From Asterias amurensis (lineage: Eukaryota; Echinodermata; Asteroidea; Forcipulatida; Asteriidae): DNA of 64,000 nt. A program made the translations under genes and the position numbers. Each line of letters opens with the position of its first letter. Within the stretch, counting starts at the first letter, position 1. Below the pieces are notes generated by a model. The model was not told where the DNA came from, did no database searches, and saw only the letters and a program-made list of their open reading frames with translations. Positions 1 to 64,000 of this stretch are shown here, piece after piece. The stretch lies in contig NC_092657.1 of NCBI RefSeq assembly GCF_032118995.1, forward strand, positions 6,340,391-6,404,390, given 5' to 3'.

Positions 1-27
1 ATGAGTTTCAATATTTTAGTTTTAATG

Positions 28-340
28 ACACTGGACACTATTGGTAATTGTCAAAGACTAGTCTTCTCAATTGGTATATCTGAACTTTGAGCTCAATTGG
101 TCGTCAAAGTTGCGAGATAATAAAGAAAAAACACCCTTGTCACACGAAGTTGTGTGCTTTCAGGTGCTTAATTTCGAGACCTCAAGTTCTAACTCTGAGG
201 TCTCGAAATCAAATTCGTGGAAAATTGCTTCTTTCTCGAAAACAACGTCACTTCAGAGGGAGCCGTTTCTCACAATGGTTTATACTATCAACCTCCATAA
301 TACTCGTTACCAACTAAGGTTTGATGCCAAACTCCAGAGT
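28..340. repeat. Foldback MITE, family F1 (truncated copy)
   Basis: First of about a dozen copies of the commonest dispersed repeat here. Full copies (about 360-390 bp) start and end with inverted versions of GGACACTATTGGTAATT and carry a central short inverted repeat around GAGGTCTCGAAATCAA. This copy has the left end and central hairpin but stops before the right terminus. It has no coding capacity; short ORFs across it are chance. The family name F1 is local to this annotation. Confidence 0.8.
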
Positions 341-344
341 GAAG

Positions 345-1215
345 ATATTTGATGCTGGGCTATGTAACGGTACTTTTTGTTGAGCAAAAATACGTTCAAA
401 TCAATCGTTTGTGTAGATATCCTACGACATAAACACAGCGTATACCTTTTGGTTATTGTCAAAAACCAGTAACTCCAAGTGGTATTATTATTCCAACATC
501 TGTATAAAAACACAGACCTCTGAAAATTTGACCCAACGGGTATTGAGACTGCAATAAACACTTATAAACAATAAAACAAAACACTGTTGCATGCAAATAA
601 TGTGTGTCCTCATGCCTGAAACCTTCCTCGATTTTGTGTTGAAAACTCACCTCTTCTACACTACATTTGTTAACGGGGGTGATGGTTTCTAACAATGGTC
701 ATAATATTAACAGCTCTCCTTTGCTCTAATCTAATAACCTTTGTAATGATACATTTTCGTGGTAATATTTTTTTTTTTTGACACTGAGCAGTCGTCAACT
801 GGTTTCTGATTTGTTCAGTGGCTTTGTGGTCCTCTGCCTCGCCTACCACTTCCACCCTAATCATTGATCTCTTATTTTATTTCATCCCCTTATGGCATTT
901 TTAATATGGATTAGTTAAGAAACATTTTCACTCATGCACTTTTTCTAAGTGCCTTTTCGAAACCGAGGCCTCGGTTCGGGCTCACGCTTGGGCACCGTCA
1001 GGTATTCTGGAAAATTGTTCAGTTCGGAACTTTAAGTATTTATTTAATCCAACCGTTTTTGAGTAGCAAATACAACTGCTATTCTATATGTTCATTAATT
1101 ATTGTGTTTGGTACGGTATAAACAAAAGCAAAAAAAAAAAAATCACTTTAAAAAAGTTAATGTCGAATAAATAGTCTAAAAAAAGACATGGCGGTTATGT
1201 TGTCAACTTGTAAAG
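345..1215. other. Intergenic or intronic, no gene seen
   Basis: No supported gene. A short palindrome centred on GAGGCCTC lies near 960-980, and there are A-rich and T-rich runs. It is downstream of the SLC7 exon on the minus strand, so it may be intron 1 of that gene. Confidence 0.5.
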
Positions 1216-1217
1216 CA

Positions 1218-1352
1218 TCGGCAGCCGATTTCACGAAACACGATAACTAATCCTATTGTGTCCAAACGTATAATGATACGGAACTTAAGACGTCCTAAGT
1301 CATATAGGATTAATCCTAAGTTAGGATGAGTTTGGTGAAATCCACGGCTGTT
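1218..1352. repeat. Foldback element, family F6 (diverged)
   Basis: The ends read as imperfect inverted copies of CCGATTTCAC with TCCTAA/TTAGGA blocks inside. It matches the much cleaner palindrome at 8660-8835. Non-coding MITE-like element. Confidence 0.6.
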
Positions 1353-1413
1353 CGTTTAGGGTAAATAGTTGAAAAACACCCGTACAGTTGTTATGTTTGA
1401 CACGCTAACTTAC

Positions 1414-1957
1414 CCATGCAGAACGCGGCAAGCATGCCGCGGAGCTCAGCTGGTGGTGGACATTCCTTCTCGGTAAAGAAGGGCAGCGAGACGTAGTCAG
1501 CAAAGGTGAGGGAGACAATGGCCTGCTGACACGGCAGCGATACCATCATGGTCACCCACAGGTACATAAACCCCGGGACAGCACCGAAGGCCATCTTGAT
1601 GTACGTAAAATCACCGCCGGACTTCTTGATGCTCGTGCCGAGCTCGGCGTAGCAGAGCGCCCCTGCCAGGGAAAGCAACCCGCAGGCGGCCCAGACAATG
1701 ACTGAAATGCCCGTGGAGCCGCTGTTGGAGAGAACAGTGACAGGGGAAATGAAGATACCTGACCCGATGATAGAGCCGACGATGATGGTAATACCGTTCA
1801 ACAGGGTGATTGTCTTCTCCAGTTTAACCCCTTCACTCGAGCCACCATTCTCACTCGACATTCTCCTACCATCGACAGATTTATTTGTTGCTGGACTGAA
1901 ATCCACATCATCATCTCCCACATCAGCGTCTTGAAGCCCTGATAGATCCATCATCAT
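1414..1957 (-). CDS. SLC7-family amino-acid transporter, first coding exon
   Basis: First coding exon, 181 codons plus one base, of a heteromeric amino-acid transporter light chain (LAT / y+LAT / b0,+ group of APC transporters), a plasma-membrane exchanger of large or cationic amino acids. Residues 1-48 are an acidic cytoplasmic tail. TM1 (about 50-76) has the substrate-loop signature GSGIFISP. TM2 (about 83-105) leads into ELGTSIKKSGGDF, then TM3. Cys166 lies in the extracellular loop after TM3, where LATs form the disulfide with the SLC3 heavy chain. The exon ends at a strong donor (GTAAGT, minus strand, 1408-1413); about 60% of the protein would lie on exons beyond the left edge. The start is the first of three clustered ATG codons. 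The family is clear; the paralogue is not. Confidence 0.88.
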
Positions 1958-1959
1958 TT

Positions 1960-2364
1960 ACCGACATAAGACATTCAAAAACCACTCATGTTTAACATCG
2001 ACATGTTGATGGTTGTTCCAATCTTGATGAAATGTGTATAGTTTGTAGCGGGTCGTGCAAGAACACATCTCAACCCGTGAAGCCAAGTAAATACAGAGTG
2101 TGACTTCGTATACAACGGACTTTACCGCACAATGATACTGTGGTTAACCTTTATTCAACTTTTATCTATCCACATCGGCCGGATCCAATGAACGACTGAG
2201 ATCTGATCTGAAGGATTCGTATCTAATCAAGGCATTAGTTAATTAGTCAATCATGCATTTATGCAGATTTTTCACAGTACACTGCTTTACACTGACTTGT
2301 GCACTAACAGAAAAGAACTGACTCAATCGCATTGTCGTATGCCATGTCACTATAACATTTATAA
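1960..2364. other. 5' flank of the SLC7 exon, nothing recognised
   Basis: Holds the 5' UTR and possibly the promoter or an upstream intron of the SLC7 gene. No clear core promoter, repeat or ORF could be supported by eye. Confidence 0.4.
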
Positions 2365-2670
2365 CACCCCTTCCAATTATTCTGCCTTTTCGTTGATTTA
2401 GAGCACGTCACATGATAAAAATATGTCTTAGTTTTACTAGACGGCGGCCGTTTGATAGTGCATCGTTTGCCGTATGATAGTGCATCGTTTGCCGTGTGAT
2501 AGTCCGACGACTATCACACGGCGTGCAGTACCCAGACGTCTTTTTACCCACGTCGAACCCAATCAGTTGTGCATGTGTGTATCTGAAACGGGCGTACGAA
2601 AGTTACGTGATACGAAGATGATAAATAGTGTGGGTGTCATAAAACAAATATTGACTGCTTTAACTCGTGC
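2365..2670. repeat. Dispersed repeat F5 with GTGATAG minisatellite
   Basis: Contains near-tandem units of GCCGTGTGATAGTGCATC (about 2445-2510) followed by the short palindrome GTCCGACGAC. A diverged copy with the same order lies at 51585-51895. About 310 bp, non-coding, probably a non-autonomous mobile element. Confidence 0.7.
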
Positions 2671-2674
2671 TATT

Positions 2675-2935
2675 GTTGAAGGAACACGTTGGCTTGGATC
2701 GGACGAGTTGGTCTATAAAAAGCGTTTGTAACCATTTTTTATAAAATGCATATGGTTGGAAAGATGTTTTAAAGTAGAATACAATGATCCACACAAGTTT
2801 GCCTCGGAATTGTGTGGTTTTCCTTTTACTGCGCGAACTAACACGGTCGGCCATTTATGGGAGTCAAACATTTGAGGGCGAGAGTTTATTACTTTATTAC
2901 GCCTTTTAAACAAAAAGGCATTTATGGATGGGAAT
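2675..2935. repeat. Half copy of foldback element F4
   Basis: Runs from ACACGTTGGCTTGGATCGG to the ACGGTCGGCCATTTATGG block. It corresponds to one arm of the long palindrome at 7126-7510; the second arm is absent. Confidence 0.75.
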
Positions 2936-2939
2936 ACAA

Positions 2940-3875
2940 GAGTAGTGACTCGTTATTTAACGTCCGTTTAAAACCGTGCAGGGTCGTTGTCAAGCGTTAA
3001 AGGCCCTAAAATATCGCATCCGCTCAATTTGACTTACGTGCATAGAACAATGAGCGTTTTTTTTTCCATGAAAAAGTGAAGTTTTCTAAAAGTTGTGTTT
3101 CTTTCCCAGTATGGGGGTGCCTTTCATAAAGTGTAACATACAACAGGAATATGGTACCCTTTCTGTACTTTTGTCGGAAAAAAAACATAATAACCGAGCA
3201 CAATGTCGACGTATTTTGCGTTGGAGAAGAGAAAAATAGTGAGTTTCAACTGCACGTCGGCGATCCTCGCAAGCCCCCACTCGCTTCATTGTGGTCAGGC
3301 TGCCTTGGGACGAGCGGCTTATGAATATTCAGATCGTTAGCTTTCTACTGGTATAAAACTTGTTCTGATTGGTTGTATATTGTTTCCGGAACAAAGGAAA
3401 CCTAAACGCTTGACTAATAACCTTAAGCGTCTGAATTGACATTAATTTTGACCTGGAACTTCCGGATGCACGCGCACAGTAACAGGTTGCAATGACGTCA
3501 TGATCGCTAAATTGGCGTCTTTTATAACAAAATACAATGATTATACATCTTTTTTAATTATTGGTAAGGTACAACATGATTGTCTAACACCACTGAAGAT
3601 TTGGGTTCGTTTCAATGAGTAATTTTAAATATAGAGCAATTTTACTGTTTTATTTTACTAGATCGTACCATTAAAGTGGCAGGGTAGAAAGATGCATTTT
3701 ACAACCGGGCCAAACTTTATATTTATCTCGTCGCGTTCTGCCAAGAATGTTCGTGTTGTTAATCGGGAATCTAATGCTTTCTGTTTTACTGTAAACGTTC
3801 AATAAAAGCGTCAAAATATATGAGTTAAGGCCCCTGGTGGGGTCCAGGGGCGAAGGAGCTCTGAGCTTTCTGGCG
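2940..3875. other. Unannotated stretch
   Basis: No supported gene. Several poly-T and poly-A runs. A short inverted sequence CCCCTGGTGGGGTCCAGGGG lies near 3830-3850. Minus-strand ORFs of 67-95 codons look accidental, except that 3880-3945 may be the decayed continuation of the adjacent LINE endonuclease. Confidence 0.4.
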
Positions 3876-3879
3876 TTTT

Positions 3880-4800
3880 GGGGTGAAAACTCCCTTAGAA
3901 AACTTGAGAAAGTCACATGTTGGCCGTTTGAATCTCTTTCAGGTCTGTATAATGACAAGGCGAACAGATTTAGAGTTTAAGGAAACTTCAGTATGAAGAT
4001 ATTCAAAAGTTGTGTACTGGGCGTCATTACTTTTCACAGAAACAGATAAAGTAGATCTGTACAGTATTGCAACTCCTCCACCAGTCTTGTGAGGTCTTGG
4101 GATGTGATGAAAGTAGTAGCCAGCAGGGGTACACTGACGACTTGTCAAGTGTTGTCATCTGGTCTCAGCCATGTTTCTGAAACGGCAACAAGGTCAAGAT
4201 CTTTTTCCAGAATAAAATCAGCAAAATCGTCATACTTGTTACAGATGGACTGTGTGTTTAAACACAAAGGCTTAGTTGAGATTTGGCTGGAGTAACTGGT
4301 ACTGGAACAGATGGAGTGTAACTTCGGGTATAGAGGGTTTATGAACAGATACGGCGACCAGCTTTTTTACCACGATATGTAGGTCTGTAAACAGTGCTGG
4401 GGTTTACAAAAAGTCCAAGGTTATGTAATGATACTATACAGGAAGGCAGCAGAGTTGTAGCACGTGTGGATGGGGCATAACGGAGACTGAGAAGCTTGTT
4501 CCGTGAGTAGGAAATTGCAGAGTTTGGACTAGCTTCTGCTGAGTTTGAGTTATTGACACCTTCAGGGCCGGGATTTACAGCAATGTCACCAAAAATCACA
4601 ATTTCAAAATGAAAAGTGGCTGGGAGTTGTCGTAGTAAGAAATAGGGCATTTCAGATATTTACGACGTTGGATGAGTCCTGTATGGAACAAAGCTGACCA
4701 TGAGTCAGTACAGTAAAATGGTCTAGCAAGCAGAGAGAGAATGAAAAGGATACTTACCTCCATTGTCCCCAGATGAGCGAACAATGTCCATGGACTAGGT
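3880..4800 (-). mobile_element. CR1-like LINE fragment, 5' part with degenerate 2A and endonuclease start
   Basis: Decayed 5' portion of an APE-type non-LTR retrotransposon. In order on the minus strand: a hydrophobic signal-like start (SILFILSLLARPFYC, about 4710-4755); a 2A-like motif GDIAVNPGP (4564-4590) in a shifted frame; then endonuclease motifs (SETWL near 4170, KTGGGVAILYR near 4080, a YRP motif near 3950). At least two frameshifts break it. The 5' end survives while the reverse transcriptase and 3' end are gone, the reverse of usual LINE truncation, so a later deletion is likely. It shares layout but not close identity with the LINE at 20.9-24.6 kb. Confidence 0.75.
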
Positions 4801-5230
4801 GGATGACTGCACAGGATGCAGCCACCTCAGTGTGTGTAAGCTTTATACACCAGAATTCTCAACTGAGACAGTGACAAATTCCAACAGAAAAACACTATTT
4901 TCACAATTCAGATGACTCCAGGATACACAGAAAAGGTCCTGTAGATTCCAGGTGTAGTAACAAATCCAGTCGTTTAAAAATAAGAACACAAATTGAGCAA
5001 TATACTAAGAAAATTAGCAAACAAACAGAGCTGTGATTTGAGTGGCTGCTGTCAGGCGCTCAGTCAAATCACAGTACTTCCAATTTATAAGGTACACATA
5101 CCGATGATGAAGCCGTCTCTGGATTGTCACTCATCTGGGTTGGGGTTTGGCTCAATAAAAAAAGGCTGATAACGCCCGCAATCCGCATGGAGTCCTAAGA
5201 ACAATTATGTGTAACAGCAACATGCGCAAG
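4801..5230. other. Possible LINE 5' UTR, then unannotated
   Basis: The sequence just beyond the LINE ORF may be its 5' UTR. A short hairpin formed by CTGTGATTTGA and TCAAATCACAG lies at about 5032-5075. No gene seen. Confidence 0.35.
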
Positions 5231-5231
5231 G

Positions 5232-5436
5232 TACATTGCAAGGCTCAAGTAGTGTGCTTTTAGATGCTCGAAATCTTATTCTTAGGTCTCGAAAACAAAT
5301 TCGTAGAAAATTACTTCTTACTCGAAGAATACGTTACTTGTTTTTGTTTTACTATCAACCTCTCCCCATTACTCGTTAAAAGGTTTCATGCTAATAAATA
5401 TTTTGAGTGATTACCAATAGTGTCCACTGCCTTTAA
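5232..5436. repeat. F1 MITE, right half
   Basis: Ends in the F1 right terminus (ACCAATAGTGTCCACTGCC) and contains the TCTCGAAA and TACTATCAACCTCTCCCC blocks of the family. The left half is missing. Confidence 0.75.
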
Positions 5437-5795
5437 ACGATTTATGTTTTTTTTTAATGTCCATAGATTAACATTAAACTTACAGGGTTTGAAGATAATG
5501 ATAATGGAAAGCTTCCCTTCAAATCTTACTTACTGAGGTGCAGTAGCTTTTGAGAAATGAGTTAAACAATGTCATGAAAATACGTTTGTAAATGATTAAA
5601 ATAATGTTCGTCTGATGAGACGAAAATTATTTTCATGACATTGTTTTACTCATTTCCCAAAAACTACAGCACCTCAGCACGTAGTATTTTCAGGGAAGCT
5701 TTCTACTATCATTATCTTCAAACTGTGTAAGTTTAGTGTAAATCTGTGGACATTGTGTTTTTTGTCCTATAAAAGTTACACAAACCCTTTAAAGC
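5437..5795. repeat. Foldback MITE, family F3
   Basis: Long imperfect palindrome of about 355 bp. Arms contain TTTGAAGATAATGATA and TATCATTATCTTCAAA, and AAACAATGTCATGAAAAT and its complement; the centre is near GATGAGACGAAA. Further copies at 9600-9962 and 56033-56395. Confidence 0.85.
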
Positions 5796-6135
5796 CATGG
5801 ACACTTTCTGAAAGAATAAAATTAAAAGTTCACAGCTTTACAAAAAACTTACAGAGTTTACAGAAGGTAATGGTGAAAGACTTCCCTTGAAATTTTATTC
5901 CATGAAATGCTTTACTTTTTGAGAAAACATTGAAACAATTATCGTTTATTGACATCGAGAATAACGGATTTATTTCAAACACATGTCATGACACGGCGAA
6001 ACGTGCGGAAACAAGGGTGGGTTTTTCCCGTTATTTTCTTCCGACTCTGATGACCGATTGAGCTTAATTTTTTTCACAGGTTTGTTATTTTATATACAAG
6101 TTGTTATACACGAAGTGTGGGCCTTTGGACAGTAC
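5796..6135. repeat. Repeat F3b, single arm
   Basis: Starts with CCATGGACACTTTCTGAAAG and ends near GGCCTTTGGACAGTACTG. An inverted relative lies at 50697-51040. It resembles one arm of an F3-type foldback with a different terminus. Confidence 0.6.
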
Positions 6136-6204
6136 TGTTTACCGATGTTGTGCGATTGCTTTAAATGTTTAAATTCATTTTCATGTTGCCTTGCCTCTTG
6201 TTGA

Positions 6205-6752
6205 GCTCTTAAATAAGGGAATCAATGTGTGGTGAAGAGGTTTTCAACTAGTGGTTTAATCCCACCGGGGCCTGGTTTTTGATAATTTTACCGAGACGAA
6301 GTCAAGGACCAGGCCTCGGCGGGTTTAAACCACTAGTTGAAAACAGATTCAACACACTTAGATTCTCATTCATAAATACCTTTTCGGTGAAAAAAAAACC
6401 GTCAACACTTATGGTCAAAGAGTAAAATAAATGCAAAAATTATAATTGTTCAATGATTTCTTTCAACGCAACACCCCTCCAGCTATGAAATGGTAAGGCC
6501 CAGTCAAGGCCCTCGGGTAAACAACTCCTTAAAAGGGAATGCTGTGCGCGTCGCGCGTATCGCGTGTTGTGGCACAACTGTTTCAGTCGTTGCTCTCGAC
6601 CAATATGAATTAAGAAACTGTCTTTAAAGAATAGTGCAAGCTCGCGTGTCACGCAAATGTTTTAACACTTTTTCCTGGTCATGGACAAAGGTTTATACAC
6701 ACCCACGTAACGCGCTCTCCACCAATACGAATAGCGAAACTGTTTGAGGTAT
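6205..6752. repeat. Foldback-containing element, family F2 (full-length)
   Basis: About 550 bp. The left part is an inverted repeat around AACTAGTGGTTTAATCCC / GGGTTTAAACCACTAGTT. The right part, ending CTGTTTGAGGTATTTATGAAT, matches the copy at 10408-10965 over its whole length. Short ORFs in both copies are shadows of the repeat. Non-autonomous mobile element. Confidence 0.85.
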
Positions 6753-7125
6753 TTATGAATTATTTTTTTTGGAAGTGGCGAATTATAAATCAATATATTT
6801 GTGTATCATTATTATTGATGGGTTATTAATCAGTGTTTGCGTAGTAAGATTCGCTGGGTGACGCGGTCGGGTCTATTTGTTGCGTCCTTGTTTTGTGTTT
6901 GGTAAATGGTAAAGCGTAAACCCAGCATTAAGGTGGAGGAAGCGAGTAAAGAGACCTGTTCCTGGAGCCGATTTAATTGATAATTTGCCTGTGTGGAGGA
7001 TTGGTTGGTGAGTAAATGATGTTTCATTGTGTTTTGGTTGAATTTGGGTCACAATATTAAATAAACAGCATAGGGTGCAAAGTGCACATTGTTGATAAGT
7101 ATTAGCCCAACTATTTAATTAACAC

Positions 7126-7510
7126 GTTGCCTTGGATCGGTCGAGTTGGTCTTTGAAAAGCGTTTGTAACCGTTTGTTATAAAAATTCATATGGTTAAAA
7201 AGATGTTTAAAAAGTAGAATACAATGATCCACGCACATTTGCCTCGAAATTGCGTGTTTTTTTTTATTTTACTTGCGAACTAATACGGTCGGCCATTTAT
7301 AAGGGTAAAAAATGTGACTCCCATAAATGGCCGACCGTGTTTGTCGACGAGGTAAAAGGAAAACCACGCAATTTCGAGTGATACTTGTGTGGATCATCAT
7401 ATTCTACTTTTAAAATATCTTTATAATCATAATATGCATTTTAAAACAAACGATTACATGCGCTTTTCAAAGACCAACTCGAACGATCCAAGGCAACGTG
7501 GCCCTTTAAG
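7126..7510. repeat. Foldback element F4 (complete palindrome)
   Basis: Two arms of about 190 bp face each other around position 7317. The left arm starts ACGTTGCCTTGGATCGG and the right ends CGATCCAAGGCAACGT. The centre is built from ACGGTCGGCCATTTAT and its complement. A half copy lies at 2675-2935. Confidence 0.9.
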
Positions 7511-7689
7511 TTTTGGAACCATTCGAATGTATAAATCCTATACAAATGTAGATGTATGCAACAAAACTATAAGCTACACAAATTCGGGTGGGGTTTGGGA
7601 GTCATCGCCGAAAATCAGGAGCGAATGTGAATGCAGAAATACTAGCCCTCATAGCTACCCAGTCTAGGAAGCGTTATCTCGGTCATGCT

Positions 7690-8030
7690 TCTTGTTTTCT
7701 AAATTGTTTACATAAAACTTACACGTAGAAAATATCCCTTGAAATATTTCTGCCGTGTCATTTTTGATGAGAAATCAATAATTTAACTTTGCGTTTAGAG
7801 CTTATTTTGCCCAGTGAGCGTTTTATTCATTGTTTTGTTTGCATCAATATCGTGCAAACTGTGTAATCGGTTTTTCAATATCAATTTTCTCGTGACCCAG
7901 ATGGCCGATCGATCTCAAACTTCTACAGGCTTGTCAGTTTGTATAAATGGTGTATTACATAAAGTGCTTACACTGCCAGAAACTATTTTGTTATAGTAAA
8001 AAAAAAATTGTAACGTTCCTTGAAGGTCGG
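7690..8030. repeat. Dispersed repeat F11
   Basis: Diverged ~340 bp repeat whose inverted relative lies at 53690-54100. Shared blocks include GGCCGATCGATCTCAAAC and the GATGAGAAAT region. No coding potential recognised. Confidence 0.55.
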
Positions 8031-8395
8031 ATGGAGACTGTGTTTATGGTAACAATAAGTTAGCAAATAAACACCGGTAACAACAGCTGGATTCATTAAC
8101 ACGTTATGTATTGCGATCAATCACGATCATTGCATCACAAAGTATGTACAAAGATCTTTGTAGGGGCGGAGTAAACACCAGCCATCTGGGGACATACAAA
8201 TAAAACTCAAAAATCGATAATGGATAAGGGATTATCATTTGATATTAGGTTACAAGGTTGAAAGAACAATGTGAATGCTCTAGTTAAAAATGCTTAAAAA
8301 TAAAAAGTGCAATATAAATCAACATTCTCATGCATATCAATAAACAAATTCACCCAACTAAACGTATTGACAATGATATGTTCCCAACTTTTAAG
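8031..8395. other. No feature seen
   Basis: AT-rich sequence without a recognised gene or repeat. Confidence 0.4.
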
Positions 8396-9010
8396 GCATT
8401 GGACACCTTGGGTAATTGCCGAAGACTACTCTTCTCACTTGGTGTATCTCAACATGCATAAGACAACAAACCTGTGGAAATTGAGGCAGGACTTGTAGAG
8501 TAAAAAAAAATATCTTACTTTAAAGGCACTGGACAACTTTGGTAATTGTCAGAGACCACCAGTCTTCTCACTTGGTGTATCTCAACATGCATAAGACATC
8601 AAACCTGGGGAAATTGAGGCAGGACTTGCAGAGTAAAAACAATATCTTACTTTAAAGGCACTGGGGTCGATTTCACAAAGGTAGTCCTAACTTAGGACTA
8701 GTCCTAGGCAATGCTATGAGATAGGACCAGTCCTAAGTTAGGACGAGTTACTGGTCCTAACTTAGGACCAGTCCTATCTCTTAGCATTGCCTAGGACTAG
8801 TCCTAAGTTAGGACTACCTTTGTGAAATCCACCCCTGGACAACTTTGGTATTTGTCAGAGACCAGTCTTCTCACTTGGTGTATCTCAACATGCATTAAGA
8901 CAACAAACCTGTGGAAATTTAACTCTTTGGTCGTCGAAGTTGCAAGAGAATAATGGAAGAAAAAACACCACTGTCGAACAAGTTGTGTGCTTCAGATGAT
9001 TGAACTCCAG
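8396..9010. repeat. Tandemly duplicated F1 left ends, third copy split by an F6 palindrome
   Basis: Three consecutive F1 left-end segments (about 8396-8518, 8521-8650, and one resuming at 8837) each run from GGACAACTTTGG-type starts through CTTCTCACTTGGTGTATCTC to CTGTGGAAATT. The third is interrupted a few bases after its start by the palindrome at 8660-8835. This shows a local ~123 bp tandem duplication and an element-in-element insertion. Confidence 0.75.
8660..8835. repeat. F6 foldback element, near-perfect palindrome
   Basis: About 175 bp with almost exactly mirrored arms: GGTCGATTTCACAAAGGTAG at the left and its complement at the right, with repeated TCCTAACTTAGGA and CCTAGGACTAG blocks. 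It would form a long stable hairpin. Non-coding MITE. Confidence 0.92.
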
Positions 9011-9019
9011 ACCTCGGCT

Positions 9020-9340
9020 CCGGATCCGGATGACGATATTCTAAGCGCAAATAAGTCGACAACCGACATAATTATGTCTGGATGTCAACATCTTATAGGT
9101 AGTATGACGTCTTTCTATAACAATAACCTCGGGATGACTCGATCCGACTATAAAAGTAGTCTTCATTTGACAACTTGACAATCCTAAAATTAGAATGTTA
9201 CGGAGCTCTTGAGGTGCCCTCCGACTTGCCGAGATCCTAACAAAATTATCTCAGGATGACGACATCCGAAACGCAAATAAATCGAAAAACCGAGACAATT
9301 ATGTTTGGATGTCAACATCATCAAAGTAATTTTGTCGCCT
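9020..9340. repeat. Two diverged ~90 bp direct repeats
   Basis: The segments at about 9022-9100 and 9245-9330 share GGATGACGA, GCAAATAA, TCGA, ACAATTATGT and GGATGTCAACATC in the same order. A third, weaker relative is near 9970-10040. Function unknown. Confidence 0.5.
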
Positions 9341-9354
9341 TCCTCTGTTAATTT

Positions 9355-9602
9355 TTATCGGTACTCTTTTTAATGTAAAAGAGTGAAAAACACAATTCTT
9401 TACATTTCGAGCTGTCCCCCATGGCTCTTCAAAAGGAGTTGTGGTTATTTCACTCTTTTAGAGGGGTTTCACTCCAGGACAGCGTGAAAAATCACTCAAA
9501 AAGATGCAAAATTCAATCTAAAAGAGTGAAAGACCACTCGAAAAAGAGTTGTCCCTCATATGGCTCTTCAAAGAGTGCTGTTTCACTCTTTTACATTAAA
9601 GG
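9355..9602. repeat. Foldback element F7 (AAGAGTGAAA)
   Basis: Termini TTAATGTAAAAGAGTGAAA and TTTCACTCTTTTACATTAAA are inverted. Inside, ATGGCTCTTCAAA and variants repeat several times. About 245 bp; the 63-codon ORF across it is a repeat shadow. Confidence 0.75.
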
Positions 9603-9962
9603 GTCTATGTAACTTTTGTAGGACAAAAAATACGATGTCCACAGATTTACACTAAACTTACACAGTTTGAAGATAATGATAGTAGAAAGCTTCCCTGAAA
9701 ATATTACGTGCTGAGGTGCTGTAGTTTTTGGGTAATGAGTAAAACAATGTCATGAAAATAGTTTTCGTCTCATGAGACGAAAATTATTTCAAGCATTTAT
9801 TACAAACGTATTTTAATGACATTGTTTTACTCATTTCTCAAAAACTACAGCACCTCAGTAAGTAATATTTGAAGAGAAGCTTTCCACTATCATTATCTTC
9901 AAATCCGGTAAGTTTAATGTAAATATATGGACATTTTGAAAAAGTACCCAAATCCTTTAATA
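9600..9962. repeat. Foldback MITE F3, second copy
   Basis: Palindrome of about 360 bp matching 5437-5795 and 56033-56395, in opposite orientation to the first; centre near CATGAGACGAAAATTATTT. Confidence 0.85.
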
Positions 9963-10407
9963 AGAGAGTAGGTTGACATCCTAAAAGTAGGATGTCGCCT
10001 CGCTGTGATATCATCTCTGCTCTGGATGTCGAAATCATTTTGGGCGAAACTCGATTACTAACATGACAATACAAACTATTTCCAAATTGAAATGGAATTC
10101 TTATATAACAATAAGGATTTCACGGCTCTGCTTACCGTAAACAAAGAATTTGGCAAGTAGCATTTGAAACTTTGCATGTAGGATTTGAAACAAAGAAATT
10201 TGGCGCTTATGTTCCCAATCAACGGCCGATCAACTTTGTTATAGTTGACAAAATAATTGGTAATGTAGGCCTACATTTAACTGCACCGATCGATACAACC
10301 AACGTTGATTGTTATAACAGCCGTTGTGGCATTAAGTGCAAATAATGTGAAGAAGAAAAAAGTACCAGATCGCCGGCCATTTTTATTTTGCTTTAGTGAC
10401 AAAGATA
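9963..10407. other. Mostly unannotated
   Basis: A weak relative of the GGATGTC repeat lies at the start. Otherwise no feature recognised. Confidence 0.35.
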
Positions 10408-10965
10408 ATAAGGGATTCAATGTGTGGTGAAGAGGTTTCAACTAGTGGTTGAATCCCAACGAGGCCTGGTTCTTGATAATTTTACCAAGACTAAGTCGAG
10501 GTAAATTATGAAGAACCAGGCCTCGGCGGGTTTAAACCACTAGTTGAAAACGGATTCGACATACTTTGATTCCCATTTATATATACCTTTTCGGTCAAAA
10601 ACATCAACACTTTTTGGTCCAAAAGTAAAATAAATGCACAAAAATGATAATTATTGTTCAATGATTTCTTTCAACACAACACCCCTCCAGCTATGAAATG
10701 GTAAAGCCCTCCGCCGCCCTCGGGTAAACAACTCCTTATAAGGGAGTGCTGTGCGCGTCGCGCGTATCGCGTGATGTGGCGCAACTGTTTCAGCCGTTGC
10801 TCTCGACCAATAGGAATGAACAATATGTCTTATAAGAACATGTGCAAGCTCGCGTGTCACGCCCATGTTTCAACACTTTTTACTGGTCATAAACAAAGGT
10901 TTATACACACCCACGTGACGCGCTTTCTACCAATAGGAATAGCGAAACTGTCTGAGGTAATTATG
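10408..10965. repeat. F2 element, second full-length copy
   Basis: Same order as 6205-6752: foldback around AACTAGTGGTT / AAACCACTAGTT, CCCCTCCAGCTATGAAATGG, a CGCGTCGCGCGTATCGCG palindrome, and a right end with CCACGTGACGCGC. Confidence 0.85.
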
Positions 10966-11169
10966 AATGTTAGTTTACAGTCGACGACGAATAGACCAAT
11001 AAGTGTACAATCTCTTGAGTGTTTGAAAAAAAAGTAGACTTATAAAGTCACCTGGAAATATATATTTTTTTCTTTTTTCTTTCAAACATAAGATTATATG
11101 CTTACGAACAATAAAACATTTTTTTTAGTAATTGTTTGTCACGATTTATATGTTTAAAAAATATATAAA

Positions 11170-11450
11170 GTTGTTTGGGGGCTGACTCCGCCTACCCCTT
11201 TTGTGACGTCAATCGAGGCAGACTTTGCCTGCAATGCGTATAGTAAACACACGTGCAAAGTACATGTACGTCCAAGTCGTGAGTTGGTACATTTCAAAAA
11301 GTGTTTTTCTGCATTCAGCAGCAATACACCTGGTCGGCATTGCCGGAAAAAAACTAATTTTTTGGGGGGGAAACGTACAAACTCACGACTTGGTCAGTAC
11401 ATTTACACATATATTAGTGACAAAAGCTTTATTTTGAAAAAATACCACTT
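11170..11450. repeat. Short inverted repeat
   Basis: GTCCAAGTCGTGAGTTGG near 11267 faces CAAACTCACGACTTGG near 11378, a stem-loop about 140 bp across. An adjacent 194-codon ORF (11203-11787) crosses an F1 copy and is not considered a gene. Confidence 0.55.
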
Positions 11451-11459
11451 CCAGGTGGC

Positions 11460-11690
11460 TTTAAAGGGAAGGTACACGTTTTGTAGTTGTCAAAGACCAG
11501 TCTTCTCACTTGATGTATCCCAAAATAAGCATAAAATAACAAGCCACACAAGGTTGTGTGCTTTCATACGGCTTGATTTCAAGACCTCAAATTCTAAATC
11601 TGAGGTCTCGAAATCAAATTCGCGGAAAATTACATCTTTCTCGAAAACCACGTTACTTCAGAGGGACCCCAGAGAATTTATTCAAGCGAA
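11460..11690. repeat. F1 MITE, partial copy
   Basis: Contains the F1 blocks CAAAGACCAGTCTTCTCACT and GAGGTCTCGAAATCAAATTC; a right terminus is not seen. It lies just upstream of the sulfotransferase first coding exon. Confidence 0.7.
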
Positions 11691-11779
11691 AATGTACACA
11701 GTAATACGATTACCGCATAACAAAACTTTTTGTTTGTTTTATTTTGTGTTCAGTGGCCAAAAACAAGGAACATTTCAAG

Positions 11780-11897
11780 ATGGTTAAAGGAATAAAAAGT
11801 CAAACATGCCAGGTCTACTGGGTATTTATCATGCTGTGTTTCATGATATGGATTGTCTTCTTACTCTTCCAGTATCAGCTACTATCAAAGCCACGCG
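11780..11897 (+). CDS. Carbohydrate sulfotransferase gene, coding exon 1 (signal anchor)
   Basis: First coding exon, 39 codons plus one base. It encodes a short cytoplasmic tail with a Lys (MVKGIKSQTC) and a strongly hydrophobic segment (about residues 13-34, WVFIMLCFMIWIVFLLF), the type II Golgi anchor expected for HNK-1-type sulfotransferases. A good acceptor (TTTTGTGTTCAG, ends 11753) precedes the ATG, suggesting an upstream 5' UTR exon. The chosen donor is G|GTATGT at 11898; it joins in frame (phase 1) to exon 2 at 12514. A second usable donor in the adjacent foldback repeat (AG|GTAAAT at 11950) would join in frame to an alternative acceptor at 12524. The identity of this exon rests on the TM anchor and on phase agreement with the downstream exons. 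Confidence 0.7.
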
Positions 11898-11903
11898 GTA
11901 TGT

Positions 11904-12060
11904 TTGCAATGGGAGACTTCAGGACGCTAGGTGGCAGCAGACTTACCAGGTAAATTTCCATTGTTTACGTAGTTCTGAGCGAGCACATATTATGACCGAG
12001 AACAATGGATTTTACCTGATAAGTCTGCTGCCACCAAGCGTCCCAAAAGTCTCCCATTCC
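11904..12060. repeat. Foldback element abutting a splice donor
   Basis: Arms of about 55 bp, GGTGGCAGCAGACTTACC... and its complement ...AAGTCTGCTGCCACC, flank a ~45 bp loop. It begins within about 10 bases of the exon 1 donor and itself contains an AG|GTAAAT donor-like site. Non-coding in the preferred gene model. Confidence 0.75.
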
Positions 12061-12111
12061 ACCTGTTTAATCATGTATTTGTTTTGCTATCTCGTCACAA
12101 CAAGAGTGATG

Positions 12112-12325
12112 AAAGTGGAGCCTTTAAGGACATTATTCTAAAATTGAGGTCTCGAAATCAAGTTCGTGGAAAATCACGTCTTTCTCGAAAACTAGGTCAC
12201 TTCAGAGGGAACCGTTTCTCAAAAATGTATGTTTTATACTATCAACCTCTCCCCATTACTAGTTACCAAGTAAGGTTTTTATGCTAATTTTGAGTCATTG
12301 CCAATAGTATTCACTGGCTTTAATT
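12112..12325. repeat. F1 MITE right half in intron 1
   Basis: Carries GAGGTCTCGAAATCAAG, CTTCAGAGGGA and TACTATCAACCTCTCCCC and ends near the F1 right terminus (CCAATAGTATTCACTGGC). Confidence 0.75.
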
Positions 12326-12513
12326 AATAAATTAAAGTTCAACTGTATATGCTTTTGTACTTATTTTTCGTTAGGCAATTTGGACAGCAATGCAAGAAGC
12401 TGTTAGTGTTGGTCACATTGTAGGGAAGTTTTACTTGCGTTGACAAAACAGTAATTACCTGAAAAAAAAATCTACGCATGTGAAATTATTTTACCTATTA
12501 TTTTCGTTCGGAG

Positions 12514-12587
12514 TAGCTTTGAGACTGAAGAGTGAGCCGCAGTCCCAGCCCTATAAAGTGAACAAACAGAAACAACACCCACAGTTG
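12514..12587 (+). CDS. Carbohydrate sulfotransferase gene, exon 2 (stem region)
   Basis: 74 bp exon between a pyrimidine-rich acceptor (TATTTTCGTTCGGAG) and a strong donor (TTG|GTAAGT). With the single base from exon 1 it reads V-ALRLKSEPQSQPYKVNKQ and so on, a Lys/Gln/Pro-rich low-complexity stretch typical of the luminal stem between anchor and catalytic domain. It ends in phase 0, matching exon 3. An alternative acceptor at 12522-12523 keeps the same frame if the longer exon 1 is used. Confidence 0.65.
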
Positions 12588-12634
12588 GTAAGTTCAGTGT
12601 ATCATTGCCACGTTCGCATTGCATACAATCAAAC

Positions 12635-13510
<876 letters not shown>

Positions 13511-13709
13511 ACTTATATGTTTGTTCCAAATTACAGTGTATCCTGTATTAACCTCTTGAGAAACTAAAGATAAAGTATTTATGTTTGCTAAATTGAAGCT
13601 CAGTAAATCTTGAAAACTGTTCAGCCGTCTTGTTGTTTATACATGGCATAACATAATGTGCTTCCGAACCAACATAGCCAAATCTTGTTTGGATTCTCTC
13701 TTTTGATAG

Positions 13710-13892
13710 CCGCACTCCACAATGGATGCCTTCTTGAAAGAACAATCTGAAGTGCAGCTCCAACGCCACAAGTACATCCAGGAGTCATGTGCTAAACACC
13801 CACACCTAAACGTGGGCGATATCAGCCACACAACAAAGAGACAGATACTTGTGGTCGACAAGCATAGGCTTCTTTACTGCTTCATACCAAAG
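13710..13892 (+). CDS. Carbohydrate sulfotransferase gene, exon 3
   Basis: 183 bp (61 codons), phase 0 at both ends. Acceptor TTCTCTCTTTTGATAG; donor AAG|GTGCGA. It encodes the start of the luminal catalytic region: RHKYIQESCAKH, the segment with the conserved Cys upstream of the active site, then the beta strand ILVVDKHRLLYCFIPK that leads into the PAPS-binding loop. The split falls inside the loop (IPK | AGCTNWK). The ORF seems to run on past the donor, but that extension is intronic. Confidence 0.88.
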
Positions 13893-13976
13893 GTGCGATT
13901 AAAGGGAAACGTTTTTTATTTTGTTTGGGGCTTTGGGCTACAACAAAACAGTTTGTTATTATACAAAATCTGTGAT

Positions 13977-14300
13977 TGCAGTAATAATAACCAGCTTTTA
14001 TACAGCTCTTTTCACACCCGAGGGCATCTCAAAGCGCTTCCGTTATTACCCCTTGTCACTGGGCCTTGAATCATTTATCAACCATCTCAACTCCCTTGGG
14101 AGTATACAGCCTGTGGGACAATTATATGCGCTACTCGGCAAAACCATGCACAAGAACCACTGGGTGGAGAGAAGCAATTTTAGTGAAGTGTCTTGCTCAG
14201 GGACACAAGTGTTACAACCAGGATTCGAACCCACACTCTGCTGAACAGAAGCATCACAGCTTGAGTTCGGTGCTCTTATCCACTCTGCCACGACACCCCA
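13977..14300 (-). mobile_element. tRNA-derived SINE
   Basis: On the minus strand it opens with a tRNA-Leu-like head: A-box-like GTGGCAGAGTGGATAAG near 14290, then B-box GGGTTCGAATCC near 14226. The body includes GTGTCCCTGAGCAAGACACTT and AAGCGCTTTGAGATGC and ends in a short TTATTATT tail. The head is too degenerate and extended to be a functional tRNA. Inserted in intron 3, antisense to the gene. Confidence 0.82.
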
Positions 14301-14887
14301 AAATAATTCCATCTCATTAGTTTCTTGCAAAAAAAAAAACCCAAAACACACGTTTTTTTAATCCAGATATAAAATCCGAACCATCTTCATTGGATTGGAC
14401 GGGATTGGATTAGCGATCAAAGTAGAATAATTACCGATCAAAATTGTAGGAATATAAAACTTAATCTCTCACAAAGCTTATGAATTTGTGTTTTTAACTG
14501 GTTAGATGACATCGTCAATATCAACTGATCCATCCAGTGAAGATGTTATTAAACATGAAATATGAACTGTTTTTAAACTTAAAAAGTTCTATAGTAATAA
14601 TGTCATTAAAATAGACCCTTCCCACGAAATACGCTAATTACATTCACGCATGCGTACATACCCTATTGGTGGCAAACGCCACAGAGTTGTACACTAAGCA
14701 GACGCGCAAACGCGTCTGCGTCACGCAGCCATTAGCCGTGTATAAAACATAGATATAGCTATAAGTTATCACACAAGCGCGAGTGGAATACGGAAAAATA
14801 TAGCGCTTCTGCGTCCCATATCCAACTTGGTGCGTGACATAGAACACAATACGCATGGTAGTGATATTAGCCGTGCAATATTATACA

Positions 14888-15050
14888 CATAATGAATGTT
14901 TATGAGTGCAATGGTGCGAATATGTTCATGAGTTGAAAGATGGAAAGTTCTATTCAACGAGGCGGAGCCGAGTTGAATGGAACATTCAAGCTTTCAACGA
15001 ATGAACATATTCGCACCATTGCACGAATGAAAAACATTCATTATTTGTTT
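14888..15050. repeat. Foldback element in intron 3
   Basis: GTGCAATGGTGCGAATATG on the left faces CATATTCGCACCATTGCAC on the right, around an AACGAGGCGGAGCCGAGTTG centre. It is absent from the matching intron copy at 19970-20030, so it either inserted here or was lost there. Confidence 0.8.
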
Positions 15051-15228
15051 TATATAACATCCAAGTAGATCTTTGTCATTTTGATTGAAAGATAAAACTT
15101 TCAAAACAAACATAGTGTAGGCTACAATTTTAATTGTAGAAGCCGAATGCTAGTAATTTTACTAATATGCCTTGCAGTAACACTGCTGCGTTACCAAAGA
15201 CACGCGCACGCAATGATGTTTTTACTCA

Positions 15229-15317
15229 GCTTTTTCGTTCCATCCGAAAAGTACTATTGCACGCTGGCAGCGTGCCAGTGTGCAGTGGTACTTTTCGGAT
15301 GGAACGAAAAAGCACGG
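15229..15317. repeat. Short perfect foldback
   Basis: TTTTTCGTTCCATCCGAAAA and its complement flank a GCACGCTGGCAGCGTGC core, a stem of about 40 bp. Confidence 0.85.
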
Positions 15318-15604
15318 TGAGTGACTCAGCGTGCAATGGTACTTTTATTTGCTATCACGTGACGGACAATCCTCCAATCAAATGGCAAGGAACTGCGTGG
15401 GTGTTATATAAAGGTTTTTATCACCACTCCATTACTCCATTCTGCCAATCTGATTGGAGGATTAGCGCGTACTTGAAGATAAAATTAAAATATCATATTC
15501 TATATCTATGGTACACAACAGCGTAATGTTTCCTTATTTTTACGAACAAAAATGTTAGTGCGAATATCTCATATAGATACGCCTCTTTTACTATGTATGC
15601 ATGG

Positions 15605-15705
15605 GTACGTCACAATGCTAACCCAAAACGAGGCGATGGGCGCAGCCACTGCAAGTGATGGGGGACGTGCGCCCATAGCCTCATTTTGGGTTAGAATTAT
15701 GACGT
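15605..15705. repeat. Palindrome at the amplification breakpoint
   Basis: CTAACCCAAAACGAGGC with GATGGGCGCA on the left is mirrored by TGCGCCCATAGCCTCATTTTGGGTTAG on the right (given in parts as a 27-base arm). The same palindrome precedes copy B (about 20217-20300). In every array unit only the right arm survives, fused to the sulfotransferase 3' fragment. Confidence 0.85.
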
Positions 15706-15806
15706 CATGCATAAATATTAAGAGAGGCGTATTAACAACATTACCAATGATGTATTCATCGAAGTAAACTGTATTCGTTTGTGTCGTTATTTTTATGCTA
15801 CAAAAG

Positions 15807-16478
15807 GCTGGATGCACCAACTGGAAGACAGTATTAGCGGTGATGGATGGATATCGGAGTAGAACGGACGATATCACAGGACCAATGGCCCACGATTACT
15901 ACGAGAAAAGGAGACTCAGCTCTTACAACCAAACGGAGCAAAAATACCGTCTGGAAACCTACACCAAGTTCACCGTCACACGGCATCCATTTGAACGTGC
16001 TCTATCAGCGTACGGAAACAAGTTCGCAAACATGAACGTTTACAGAGGTTATCCGCCCTACCAAAAACTTGCCAGGTCTATCATGAAGAAGTTCAGGAAA
16101 AATGCAACGCCCGTGCAGCTGAAGACTGGCGAGAATATTACGTGGGTTGAGTGGGTTTCGTACCTCACTAAATCTCGCCCGGAAGAGTTTGACGTGCACT
16201 GGATGGAGTACTTTCAACTATGTTCTCCGTGCAAAATAAACTACGACTACATTGGCAAATTGGACACCATTTCAGATGATTCTGAATACATTCAGACAAA
16301 GTTGGGTATACAAAAGAAAGTGTCGTTCCCGTCGAGAAAAACCAGTCTTCCGTATAACAGTTCAGACAAATTTGATAACTACATGAGTCAGTTAAGTCAA
16401 GAACAACTTCGAAATCTTTGGGAGGTGTACAGGTTAGACTTTGAGCTGTTTGGGTACTCAAAACCAAATTTGTCTTAA
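15807..16478 (+). CDS. Carbohydrate sulfotransferase gene, terminal exon 4 (intact copy A)
   Basis: Terminal exon, 223 codons plus stop, joined in phase 0 to exon 3; with exons 1-3 the protein is about 348 residues, the usual size for the HNK-1 sulfotransferase family (CHST8-14 type). These Golgi enzymes move sulfate from PAPS to a GalNAc, GlcA or related sugar hydroxyl on glycan chains. The 5'-phosphosulfate loop spans the splice junction, PK-AGCTNWK (residues about 124-132); the 3'-phosphate motif is TVTRHPFERALSAYGNKF (about 181-198). The family blocks EEFDVHWMEYFQLCSPC and IGKLDTI follow. The final helix (EQLRNLWEVYRLDFELFGY) is present, unlike in the array copies. An ATG 12 bases upstream of the acceptor is intronic and not the start. 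The acceptor (TACAAAAG) has a weak adjacent pyrimidine tract. Confidence 0.92.
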   Translation, partial: AGCTNWKTVLAVMDGYRSRTDDITGPMAHDYYEKRRLSSYNQTEQKYRLETYTKFTVTRHPFERALSAYGNKFANMNVYRGYPPYQKLARSIMKKFRKNATPVQLKTGENITWVEWVSYLTKSRPEEFDVHWMEYFQLCSPCKINYDYIGKLDTISDDSEYIQTKLGIQKKVSFPSRKTSLPYNSSDKFDNYMSQLSQEQLRNLWEVYRLDFELFGYSKPNLS

Positions 16479-16645
16479 AAACAGCGTGGGTCCAATTGTC
16501 AATTCAAACAATTGTCAATTCAATTCAATTCCAATTGTCAATTCAATTGTCAATTCCGTTCAAACAACACCTCGCGATGCCCTCTCGACCAATCAGAATA
16601 GACATACTGTCTTAGGTATTTATGAATGGCTGTTACCATTCATCC
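16479..16645. repeat. CAATTGTCAATT minisatellite plus F2 fragment
   Basis: Immediately 3' of the stop is a short direct-repeat tract of AATTGTCAATTC units (about 16494-16555), then an F2 end fragment (CAACACCTCGCGATGCC...GGTATTTATGAAT). The same flank, with extra F2 sequence, follows the terminal array copy at 44867-45215, so the duplication included the 3' flank. Confidence 0.75.
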
Positions 16646-16684
16646 AGATAAAGAAGGTTACACTCATTATCATAAAGGATGCAA

Positions 16685-19600
16685 TCAAGCCAGTAGATTG
16701 ATTATCTGTTTATTTCGTCAAATCTATTGAATAATGTTTATGAGGTCTCTGTTATTCCCAGTGGTCTGTCTGATCATCAAGTTACAGGTCTTAAATTGTG
16801 TGATATTGACACCCCTCACGGCCAAGGCAGATGGATTTGCAATAATAGTCTGCTGAAAGACGACGATTGCAACTTCAGGGTTGTTACCTTTTGGAGTTAT
16901 TGGAGAACACAAAAGTATAATTATGACAAGGTGTCTGACTGGTGGGAAAGTGGCAAATTTAGAACAAAGGAAATTATTCGGGACTTTGGAAAAGAAAAAG
17001 CCTCTGATAAAAAACGTCACTTCGTTCACTTACAGAAACGCCATGCGTATTTATTGAGTATGGGCTTAAACTGTGACACTGATGCTATTAATGAAATTGA
17101 AACTGAGCTTAAAATCTATGAGACTAATGAGTGGGAAAAAGCCCAAATTAGAATCCGCAACACTGTAAAAGATGAAGGCGAAAAAGCTTCTAAATATTTC
17201 CTCAACCTGGAAAAGCAGCAAGTAAATAATGGGAAAATCGACAAATTACTCACCAACGATGGTAGTTATGCCAACCAGTCAGACACTATGTTGAACTGTG
17301 CCAATGTGTTCTATAGTAATTTATATAAGGCAGAGGAAATATCTCCTTTCCGCCTAGAAGACATTATTTCAAATATAGAAACCAAACAAATTACTGAAGA
17401 GATTCAGTCTAACCTTGATTGTGAAATTACAGCCGACGAAGTTAGGAGAGCTATTTTTCAGATGAACAAAAATAAGTCCCCAGGGCAGGATGGTCTGACT
17501 GTAGAATTCTATCAAACCTATTGGGATGTTATTAGCACAGATTTGATTGATGTTTATAATGATTGTCTTAACAAAGGTACAATGTGTAACTCTATGAATT
17601 CCGCTTTGATTAGACTCTTTTATAAAAATGTGGGCGATAGATACGAATTGAAAAACTGGCGTCCCATTAGTCTGCTCAACGTGGATTATAAAATCCTGGC
17701 TAAAGTGATCACAACAGATTGAAACTAATCATGCCCATTATTATCGGCGAAGAGCAAACTTGTGGGATAACCTCTAGAAATATTCAAGAGAATATTATGC
17801 TTTTACGAGATGTTATTGATTTTGCTAACTGGAATAATTTACACGCTTGTCTTCTAAGTATAGATCAAGAAAAAGCTTTTGATCGTATTAGCTGGGTTTA
17901 TATTATGTTATGGACAGAATGGGTATCCCACCGATACTGATTAAGTGGATTAAAGTCCTTTACAGTAATCCTTATTAATGAGTCTTAAGCTTCAATGGTT
18001 AGTTCGGTACCCATCCTCCTGAACAATTTTATTGGCACTCCCGTTAAGGTTGAACGAGGGATACGACAAGGGTGCCCATTATCTCCTTTGTTGTACTCCA
18101 TTTGTGCGGAGGGGTTAGCCTCCCTAGTCAGAAGTAGTTGTAAACTTTAAGGTATTGTTACCCCTAATGGGGAATGCAGTGTTCGTTTAATCCAACATGC
18201 TGACGACACTAATATATTTGTTAGTGACAATAAGGTATTCGATGTAATTCAACACATTCTCAACGTGTATTGTAAAGGTAGTGGTTCTAAACTTAATGTT
18301 GATAAATCTAAAGGTCTTTGGTTAGGGAACTGTTATGGAGAAGTAGAAAAGATAGCCCTGGTAGTTTCAAGTTTGTTAAGAAACTTAAAATTCTCGGTAT
18401 CATATTTGGGACTGACATTACGCCTGAAGTGGGGTCCCAGAATTAACAAAATTAGCTCTACCCTTGACAAATGCTCCAAACGTCACCTCAATTTAAATGG
18501 TAAAGTAGTTATTGTGAACAATTTGATAGGAGCAGGGATTAACTATTTGGGAAGCGTGCTTGAATGTCCCAACTACTGGATCAAAAAGATGAATGATCTT
18601 ATTTGGACATTTTTTTTGAGTGAGAAAATGGAGAAAATCAAGAGAAATACCATCATAGGTCCCCCAGAATTGGGGGGAATGGGCCTTTTGGATATTGAGA
18701 GTAAATTAATGAGTCTTAAGCTTCAATGGTTAGTTCGGTACCCATCCTCTGAAGGTAAATGGAAAGTGTATTTTTATTACTGGTTGAAATGTGCCGGAGC
18801 AGACGATCATTTAGAATGGTACATATTTGCTAACATTCGTAAGAATCTTCAAATCACCCCGTTTTACCATGAACTTATCGTTACTTTTAAGTACGCAGGA
18901 GGGAAGCTTTTATGCAATTTTACCAGCATTTGGGAAGCCATGGAAGTTCCACTGTGGAACAATGTCAAGGTTACTAGGGATGAATCACTTTTAAAGAGCC
19001 CTCTTCTAAAATCTGTGGGTTGTTTTAATGTGGGTGATGTTGTCAGACACGGAGAACTGTTCTCCTTTCATGATATTGCCAGAGCATGTCAAATCAAACA
19101 TATTAATGATGGTAGAATTTTGAAGAGAATTGAAAAACACATAGATTATACGTTAATCAATGAGAAAAGAGAAGGACCGGCAGTGCATACAAGTAACTGG
19201 CTTGCCATTTGTGATCATCAAAGCAAAACTGTTCCTATTTGTGAAACTAATGTGAAGTCTAATTATATGAACTGCATAATGTGTAAAATTGTTTCTCCCA
19301 AGGTGCAAGTTAAATGGAAACACATTTTTCACCTAGGACAAGATTTACCTTGGGCTTCAGTTTGGATGAGTAATTGGAAAAATGGGTTAATGGATCCGGA
19401 TGACAAACAGTTTATGTACAAACTTAGACATAGAATTCTACCAACTAAAGACGTTTTGCTGAAAATAGGTGTCGTTAAAGAACCAACATGTCCGCTTTGT
19501 AACGTTAACAATGAAACTCACGAACATATCTTTATTTATTGTACCCACACTTGGGAGGCTTGGACCTTTGTGGAAAGACTGCTCAGAAAATATACTGGTA

Positions 19601-19830
19601 ACAAACACGTTTACTTGAATGACTCTAATAGAATTATTGGTTATAATTTAGAACCAGTTCAGGCTATTGTCGTAGCTAAACTGCTCAGACTGATCTGGAA
19701 TATAAGATGCAAAAAGGTGTGCAACAGTTATTCCAAAACCAGCAGAAATTGACATCATCATTCAGTTAAAAGTTGGGAATTTAAGTGGGGTGCTTATTAT
19801 TTTGTGACTTAAGTAGTTTCGTGAATACGG
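16685..19830 (+). mobile_element. L1/Tx1-type LINE, 5' truncated and decayed
   Basis: Starts inside the C-terminal part of the APE endonuclease (DYLFISSN... then LSDH, about 16697-16770), followed by a long linker and RT motifs: NKNKSPGQDGLTVEFY (about 17466), NWRPISLLNVDYKILAK (about 17655), GITSRNIQENI and IDQEKAFDRISW (17719-17900), QGCPLSP (about 18070) and QHADDTNIF (about 18195, where the YADD box reads HADD). A frameshift at about 17715 and several stops between 17940 and 18265 kill it. The C-terminal region (18265-19752) ends in the Cys-His knuckle CPLCNVNNETHEHIFIYC typical of L1/Tx1 ORF2. It lies between sulfotransferase copies A and B. Confidence 0.85.
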
Positions 19831-20405
19831 CCCCAGCGTCCCATATCCAACGCGCTATATTTTCCGTATTTCCACGAGCGCGCGTGTGATAACGTATTTA
19901 TCTTCAAGCCATAGATATAGAATTAAAGTTATTCTATTCTATATCTATGCTTCAAGCAAACTTGGTGCGTGACATAGAACACAATACGCATGGTAGTGAA
20001 ATTAGCCGTGCAATATAGGTTTTATCACCACTCCATTTTGCCAATCTGATTGGAGGATTAGCGCGTACTTGAAGATAAAATTAAAATATCATATTCTATT
20101 ATCCATGGTACACAAGAGCGTAATGTTTACTTATTTTTTACGAACAAAAATGGTAGTGCGAATATCTCATATTAGATACACCTCTTTTACTATGTATGCA
20201 TGGGTACGTCACAATGCTAACCTAAAACGAGGCGATGGGCGCAGCCACTGCAAGTGATGGGGGACGTGCGCCCATAGCCTCAGTTTGGGTAAGAATTATG
20301 ACGTCATGCATAAATATTAAGAGAGGCGTATTAACAACATTATCAATGATGTATTCATCGAAGTAAACTGTATTCGTTTGTGTCGTTATTTTTATGCTAC
20401 ACAAG
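19831..20405. repeat. Duplicated piece of sulfotransferase intron 3
   Basis: Blocks match 14805-14880 (CTTGGTGCGTGACATAGAAC...GCCGTGCAATAT) and then jump to the equivalent of 15412-15806 up to the exon 4 acceptor. The ~530 bp foldback-rich segment present in intron 3 is missing. Exons 1-3 are not duplicated here. Confidence 0.8.
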
Positions 20406-20878
20406 GCTGGATGCACCAACTGGAAGGCAGTATTAATGGTGAGGGATGGATATCGGAATAGAACGGACGATATCACAGGACCAATGGCCCACGATTACTA
20501 CGAGAAAAGGAGACTCAGCTCTTACAACCAAACGGAGCAAAAATACCGTCTGGAAACCTACACCAAGTTCACCGTCACACGGCATCCATTTGAACGTGCT
20601 CTATCAGCGTACGGAAACAAGTTCGCAAACATTGACGTTTACAGAGGGTATCCGCCCTACCAAAAACTTGCCAGGTCTATCACGAAGAAGTTCAGGAAAA
20701 ATGCAACGCCCGTGCAGCTGAAGACTGGCGAGAATATTACGTGGGTTGAGTGGGTTTCGTACCTCACTAAATCTCGCCCGGAAGAGTTTGACGTGCACTG
20801 GATGGAGTACTTTCAACTATGTTCTCCGTGCAAAATAAACTACGACTACATTGGCAAATTGGACACCATTTCAGATGA
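20406..20878 (+). pseudogene. Sulfotransferase terminal-exon copy B, split by a LINE
   Basis: Copy of exon 4 from AGCTNWK-equivalent residues to LDTISDD, where it runs directly into the 3' end of the antisense LINE. It keeps the acceptor and both PAPS-binding motifs. Its variant residues (LHK, NWKA, NIDVYRG, SITKK) define an 'H-type' sequence shared with array copies at 32658 and 36503. Reading on past the breakpoint adds about 30 LINE-derived residues before a stop. The rest of this exon resumes at about 24634. Confidence 0.88.
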
Positions 20879-23800
20879 TATATATATATTTATTGACCAA
20901 ACCAACAGCGGACGAGCCGCCAATTACAGGAAAGGATACAAAACAATTAGAAATATTCATATAGCCTATATAAAAACAATCTGATATGTACAAAGTTAAC
21001 AATTAAAATATAATCATCTTAGGAAAGAAAATTAAAGCATACATTGAAGATTAAGTAAAATAAAATAGGGAACAGAAAACAGACCACCATGAACGACTGT
21101 GAAAATATATTTAAATTAAATTATAAACAGAATAAACGATAAAAAGACAAGGGAAAAAAAGAAGAAAAAAAAAATATATATATATATATAATATAAACAA
21201 ATCGATGTGAACAATATCAAATAAAATAAAACAAAACACTGTAAATACATGTATACATTAGTTACTGGAAGAGGATATGGCACGCAAAACCTGACCACGA
21301 AAAGAATTAAGAGAAGGGACTCCGAACACATCACAAGAACCATGGATACTATTATATGTCGAGGAAATCCTTGACAAAAAGCCACGCTTTGTCACATCCA
21401 CCTGATTCCTTGGCACATATAAGATGTGTTTAATAGACTGTCTAGTATTACGGTTAGGAACATGTAAGCCGAAGGGGTTGAACTCAGTGTTGCTAAAATG
21501 ATTGTGGAAAAATTTGTAGAGAAATAGACAGTCATTCAATATTCTTCTCTGTCTAAGTGGTGGAAGTCTGTACATTTTACATAGGTCAAGATAATCCAAG
21601 TTATAAATAGTGCCATTATTTAGTGTCCTATGAATAAATTTGAGAAAACGAAACTGAACTCCCTCTAGTCTATGTGCTTGATGGGCTGAAATAGAGTTAA
21701 ATACAATGGTACAAAAATCAAGATTAGGTCTGATGAGAGAACAAAAAAAGGTACGTAGAACATGCTCATTCTTTAAGGAGCGAAAGTTACGCCATACTAA
21801 ACCACTCGTGCGATTGGCTTTTTTGATAATAGTATTAACATGCGGAATGAAAGTGAGTCTGCTGTCAATAAAAATACCAAGATCTTTCTGGACATCAACA
21901 CGAGTAAGAATATTATCACCTAAGGTATAATCAAATTTGACAGGCTTCTTCTTAAGAGTCAGGGTTAAAATGCTACATTCGTTAACGTTAAGAAATAGAC
22001 GCCATGTTTTAGACCAGTCAAGAATTCTATCTAAGTCAGCCTGCAAAGAAATAGTATCGGCTGTGCAACCAATCTGACGAAAAACCTTTAGACCATCAGC
22101 ATAAAGTAAACATTTATTACTTAAACATTCAAGAAGATCGTTAACAAATAATGTAAATAAGAGAGGTCCTAGAATTGAACCCTGTGGAATTCCAGAGGGC
22201 ACTGTTTTCCATTCGGAAGAAAAACCATCCACAACTACTCTATGTTTTCTGCCAGTTAGATAACTTTGTATAACAAAATTAATACATTTGGATGAATATT
22301 GTAGGAGTTCAGTTTGTACAAAGGAAAATCATGGTTGACTCGATCAAATGCCTTGGAAAAATCAGTATATATAACATCTAACTGCTCTCTCTGATCAACA
22401 GCACGGTATGCCTCTAGTAAAAGTGCAGTAAGGTTTGTGGAACAACCCCTTCCAGAGACAAAACCGTGCTGTTGCTCAGAAATCGCAGGTCGAACATGGG
22501 AAAAAATCTGCTCACATAGTATTTTTTCATAAACCTTGGCTACCTGAGGGATTAATGAAATTGGCCTATAGTTAGAGACACTTGACTTTTTACCAGCCTT
22601 ATGGATAGGAACAAGGTTAGCAGTTTTCCAACTTGAAGGAAAGCATCCCTCCTTGGATGCTCTTGTGAAAATATACGATAAAGGACCACACAGGGCACCA
22701 GCACAGGAATTAAAAACAAAACCTGATACATTATCTGATCCACTAGCTCTAGAACAGTCAATATTGTTTAACTTTTTTAGAACATCAGATTCAGTTATTT
22801 GGATAGCAGGCATGGCATTCAAGTTAGCAGACTGAAGAGTAGGCATAGTCTCCGTTGCATTAGATTCATCAGGTGGTGGAAGATAGACAGACTGAAAAAA
22901 AGTCCATAAAAAGAGCCGTTTTGCTAGACGAATCAGTAGCTTCTAGACCTGAGGTTTCATGACGAAGAGTTGAAGGCAAGGCATGCCGGCGGGATCGAGC
23001 CTTAATAAAACTCCAAAAACGTTTTGGATTTTTACCAATGTCATCAGTGATTGATTGAAGATATGATGCATACTTAATCTTTACCAAATCAGTTCTTGAT
23101 TGCTGAAAAGATGCTATGTTCTCCGGAGTTGAATTGGACTTCTTGCGGCGAAATGCTCGTTCTTTGGCTCTTAGGGCAAAATGAACTTGTCCATCAAACC
23201 AAGGAGGTGAGGGACGTCGTGGACGGACAACATGGACAACATCGATGATGGCAGCTTCAACAAGATCATTGAAGAGAGATGTAGCATCATCAATATTGTC
23301 AGTGGCTTCGAGCAGATTCCAGGGAATGCACTCAAGTGTTCTGTTGAGGTCTTTTAAATCTGCTTTACGGAAGTTAAAAATGGGCCGACTGATAGGCTGT
23401 AAAACAGGCATTGAAGTATCATTGAAAAGAAAGCTCAATCTTATTGACTTGTGATCAGATTGAAAAAAGTCATCACCAGTTGTAGACGAAGCTATAGGAG
23501 GTTACTAGAAGTAAGGGCAAGGTCGAGAATGTTATCTCCTCTCGTGGAGCAAAAGTTTACTTGTTGCAAATTGTGAGCAGACATGACAGCATCAACAAAA
23601 ACATCATCAATCGTCGATCCACTTGAGACTGCCAGCTTACTTCTAGGGTTCCACTGTAAAGTAGGGAGATTGAAATCTCCAGCAATACAAATGTTATTGT
23701 AGTGGCTGGAAACAATAATAAAGGTGTCAGCCAGTGCCTCTAGTGGCCCAACTCTACTGTTCGGTGGCCTATAAAAAACACCAAGAAGCATCTTGTTGCG

Positions 23801-24633
23801 GCTAGACAGACGTACCTCAACCAATAACAGCTCCAGATCATTACGCTCGAAATCTTGCCTTCTACGGCATACAAAGTTATTGTGACAGCCTAGAAGTACA
23901 CGTCCTCCTCCGCGTCTGTTTACTCTGTCATTACGAAAGATGGTGTAGTTGGGGATATTTAACTCGGAATCCATCACATCAGTAGTGAGCCAAGTTTCAG
24001 TTAAAGCAAAGAAGTTGTAAAAGCCACCAGGTTGCAAATGAGCAACCAAGGAAGTGTGGAAAGAGTCAAGCTTATTTTTCAAACTTCTTTTATTTTGTAT
24101 GTACATCCATCTGGCATGTTGTATTTGGAGGGCTCCGGGTGAAGGTGTTTGTAGATGACTCATCAGATGGTGCTTCAGGTCCTGGATTAAGCTCGATGTC
24201 ACCAGAAAGAATAATGTTGAAGCGTGCAGTGGAGTTTGCATAATAGAGTGTACTGGAGAGCTTAATGTTGTACTTCACCCATTGATGAGTGGAGCTTGGT
24301 ACAACATAGCAGGATGATGACAAAGAAGGTGGCCTAGCAAGACTCCATGCTCCTGCATGACAATGCAGTTTCTCAGGCATGAAGAGCAGCTTGGGGAGTT
24401 GGATTTCATTTTATTGACCAGATTGATCAAAAACTTTCTGGAAAACACTGGAAATCTGAAAAGTGTTGACATGAAACTGATGATGAAATACACCAAAGTT
24501 GTCAGCAAGGGAACCTCTATCAAATGAAGTAAAATTCAAACAGGTTAGAGTGCTCAGAACTACCCAAAAGAGCAAACGAGTGAGAGCACAACGTGAAGCT
24601 TGTTGACTGGTCGCCATCATAGAAGCCATCATC
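20879..24633 (-). mobile_element. CR1-like LINE with 2A motif, inserted antisense in sulfotransferase copy B
   Basis: About 3.75 kb APE-type LINE read on the minus strand. 24411-24630: start MMATSQQ... with a signal-peptide-like LLFWVVLSTLACLNF-type core. 24177-24203: 2A-like GDIELNPGP. 23492-24170: endonuclease with LTETWL, GVFYRPPNS, AGDFNLP and RGDNILDLALT. 22256-22846: RT fingers and palm (SGSDNV, NYRPISLI, DFSKAFDRVNH). 21258-22232: GIPQGSILGPLLF, the catalytic box as YADG in place of YADD, and the C-terminal domain. Four frameshifts (about 24110, 23470, 22860, 22250), one in-frame stop (24411) and the D-to-G change show it is dead. Deleting it restores the sulfotransferase reading frame exactly, with no target-site duplication visible. 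The 3' end is an AT-rich (TA)n tail. Confidence 0.87.
24177..24203 (-). other. 2A-like ribosome-skipping motif in the LINE
   Basis: Reads G-D-I-E-L-N-P-G-P and fits the D(V/I)ExNPGP consensus of 2A peptides, at which the ribosome omits the Gly-Pro bond. It lies upstream of the endonuclease and downstream of a hydrophobic N-terminus, the architecture reported for echinoderm CR1-type LINEs. Activity here is inferred. Confidence 0.75.
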
Positions 24634-26750
24634 TGAATACATTCAGACAAAGTTGGGTATACAAAAGAAAGTGTCGTTCCCGTCGAGAAAAAACCGTCTT
24701 CCGTATAACAGTTCAGACAAATTTGATAACTACATGAGTCAGTTAAGTCAAGACTGCCCCCTTAAGTCAAGACTGCCCCCTTAAAGGCAGTGGACACTAT
24801 TGGTAATTACTCCAAATAATTATTAGCATAAACCTTACTTGGTAACGGGTAAATTGGAAGATAGTATAACACATGGATAAATCTGAAAAGTGTTGACATG
24901 AAACTGATGATGAAATACACCAAAGTTGTCAGCAAGGGAACCTCTATCACATGAAGTAAAATTCAAACAGGCTAGAGTGCTCAGAACTACCCAAAAGAGC
25001 AAAAGAGTGAGAGCACAACGTGAAGCTTGTTGACTGGTCGCCATCATAGAAGCCATCATCTGAATACATTCAGACAAAGTTGGGTATACAAAAGAAAGTG
25101 TCGTTCCCGTCGAGAAAAAACAGTCTTCCGTATAACAGTTCAGACAAATTTGATAACTACATGAGTCAGTTAAGTCAAGACTGCCCCCTTAAGTCAAGAC
25201 TGCCCCCATAAACCTTACTTGGTAACGGGTAAATTGGAAGATAGTATAACACATGGATAAATCTTAAAAAGTGTTGACATGAAACTGATGATGAAATACA
25301 CCAAAGTTGTCAGCAAGGGAACCTCTATCACATGAAGTAAAATTCAAACAGGCTAGAGTGCTCAGAACTACCCAAAAGAGCAAAAGAGTGAGAGCACAAC
25401 GTGAAGCTTGTTGACTGGTCGCCATCATAGAAGCCATCATCTGAATACATTCAGACAAAGTTGGGTATACAAAAGAAAGTGTCGTTCCCGTCGAGAAAAA
25501 ACAGTCTTCCGTATAACAGTTCAGACAAATTTGATAACTACATGAGTCAGTTAAGTCAAGACTGCCCCCTTAAGTCAAGACTGCCCCCATAAACCTTACT
25601 TGGTAACGGGTAAATTGGAAGATAGTATAACACATGGATAAATCTAAAAAAGTGTTGACATGAAACTGATGATGAAATACACCAAAGTTGTCAGCAAGGG
25701 AACCTCTATCACATGAAGTAAAATTCAAACAGGCTAGAGTGCTCAGAACTACCCAAAAGAGCAAAAGAGTGAGAGCACAACGTGAAGCTTGTTGACTGGT
25801 CGCCATCATAGAAGCCATCATCTGAATACATTCAGACAAAGTTGGGTATACAAAAGAAAGTGTCGTTCCCGTCGAGAAAAAACAGTCTTCCGTATAACAG
25901 TTCAGACAAATTTGATAACTACATGAGTCAGTTAAGTCAAGACTGCCCCCTTAAGTCAAGACTGCCCCCATAAACCTTACTTGGTAACGGGTAAATTGGA
26001 AGATAGTATAACACATGGATAAATCTAAAAAAGTGTTGACATGAAACTGATGATGAAATACACCAAAGTTGTCAGCAAGGGAACCTCTATCACATGAAGT
26101 AAAATTCAAACAGGCTAGAGTGCTCAGAACTACCCAAAAGAGCAAAAGAGTGAGAGCACAACGTGAAGCTTGTTGACTGGTCGCCATCATAGAAGCCATC
26201 ATCTGAATACATTCAGACAAAGTTGGGTATACAAAAGAAAGCGTCGTTCCCGTCGAGAAAAAACAGTCTTCCGTATAACAGTTCAGACAAATTTGATAAC
26301 TACATGAGTCAGTTAAGTCAAGACTGCCCCCTTAAGTCAAGACTGCCCCCTTAAAGGCAGTGGACACTATTGGTAATTACTCCAAATAATTATTAGCATA
26401 AACCTTACTTGGTAACGGGTAAATTGGAAGATAGTATAACACATGGATAAATCTGAAAAGTGTTGACATGAAACTGATGATGAAATACACCAAAGTTGTC
26501 AGCAAGGGAACCTCTATCACATGAAGTAAAATTCAAACAGGCTAGAGTGCTCAGAACTACCCAAAAGAGCAAACGAGTGAGAGCACAACGTGAAGCTTGT
26601 TGACTGGTCGCCATCATAGAAGCCATCATCTGAATACATTCAGACAAAGTTGGGTATACAAAAGAAAGTGTCGTTCCCGTCGAGAAAAACCAGTCTTCCG
26701 TATAACAGTTCAGACAAATTTGATAACTACATGAGTCAGTTAAGTCTCGT
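24453..26750. repeat. Sub-repeat array (381/427 bp units), leading block
   Basis: Phase marks recur at 24650, 25077, 25458, 25839, 26220 and 26647, giving periods 427, 381, 381, 381, 427. Each unit is LINE 5' end (~190 bp, antisense) + sulfotransferase 3' coding fragment (~120 bp) + a doubled AAGTCAAGACTGCCCCC + an F1-derived fragment (ATAAACCTTACTTGG...). The 427 bp form keeps 47 more bases of F1 left terminus (AAAGGCAGTGGACACTATTG...). The short form has lost them between flanking C-runs. The last three units match the end of the 1,923 bp unit, so this block ends in a truncated higher-order unit. Confidence 0.93.
24634..24760 (+). pseudogene. 3' remnant of sulfotransferase copy B
   Basis: Continues the exon from SEYIQTKLGIQKK to MSQLSQ after the LINE, then diverges into AAGACTGCCCCC direct repeats and a MITE fragment instead of the normal last helix. 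This fragment, with ~190 bp of adjacent LINE 5' end, is the founder of the sub-repeat. Confidence 0.85.
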
Positions 26751-26888
26751 GCGCCCATAGCCTCATTTTGGGTTAGAATTATGACGTCATGCATAAATAT
26801 TAAGAGAGGCGTATTAACAACATTACCAATGATGTATTCATCGAAGTAAACTGTATTCGTTTGTGTCGTTATTTTTATGCTACAAAAG

Positions 26889-27515
26889 GCTGGATGCACC
26901 AACTGGAAGACAGTATTAATGGTGATGGATGGATATCGGAATAGAACGGACGATATCACAGGACCAATGGCCCACGATTACTACGAGAAAAGGAGACTCA
27001 GCTCTTACAACCAAACGGAGCAAAAATACCGTCTGGAAACCTACACCAAGTTCACCGTCACACGGCATCCATTTGAACGTGCTCTATCAGCGTACGGAAA
27101 CAAGTTCGCAAACATGAACGTTTACAGAGGTTATCCGCCCTACCAAAAACTTGCCAGGTCTATCATGAAGAAGTTCAGGAAAAATGCAACGCCCGTGCAG
27201 CTGAAGACTGGCGAGAATATTACGTGGGTTGAGTGGGTTTCGTACCTCACTAAATCTCGCCCGGAAGAGTTTGACGTGCACTGGATGGAGTACTTTCAAC
27301 TATGTTCTCCGTGCAAAATAAACTACGACTACATTGGCAAATTGGACACCATTTCAGATGATTCTGAATACATTCAGACAAAGTTGGGTATACAAAAGAA
27401 AGTGTCGTTCCCGTCGAGAAAAACCAGTCTTCCGTATAACAGTTCAGACAAATTTGATAACTACATGAGTCAGTTAAGTCAAGACTGCCCCCTTAAGTCA
27501 AGACTGCCCCCATAA
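26889..27515 (+). pseudogene. Array copy 1 of sulfotransferase terminal exon
   Basis: Q-type copy (LQK, NWKT, NMNVYRG, SIMKK). Open from the acceptor through both PAPS motifs to MSQLSQ, then replaced by the array-specific tail DCPLKSRLPP and stop. It lacks the last ~20-25 residues including the YRLDFELFGY helix. There is no upstream exon within the unit. Confidence 0.85.
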
Positions 27516-28811
27516 ACCTTACTTGGTAACGGGTAAATTGGAAGATAGTATAACACATGGATAAATCTAAAAAAGTGTTGACATGAAACTGATGATGAAA
27601 TACACCAAAGTTGTCAGCAAGGGAACCTCTATCACATGAAGTAAAATTCAAACAGGCTAGAGTGCTCAGAACTACCCAAAAGAGCAAAAGAGTGAGAGCA
27701 CAACGTGAAGCTTGTTGACTGGTCGCCATCATAGAAGCCATCATCTGAATACATTCAGACAAAGTTGGGTATACAAAAGAAAGTGTCGTTCCCGTCGAGA
27801 AAAAACAGTCTTCCGTATAACAGTTCAGACAAATTTGATAACTACATGAGTCAGTTAAGTCAAGACTGCCCCCTTAAGTCAAGACTGCCCCCATAAACCT
27901 TACTTGGTAACGGGTAAATTGGAAGATAGTATAACACATGGATAAATCTAAAAAAGTGTTGACATGAAACTGATGATGAAATACACCAAAGTTGTCAGCA
28001 AGGGAACCTCTATCACATGAAGTAAAATTCAAACAGGCTAGAGTGCTCAGAACTACCCAAAAGAGCAAAAGAGTGAGAGCACAACGTGAAGCTTGTTGAC
28101 TGGTCGCCATCATAGAAGCCATCATCTGAATACATTCAGACAAAGTTGGGTATACAAAAGAAAGCGTCGTTCCCGTCGAGAAAAAACAGTCTTCCGTATA
28201 ACAGTTCAGACAAATTTGATAACTACATGAGTCAGTTAAGTCAAGACTGCCCCCTTAAGTCAAGACTGCCCCCTTAAAGGCAGTGGACACTATTGGTAAT
28301 TACTCCAAATAATTATTAGCATAAACCTTACTTGGTAACGGGTAAATTGGAAGATAGTATAACACATGGATAAATCTGAAAAGTGTTGACATGAAACTGA
28401 TGATGAAATACACCAAAGTTGTCAGCAAGGGAACCTCTATCACATGAAGTAAAATTCAAACAGGCTAAAGTGCTCAGAACTACCCAAAAGAGCAAACGAG
28501 TGAGAGCACAACGTGAAGCTTGTTGACTGGTCGCCATCATAGAAGCCATCATCTGAATACATTCAGACAAAGTTGGGTATACAAAAGAAAGTGTCGTTCC
28601 CGTCGAGAAAAACCAGTCTTCCGTATAACAGTTCAGACAAATTTGATAACTACATGAGTCAGTTAAGTCTCGTGCGCCCATAGCCTCATTTTGGGTTAGA
28701 ATTATGACGTCATGCATAAATATTAAGAGAGGCGTATTAACAACATTACCAATGATGTATTCATCGAAGTAAACTGTATTCGTTTGTGTCGTTATTTTTA
28801 TGCTACAAAAG

Positions 28812-29438
28812 GCTGGATGCACCAACTGGAAGACAGTATTAATGGTGATGGATGGATATCGGAATAGAACGGACGATATCACAGGACCAATGGCCCACGA
28901 TTACTACGAGAAAAGGAGACTCAGCTCTTACAACCAAACGGAGCAAAAATACCGTCTGGAAACCTACACCAAGTTCACCGTCACACGGCATCCATTTGAA
29001 CGTGCTCTATCAGCGTACGGAAACAAGTTCGCAAACATGAACGTTTACAGAGGTTATCCGCCCTACCAAAAACTTGCCAGGTCTATCATGAAGAAGTTCA
29101 GGAAAAATGCAACGCCCGTGCAGCTGAAGACTGGCGAGAATATTACGTGGGTTGAGTGGGTTTCGTACCTCACTAAATCTCGCCCGGAAGAGTTTGACGT
29201 GCACTGGATGGAGTACTTTCAACTATGTTCTCCGTGCAAAATAAACTACGACTACATTGGCAAATTGGACACCATTTCAGATGATTCTGAATACATTCAG
29301 ACAAAGTTGGGTATACAAAAGAAAGTGTCGTTCCCGTCGAGAAAAACCAGTCTTCCGTATAACAGTTCAGACAAATTTGATAACTACATGAGTCAGTTAA
29401 GTCAAGACTGCCCCCTTAAGTCAAGACTGCCCCCATAA
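28812..29438 (+). pseudogene. Array copy 2 of sulfotransferase terminal exon
   Basis: Q-type, same predicted protein as copy 1. The sub-repeat preceding it has a private GGCTAAAG change near 28467. Confidence 0.85.
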
Positions 29439-30734
29439 ACCTTACTTGGTAACGGGTAAATTGGAAGATAGTATAACACATGGATAAATCTAAAAAAGTG
29501 TTGACATGAAACTGATGATGAAATACACCAAAGTTGTCAGCAAGGGAACCTCTATCACATGAAGTAAAATTCAAACAGGCTAGAGTGCTCAGAACTACCC
29601 AAAAGAGCAAAAGAGTGAGAGCACAACGTGAAGCTTGTTGACTGGTCGCCATCATAGAAGCCATCATCTGAATACATTCAGACAAAGTTGGGTATACAAA
29701 AGAAAGTGTCGTTCCCGTCGAGAAAAAACAGTCTTCCGTATAACAGTTCAGACAAATTTGATAACTACATGAGTCAGTTAAGTCAAGACTGCCCCCTTAA
29801 GTCAAGACTGCCCCCATAAACCTTACTTGGTAACGGGTAAATTGGAAGATAGTATAACACATGGATAAATCTAAAAAAGTGTTGACATGAAACTGATGAT
29901 GAAATACACCAAAGTTGTCAGCAAGGGAACCTCTATCACATGAAGTAAAATTCAAACAGGCTAGAGTGCTCAGAACTACCCAAAAGAGCAAAAGAGTGAG
30001 AGCACAACGTGAAGCTTGTTGACTGGTCGCCATCATAGAAGCCATCATCTGAATACATTCAGACAAAGTTGGGTATACAAAAGAAAGCGTCGTTCCCGTC
30101 GAGAAAAAACAGTCTTCCGTATAACAGTTCAGACAAATTTGATAACTACATGAGTCAGTTAAGTCAAGACTGCCCCCTTAAGTCAAGACTGCCCCCTTAA
30201 AGGCAGTGGACACTATTGGTAATTACTCCAAATAATTATTAGCATAAACCTTACTTGGTAACGGGTAAATTGGAAGATAGTATAACACATGGATAAATCT
30301 GAAAAGTGTTGACATGAAACTGATGATGAAATACACCAAAGTTGTCAGCAAGGGAACCTCTATCACATGAAGTAAAATTCAAACAGGCTAGAGTGCTCAG
30401 AACTACCCAAAAGAGCAAACGAGTGAGAGCACAACGTGAAGCTTGTTGACTGGTCGCCATCATAGAAGCCATCATCTGAATACATTCAGACAAAGTTGGG
30501 TATACAAAAGAAAGTGTCGTTCCCGTCGAGAAAAACCAGTCTTCCGTATAACAGTTCAGACAAATTTGATAACTACATGAGTCAGTTAAGTCTCGTGCGC
30601 CCATAGCCTCATTTTGGGTTAGAATTATGACGTCATGCATAAATATTAAGAGAGGCGTATTAACAACATTACCAATGATGTATTCATCGAAGTAAACTGT
30701 ATTCGTTTGTGTCGTTATTTTTATGCTACAAAAG

Positions 30735-31361
30735 GCTGGATGCACCAACTGGAAGACAGTATTAATGGTGATGGATGGATATCGGAATAGAACGGACGAT
30801 ATCACAGGACCAATGGCCCACGATTACTACGAGAAAAGGAGACTCAGCTCTTACAACCAAACGGAGCAAAAATACCGTCTGGAAACCTACACCAAGTTCA
30901 CCGTCACACGGCATCCATTTGAACGTGCTCTATCAGCGTACGGAAACAAGTTCGCAAACATGAACGTTTACAGAGGTTATCCGCCCTACCAAAAACTTGC
31001 CAGGTCTATCATGAAGAAGTTCAGGAAAAATGCAACGCCCGTGCAGCTGAAGACTGGCGAGAATATTACGTGGGTTGAGTGGGTTTCGTACCTCACTAAA
31101 TCTCGCCCGGAAGAGTTTGACGTGCACTGGATGGAGTACTTTCAACTATGTTCTCCGTGCAAAATAAACTACGACTACATTGGCAAATTGGACACCATTT
31201 CAGATGATTCTGAATACATTCAGACAAAGTTGGGTATACAAAAGAAAGTGTCGTTCCCGTCGAGAAAAACCAGTCTTCCGTATAACAGTTCAGACAAATT
31301 TGATAACTACATGAGTCAGTTAAGTCAAGACTGCCCCCTTAAGTCAAGACTGCCCCCATAA
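30735..31361 (+). pseudogene. Array copy 3 of sulfotransferase terminal exon
   Basis: Q-type, same predicted protein as copies 1 and 2, with the DCPLKSRLPP tail. Confidence 0.85.
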
Positions 31362-32657
31362 ACCTTACTTGGTAACGGGTAAATTGGAAGATAGTATAAC
31401 ACATGGATAAATCTAAAAAAGTGTTGACATGAAACTGATGATGAAATACACCAAAGTTGTCAGCAAGGGAACCTCTATCACATGAAGTAAAATTCAAACA
31501 GGCTAGAGTGCTCAGAACTACCCAAAAGAGCAAAAGAGTGAGAGCACAACGTGAAGCTTGTTGACTGGTCGCCATCATAGAAGCCATCATCTGAATACAT
31601 TCAGACAAAGTTGGGTATACAAAAGAAAGTGTCGTTCCCGTCGAGAAAAAACAGTCTTCCGTATAACAGTTCAGACAAATTTGATAACTACATGAGTCAG
31701 TTAAGTCAAGACTGCCCCCTTAAGTCAAGACTGCCCCCATAAACCTTACTTGGTAACGGGTAAATTGGAAGATAGTATAACACATGGATAAATCTAAAAA
31801 AGTGTTGACATGAAACTGATGATGAAATACACCAAAGTTGTCAGCAAGGGAACCTCTATCACATGAAGTAAAATTCAAACAGGCTAGAGTGCTCAGAACT
31901 ACCCAAAAGAGCAAAAGAGTGAGAGCACAACGTGAAGCTTGTTGACTGGTCGCCATCATAGAAGCCATCATCTGAATACATTCAGACAAAGTTGGGTATA
32001 CAAAAGAAAGCGTCGTTCCCGTCGAGAAAAAACAGTCTTCCGTATAACAGTTCAGACAAATTTGATAACTACATGAGTCAGTTAAGTCAAGACTGCCCCC
32101 TTAAGTCAAGACTGCCCCCTTAAAGGCAGTGGACACTATTGGTAATTACTCCAAATAATTATTAGCATAAACCTTACTTGGTAACGGGTAAATTGGAAGA
32201 TAGTATAACACATGGATAAATCTGAAAAGTGTTGACATGAAACTGATGATGAAATACACCAAAGTTGTCAGCAAGGGAACCTCTATCACATGAAGTAAAA
32301 TTCAAACAGGCTAGAGTGCTCAGAACTACCCAAAAGAGCAAACGAGTGAGAGCACAACGTGAAGCTTGTTGACTGGTCGCCATCATAGAAGCCATCATCT
32401 GAATACATTCAGACAAAGTTGGGTATACAAAAGAAAGTGTCGTTCCCGTCGAGAAAAACCAGTCTTCCGTATAACAGTTCAGACAAATTTGATAACTACA
32501 TGAGTCAGTTAAGTCTCGTGCGCCCATAGCCTCATTTTGGGTTAGAATTATGACGTCATGCATAAATATTAAGAGAGGCGTATTAACAACATTATCAATG
32601 ATGTATTCATCGAAGTAAACTGTATTCGTTTGTGTCGTTATTTTTATGCTACACAAG

Positions 32658-33284
32658 GCTGGATGCACCAACTGGAAGGCAGTATTAATGGTGATGGATG
32701 GATATCGGAATAGAACGGACGATATCACAGGACCAATGGCCCACGATTACTACGAGAAAAGGAGACTCAGCTTTTACAACCAAACGGAGCAAAAATACCG
32801 TCTGGAAACCTACACCAAGTTCACCGTCACACGGCATCCATTTGAACGTGCTCTATCAGCGTACGGAAACAAGTTCGCAAACATTGACGTTTACAGAGGG
32901 TATCCGCCCTACCAAAAACTTGCCAGGTCTATCACGAAGAAGTTCAGGAAAAATGCAACGCCCGTGCAGCTGAAGACTGGCGAGAATATTACGTGGGTTG
33001 AGTGGGTTTCGTACCTCACTAAATCTCGCCCGGAAGAGTTTGACGTGCACTGGATGGAGTACTTTCAACTATGTTCTCCGTGCAAAATAAACTACGACTA
33101 CATTGGCAAATTGGACACCATTTCAGATGATTCTGAATACATTCAGACAAAGTTGGGTATACAAAAGAAAGTGTCGTTCCCGTCGAGAAAAACCAGTCTT
33201 CCGTATAACAGTTCAGACAAATTTGATAACTACATGAGTCAGTTAAGTCAAGACTGCCCCCTTAAGTCAAGACTGCCCCCATAA
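32658..33284 (+). pseudogene. Array copy 4 of sulfotransferase terminal exon (H-type)
   Basis: H-type: LHK, NWKA, LSFYNQ, NIDVYRG, SITKK. It shares these differences with the LINE-split copy B but has the array tail, indicating sequence exchange between copy B and the array. Confidence 0.85.
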
Positions 33285-34579
33285 ACCTTACTTGGTAACG
33301 GGTAAATTGGAAGATAGTATAACACATGGATAAATCTAAAAAAGTGTTGACATGAAACTGATGATGAAATACACCAAAGTTGTCAGCAAGGGAACCTCTA
33401 TCACATGAAGTAAAATTCAAACAGGCTAGAGTGCTCAGAACTACCCAAAAGAGCAAAAGAGTGAGAGCACAACGTGAAGCTTGTTGACTGGTCGCCATCA
33501 TAGAAGCCATCATCTGAATACATTCAGACAAAGTTGGGTATACAAAAGAAAGTGTCGTTCCCGTCGAGAAAAAACAGTCTTCCGTATAACAGTTCAGACA
33601 AATTTGATAACTACATGAGTCAGTTAAGTCAAGACTGCCCCCTTAAGTCAAGACTGCCCCCATAAACCTTACTTGGTAACGGGTAAATTGGAAGATAGTA
33701 TAACACATGGATAAATCTAAAAAAGTGTTGACATGAAACTGATGATGAAATACACCAAAGTTGTCAGCAAGGGAACCTCTATCACATGAAGTAAAATTCA
33801 AACAGGCTAGAGTGCTCAGAACTACCCAAAAGAGCAAAAGAGTGAGAGCACAACGTGAAGCTTGTTGACTGGTCGCCATCATAGAAGCCATCATCTGAAT
33901 ACATTCAGACAAAGTTGGGTATACAAAAGAAAGCGTCGTTCCCGTCGAGAAAAAACAGTCTTCCGTATAACAGTTCAGACAAATTTGATAACTACATGAG
34001 TCAGTTAAGTCAAGACTGCCCCTTAAGTCAAGACTGCCCCCTTAAAGGCAGTGGACACTATTGGTAATTACTCCAAATAATTATTAGCATAAACCTTACT
34101 TGGTAACGGGTAAATTGGAAGATAGTATAACACATGGATAAATCTGAAAAGTGTTGACATGAAACTGATGATGAAATACACCAAAGTTGTCAGCAAGGGA
34201 ACCTCTATCACATGAAGTAAAATTCAAACAGGCTAGAGTGCTCAGAACTACCCAAAAGAGCAAACGAGTGAGAGCACAACGTGAAGCTTGTTGACTGGTC
34301 GCCATCATAGAAGCCATCATCTGAATACATTCAGACAAAGTTGGGTATACAAAAGAAAGTGTCGTTCCCGTCGAGAAAAACCAGTCTTCCGTATAACAGT
34401 TCAGACAAATTTGATAACTACATGAGTCAGTTAAGTCTCGTGCGCCCATAGCCTCATTTTGGGTTAGAATTATGACGTCATGCATAAATATTAAGAGAGG
34501 CGTATTAACAACATTACCAATGATGTATTCATCGAAGTAAACTGTATTCGTTTGTGTCGTTATTTTTATGCTACAAAAG

Positions 34580-35206
34580 GCTGGATGCACCAACTGGAAG
34601 ACAGTATTAATGGTGATGGATGGATATCGGAATAGAACGGACGATATCACAGGACCAATGGCCCACGATTACTACGAGAAAAGGAGACTCAGCTCTTACA
34701 ACCAAACGGAGCAAAAATACCGTCTGGAAACCTACACCAAGTTCACCGTCACACGGCATCCATTTGAACGTGCTCTATCAGCGTACGGAAACAAGTTCGC
34801 AAACATGAACGTTTACAGAGGTTATCCGCCCTACCAAAAACTTGCCAGGTCTATCATGAAGAAGTTCAGGAAAAATGCAACGCCCGTGCAGCTGAAGACT
34901 GGCGAGAATATTACGTGGGTTGAGTGGGTTTCGTACCTCACTAAATCTCGCCCGGAAGAGTTTGACGTGCACTGGATGGAGTACTTTCAACTATGTTCTC
35001 CGTGCAAAATAAACTACGACTACATTGGCAAATTGGACACCATTTCAGATGATTCTGAATACATTCAGACAAAGTTGGGTATACAAAAGAAAGTGTCGTT
35101 CCCGTCGAGAAAAACCAGTCTTCCGTATAACAGTTCAGACAAATTTGATAACTACATGAGTCAGTTAAGTCAAGACTGCCCCCTTAAGTCAAGACTGCCC
35201 CCATAA
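34580..35206 (+). pseudogene. Array copy 5 of sulfotransferase terminal exon
   Basis: Q-type; its 3' sub-repeat carries AAACCCTACTTGG instead of AAACCTTACTTGG, a mark shared with copies 7 and 8. Confidence 0.85.
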
Positions 35207-36502
35207 ACCCTACTTGGTAACGGGTAAATTGGAAGATAGTATAACACATGGATAAATCTAAAAAAGTGTTGACATGAAACTGATGATGAAATACACCAAA
35301 GTTGTCAGCAAGGGAACCTCTATCACATGAAGTAAAATTCAAACAGGCTAGAGTGCTCAGAACTACCCAAAAGAGCAAAAGAGTGAGAGCACAACGTGAA
35401 GCTTGTTGACTGGTCGCCATCATAGAAGCCATCATCTGAATACATTCAGACAAAGTTGGGTATACAAAAGAAAGTGTCGTTCCCGTCGAGAAAAAACAGT
35501 CTTCCGTATAACAGTTCAGACAAATTTGATAACTACATGAGTCAGTTAAGTCAAGACTGCCCCCTTAAGTCAAGACTGCCCCCATAAACCTTACTTGGTA
35601 ACGGGTAAATTGGAAGATAGTATAACACATGGATAAATCTAAAAAAGTGTTGACATGAAACTGATGATGAAATACACCAAAGTTGTCAGCAAGGGAACCT
35701 CTATCACATGAAGTAAAATTCAAACAGGCTAGAGTGCTCAGAACTACCCAAAAGAGCAAAAGAGTGAGAGCACAACGTGAAGCTTGTTGACTGGTCGCCA
35801 TCATAGAAGCCATCATCTGAATACATTCAGACAAAGTTGGGTATACAAAAGAAAGCGTCGTTCCCGTCGAGAAAAAACAGTCTTCCGTATAACAGTTCAG
35901 ACAAATTTGATAACTACATGAGTCAGTTAAGTCAAGACTGCCCCCTTAAGTCAAGACTGCCCCCTTAAAGGCAGTGGACACTATTGGTAATTACTCCAAA
36001 TAATTATTAGCATAAACCTTACTTGGTAACGGGTAAATTGGAAGATAGTATAACACATGGATAAATCTGAAAAGTGTTGACATGAAACTGATGATGAAAT
36101 ACACCAAAGTTGTCAGCAAGGGAACCTCTATCACATGAAGTAAAATTCAAACAGGCTAGAGTGCTCAGAACTACCCAAAAGAGCAAACGAGTGAGAGCAC
36201 AACGTGAAGCTTGTTGACTGGTCGCCATCATAGAAGCCATCATCTGAATACATTCAGACAAAGTTGGGTATACAAAAGAAAGTGTCGTTCCCGTCGAGAA
36301 AAACCAGTCTTCCGTATAACAGTTCAGACAAATTTGATAACTACATGAGTCAGTTAAGTCTCGTGCGCCCATAGCCTCATTTTGGGTTAGAATTATGACG
36401 TCATGCATAAATATTAAGAGAGGCGTATTAACAACATTATCAATGATGTATTCATCGAAGTAAACTGTATTCGTTTGTGTCGTTATTTTTATGCTACACA
36501 AG

Positions 36503-37129
36503 GCTGGATGCACCAACTGGAAGGCAGTATTAATGGTGATGGATGGATATCGGAATAGAACGGACGATATCACAGGACCAATGGCCCACGATTACTACGA
36601 GAAAAGGAGACTCAGCTTTTACAACCAAACGGAGCAAAAATACCGTCTGGAAACCTACACCAAGTTCACCGTCACACGGCATCCATTTGAACGTGCTCTA
36701 TCAGCGTACGGAAACAAGTTCGCAAACATTGACGTTTACAGAGGGTATCCGCCCTACCAAAAACTTGCCAGGTCTATCACGAAGAAGTTCAGGAAAAATG
36801 CAACGCCCGTGCAGCTGAAGACTGGCGAGAATATTACGTGGGTTGAGTGGGTTTCGTACCTCACTAAATCTCGCCCGGAAGAGTTTGACGTGCACTGGAT
36901 GGAGTACTTTCAACTATGTTCTCCGTGCAAAATAAACTACGACTACATTGGCAAATTGGACACCATTTCAGATGATTCTGAATACATTCAGACAAAGTTG
37001 GGTATACAAAAGAAAGTGTCGTTCCCGTCGAGAAAAACCAGTCTTCCGTATAACAGTTCAGACAAATTTGATAACTACATGAGTCAGTTAAGTCAAGACT
37101 GCCCCCTTAAGTCAAGACTGCCCCCATAA
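36503..37129 (+). pseudogene. Array copy 6 of sulfotransferase terminal exon (H-type)
   Basis: H-type and identical in predicted protein to copy 4. The 4-5 and 6-7 pairs look like a duplicated two-unit block. Confidence 0.85.
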
Positions 37130-38425
37130 ACCTTACTTGGTAACGGGTAAATTGGAAGATAGTATAACACATGGATAAATCTAAAAAAGTGTTGACATGA
37201 AACTGATGATGAAATACACCAAAGTTGTCAGCAAGGGAACCTCTATCACATGAAGTAAAATTCAAACAGGCTAGAGTGCTCAGAACTACCCAAAAGAGCA
37301 AAAGAGTGAGAGCACAACGTGAAGCTTGTTGACTGGTCGCCATCATAGAAGCCATCATCTGAATACATTCAGACAAAGTTGGGTATACAAAAGAAAGTGT
37401 CGTTCCCGTCGAGAAAAAACAGTCTTCCGTATAACAGTTCAGACAAATTTGATAACTACATGAGTCAGTTAAGTCAAGACTGCCCCCTTAAGTCAAGACT
37501 GCCCCCATAAACCTTACTTGGTAACGGGTAAATTGGAAGATAGTATAACACATGGATAAATCTAAAAAAGTGTTGACATGAAACTGATGATGAAATACAC
37601 CAAAGTTGTCAGCAAGGGAACCTCTATCACATGAAGTAAAATTCAAACAGGCTAGAGTGCTCAGAACTACCCAAAAGAGCAAAAGAGTGAGAGCACAACG
37701 TGAAGCTTGTTGACTGGTCGCCATCATAGAAGCCATCATCTGAATACATTCAGACAAAGTTGGGTATACAAAAGAAAGCGTCGTTCCCGTCGAGAAAAAA
37801 CAGTCTTCCGTATAACAGTTCAGACAAATTTGATAACTACATGAGTCAGTTAAGTCAAGACTGCCCCCTTAAGTCAAGACTGCCCCCTTAAAGGCAGTGG
37901 ACACTATTGGTAATTACTCCAAATAATTATTAGCATAAACCTTACTTGGTAACGGGTAAATTGGAAGATAGTATAACACATGGATAAATCTGAAAAGTGT
38001 TGACATGAAACTGATGATGAAATACACCAAAGTTGTCAGCAAGGGAACCTCTATCACATGAAGTAAAATTCAAACAGGCTAGAGTGCTCAGAACTACCCA
38101 AAAGAGCAAACGAGTGAGAGCACAACGTGAAGCTTGTTGACTGGTCGCCATCATAGAAGCCATCATCTGAATACATTCAGACAAAGTTGGGTATACAAAA
38201 GAAAGTGTCGTTCCCGTCGAGAAAAACCAGTCTTCCGTATAACAGTTCAGACAAATTTGATAACTACATGAGTCAGTTAAGTCTCGTGCGCCCATAGCCT
38301 CATTTTGGGTTAGAATTATGACGTCATGCATAAATATTAAGAGAGGCGTATTAACAACATTACCAATGATGTATTCATCGAAGTAAACTGTATTCGTTTG
38401 TGTCGTTATTTTTATGCTACAAAAG

Positions 38426-39052
38426 GCTGGATGCACCAACTGGAAGACAGTATTAATGGTGATGGATGGATATCGGAATAGAACGGACGATATCACAGGA
38501 CCAATGGCCCACGATTACTACGAGAAAAGGAGACTCAGCTCTTACAACCAAACGGAGCAAAAATACCGTCTGGAAACCTACACCAAGTTCACCGTCACAC
38601 GGCATCCATTTGAACGTGCTCTATCAGCGTACGGAAACAAGTTCGCAAACATGAACGTTTACAGAGGTTATCCGCCCTACCAAAAACTTGCCAGGTCTAT
38701 CATGAAGAAGTTCAGGAAAAATGCAACGCCCGTGCAGCTGAAGACTGGCGAGAATATTACGTGGGTTGAGTGGGTTTCGTACCTCACTAAATCTCGCCCG
38801 GAAGAGTTTGACGTGCACTGGATGGAGTACTTTCAACTATGTTCTCCGTGCAAAATAAACTACGACTACATTGGCAAATTGGACACCATTTCAGATGATT
38901 CTGAATACATTCAGACAAAGTTGGGTATACAAAAGAAAGTGTCGTTCCCGTCGAGAAAAACCAGTCTTCCGTATAACAGTTCAGACAAATTTGATAACTA
39001 CATGAGTCAGTTAAGTCAAGACTGCCCCCTTAAGTCAAGACTGCCCCCATAA
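38426..39052 (+). pseudogene. Array copy 7 of sulfotransferase terminal exon
   Basis: Q-type with the AAACCCTACTTGG mark downstream, like copy 5. Confidence 0.85.
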
Positions 39053-40348
39053 ACCCTACTTGGTAACGGGTAAATTGGAAGATAGTATAACACATGGATA
39101 AATCTAAAAAAGTGTTGACATGAAACTGATGATGAAATACACCAAAGTTGTCAGCAAGGGAACCTCTATCACATGAAGTAAAATTCAAACAGGCTAGAGT
39201 GCTCAGAACTACCCAAAAGAGCAAAAGAGTGAGAGCACAACGTGAAGCTTGTTGACTGGTCGCCATCATAGAAGCCATCATCTGAATACATTCAGACAAA
39301 GTTGGGTATACAAAAGAAAGTGTCGTTCCCGTCGAGAAAAAACAGTCTTCCGTATAACAGTTCAGACAAATTTGATAACTACATGAGTCAGTTAAGTCAA
39401 GACTGCCCCCTTAAGTCAAGACTGCCCCCATAAACCTTACTTGGTAACGGGTAAATTGGAAGATAGTATAACACATGGATAAATCTAAAAAAGTGTTGAC
39501 ATGAAACTGATGATGAAATACACCAAAGTTGTCAGCAAGGGAACCTCTATCACATGAAGTAAAATTCAAACAGGCTAGAGTGCTCAGAACTACCCAAAAG
39601 AGCAAAAGAGTGAGAGCACAACGTGAAGCTTGTTGACTGGTCGCCATCATAGAAGCCATCATCTGAATACATTCAGACAAAGTTGGGTATACAAAAGAAA
39701 GCGTCGTTCCCGTCGAGAAAAAACAGTCTTCCGTATAACAGTTCAGACAAATTTGATAACTACATGAGTCAGTTAAGTCAAGACTGCCCCCTTAAGTCAA
39801 GACTGCCCCCTTAAAGGCAGTGGACACTATTGGTAATTACTCCAAATAATTATTAGCATAAACCTTACTTGGTAACGGGTAAATTGGAAGATAGTATAAC
39901 ACATGGATAAATCTGAAAAGTGTTGACATGAAACTGATGATGAAATACACCAAAGTTGTCAGCAAGGGAACCTCTATCACATGAAGTAAAATTCAAACAG
40001 GCTAGAGTGCTCAGAACTACCCAAAAGAGCAAACGAGTGAGAGCACAACGTGAAGCTTGTTGACTGGTCGCCATCATAGAAGCCATCATCTGAATACATT
40101 CAGACAAAGTTGGGTATACAAAAGAAAGTGTCGTTCCCGTCGAGAAAAACCAGTCTTCCGTATAACAGTTCAGACAAATTTGATAACTACATGAGTCAGT
40201 TAAGTCTCGTGCGCCCATAGCCTCATTTTGGGTTAGAATTATGACGTCATGCATAAATATTAAGAGAGGCGTATTAACAACATTACCAATGATGTATTCA
40301 TCGAAGTAAACTGTATTCGTTTGTGTCGTTATTTTTATGCTACAAAAG

Positions 40349-40975
40349 GCTGGATGCACCAACTGGAAGACAGTATTAATGGTGATGGATGGATATCGGA
40401 ATAGAACGGACGATATCACAGGACCAATGGCCCACGATTACTACGAGAAAAGGAGACTCAGCTCTTACAACCAAACGGAGCAAAAATACCGTCTGGAAAC
40501 CTACACCAAGTTCACCGTCACACGGCATCCATTTGAACGTGCTCTATCAGCGTACGGAAACAAGTTCGCAAACATGAACGTTTACAGAGGTTATCCGCCC
40601 TACCAAAAACTTGCCAGGTCTATCATGAAGAAGTTCAGGAAAAATGCAACGCCCGTGCAGCTGAAGACTGGCGAGAATATTACGTGGGTTGAGTGGGTTT
40701 CGTACCTCACTAAATCTCGCCCGGAAGAGTTTGACGTGCACTGGATGGAGTACTTTCAACTATGTTCTCCGTGCAAAATAAACTACGACTACATTGGCAA
40801 ATTGGACACCATTTCAGATGATTCTGAATACATTCAGACAAAGTTGGGTATACAAAAGAAAGTGTCGTTCCCGTCGAGAAAAACCAGTCTTCCGTATAAC
40901 AGTTCAGACAAATTTGATAACTACATGAGTCAGTTAAGTCAAGACTGCCCCCTTAAGTCAAGACTGCCCCCATAA
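40349..40975 (+). pseudogene. Array copy 8 of sulfotransferase terminal exon
   Basis: Q-type with the AAACCCTACTTGG mark and a further private base (CCAACGTTGTC near 41066) in its first sub-repeat. Confidence 0.85.
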
Positions 40976-42271
40976 ACCCTACTTGGTAACGGGTAAATTG
41001 GAAGATAGTATAACACATGGATAAATCTAAAAAAGTGTTGACATGAAACTGATGATGAAATACACCAACGTTGTCAGCAAGGGAACCTCTATCACATGAA
41101 GTAAAATTCAAACAGGCTAGAGTGCTCAGAACTACCCAAAAGAGCAAAAGAGTGAGAGCACAACGTGAAGCTTGTTGACTGGTCGCCATCATAGAAGCCA
41201 TCATCTGAATACATTCAGACAAAGTTGGGTATACAAAAGAAAGTGTCGTTCCCGTCGAGAAAAAACAGTCTTCCGTATAACAGTTCAGACAAATTTGATA
41301 ACTACATGAGTCAGTTAAGTCAAGACTGCCCCCTTAAGTCAAGACTGCCCCCATAAACCTTACTTGGTAACGGGTAAATTGGAAGATAGTATAACACATG
41401 GATAAATCTAAAAAAGTGTTGACATGAAACTGATGATGAAATACACCAAAGTTGTCAGCAAGGGAACCTCTATCACATGAAGTAAAATTCAAACAGGCTA
41501 GAGTGCTCAGAACTACCCAAAAGAGCAAAAGAGTGAGAGCACAACGTGAAGCTTGTTGACTGGTCGCCATCATAGAAGCCATCATCTGAATACATTCAGA
41601 CAAAGTTGGGTATACAAAAGAAAGCGTCGTTCCCGTCGAGAAAAAACAGTCTTCCGTATAACAGTTCAGACAAATTTGATAACTACATGAGTCAGTTAAG
41701 TCAAGACTGCCCCCTTAAGTCAAGACTGCCCCCTTAAAGGCAGTGGACACTATTGGTAATTACTCCAAATAATTATTAGCATAAACCTTACTTGGTAACG
41801 GGTAAATTGGAAGATAGTATAACACATGGATAAATCTGAAAAGTGTTGACATGAAACTGATGATGAAATACACCAAAGTTGTCAGCAAGGGAACCTCTAT
41901 CACATGAAGTAAAATTCAAACAGGCTAGAGTGCTCAGAACTACCCAAAAGAGCAAACGAGTGAGAGCACAACGTGAAGCTTGTTGACTGGTCGCCATCAT
42001 AGAAGCCATCATCTGAATACATTCAGACAAAGTTGGGTATACAAAAGAAAGTGTCGTTCCCGTCGAGAAAAACCAGTCTTCCGTATAACAGTTCAGACAA
42101 ATTTGATAACTACATGAGTCAGTTAAGTCTCGTGCGCCCATAGCCTCATTTTGGGTTAGAATTATGACGTCATGCATAAATATTAAGAGAGGCGTATTAA
42201 CAACATTACCAATGATGTATTCATCGAAGTAAACTGTATTCGTTTGTGTCGTTATTTTTATGCTACAAAAG

Positions 42272-42898
42272 GCTGGATGCACCAACTGGAAGACAGTATT
42301 AATGGTGATGGATGGATATCGGAATAGAACGGACGATATCACAGGACCAATGGCCCACGATTACTACGAGAAAAGGAGACTCAGCTCTTACAACCAAACG
42401 GAGCAAAAATACCGTCTGGAAACCTACACCAAGTTCACCGTCACACGGCATCCATTTGAACGTGCTCTATCAGCGTACGGAAACAAGTTCGCAAACATGA
42501 ACGTTTACAGAGGTTATCCGCCCTACCAAAAACTTGCCAGGTCTATCATGAAGAAGTTCAGGAAAAATGCAACGCCCGTGCAGCTGAAGACTGGCGAGAA
42601 TATTACGTGGGTTGAGTGGGTTTCGTACCTCACTAAATCTCGCCCGGAAGAGTTTGACGTGCACTGGATGGAGTACTTTCAACTATGTTCTCCGTGCAAA
42701 ATAAACTACGACTACATTGGCAAATTGGACACCATTTCAGATGATTCTGAATACATTCAGACAAAGTTGGGTATACAAAAGAAAGTGTCGTTCCCGTCGA
42801 GAAAAACCAGTCTTCCGTATAACAGTTCAGACAAATTTGATAACTACATGAGTCAGTTAAGTCAAGACTGCCCCCTTAAGTCAAGACTGCCCCCATAA
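42272..42898 (+). pseudogene. Array copy 9 of sulfotransferase terminal exon
   Basis: Q-type, without the CCCTACTTGG mark. Last unit before the copy with a normal C-terminus. Confidence 0.85.
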
Positions 42899-44194
42899 AC
42901 CTTACTTGGTAACGGGTAAATTGGAAGATAGTATAACACATGGATAAATCTAAAAAAGTGTTGACATGAAACTGATGATGAAATACACCAAAGTTGTCAG
43001 CAAGGGAACCTCTATCACATGAAGTAAAATTCAAACAGGCTAGAGTGCTCAGAACTACCCAAAAGAGCAAAAGAGTGAGAGCACAACGTGAAGCTTGTTG
43101 ACTGGTCGCCATCATAGAAGCCATCATCTGAATACATTCAGACAAAGTTGGGTATACAAAAGAAAGTGTCGTTCCCGTCGAGAAAAAACAGTCTTCCGTA
43201 TAACAGTTCAGACAAATTTGATAACTACATGAGTCAGTTAAGTCAAGACTGCCCCCTTAAGTCAAGACTGCCCCCATAAACCTTACTTGGTAACGGGTAA
43301 ATTGGAAGATAGTATAACACATGGATAAATCTAAAAAAGTGTTGACATGAAACTGATGATGAAATACACCAAAGTTGTCAGCAAGGGAACCTCTATCACA
43401 TGAAGTAAAATTCAAACAGGCTAGAGTGCTCAGAACTACCCAAAAGAGCAAAAGAGTGAGAGCACAACGTGAAGCTTGTTGACTGGTCGCCATCATAGAA
43501 GCCATCATCTGAATACATTCAGACAAAGTTGGGTATACAAAAGAAAGCGTCGTTCCCGTCGAGAAAAAACAGTCTTCCGTATAACAGTTCAGACAAATTT
43601 GATAACTACATGAGTCAGTTAAGTCAAGACTGCCCCCTTAAGTCAAGACTGCCCCCTTAAAGGCAGTGGACACTATTGGTAATTACTCCAAATAATTATT
43701 AGCATAAACCTTACTTGGTAACGGGTAAATTGGAAGATAGTATAACACATGGATAAATCTGAAAAGTGTTGACATGAAACTGATGATGAAATACACCAAA
43801 GTTGTCAGCAAGGGAACCTCTATCACATGAAGTAAAATTCAAACAGGCTAGAGTGCTCAGAACTACCCAAAAGAGCAAACGAGTGAGAGCACAACGTGAA
43901 GCTTGTTGACTGGTCGCCATCATAGAAGCCATCATCTGAATACATTCAGACAAAGTTGGGTATACAAAAGAAAGTGTCGTTCCCGTCGAGAAAAACCAGT
44001 CTTCCGTATAACAGTTCAGACAAATTTGATAACTACATGAGTCAGTTAAGTCTCGTGCGCCCATAGCCTCATTTTGGGTTAGAATTATGACGTCATGCAT
44101 AAATATTAAGAGAGGCGTATTAACAACATTACCAATGATGTATTCATCGAAGTAAACTGTATTCGTTTGTGTCGTTATTTTTATGCTACAAAAG

Positions 44195-44866
44195 GCTGGA
44201 TGCACCAACTGGAAGACAGTATTAATGGTGATGGATGGATATCGGAATAGAACGGACGATATCACAGGACCAATGGCCCACGATTACTACGAGAAAAGGA
44301 GACTCAGCTCTTACAACCAAACGGAGCAAAAATACCGTCTGGAAACCTACACCAAGTTCACCGTCACACGGCATCCATTTGAACGTGCTCTATCAGCGTA
44401 CGGAAACAAGTTCGCAAACATGAACGTTTACAGAGGTTATCCGCCCTACCAAAAACTTGCCAGGTCTATCATGAAGAAGTTCAGGAAAAATGCAACGCCC
44501 GTGCAGCTGAAGACTGGCGAGAATATTACGTGGGTTGAGTGGGTTTCGTACCTCACTAAATCTCGCCCGGAAGAGTTTGACGTGCACTGGATGGAGTACT
44601 TTCAACTATGTTCTCCGTGCAAAATAAACTACGACTACATTGGCAAATTGGACACCATTTCAGATGATTCTGAATACATTCAGACAAAGTTGGGTATACA
44701 AAAGAAAGTGTCGTTCCCGTCGAGAAAAACCAGTCTTCCGTATAACAGTTCAGACAAATTTGATAACTACATGAGTCAGTTAAGTCAAGAACAACTTCGA
44801 AATCTTTGGGAGGTGTACAGGTTAGACTTTGAGCTGTTTGGGTACCCAAAACTAAATTTGTCTTAA
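44195..44866 (+). CDS. Terminal sulfotransferase exon with complete C-terminus (array copy 10)
   Basis: The only array member retaining the normal end EQLRNLWEVYRLDFELFGYPKLNLS-type tail and the native 3' flank. 223 codons plus stop from the phase-0 acceptor, differing from copy A at about five residues (for example LMVMDGYRNR, GYPKLNLS). Exons 1-3 are not present nearby; the closest are those at 11.8-13.9 kb, about 30 kb upstream on the same strand. It may be a functional alternative last exon or a pseudogene. Confidence 0.75.
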   Translation, partial: AGCTNWKTVLMVMDGYRNRTDDITGPMAHDYYEKRRLSSYNQTEQKYRLETYTKFTVTRHPFERALSAYGNKFANMNVYRGYPPYQKLARSIMKKFRKNATPVQLKTGENITWVEWVSYLTKSRPEEFDVHWMEYFQLCSPCKINYDYIGKLDTISDDSEYIQTKLGIQKKVSFPSRKTSLPYNSSDKFDNYMSQLSQEQLRNLWEVYRLDFELFGYPKLNLS

Positions 44867-44935
44867 AAACAGCGTGGGTCCAATTGTCAATACGCCGCAT
44901 CTACCCTTCTTTGGGTGGACTGGAGATAACGCTAA

Positions 44936-45220
44936 TTAATAAGGGAATCATTGTCTGGTGAAGTGTGTTGAATCGGTTTTCAACTAGTGGTTTAAACCCG
45001 CGCGGAGGCCTGGACTTGATTATTTTACCGACACGAAGTCGAGGTAAATTATCAAGAACCAGGCCTCGGCGGGTTTAAACCACTAGTTGAAAACCGATTC
45101 AACACACTTTGATTCCCATTCATAAATACCTTTTCGTTCCGTTCAAACAACACCTCGCGATGCCCTCTCGACCAATCAGAATAGATAAACTGTCTTAGGT
45201 ATTTATGAATGGCTCTTCAT
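44936..45220. repeat. F2 element, partial
   Basis: Foldback around CAACTAGTGGTTTAAACCC / GGGTTTAAACCACTAGTTG, then the right-end fragment CAACACCTCGCGATGCC...TATTTATGAAT, which also follows copy A. Confidence 0.8.
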
Positions 45221-45498
45221 TGTAACAGACGCGCTTGTTGAAGACTTTCTAAACACGTTTCACAATGAAACCAAACCAAACACACAAACAGACCCAAAAG
45301 TCGAAGTTTGTCTAATACTAATCACTCAAACAATGTACCTATAGGTTCGGGTTTGTGGAGTCCTGCCTCGTTGTTTTTGCTTTTGCCTTATATCAATAAT
45401 TCCTCAGTGTAGTCAAGGTCGAAACAAGGGGCCAGAATGGGTTTATTTTATTGTGCCTAAAATGCAACAAAAGGGCCATCGCAATATTTGAATGCCCC
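45221..45498. other. No feature seen
   Basis: AT-rich sequence between repeats without a recognised gene. Confidence 0.4.
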
Positions 45499-45499
45499 C

Positions 45500-45890
45500 C
45501 TTAAAGGCAGTGGACACTTTTGGTATAATTACTCCAAATAACTATTAGCATAAAACCTTACTTGGTAACGGGTAATGGGAAGATAGTATAAAACATTGTG
45601 AGAAAAAGGCTCCCTCTGAAGTAACGTAATTTTAGAGAAAGAAGTATAAATTTTCCACGAATTTGATTTCGAGACCTCAGATTTCAGAATTTGAGGTCTC
45701 GAAATCAACGTTCTAAAAGCACATAACTTAGTGTGACAAGAATTTTTTTTCTTTCATTATTATCTCGCAACTTCGAAGACCAATTGAGCTCAAATTTTCA
45801 CAGGTTTGTTAGTTTATGCATATGTTGAGATACACCGAGTGAGAAGACTAGTCTCTGACAATTACCAATAGTATCCACTGTCTTTAAGAG
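45500..45890. repeat. F1 MITE, full-length
   Basis: Complete ~390 bp element from TTAAAGGCAGTGGACAC to GTATCCACTGTCTTTAA with the central GAGGTCTCGAAATCAA foldback. The left ~75 bp corresponds to the F1 piece embedded in every array sub-repeat. Confidence 0.88.
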
Positions 45891-46497
45891 TGTCGACTTA
45901 AAGTTCAGGTTGCAACTGATTTCAGTCGCCACCACCATCGACCCTCTAACTGAAGATAACGATTGGTCTTTTGAAATTGATTTTACCAACAACCTTCTAA
46001 TTGTTTGTAAATTATTTAACTTATCATAGGGTCCTCCTTGCTCTTCAGTTTTAGGTAATGTGTACCTAAATTTATATGGCTTCATAAAGGCTACTATTAT
46101 AACAACACCACTACATTATAAATAAAGTCGGTAACCTTTACCGGTATATAAATTTACCGTGTCGTTCTCAAGCACATAACAGAAAATATTACTTCCATGC
46201 ATTAATATTGTTGCTTAATTGCCAGTGGTAATTGTCATTTTGTTTCGTCTTGAGTTATGTACATTAATAACATAAATATTTTAAATAGTATACCATATTA
46301 TGGTATAATGTTCATCTATTGGTGTTTTATCCATTCGAAATCAACATTGCATTAGAAATAAGCGCATCTTTCGAGAGATCTCTGCGAAAAGCTGCTCAAA
46401 TTCGAGTGCGATTCGAGTGGATTGGTACTTTGGATTTTACATAATTGTAACCACTTGACACAAACAAATGAATGTTTACTGATTAAGGGAAGTATAA
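45891..46497. other. No feature seen
   Basis: AT-rich with no recognised gene; a 95-codon minus ORF at 45798-46085 overlaps the F1 end and is not supported. Confidence 0.4.
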
Positions 46498-46654
46498 TTA
46501 AGGGAATCAATGTGTGGTGAAGAGGCATCTAGTGGTTTAATCCCAACGAGGCCTGGTTCTTGATAATTTTACCGAAACAAAGTCGATGTAAATTATCAAG
46601 AACCAGGCCTCGGCGGGTTTAAACCACTTGTTGAAAACCGATTCAACACACTTT
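46498..46654. repeat. F2 element, left part (interrupted by a LINE)
   Basis: Left foldback of F2 up to GATTCAACACACTTT. The continuation, GATTCCCATTCATAAATACC, resumes at about 49050 beyond the inserted LINE; CTTT/ACTTT stands on both sides as the likely target-site duplication. Confidence 0.8.
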
Positions 46655-49046
46655 CAATCAATCAATCAATCAATAAAACAGTTATTTCCACATTCACATC
46701 ACATGGAGGCATCATCCTAAAAGCCGAGGCTTGTGGCGGATGTGCCCGTTACAAGATTACAGAACAAAACAGGAATACAGCACTAAATAGACGAATAAAT
46801 AAATACATCCACTATGGTAGATAACTACACAAAGGTGTAACCATGGTTACACAATGTAAATATAACTATGAAGCAGAACATGTATGTGAAGTAAACAAAG
46901 GGACAACAATTAAACAAACAATACATATTAGAAAACATAGACGAGTAAGTAGGTAGGTAAGTAAGTAACGGCTAAGCCAACTACCAGTATAAAATAGCAA
47001 ATCGATCAATTATGTTGGGAATTTAGTAAAAACAGTTTTAGTCGGTATTTAAACGAGTTAATTGAGGGGCAATTAGTAATTGGTGGTAGAAGATTATTCC
47101 AGTTTTTTGGTCCAGTGAAAAAAAATTGTGTGTTGGGAAAGAGTTGATCTAAATAGGGGAACATGAATTTTAGCTGACGACCTAGTATTGTAATCATGTA
47201 CTGTGCTGTTAAAAACAAAAAGATTGAGTAATGATTTAGGAAGTTGGTTGTTTACAAACTTATACATAAAACATCTTGCTGAAATACATTTATATTCATA
47301 AGAGACAATAGCTTATGTTTCTTAAACAAGGGAGTGGTGTGCTCGAGAAAGGGGGCCTTGCATACAATGCGAGTAGCCTTTTTTTGAAGGTTAATCAACT
47401 TATCCAGATTTGACTTGTATGTATTGGCCCAGATAATGTTACAATAAGAGAGGTACATGTATGAAAGAATAAGTGAATATAAAGTACGCAGAATGCTCGA
47501 TGGGAGTGTATACTTCAATCTACTCATGATACCAATATTTTTTGATATTTTGTTTTCTAATTCTTTGATATGGATGTTCCATGAAAGACATTCGTCAATA
47601 TAAACCCCAAGAAATTTTGTATTAGTCACTCGCTGTATGGGCTCATTATTAATTTTAACTTGACAATTACGTAAATTCAATTTCTTTTTACTTTTTGAAA
47701 AAGCCATAAATGTACATTTCTTCAAGTTGAGTGACAGTCTGTTTGCCTGGAGCCAAATTGATACTTTGTCTAATTCAACATTAAGTACATTGATAATAGT
47801 TTATACATGTCTGTTATCACTTGAGTAGATAATATTAGGATCGTCTGCGAAAAGGATAAAAGAGAGGACCGTTGAGGCATGACAAATATCATTTATGTAC
47901 AAAGAAAACAACAATGGCCCAAGAAGGGAACCTTGTGGTACCCCACTAGTAATATTATTCAATGAAGAGGAGCAGCAGTCAATTTTAGTATATTGATTTC
48001 TGTTCGTAAGATAACTACAAAACCAATTTAGAGTAGTACCTCTTATGCCATAATAATTAAGCTTTTGAAGCAGAATATTGTGATTGATAGTGTCGAAGGC
48101 CTTAGACAAGTCTAGAAAGACACCGAGCGATATGCAGTTATTCTCAAACCCTTTAGTAATTTTATGGACCAGGTCTATTACAGCCATGTCAGTAGAATGA
48201 TTACTTCTAAACCCGTATTGACCATTGTACAAAATATCAAATTTAGTTAAAAAAGAAGAAGTTCTCATGTAGACTATTTTTTCGAGAAGTTTGGAAAAAC
48301 ATGATAACACAGTTATTGGTCGGTAGTTAACGGTTTCACACTGGTCTCCAGCTTTTAATATGGGGGTCACTTTGGCCGTTTTCAGTTTATCGGGAAAAAC
48401 ACCCTTAGAAATGGACAAATTACAAACATGGCATAATGGCCGACTAATTTTGGAAATAACGGACTTAAAAACATCTGGGCTCAGGTCATCGTACCCAGCA
48501 CTTTTACCGTTCTTAAATGATTTGGCAATATCACAAACCTCCTTTTGATCGGTAGGGTAGAAAAACATTGATTCAGTGTGATTACATTTTAAAAAAATCT
48601 CAAAATGACACATCTGTTTGTGGAATTGTACTATTCAGTGATGGGCCAATGTTAGTGAAGTAATTATTGAATTTATCAGCGACCTCATGGGGATCATTAA
48701 CTTGTCTACCCTCGTGATTAAGCTTTGTGTCTGACTTACGACTACCGGTATTATTATTCAGAATGAGCTTAATAATCTTCCATATCTTCTTTACATCATG
48801 TTTTGCATGGTCAAATTTAGCTTTATAGTATTTAGACTTAGCTTCTTTTAACAGGGTGGTTAGTTTATTATACGGTAAGTTGTATACTTATGCTTATTCT
48901 GCTCAGTTGGTTTGTATATATTTTTTATAGTCTATGTTTATACTTGATAGATTTAATCGAACCAGTGGTCATCCATCTTTTAAGTTTACAAGTCGTTTTA
49001 GATTTTTCTTGTTGAACAGGAAAATTTGCATCATACATTGAGGTAT
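46655..49046 (-). mobile_element. Jockey/CR1-superfamily LINE, 5' truncated, nested in an F2 element
   Basis: The minus-strand ORF begins in the linker before RT (about 48900). RT motifs include KSAGYDDLSPDVFK (about 48500), NYRPITVLSCFSKLLEK (about 48310), GVFLDLSKAFDTINHN (about 48120), SGVPQGSLLGPLLF (about 47940) and FADDPNIIY (about 47845); all catalytic Asp residues are present. The post-RT domain continues at 47252-47725 and 47006-47218 in the same frame, broken by in-frame stops. The 3' end carries a (TTGA)n tail at 46655-46673. Inactive by nonsense mutations but fairly young. Confidence 0.85.
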
Positions 49047-49047
49047 A

Positions 49048-49460
49048 CTTTGATTCCCATTCATAAATACCTTTTTGGTTAAAAGGCGTAATAAAGTAAG
49101 AAACTCTGTCAAACTTATCCTTTTCTGAGTGTTTGAGCTCTGGATGTTTCCACCTCCATGGTATGTTCAGCATATTATACGTGTTGAATGTACATGTACG
49201 ATGTCCGTGTGTGTTTTCCGGTTCCGTTCGTGCGCATGCGCGTATAGTATTGGTGCACATTCGCTGGTTTTCCTTTCACACACAGCGCGGCCAAATCACC
49301 GACAGCGCCTGCATGGTCCGTAACAAGAAACGTCTTGCTTCAAGACTAGCGCGGACTACCGGTTATATACACTGGTCATTATCTACGGTTTAAACAACCC
49401 CATGTGACGCGCTTTCCACCAATAGGAATAGCAAAACTGTCTGAGGTATTTATGAATACT
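49048..49460. repeat. F2 element, right part
   Basis: Resumes the interrupted F2 copy (GATTCCCATTCATAAATACC) and ends ACTGTCTGAGGTATTTATGAAT. Includes a G+C-richer stretch with GTGCGCATGCGCG. Confidence 0.75.
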
Positions 49461-49463
49461 GTT

Positions 49464-50515
49464 TTAAAGGCAGTGGACACTATTGGTTATTACTCAAAAT
49501 AATTATTATCATAAAACCTGTCTTGATTACGAGTAATGAGGAGAGGTTGATAGTAGATTATTTGCACCGCTGTGTTCGTTCTGGGCTCCGGTCTCTACAA
49601 CTAAAACTAACTAGCACAACCCTGAATGGTGCATCAAGTTATCTCAACACACCACCATACCTGGATGGTCCTCTCTACGCCGATAAAATCAATCTTGTCA
49701 AAATGTCTGTGTGCCCGCTGGCACTTGCACTTACACTCATGTACCCACTCATGCGACACCCATGGGCCCGCAAGCAATCCACTGACCACCATGGACCCTT
49801 GATACCACCAAGAAACGTGCCATTGTTAACCTCTCAACGATTTTACAAAGAGTACCATTATGTCCCATACAAATGCACCCAAGCGCAAAAGGACAGGCCG
49901 CCATTGTGCCCGGCAAGTGAAACACATTTTCCCTCACATGGGTCTAAATGGTCGTAAATAAGAAAATTTAATTTTCCTTCCCGAAAGCATATACTATATA
50001 TACTACCTTGGTCCTAAGCCATCGACACCCATCCAGTGGTTTCACCATTGCCGTCCACTCCAGATTTCCAAATGGTAATTCGGGCACGAGGAATAAATCT
50101 TTTTAAAACTTTGGGACCTTCCGCCCAAAACGTCCATCCGGTGGTTACCAGAATCGCGACTGACAAAGAGTCAGTCGCCCTCAACGCCCACAGCGGTGCA
50201 AATAGTATAAAACATTGTGAGGAACAGCTCCCTCTGAAGTGACGTAGTTTTTGAGAAAGACGTAATTTTCCACGAATTTGATTTCGAGACCTCAGATTTA
50301 GAATGTGATGTCTCGAAATCAACCACCTGAAAGCACACAACTTCGAGTGATCATGGGTGCGACACGGGTGTTTTTTCTTTCATTAATATCTCGCAACTTC
50401 GACGACCGATTGAGCTGAAATTATCACAGGTTTGTTATTTTATACATATGTTGAGAATCACAAACTGTGAAGACTAGTCTTTTACAATTACCGATAGTGT
50501 CCACTGTCTTTAAAA
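49464..50515. repeat. F1 MITE interrupted by a ~650 bp insertion
   Basis: The F1 left end (49464-49555) breaks at GAGGTTGATAGTA and resumes at about 50203 with TAGTATAAAACATTGTGAGG, continuing to the right terminus at 50515. The missing middle is exactly accounted for by the insertion described separately. Confidence 0.85.
49556..50202. mobile_element. Unclassified DNA transposon-like insertion with TIRs
   Basis: Flanked by inverted TTTGCACCGCTGTG (left, about 49561) and CACAGCGGTGCAAA (right, about 50190), with a TAGTA repeat at both junctions that is present once in intact F1 copies, consistent with a short target-site duplication. The interior has GACTGACAAAGAGTCAGTC, itself palindromic. 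A 144-codon plus-strand ORF (49523-49957) begins in F1 sequence and matches no family I recognise. Superfamily not assigned. Confidence 0.65.
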
Positions 50516-50696
50516 CTTTTTTGTTCGTATGCAAGCATAACGCAATGTTTAAACTTAACCGGGAAACCTATTAATTCGACGAAACTAGATACAATTTAAA
50601 ATTGACATACAATTCGTGATTATATGTGTCGAATGGAGTTCTATATTAAGTTGGAAACAAATTACATTCTTTGAACTGCTTATCAAAAAGTTAGAT

Positions 50697-51040
50697 TTAA
50701 AGCGATTGGACACTTTCGGTAAACAGTATTGTCCAAAGGCCCACACTTCGTGTATCCCAACTTATATATAATAACAAACCTGTGAAAATTTAGGCTCAAT
50801 CGGTCATCGAAGTCGGGATAAAATAAATGGAAAACCCACTCTTGTTTACGCACTCGTGTTTAAAGTAAATCTATAATTCTCGATATCGATAATTGATAAT
50901 TGTTTTAATGTTTTCTCAAAAAGTAAAGCATTTCATGGAATAATATTTCAAGATAAGTCTTTCACCATTACCTTCTGAAAACCCTGTAAATTATTTGTAA
51001 ATCTGTGAACTTTGAATTTGTTTTCTGTACCGAAAGTGTA
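50697..51040. repeat. Repeat F3b, inverted copy
   Basis: Inverted relative of 5796-6135, with GGACACTTTCGGTAAACAG at one end and TCTGTGAACTTTGAA at the other. Confidence 0.65.
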
Positions 51041-51042
51041 TA

Positions 51043-51375
51043 AGGGAAGGTACACGTTTGGTAATTACTCAAAACAAATATTAACTTAATACAAACTGAC
51101 TTGGTAACAAGCATTGGAGAATTGTTGACAGTATAAAACATTATGGGAAACGACTCCCTCTGAAGTAACATAGGTTTTGAGAAAGAAGTAATGTTTCACT
51201 TAAATATTAAAAGAATTCTAGCCAGAAGTCTTTTATTTCTATCTGAAAGCACACACATTCGTCCAACAAGTGTGTTTTTTTCTTGCATAATTTCTCGCAA
51301 CTTCGATGACCAATTGAGCCCAAATGTTGACAGGCTTGTTATTTTATGCTTATGATGGGATACACCTTATTTTTC
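51043..51375. repeat. F1-related MITE, diverged
   Basis: Has GGGAAGGTACACGTTTGGTA and AACGACTCCCTCTGAAGTAAC and ends at GGGATACACC. The central block differs from other F1 copies. Confidence 0.65.
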
Positions 51376-51584
51376 TGAATGGAACAGAAGTACTCACTAT
51401 CTGGTTTCCAGGGTCGGACCTTCTTATACAAAAATGAGAATATTAGAACAATAATAAGTGCTAATTATAACACCGCACGTGCAGAATACTTCATGTTATT
51501 TCAAAGCAACGATTAGAGATTTGCATTATAAATTGAACTTGAACTTCTAAAAACTGTACTTTAACACCATATTGAAATAGTAAA

Positions 51585-52010
51585 GATTATAACACCCCTC
51601 TCAAACATTCTGCCTTTTCATTGGTTTAAATCGCGTCACAAGACATGTCTTAGTTTTACTAGACGGCAGCCGTGTGATAGTGCATTGTGTGCCGTGTGAT
51701 AGTGCATCACTTGCCGTGTGATAGTCCGACGACTATCAAACGGCGTGCAGTACCTAGACGTCTTTTTACCCACCTCGAACCCAATTGGTTGTGCATCTGT
51801 GTATCTGAAACGCGCGTACGATCGTTACGTGTATGAAATGACAAATAGTCTGTTGGGGTGTTATAATACAAATATTGACTGCTTTAACTTGTGCTATGGT
51901 TAAAACTACGACTCCCTCGGTGATCCCCGGGCCGTTCCATAGAAAGGAACCGAGGGAGTCGTAGTTTTAACCATAGCACTCGAAGCAGTCAATATTTAGT
52001 TTTAACCATA
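51585..52010. repeat. F5 repeat with adjacent hairpin
   Basis: 51585-51895 repeats the GTGATAG minisatellite element seen at 2365-2670. Immediately after, TTGACTGCTT...GTGCTATGGTTAAAACTACGACTCCCTCGG is mirrored by its complement through about 52000, with a second short tandem copy of the outer arm. Confidence 0.75.
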
Positions 52011-52143
52011 GCACTCGAAGCAGTCAATATTTGTATATTATAGCTTCATTACTTTGTTCTATTTACATACTCTGTCAGGGTCTAACGGTCTTCATATTTG
52101 AGCTCCGTCCATCCACATACAGTGAGTGAAACGCTTACTTTAC

Positions 52144-52286
52144 CGACATCCTAACACTTCAAGTTTCATACAGCACGGGTAACCATTCGGTTCCCAGCTT
52201 ACAGGGTCGATTTGCAAGTACTGGGCGTGTAACGCAGACGAGAACCAGTTGGTCACTTGGGTACTATCATCAGAATTACCAGAGAA
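52144..52286 (-). CDS. Discoidin (F5/8 type C) domain, third exon
   Basis: 143 bp, acceptor TTTTGTCAACAG, starts in phase 0. Reads FSGNSDDSTQVTNWF... with YLQIDPVSWEPNGYPCCMKL and ends LEVLGC, the classical C-terminal strand and closing cysteine of a discoidin domain. A GTAAAG donor follows (52138-52143); if it is not used, the reading frame stops two residues later, so this could also be the protein end. Confidence 0.88.
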
Positions 52287-52401
52287 CTGTTGACAAAATG
52301 ATACAGAAGCCATAAATCGTCTGAACAGGACTTGCATTGGTCGTTAGTGCAATTCGTATAGATTCTGGGCTGATTATATTCGCACTTTTGAGCACGTGGT
52401 T

Positions 52402-52758
52402 TAAGACACTAGACACTATTAGTAATTGTTAAAGACCGCATAAAATAACACACCTGTGAAAATTTGAGCTCAATTGTTCGTTGAAGTGGCGAGATAATAA
52501 TGAAGGAAACACACCCTTGCCACACGAAGTTGTGTGCTTTCTGATACTTGATTTCGAGACCTCAAATTCTAATCATGAGGTCTCGAAATCATACTTTGTG
52601 GAAAATTACTTCTTTCTTGAAAACTACTTCACATCAGTAGGAGCCGTTTATCACACTGTTTTATACTACCAACCTCTTCCCATTACTCGTTACAGAAATA
52701 ATCTATTTTGCTAACATTTATTTTGAGTAATTACCAATAGTGTCCACTGCCTTAAATG
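52402..52758. repeat. F1 MITE, full-length
   Basis: From GACACTAGACACTATTAGTA to CCAATAGTGTCCACTGCC with the central GAGGTCTCGAAATCA block. Confidence 0.85.
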
Positions 52759-53180
52759 CGGTTGGTGGATCAAGAGCAGCAAAGCGTTTTGTTTTCCTTA
52801 ATTATTAGTTAAGCCTATACTTTGAATTTCAAAATAGTTTTCCCTGGTTTAAACTAATATGCAGTTTCTATTTGATGACCATTTGGTCAGTACGAATACA
52901 AGTTTTAAATTATCTACCTTTTAGAACTGAGCTGACAAAACGATTTTTTGGGGGTGTGCGACATTGCACTCATCATCAAAAAGAGGGCGCTTGACTCGTT
53001 GATAGGTCAATGATTTGCGATAAGAAGACCAGTTTAGGTGTTCAAAAACACGTGATCCCTTAAAATTGCAACACATATCTTTGTGTCGAGTCGGTAGTCT
53101 CTAAAAAAAAATCCAAAGTCCATCAAAACTTTAAACGTTTGACAATCAAGACAAGCTTTGGTAGGGTTGAAACTGCAGAC
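52759..53180. other. Intronic, nothing recognised
   Basis: Lies between the second and third discoidin exons; AT-rich with no repeat identified. Confidence 0.4.
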
Positions 53181-53181
53181 A

Positions 53182-53570
53182 TTAAAGGCAGTGGACACTA
53201 TTGGTAATTACTCAAAATAATTATTGGCATAAAACCTTTCTTGGTGACGAGTAATGGGGAGAGGTTGATGGTATAAAACATTGCGAGAAACGGCTCCATC
53301 TGAAGTGACATAGTTTTCGAGAAAGAAGTAATTTTCCATGAATTTGATTTCGAGACCTCAGATTTAGAACTTGAGGTCTCGAAATCAACCATCTAAACGC
53401 ACCCAACTTCGTGTCACAAGTGTGTTTTTTCTTTCATTACTATCTCGCAAGTTCGATCACCGATTGAGCTCAAATTTTCACAGCTTTGTTATTTTATGCA
53501 TATGTTGAGATACACCAACTGTGAAGGCTAGTCTTTGGCAATTACCAATAGTGTCCACTGCCTTTAATCG
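53182..53570. repeat. F1 MITE, full-length
   Basis: Among the best preserved F1 copies: TTAAAGGCAGTGGACACTAT at the left and ATAGTGTCCACTGCCTTTAA at the right. Confidence 0.92.
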
Positions 53571-53689
53571 GTAGTACTAAGAGAAGGTGTGGATGTTGGT
53601 TTCGTGTGAAACGTTTTTGCGCCCGTTGCCCTCTATGTTATAGGACTCTTCCTCTGTGCCGTAGGAAAGTCGTATTGTACCAGAAAGCT

Positions 53690-54100
53690 GAACTGTTTAA
53701 AGAACATTACAGAATTGGTGTTCGCTAACAAAACAGTTGCTGGCAGTGGAAGCACTTTATGTTATTCACCATATACTTCAACAGACACCGCTGTCGAAGT
53801 TTGAGATCGATCGGCCATTTTGGGTCACGAGAGAAATGTGAAAAACTGATTAAAAATACTATTTTGCATAGCATCGAGGGGACAAAAAAACACAAACAAA
53901 TAGGGGAAACGCTCACTTAGCGATAGGCTTAATGAGCGATGAACAGCAAACGCGAAGTTAGATTACTCATTTCTCATCAAGTATGACATTTCAGACATTA
54001 ATATTTCAAGGGATGTTTTCAACTATCATCATCAAAAGACCGGGTAAGTTTTACGTAATTAATCTGTGATCTTCACGATTTTTGTTTCTTACTAATTCTG
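53690..54100. repeat. Dispersed repeat F11, inverted copy
   Basis: Inverted relative of 7690-8030, sharing the GTTTGAGATCGATCGGCC block and flanks. Confidence 0.55.
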
Positions 54101-54207
54101 TAGCGGAGTCGGGATAACAACGGTGGTGAAGAAGTGACGTATAATCTGTCGTCTAGAGTACTAGAGTATTATACTAAAATTAGTATTGCCCATTTCAATG
54201 TACTTAC

Positions 54208-54401
54208 CAGTTGCATATTTCCACCTGAAGTTGTCACGTATGTCAAGGAGGATGAAATGTCACCGTACTTAATATAGAAGGTTTTCACATAGAAATCTTC
54301 GTTGACCCATCCCTGTGTAATCAGACCAGTAATGTACACTTTAGCATTGAAGTTGACTCGCATCCATGGAGTCGAGTCTGAAACGCCTCCACACCAAATA
54401 C
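54208..54401 (-). CDS. Discoidin domain, second exon
   Basis: 194 bp between acceptor CATTATCAAG and strong donor CTG|GTAAGT. The single base from the first exon completes Gly. Reads IWCGGVSDSTPWMRVNF, then VYITGLITQGWVN and FYIKYG, the conserved core strands of the domain. Ends in phase 0, matching the third exon. Confidence 0.9.
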
Positions 54402-54552
54402 CTTGATAATGAAAGATGGGAACACCCACGAGGTGAATACAAACCAATGCTTGTGTTTTGCCTAAACATTAAGCTGAATAAAAACATTTGCAATGAATAC
54501 AATCAATGGAGCCGGAATTTTTTTTTCGATAGTTCCCATCCACTACCCTTTA

Positions 54553-55062
54553 ATTAAGGGAATAAAAGGGCAGTGACGAGGTCCAAAAACAGCCGTTTTA
54601 AACCGGCAGGGCCGAAGTCGAGGGCCTTTTTCGCAGGGTTTTCATCGGTCGTTTAAGAACGAGCCACTACTCGTTTATTCCCATACACAAACTCCATTTT
54701 GGTTAAAATGCGTAATAAAGTATGCAACTCTTACTGAAAACATAATATCTGTATTTTGACGTCCGAGCTCTATACGTGTGTGTTTTTTTTTTTTTGTTTT
54801 TTTTCTTTTGAGACAGTTTTCGGATTTGCACTCGTGTGCGTAGTATATAATGCTATATCGTATCCATGGCTAATGGCGCGGCAATATCAATCACCACAGG
54901 GAACAAGGTTGTGTGTTGACCTGCACAATGCCATCCGAAAACAACCGGTTATAAACAGAGCTCCAGCTGGTCATTATCAACCGTTTAAATACCCCCACGT
55001 GACGAGCTCTCCAACAGAAGGAAAAGCGAAACAGCACTGTCTGGGGGTATTTATGAATATGA
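54553..55062. repeat. F2-related element, diverged
   Basis: Starts TTAAGGGAATAAAAGGGCAG, has a foldback around CGAAGTCGAGGGCC, and ends CTGGGGGTATTTATGAAT as other F2 copies do. Confidence 0.65.
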
Positions 55063-55087
55063 AATTAAGGTAAAACTTTTACAAGCT

Positions 55088-55560
55088 TAAAGGCATTGGA
55101 CACTATTGGTAATTACTCAAAACAACTACCAGCATAAAACTTCACTTGGTAACGAGTAATGCTACTCTCACACTAGGGAAAATATGCTAGCGAATGGGCT
55201 TTCGAATGGAATTATTTGACAATCGCTCAAACTTCGCAACATATGCCGTGTTTTGTAAGCGTTGGTAACAATTTCGGAACGTTCAATAGTCATTCTCCAC
55301 CTCTTTTCGAAGATCACTCAATCAAAATGTGGCGAATATTCTTGCGATTATGAATAAATTCTTGCGAATAAAAATGATTACATTCGCGGTAAATTCGCCA
55401 AACAATTGCGAATGGATGGTGACAATTTTCATCTTGGTCACCTATCGGTCGTCCCTCGACCTCTCCTTAACAATATATGACGAATGCTGACCAACGCTTG
55501 ACAATGCTAGCCAATGCCTTACAAATTGACAACGAACGTTTCCCGGATCCCTTTTGTTAA
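55088..55560. repeat. F1 left end followed by an F8 arm
   Basis: F1 sequence (GGACACTATTGGTAATTAC to AACGAGTAATG) ends at about 55163. There an F8 element begins with GCTACTCTCACACTAGGG; its GCGAAT-rich arm continues to about 55520. Confidence 0.7.
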
Positions 55561-55758
55561 TGTCCTCGGTTCTCAATAGTAGACGTGCTCTCACGCACAA
55601 ACACTATCATACCCCCACCCCTCCGCTCTTCCCCTCTCACTCGCTCTCCAACTCTCTTTCATTATTCTTCTCTGTCACACAACATTGCGCCTCTTTCACA
55701 ATCATTCCATTTTCGATGTTTGTTTTTGCCCTATGTTGAAACAATTCAAAAAATGTAC

Positions 55759-55881
55759 CTGGGTTGTTAAGCCTTGCTCCACTGGCTACATAGGCACTCA
55801 AAATTGACGATGCAATTATATCGCCATCAAGAATGTATCCACTCGCCATACCGAGAGGTATCTCGACTTCTTTTGGACAAA
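55759..55881 (-). CDS. Discoidin domain, first exon
   Basis: 123 bp, acceptor TTTTCTCGCAG, donor CAG|GTACAT. Starts one base into a codon (phase 1) and reads CPKEVEIPLGMASGYILDG...ITASS-like region...ARLNNP, the opening of an F5/8 type C domain with its first disulfide cysteine. Its start phase matches the end phase of the EGF exon at 59957. With the next two exons it gives a complete ~150-residue domain, normally a cell-surface or matrix ligand-binding module. Confidence 0.88.
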
Positions 55882-56032
55882 CTGCGAGAAAATGAAAATA
55901 AAAAATAAAATAAAACATAATAAGTGTATGAGAAAAAGGTTGTTTGTATGTTTCCTGATAACAACATGCACGTTAGGTATGTTTGGAACTATTTATGTTA
56001 CGTCACTCTATTGTTTTGAGTGCAGATTATTT

Positions 56033-56395
56033 TAAAGGATTTGGGTACTTTTTCAAAATGTACATAGATTTACATTAAACTTACAGGGTGTGAAGATAAT
56101 GATAGTGGAAAGCTTCACTTCAAATATTACTTACTGAGGTGCTGTAGTTTTTGAGAAATGAGTAAAACAATGTCATGAAAATACGTTTGTAAATGAATAA
56201 AATAATTTTCGTCTCATGAGTCGAAAATTAATTTCATGACATTGTTTTAATCATTTCCCAAAAACTACAGCACCTCAGCACGTAGGTTTTTCAGGGAAGC
56301 TTTCTACTATCATTATCTTCAAACTGTGTAAGTTAAGTGTAAATCTGTGGACATTGTGTTTTTTTGTCCTACAAAAGTTATATAGACCCTTTAAC
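56033..56395. repeat. Foldback MITE F3, third copy
   Basis: Palindrome of ~360 bp matching the copies at 5.4 and 9.6 kb; centre near TCTCATGAGTCGAAAA. Confidence 0.85.
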
Positions 56396-56470
56396 GAATC
56401 TACACTTAACTGTAGATTCGTAACGAATCTACACTTAAATGTAGATTCGAAACATAATCTACATTTGAGT
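56396..56470. repeat. Short tandem AACGAATCTACACTTAA units
   Basis: Three or four diverged copies of a 25-30 bp unit containing GAATCTACACTTAA/ GTAGATTCG in alternating orientation. A related block is near 58815-58885. Confidence 0.6.
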
Positions 56471-56637
56471 GTACGTTACAAAAGCTCAACGTGAAAAATA
56501 CTGTCTTTCCAAACTGAAAGACAAGATGAAGTACAACAAAACATTGCCTGGCTGAATAAAAACTGTTTTCCAGTTTAGAAAAATCACTTGACTAACACAA
56601 TTTGTTGTTAGCTGCGCAACTGACGCCGTACTCGATA

Positions 56638-57210
<573 letters not shown>

Positions 57211-57480
57211 TGACATAGCTGTGCCAGGTGATATAAGGGTAGCTTCGAAGGAGATGGAAAAGATCGAGAAGTACCAGGACCTGGCTAGGGAACTTCGTAA
57301 GATTTGGCAGGTAAAGGTAAAAGTAGTCCCCGTGGTGGTTGGAGCACTTGGCACCATTCCCAAAGCACTGGGGAAACATCTAGATGAAATAGGGACAAAT
57401 GTGAGGGTAGATCTGTTACAGAAGGCAGCGCTTTTGGGAACAGCGAGGATCCTGAGAAAGACTCTTGAGATCTAAGGCTA
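57211..57480 (+). mobile_element. 3'-terminal fragment of a LINE-like ORF
   Basis: Reads DIAVPGDIRVASKEMEKIEK...KVVPVVVGALGTIPKAL...LLQKAALLGTARILRKTLE then stop. I recognise this as the conserved C-terminus of a non-LTR retrotransposon polyprotein common in marine invertebrates, downstream of RT; the clade is not assigned. It is 5' truncated directly at the (AAT)n tract. A small hairpin (GGCTACGGGACGTAGCC) follows the stop. Confidence 0.65.
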
Positions 57481-57760
57481 CGGGACGTAGCCCGACTCGA
57501 GGAGTTACCGGCACAAAGGAAAATAACATCTTTCTTTTGCATGCTGTGTTAACACGTGGCATGTGATGATGAATGGACCAATGAGAACTTGACTCTTGGT
57601 CATGAATATGTATGAGGTATAGTAATAAGTAATAATATTTGAACAAAACAAAACAAAATCACAGCACTAAACGTTTACACTTTATTGTTTTGTTCATACG
57701 GAAATTAATACAATGCACATTAGCTATGTGTAAAGTATGTCGTATAACGATTCCACTCAC

Positions 57761-57832
57761 ATGGTTTGTAGATTTTGTAATTCCATGAAAGCCATGCCTT
57801 CTAGTGTCTTGATTGGATTATTGGAGATATCC
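57761..57832 (-). CDS. Leucine-rich-repeat exon (72 bp), second
   Basis: Exactly 72 bp between a pyrimidine-rich acceptor (TTTGTTTCTTTGTAAAG) and donor AT|GTGAGT, with one base at the front and two at the end outside full codons. Reads DISNNPIKTLEGMAFMELQN..., a perfect continuation of the previous exon's NLIYL. One repeat per 72 bp phase-2 exon is the layout of LGR / relaxin-receptor-type and related LRR genes. Confidence 0.82.
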
Positions 57833-58039
57833 CTTTACAAAGAAACAAATAACAATAATGAAACAATGGAGAAATGTTTACACAATGGCACAAACAGGTC
57901 AGAGTTCATTATGGGGGTGATGAGCAGTGTGCCCGTAAAGCGAATACAGATCAGACCACTCCACTCTCCGTTTGGTTTGACTGCATCGAGTTCAACCGAC
58001 TAAATTAATGTGACTAAGGTCACCGTGAGAAATACTTAC

Positions 58040-58111
58040 AGATATATGAGGTTGGAGAGACCAGCAAAAGCTCTTGGGAGCACACGATAAATGTCATTTC
58101 CAGACAGGGAT
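58040..58111 (-). CDS. Leucine-rich-repeat exon (72 bp), first
   Basis: 72 bp between acceptor TTTATTTGTTAG and donor CT|GTAAGT, same phase as its neighbour. Encodes one 24-residue repeat, SLSGNDIYRVLPRAFAGLSN and LIYL. The acceptor lies only ~20 bp from the giant trinucleotide tract, which therefore sits in the intron just upstream. Phase 2 on both sides does not match the EGF (phase 1) and discoidin (phase 1) exons around it, so cap exons are missing or this is a separate gene. Confidence 0.8.
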
Positions 58112-58124
58112 CTAACAAATAAAA

Positions 58125-58592
<468 letters not shown>

Positions 58593-58659
58593 CTTCTAAT
58601 GCGCACATATCCACCCTGCTGGGTGTTCAAGGCTGGGTGTTGCAAGCACTAAAGAATGC

Positions 58660-59098
58660 CTCTTCATGTAGTGAAATGTTTATAAAATTTAATGTGACCA
58701 ACCGTCATTGTGAACGTATTCAAATTAGATAGACTAATGTTGTTGCTAATGAGAAACCCAATTCAATGAAACTGTTACAAACCAATGAAGGAAATAGTTG
58801 AAGTCAGAGAATAGACTCTAAAGTATAGATTCGTGACTACAATGTACTCGCCTTCGGCTCGTACATTCTATTCACGAATCTACACTTTATCGTCCATTCT
58901 CCTTAACTCATTCTTGTTAAGCGTGGGTGAAGAAAAATGTATTGTTTGTGTTGTTTATTTGTCAACTTAAACAGGTACTTGAACGAACTTGTTTTTGACG
59001 GGAATGCTCTTGTCTATAACGTATTTGTTTATCATTTAAATGTAATTATGATATTTGTACACTAAATTCTGAATTTATCGTAATTATCGATTACAAAA
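58660..59098. other. Intronic, nothing firm
   Basis: A weak inverted pair, GTATAGATTCGTGA / TCACGAATCTACA, lies at 58825-58887. A plus-strand LRR-like string (LNELVFDGNALV, about 58981) is too short to call. Confidence 0.35.
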
Positions 59099-59100
59099 TC

Positions 59101-59352
59101 AGGGCCCAGTTTCATGAAGCCCGTAAGCACAACGATTTGCTTAGCATGAAGTTTCTTCCTTGATACAAACGTAATTTTCAACCAAATTTCCATTTGTTGC
59201 ATATTGCTTGTTACTGGTATTCAGCTGTCGTTTGCTTATCCCGAGTATCACATGGAAATTTGCTTGGTAATCCTGTTTTTATCAAGGGGGAACTTTTATG
59301 CAAAGTAAATTAGTTTTTGTGTGTGCTTACAGGCTTTATGAAATTGGGCCCA
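59101..59352. repeat. Foldback/TIR element F9 (GGGCCCA)
   Basis: Left end GGGCCCAGTTTCATGAAGC, right end GCTTTATGAAATTGGGCCC, about 250 bp. Non-coding MITE-like element. Confidence 0.75.
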
Positions 59353-59698
59353 GGCCGAAACCGAAATGTTTTGAAAAACTAAAAACCCTTCTGCCGTTGA
59401 CGGCGTGCGTCAAAATGAAAATGCTTTAACTTCATGCTTGGGAGTTTTCTTTGATATACTTCCACGATGCAACAAAGCGGCTATACGAACTGGAGCTCCC
59501 AACTATGACGTAACAGGAGTTATGACGAACAGGACGCTGGACAAGGGTTTTCGAAATTATTATTTTTTTTTTTTACACAATTGTAATCAATTTTTAGTCA
59601 TATGACTCGATTTTATTATTAATTGAAAACATTTCAAATGAAATTCAGCAAAGATTATGATATGCCTTGTTCGCTGAAGTATGTCTTTCACAAAACTA
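59353..59698. other. Unannotated, no gene seen
   Basis: Between two repeats in the intron upstream of the LRR exons. A 66-codon ORF is unsupported. Confidence 0.35.
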
Positions 59699-59699
59699 A

Positions 59700-59950
59700 A
59701 CCGGGTGCGTTCGATTACATTCTCTGTGTCGACCCTGTGGTGCTCACTTAGTGAGCCCCTGACAAGAGCTAACCGAACATTCACTCACCCTCTCGTGGTG
59801 ATGTCATGCACCTGGGGCCAGCCCCAAGTGACCCACTCCAGAAGCAGGGCACTTGGTGCTGACCCGGGTGAGCCCCTGGAATGACGTCAAAGCTATTCTA
59901 ACGTACCGGGGCAGACCGGGGTCGACCCAGGGAAGCTAAATGAACGCACT
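59700..59950. repeat. Dispersed GC-rich repeat F10
   Basis: GGTGCTCACT, GAGCCCCTGA, GTGATGTCATGCACC, GAAGCAGGGCACT and GGGGTCGACCCAGGGAAGC occur in the same order as at 63480-63712. It abuts the donor of the EGF exon. Confidence 0.75.
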
Positions 59951-59956
59951 GTTTAC

Positions 59957-60070
59957 TTGATGAGCAGGTGTCACCTTTGTAGTCGCCAGTACATGTGCAG
60001 GTAAAGCTATTAACAAAGTCAGTGCACTTGCCGTCGTTCAGACATGGATTGGGGCTACAGTCATCGACAT
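59957..60070 (-). CDS. EGF-like domain exon
   Basis: 114 bp, symmetric phase 1-1, acceptor TGCTATTCCATAG, donor CAA|GTAAAC. The first base from the upstream exon completes Asp, giving DVDDCSPNPCLNDGKC, TDFVNSFTC, TC and TGDYKGDTC: six cysteines in EGF spacing. The D-x-D-D-C start and C-x-D-x4-F-x-C core indicate a calcium-binding, hydroxylated EGF module. Phase agrees with the exon upstream (62595) and with the discoidin exon (55881). Confidence 0.92.
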
Positions 60071-60189
60071 CTATGGAATAGCAACAAAACACAAATGGCA
60101 AAACAATCAAATCGAAGAACAAGTCCGAGAATGAATCAAATCTAAGTCACCTGATTAAAAAATGACTCCTTCTTAGAAGTTTTAAGACA

Positions 60190-60576
60190 CAGTGGAGTGG
60201 ACACTATTGGTAATTGTCAAATACTAGTCTTCTTATGTGTATCTCAACATATGCACAAATTAGCAAACCTCTGAAAATTTTGAACTTAATTGGTCGTCGA
60301 AGTTGCAAGATATTAATGGAAGAAAAACACCCTTGTAACACAAAGTTGTGTGCTTTCAGATGGTTGATTTCGGGACCTCAAAATCTAATTATAAGGTCTC
60401 GAAATCAAATCCGTTGAAAATTACTTCTTTCTCGAAAACTACGTTACTTCAGAGGGAGCCGTTTCTCACTATATTGTTTATACTACCAACAACTATACAT
60501 TGCTTGCTACCAAAGTAAGCGTTTATGCTACGAATTATTTTGAGTAATCGTCAATAGGGTCCATGCAGTGCTTTGA
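60190..60576. repeat. F1 MITE, full-length but diverged
   Basis: GGACACTATTGGTAATTGTC at the left; TGAGTAATCGTCAATAGGG at the right; central block partly degraded. An F8 element begins at its right edge. Confidence 0.8.
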
Positions 60577-62370
60577 TGCTACTCTCATACTTGGGCGAAT
60601 ATTCTTGCGAATTATTATGAATATTTGAAATTCGCGATGAATTCGCCCAAAAGTGACGATGCTTACGCATACCAACAGTACCAATAGCTTATACCAGTGC
60701 TTACGAAAATCGATGGCGAATTACCGTCTTCACAATCTTCGCTGAAATTTAGGAAGCGCTTCGTGTTGCCCCTCTCACAGAGTGGCGAATGTTCTTGCCA
60801 ACATGAATATTTGAACTGCGTGTAGAATTCGTCCAAAATGGCGGTTGGATAGTGAATATTTTCATATCGGTCTCACCCCTCGATCGTCCTCGGTCGCCCC
60901 TCTTCTCACCAATATCTTACAAATATATTACGAATACTTACCAACGCTTGCCAATACATTTATACGAACGTTGCAAACGCTTACGAACGCTTTACCAACG
61001 TTACCAATGCTTACGAAAATCACGCCGAATGACCGTCTTCGCAACATTCGCTGAAATTAACAAACCGGTTTGTAAATTTAGCTTTCTTCGTATAAGGAGG
61101 TGGGAAATAATTTGAGAACGTTCCGAATTTGTTACCAACGCTTACGAAGACACGGCGAAGCTGCGACGTTTGAGATTGTCAAATATTATGTCCTTCCGAT
61201 AGCATATTCGCTAACATTATGCTACTCTCACACTAGGGAGAATATGCTAGCGAATGTGCTTACGAACAAAAATATTTAACAATCGCTAAAACTTCGCCAC
61301 ATTCGCCACAAACTCACTACGTTCACAAGTTATTCTCCACCTCCTTACGAAGATCGGTCACTTTATGCTGCTCTCACACGGCGAAAAAAAAACTAGCGAA
61401 TATGCTTTCGGAAGGAAATATTCGGCAATCGCTCAAAGTTCGCAACATCCGCAGTGTCTTCGTAAGCGTTGGTATAACAAATTCGGGAATTTCACAATTT
61501 ACAAACCGGTTGGTAAATATCAGCGAATGTTGCGAAGACGGTCATTCGGCGTGATCTTCGTAAGCATTGGTATTGTTGGTAAAGCGTCGTAAGCGTTTGC
61601 AACGTTCGTAAAGGCATTGGTAAGCGTTGGTAAGCATTCGTAAGACATTCGTAAGATATTGGTAAAGAGAGGGCCGACCGAGGACGATCGAGGGTTGAGA
61701 CCGATAAGAAAATATTCACTATCCAACCGCCTTTTTGGACAAATTCAACGCGAAATTCAAATTTTCATGTACGCAAGAACATTCGCCACTCTGTGAGAGC
61801 GGCAATACGAAGCGCTTCCGTACATTCAGCGAATGTTGTGAAGACGGTAATTCGCCATCGATTTGCGTAAGCATTTGGTAAGCCATTGGTACTGTTGGTA
61901 AAGAGTGCGTATTATGCGTAAGATATTGGTAAGGAGAGGTTTAAAGACGACCGAGAACATAATATTCACTGTCAAATCGCAACTTTTGGGCGAACTCATC
62001 GCGAATTTCAAACATTCATATTCGCAAGATATTCGCCCAAATGTGAGATTAGCATTAAGGAGGTGGGAATAATTTGTAAACGTTCCGAATTGTAACCAAC
62101 GCTTACGAAAACACGGTGAAATATGCGATTTTTGAGCGATTGTCAAGTATTCCCTTCCGTTAGCATATTCGCTAGCATATTCCCCGCGAGAGAGCAACAT
62201 AAATTGACCGATCTTCGTAAGGAGGTGGATAATGACTTGTGAACGTATAATTTGTTATACCAATGCTATATGAAGACACGGCGAACGTTGCGAAGTTTCA
62301 GCGATTGTTAAATATTTCCGTTCGTAAGAACATTCGCTATTATATTCTCCCCAGTGTGAGAGTAGCATTA
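60577..62370. repeat. F8 inverted-repeat complex (~1.8 kb)
   Basis: Element ends GCTACTCTCACACT recur in plus orientation at about 60577, 61222 and (as GCTGCTCTCACACG) 61367, and inverted at about 62041-62056, 62195 and 62352-62369. Inner arms match in inverted orientation: 60775-61060 (ACCGTCTTCGCAACATTCGC region) with 61520-61800. Arms are rich in GCGAAT / ATTCGC and AAGCGTTGGTAA motifs. The matching 66-75 codon ORFs on both strands arise from this symmetry. At least three nested or partly deleted copies. Confidence 0.8.
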
Positions 62371-62594
62371 ATCATAAACACGCAAACATATCAATTCCGG
62401 CGAAACTTCAAAATCGTTCCAAGGTACAAAACGGAATCGACAGAATAGAAAAAAAACGAAGGTGCTAGTCAACATACATTTAGTTTACTCAGTGGTGTGA
62501 CAGCAACAAAAAAGTACACACATTTTGTATTTTTATCATGATAAGAGATTACGCAATAATTATTATGTGCACATACATCAGTAGCTAAACATAC
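62371..62594. other. Intronic
   Basis: Lies downstream of the 62595-62744 exon on the minus strand; no feature seen. Confidence 0.4.
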
Positions 62595-62744
62595 CTCCTT
62601 TACTTTCGTTCGGGCATCTGCTTTGAAGTTTCTCCATTGCTGATTTCACCCAGTAGTATTTGTTATAAGGCTGACCGGGATCCGGCTTGGGTACTGGACC
62701 GTTGTAAGACGACATCTTACGGCTCTCAACGATGCAAATGTTCG
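62595..62744 (-). CDS. Upstream exon of the EGF/discoidin gene, unknown module
   Basis: 150 bp, phase 1-1, acceptor TTTGTATTTCAG, donor GGAG|GTATGT. Encodes about 50 residues, NICIVESRKMSSYNGPVPKP, then a Tyr/Trp-rich YNKYYWVKSAMEKLQ and RCPNESKG, with two cysteines. No family recognised. Phase and the Asp formed at the junction (G|AT) link it cleanly to the EGF exon. Confidence 0.72.
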
Positions 62745-63045
62745 CTGAAATACAAAGTACATGAAAACGGAAAACAGTCATTACACTAAAATGACATCGT
62801 AACTTTTCACGCGTTAAGAACAAGAGTTAAGGCTTTTTTTCTTTTTGTATTTTTCGAAATTTACAAAAGACACAGACACATTATCAAAAGCAATAACTAA
62901 AAATCGAAAGGAGTAGAGAAGCAAAAACCTAAAAACAAATAAACATTTGCCACTCAACGCATATGTGTTTAATCCATGAGATGTTTTCGTCGATATGATC
63001 TACTAAGAATGTAGCACTCCTCACTTGTTACAGAGTGGTACAATT
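62745..63045. other. Intronic, nothing recognised
   Basis: Upstream of the 50-residue exon on the minus strand; further exons of the gene presumably lie beyond the right edge. Confidence 0.4.
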
Positions 63046-63440
63046 TAAAGACACTGTGGACACTCTTGATAACTGTCAAAGACCAGTCTTCTAACTTGTT
63101 GGTGTATCTCAACATATGCATAAAATAACAAACCTTTGAACATTTGAGCTCAATTGGTCGTCGAAGTTGCGAGATATTAAACATAATGAAAGAAAAACAA
63201 AAACACCCTTGCCACAGGAAGCTGCGTGCTTTCAGATGTTTGATTTCGAGACCTCAAATTTTAAACCTGGGGTCTCAAAATCAAATTCGTGGAAAATAAC
63301 TTTTCTCGAAAACTACATCACTTCAGAGGGAGCCGTTTCTCACATTGTGTTGTACTATCAACAGCTCCCCATTACTCGTCACTGTGTAGGGTTTTATGCT
63401 TATAATTATTTTGAGTAACTACCGATAGTGCTCTGCCTTT
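63046..63440. repeat. F1 MITE, full-length
   Basis: From ACACTGTGGACACTCTTGAT through the GAGACC/GGTCTC central block to AACTACCGATAGTGCTC. Confidence 0.8.
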
Positions 63441-63479
63441 TGCCTCACATGTCTGTTTCTTTGTACATGTCTGGTTTCT

Positions 63480-63712
63480 TTAGCTTCCCTGGGTCTCCTC
63501 GCGGTGCTCACTCGGGTTAGCCCCTGAAAAGAGCTAAACGAACGACCACTCACCGCTCTCGTGGTGACCTCATGCACCCGGGGCCAGCTCAAAAGCGACC
63601 CACTTCACAAGCAGGGCACTGGGAGCCCGGGTGTGCCCATGGGATGACGTCAAAGCTATTCGAACGCACCTGGGGAAGTCCGGGGTCGACCCAGGGAAGC
63701 TAAACGAACGCA
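63480..63712. repeat. Dispersed GC-rich repeat F10, second copy
   Basis: Same order of blocks as 59700-59950, ending GGGGTCGACCCAGGGAAGC. The TAGCTTCCCTGGG start is an inverted match to that end, so the element may have TIRs. Confidence 0.75.
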
Positions 63713-64000
63713 CCCATGTCTACCCGCTCCGCAGCGTTTCATTGTTACCTTTCAGCTTTTTTATTTCATAGGTATACCTTGGTTGAGCTTGTTGGTTATG
63801 ATAGACCAGAGTTAATGCCTCGTGTATCGGTGCCGAAGACCAATACTTAAGTTTGTACATGCCTGATATTTCACTGCTAAGTGCATGTATGAATGAGCTA
63901 CCAAATTACCTCAGAACCTGAGGCTGTGATATTTAGAAAGTATTATTTTTTGGCACAAAGTATAAAGTTTCAAAATACGAACAATCCCGATTCGGTTCTG
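63713..64000. other. No feature seen
   Basis: Ordinary AT-rich sequence to the edge of the window. Confidence 0.4.

What the first reader, a model, noticed from the sequence alone, without database searches (positions are those of the whole stretch)
24453..44182. A higher-order satellite built from a coding exon, a LINE 5' end and a MITE
Nine 1,923 bp units, each with three 381/427 bp sub-repeats, make a nested array like centromeric higher-order repeats. The monomer is chimeric: sulfotransferase coding sequence + F1 MITE fragment + CR1-like LINE 5' end. Position-specific marks within a unit recur across units. Founder junctions are still visible next to the array (LINE insertion at 20.9-24.6 kb), so the birth of a satellite can be read step by step.
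Basis: seen in the sequence. Interest (0 to 1): 0.85.

Follow-up and report, generated by a model that had tools for sequence, protein, structure and literature searches.

The report
Young nested tandem array beside gene
In what appears to be the northern Pacific sea star, a duplicated last exon of a sulfotransferase gene, broken by a mobile element, has grown into a 20-kilobase repeat array whose starting pieces and joints still lie beside it, so the birth of a complex repeat can be read step by step.

Summary
The array is real. At 24453-44797 lie six leading monomers (M0-M5), nine 1,923-bp units (one 1,922), each = sulfotransferase last exon + three monomers, and a complete exon, B. A contig length equals the published N90 of the Asterias amurensis HiFi assembly. 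The tail/hairpin joint occurs 10 times, all here. (1) Each unit starts at the loop edge of a hairpin MITE, a missed fourth component. (2) The MITE head was probably not inserted: of 29 non-array copies scored, the resident MITE ~0.7 kb downstream ranks first, so a deletion probably fused it to the exon tail. (3) One unequal crossover between exon B's tail and M2's tail predicts the unit; u2, u3 and u9 match at all 1,923 bases. u4/u6 share an exon tract mostly of founder-A type and u5=u7: a later two-unit duplication. Units differ by 0.074% outside that tract, published heterozygosity is 0.96%, so copy number probably still varies. It is a young, single-locus composite macrosatellite beside a gene: a new member of a known kind, unusually legible.

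The parts
13722..13892 (+). upstream exon of the sulfotransferase gene g1 (57 aa of it); the only copy in the window
   Evidence: (tblastn, unfiltered, E up to 1); the paralog on contig C17 has the same two-exon order (L029 5678-5845 and 8006-8677)
15577..15732 (.). hairpin MITE (stem 15577-15645 with 15666-15732 in the centroid fold) just upstream of the last exon of g1
   Evidence: inverted match, genome copies, fold
15807..16478 (+). last exon of g1, open Sulfotransfer_2 reading frame
20270..20879 (+). founder copy A: most of the hairpin right arm + 5' part of the duplicated last exon
   Evidence: (98.4% to copy B over 610 bp)
20880..24631 (-). LINE inserted in exon A (5' end near 24621, then ~10 nt of uncertain origin); reading frame broken into pieces
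   Evidence: RVT_1 and endonuclease domains in separate pieces
24632..24753 (+). 3' part (tail) of exon A, directly after the LINE
24743..24784 (+). 19-bp duplication across the exon-tail/MITE-flank joint
24781..24876 (+). head of a TTAA-flanked MITE, first copy in the array (right end approximate)
24453..26752 (+). left block: six monomers M0-M5 (LINE 5' end + exon tail + MITE head), ending with the tail/hairpin joint
26753..44058 (+). nine higher-order units u1-u9 (1,923 bp; u4 1,922): hairpin arm + LINE-free exon + monomers of M3, M4 and M5 type
44059..44870 (+). copy B: hairpin right arm + complete last exon with stop codon
45501..45888 (+). resident MITE downstream of B, best-scoring non-array match to the array's MITE head

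Best explanation
This is a young composite macrosatellite with higher-order structure, built in place from one duplicated terminal exon and its immediate flanks. Proposed order. (1) The last exon of gene g1, with the hairpin MITE before it and part of the 3' flank, was duplicated 4.6 kb downstream without the upstream exon (shown by homology). (2) A LINE inserted in that exon in one lineage, A (shown). (3) In that lineage a deletion of about 700 bp fused the exon tail to the resident downstream MITE, and a 19-bp duplication followed (inferred). (4) A tandem duplication between the MITE head and the LINE 5' end, at a few bases of similar sequence, made the 427-bp monomer; a 46-bp deletion made the 381-bp form; exchange within the short array gave M0-M5 (products shown, steps inferred). 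(5) The tail of M5 was joined, with one extra base, to the loop edge of the hairpin MITE of a LINE-free copy, B, giving A-M0..M5-B (junction shown; a break or template switch at the hairpin tip is inferred). (6) One unequal crossover between exon B's tail and M2's tail created the 1,923-bp unit [exon-M3-M4-M5] (predicted product matches 3 of 9 units exactly; mechanism inferred). (7) Further unequal exchange raised this to nine units, including a two-unit step [u4 u5][u6 u7] after u4's exon had acquired a tract mostly of A type (inferred). No function is shown; it is most likely neutral, unstable DNA downstream of a working gene.
For: Step 1: the upstream exon occurs once in the window, the last exon 12 times (g1, A, B, nine units); A's left flank and B's right flank both match g1's flanks. 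Step 2: exon homology stops at column 610 (20879) and resumes at column 611 (24632); two other copies of the LINE 5' end stop at positions equal to 24617 and 24621 and have no exon. Step 3: of 29 non-array MITE matches scored, the local one ranks first (139 bits, next 132); the seven-base flank plus MITE start occurs 14 times in the assembly: 11 array, the local MITE, one on C4, one on C19, and the last two align less well to the array head (scores 142 and 147 against 165). Step 5: the retained sequence begins at the position of 15666, the innermost base pair of the centroid hairpin. Step 6: exon B followed by the sequence after M2's tail gives 1,923 bp, identical to u2, u3 and u9; the two tails differ only at exon column 672, so the exchange lies 3' of it. 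Step 7: u4 and u6 share eight exon differences, seven also in A; u5 and u7 are identical.
Against: Monomer marks conflict (one groups M0 with M5, another M1-M5, another M0-M4), so serial duplication alone is not enough and conversion must be assumed. Exon B is closer to g1 (3 of 732 columns differ) than to A (12 of 732), so B may be, or may have been converted by, a g1-type copy rather than the LINE-free allele of A. A's differences at columns 14, 22 and 174 are absent from u4/u6, and column 252 is private to u4/u6, so the tract is not a plain copy of today's A. The local MITE matches the array head at 92% with several indels, and the ACTCC variant that they share is found at 107 places in the assembly, 95 of them neither array nor local MITE, so it carries little weight. 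Only 40 of 3,258 candidate MITE places were scored. Exact identity between predicted and real units is also expected if edges and interior are homogenised, so fixes the repeat's end points, not its age. Copy number rests on one assembly.
Confidence: 0.72

Rival explanations
1. Amplification through an excised circle: a 1,923-bp (or two-unit) extrachromosomal circle was copied by rolling circle and reinserted.
For: Units are nearly identical (mean 1.17 differences per pair outside columns 74-414); circles of satellite repeats are reported in human cells (PMC3225859, search listing and start of abstract only).
Against: Both ends of the array are colinear with neighbouring founder sequence (M0-M2 on the left, complete exon B on the right), which reinsertion of a circle would not by itself give; the marks of u4 and u6 with u5=u7 fit a two-unit duplication in place, although a two-unit circle is not excluded.
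Confidence: 0.12
2. Assembly artefact: the copy number is inflated or deflated, or the unit order is wrong.
For: u2, u3 and u9 are identical, as are u5 and u7; the library was fragmented to about 15 kb (PMC10625585, passages), shorter than the 20-kb array.
Against: u4 and u6 carry eight internal marks about 8 kb from either array edge, so accurate 15-kb reads could tie both edges to them; u1, u4 and u8 have private differences. The chimeric tail/hairpin joint is present at 10 assembled places. No reads were seen.
Confidence: 0.1
3. A selected array of alternative last exons: each unit has a splice acceptor and an open frame, and could be joined to the upstream exon of g1 to make sulfotransferase forms with a new C-terminus.
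For: Nine of nine units have an open 221-codon frame, and nine of nine match Sulfotransfer_2 over its cut-off (profile 13-232 or 14-232 of 252).
Against: The unit frame loses about 25 terminal residues that g1 and B keep and that the C17 paralog also has in similar form; the units are too alike to add diversity; open frames in a very young array need no selection. No transcript data.
Confidence: 0.05

Closest known systems
Composite satellite DNA monomers (review 'Satellite DNAs rising from the transposon graveyards', PMC12628747; abstract, passages and its section on graveyards read)
   Same: A monomer made of pieces of several mobile elements; the review calls the origin of such monomers an open question and proposes shuffled mobile-element loci as the source.
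   Different: Here the source locus is still adjacent and lies beside a gene, not in a heterochromatic graveyard; one part is a protein-coding exon; apart from the LINE the pieces appear to come from one stretch of about 1.5 kb.
Human megasatellites and tandem arrays with genes or exons (BMC Genomics 2008, PMC2588610; passages read)
   Same: Kilobase units that hold gene parts or mobile elements; a MaLR/LTR6a array there was also explained by monomer formation, an insertion, then higher-order expansion and unequal crossing over.
   Different: The unit here itself contains a nested 381/427-bp array plus an exon, and the progenitor junctions flank the array.
Higher-order repeats of alpha-satellite type (recalled; related papers only as search listings)
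   Same: Monomers of distinct type in fixed order inside a repeated larger unit, with units much more alike than monomers.
   Different: One locus of nine units beside a gene; monomers alternate with a 732-bp exon-bearing stretch; no centromeric role shown or tested.

Membership tests
Higher-order tandem repeat | fixed order of distinguishable monomers repeated as a larger unit | tested here: met
   monomer signatures recur by position in 9 of 9 units, with one private base each in u1 and u8
Higher-order tandem repeat | units much more alike than the monomers within a unit | tested here: met
   units differ by a mean of 1.17 sites outside columns 74-414 and 4.28 overall; the three monomer types of a unit differ at several of 16 variable columns in ~300
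Centromeric satellite | large arrays at centromeres, bound by the centromeric histone | not testable with these tools
   one ~20-kb locus at 6.36 Mb of a 22.56-Mb contig; no chromatin data
Composite satellite monomer | monomer with pieces of more than one mobile element | tested here: met
   LINE 5' end, TTAA-flanked MITE head, and in the unit also a hairpin MITE arm
Composite satellite monomer | abundant or dispersed family in the genome | tested here: not met
   joint found only at this locus; LINE 5' end elsewhere twice, without exon
Tandem gene array | each unit holds a complete gene | tested here: not met
   units lack the upstream exon and the true 3' end of the last exon

The most novel reading that the evidence does not exclude
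The locus is a satellite caught at birth: a LINE-carrying and a LINE-free allele of one exon were fused head to tail by a break at the tip of a hairpin MITE, and a single unequal crossover in the exon tail then produced the higher-order unit. Short alleles (A-M0..M5-B, about 17.3 kb shorter) and other unit numbers still segregate in the species.
Probability: 0.33. Interest if true: 0.65.

Novelty: new member of a known kind. Interest (0 to 1): 0.46.

Why it matters
How composite, higher-order satellites start is usually lost because old arrays erase their founders; a recent review states that the origin of composite monomers is an open question (PMC12628747, section read). Here the source gene, the founder exon, the LINE, the hairpin MITE, the likely MITE donor and the joints lie within about 33 kb (13.7-45.9 kb), and the units differ less than published allelic divergence, so each step, and the number of units, can be tested in living populations by long reads or PCR.

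Tried and rejected
Independent insertion of the MITE into the exon: not my first choice, because the best-scoring match to head and flank is the local MITE. The two other places with the same flank (C4, C19) were fetched and aligned less well. A shared MITE variant that I first took as diagnostic proved common: 107 places, of which 11 are the array and 1 the local MITE; I no longer lean on it and lowered the main confidence slightly (0.75 to 0.72) and the novel case (0.35 to 0.33) for that reason.

Crossover with other tails: B's tail with M0, M1, M3 or M4 gives units of 2,731, 2,304, 1,542 or 1,161 bp, not 1,923.

Further unit copies in the next 10 kb on either side: only MITE-head matches in L027 and L028 (unit u2 as query; one search showed a list cut at 30 rows). 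The first exon search left out window hits between 24500 and 44000; it was repeated without that filter with the same result.

Satellite literature on Asterias: one search for papers holding 'sea star', 'satellite DNA', 'tandem repeats' and 'Asterias' together found none; one search of one library is not proof of absence.

A first selection estimate failed because of a wrong reading frame (one search ended in an error after printing the unit differences) and was redone.

Caveat on counts: the whole-genome DNA search skips very common words and scores only the best candidates (39 of 4,444, 39 of 1,290), and neither of those calls listed the array's own exons; absence claims rest.
Full report
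What the window is. The window is bases 6340391-6404390 of contig C10 of a 491,506,623-base assembly in 23 contigs. Contig C19 is 15,767,093 bases long, which is the scaffold N90 length printed for the Asterias amurensis assembly of PMC10625585 (22 scaffolds, 491,537,102 bases, PacBio HiFi from ~15-kb fragments, hifiasm; passages read). The totals differ by about 30 kb and the contig number by one.

Observation. TRF and a word count confirm the array. There are 33 LINE-derived monomers; the first six (M0-M5) have spacings 427, 381, 381, 381, 427; then spacings 1115, 381, 427 come nine times, one of these being 426. Nine units run from 26753 to 44058, eight of 1,923 bp and one of 1,922. Each unit consists of the right arm of a hairpin MITE, exon-bearing sequence without the LINE (732 bp in all), and three monomers whose marks are those of M3, M4 and M5; u1 and u8 have one private base each in a monomer. 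The repeat homology ends inside a complete exon, B, at about 44797.

The parts. The gene g1 (exon 13722-13892, last exon 15807-16478) encodes a Sulfotransfer_2 protein (Pfam PF03567, E 2e-53, profile 2-252 of 252). A paralog on contig C17 has the same two-exon layout, and the last exons differ with dN 0.20 and dS 0.66, so g1 looks like a constrained gene. The family gives 45 matches in the assembly, 12 of them in this window: g1, A, B and the nine units. A, B and the units have no upstream exon. In nine of nine units the frame is open for 221 codons but loses the true end of the protein. The hairpin MITE before the exon folds with a z-score of -12.7 (stem 15577-15645 with 15666-15732); in a search with 842 bases of g1, 67 of 70 matches were to this element.

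Where the chimera occurs. The tail/hairpin joint, with up to two mismatches, occurs at 10 places in the assembly, all here. The LINE 5' end gives 35 matches: 33 here, one at C10:20461068 and one at C2:30044108. Those two end at points equal to window positions 24621 and 24617 and continue in other sequence, which places the LINE's 5' end there and leaves ~10 nt before exon A resumes unexplained.

The MITE is probably local. The array's MITE head gave 40 scored matches out of 3,258 candidates: 11 in the array at 100%, then the resident MITE at window 45496-45596 (92%, 139 bits), then 28 others at 132 bits or less. The seven bases before the MITE start, together with the start, occur at 14 places: 11 array, the local MITE, and one each on C4 and C19. 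The C4 and C19 copies align with scores 142 and 147 against 165 for the local copy. A reading with one deletion of about 700 bp between exon tail and this MITE follows. Against it: 92% identity with several indels is more divergence than the exon copies show, and a variant shared by array and local MITE also occurs at 95 other places. A second diagnostic pattern did not complete.

How the unit arose. Exon B's tail and M2's tail differ at one position, exon column 672. If B's exon is followed by whatever comes after M2's tail, the product is 1,923 bp and identical to u2, u3 and u9 at every base; u1, u5 and u7 differ by one base, u8 by two, u6 by eight, u4 by eight and one gap. Crossovers with the tails of M0, M1, M3 or M4 give the wrong length. 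So the repeat's two end points lie in the exon tail, as unequal homologous exchange predicts. This does not date the event, because edges and interior may have been homogenised.

The other joint. M5's tail is followed by one extra base and then by sequence from position 15666 of g1's hairpin onward. In the centroid fold 15666 is the innermost base pair, so the joint is at the loop edge; in the minimum-energy fold a few more weak pairs lie inside the loop. That a hairpin-tip break caused the joint is inferred from position alone.

Later history. u4 and u6 share eight exon differences from the rest; seven are also in founder A (columns 74, 133, 158, 364, 365, 379, 414) and one (252) is their own; A's changes at 14, 22 and 174 are not in them. 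With the C17 paralog as outgroup, A's state is derived at 133, 158, 364 and 414, and ancestral at 365 and 379, so the tract belongs to the A lineage but is not a plain copy of today's A. u5 and u7 are identical and share a mark with u8 alone. The economical reading is one A-lineage tract, then a 3,846-bp duplication [u4 u5][u6 u7], then a 1-bp loss in u4. Mean pairwise difference between units (36 pairs) is 4.28 sites overall and 1.17 sites (0.074%) outside columns 74-414. Heterozygosity of the species is given as 0.96% (PMC11090083, passage). Unless conversion alone explains it, the array is younger than typical allelic divergence and should vary between individuals.

What stays open. B is nearer to g1 (3 of 732 columns) than to A (12 of 732), so 'B is the LINE-free allele of A' is only one option; a g1-derived or g1-converted copy is another. 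Marks in M0-M5 conflict with a simple tree.

Comparison. Kilobase tandem arrays with gene pieces or mobile elements, and higher-order expansion after an insertion, are known in human DNA (PMC2588610, passages). Composite satellite monomers are known and their origin is called open (PMC12628747, abstract, passages and one section). In seven literature searches no listed title or abstract start mentions this locus; several lists were cut, and most subscription papers are not in that library. I file it as a new member of a known kind whose value is legibility.

Noticed in passing
20850-20900 and 24605-24655: At the LINE's 5' junction the ten bases ATCATCTGAA are the reverse complement of the ten bases before its 3' junction (TTCAGATGAT); six of them are target sequence, so this may be chance or a fold-back repair trace (letters).
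   Followed up: no
16697-19752: A second LINE-like stretch in broken frames lies between g1 and copy A: one frame has a zf-RVT match, the other scanned frame has none at E 0.001.
   Followed up: partly
12625-13512, 56642-57209, 58118-58592: Long microsatellites: ~0.9 kb of a four-base repeat and two ~0.5-kb three-base repeats.
   Followed up: no
8387-8664: A 133-bp, two-copy tandem repeat that matches an end of the same TTAA-flanked MITE family: another small MITE-derived tandem start.
   Followed up: no
44990-45110 and 46510-46660: Two stretches downstream of B share sequence in inverted-repeat form, apparently another short mobile element (read by eye; raised word counts).
   Followed up: no
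2447-2503 and 51669-51725: Two 22-bp minisatellites with closely similar units at distant places in the window.
   Followed up: no
1391-1957: Open frame on the minus strand that reads like an amino-acid transporter (judged from the letters, no search made), which suggests genic surroundings.
   Followed up: no
L004 (C10:20459568-20462725): The best other copy of the LINE 5' end is a 158-bp piece that lies a few hundred bases from two MITEs of the same family as in the array.
   Followed up: no
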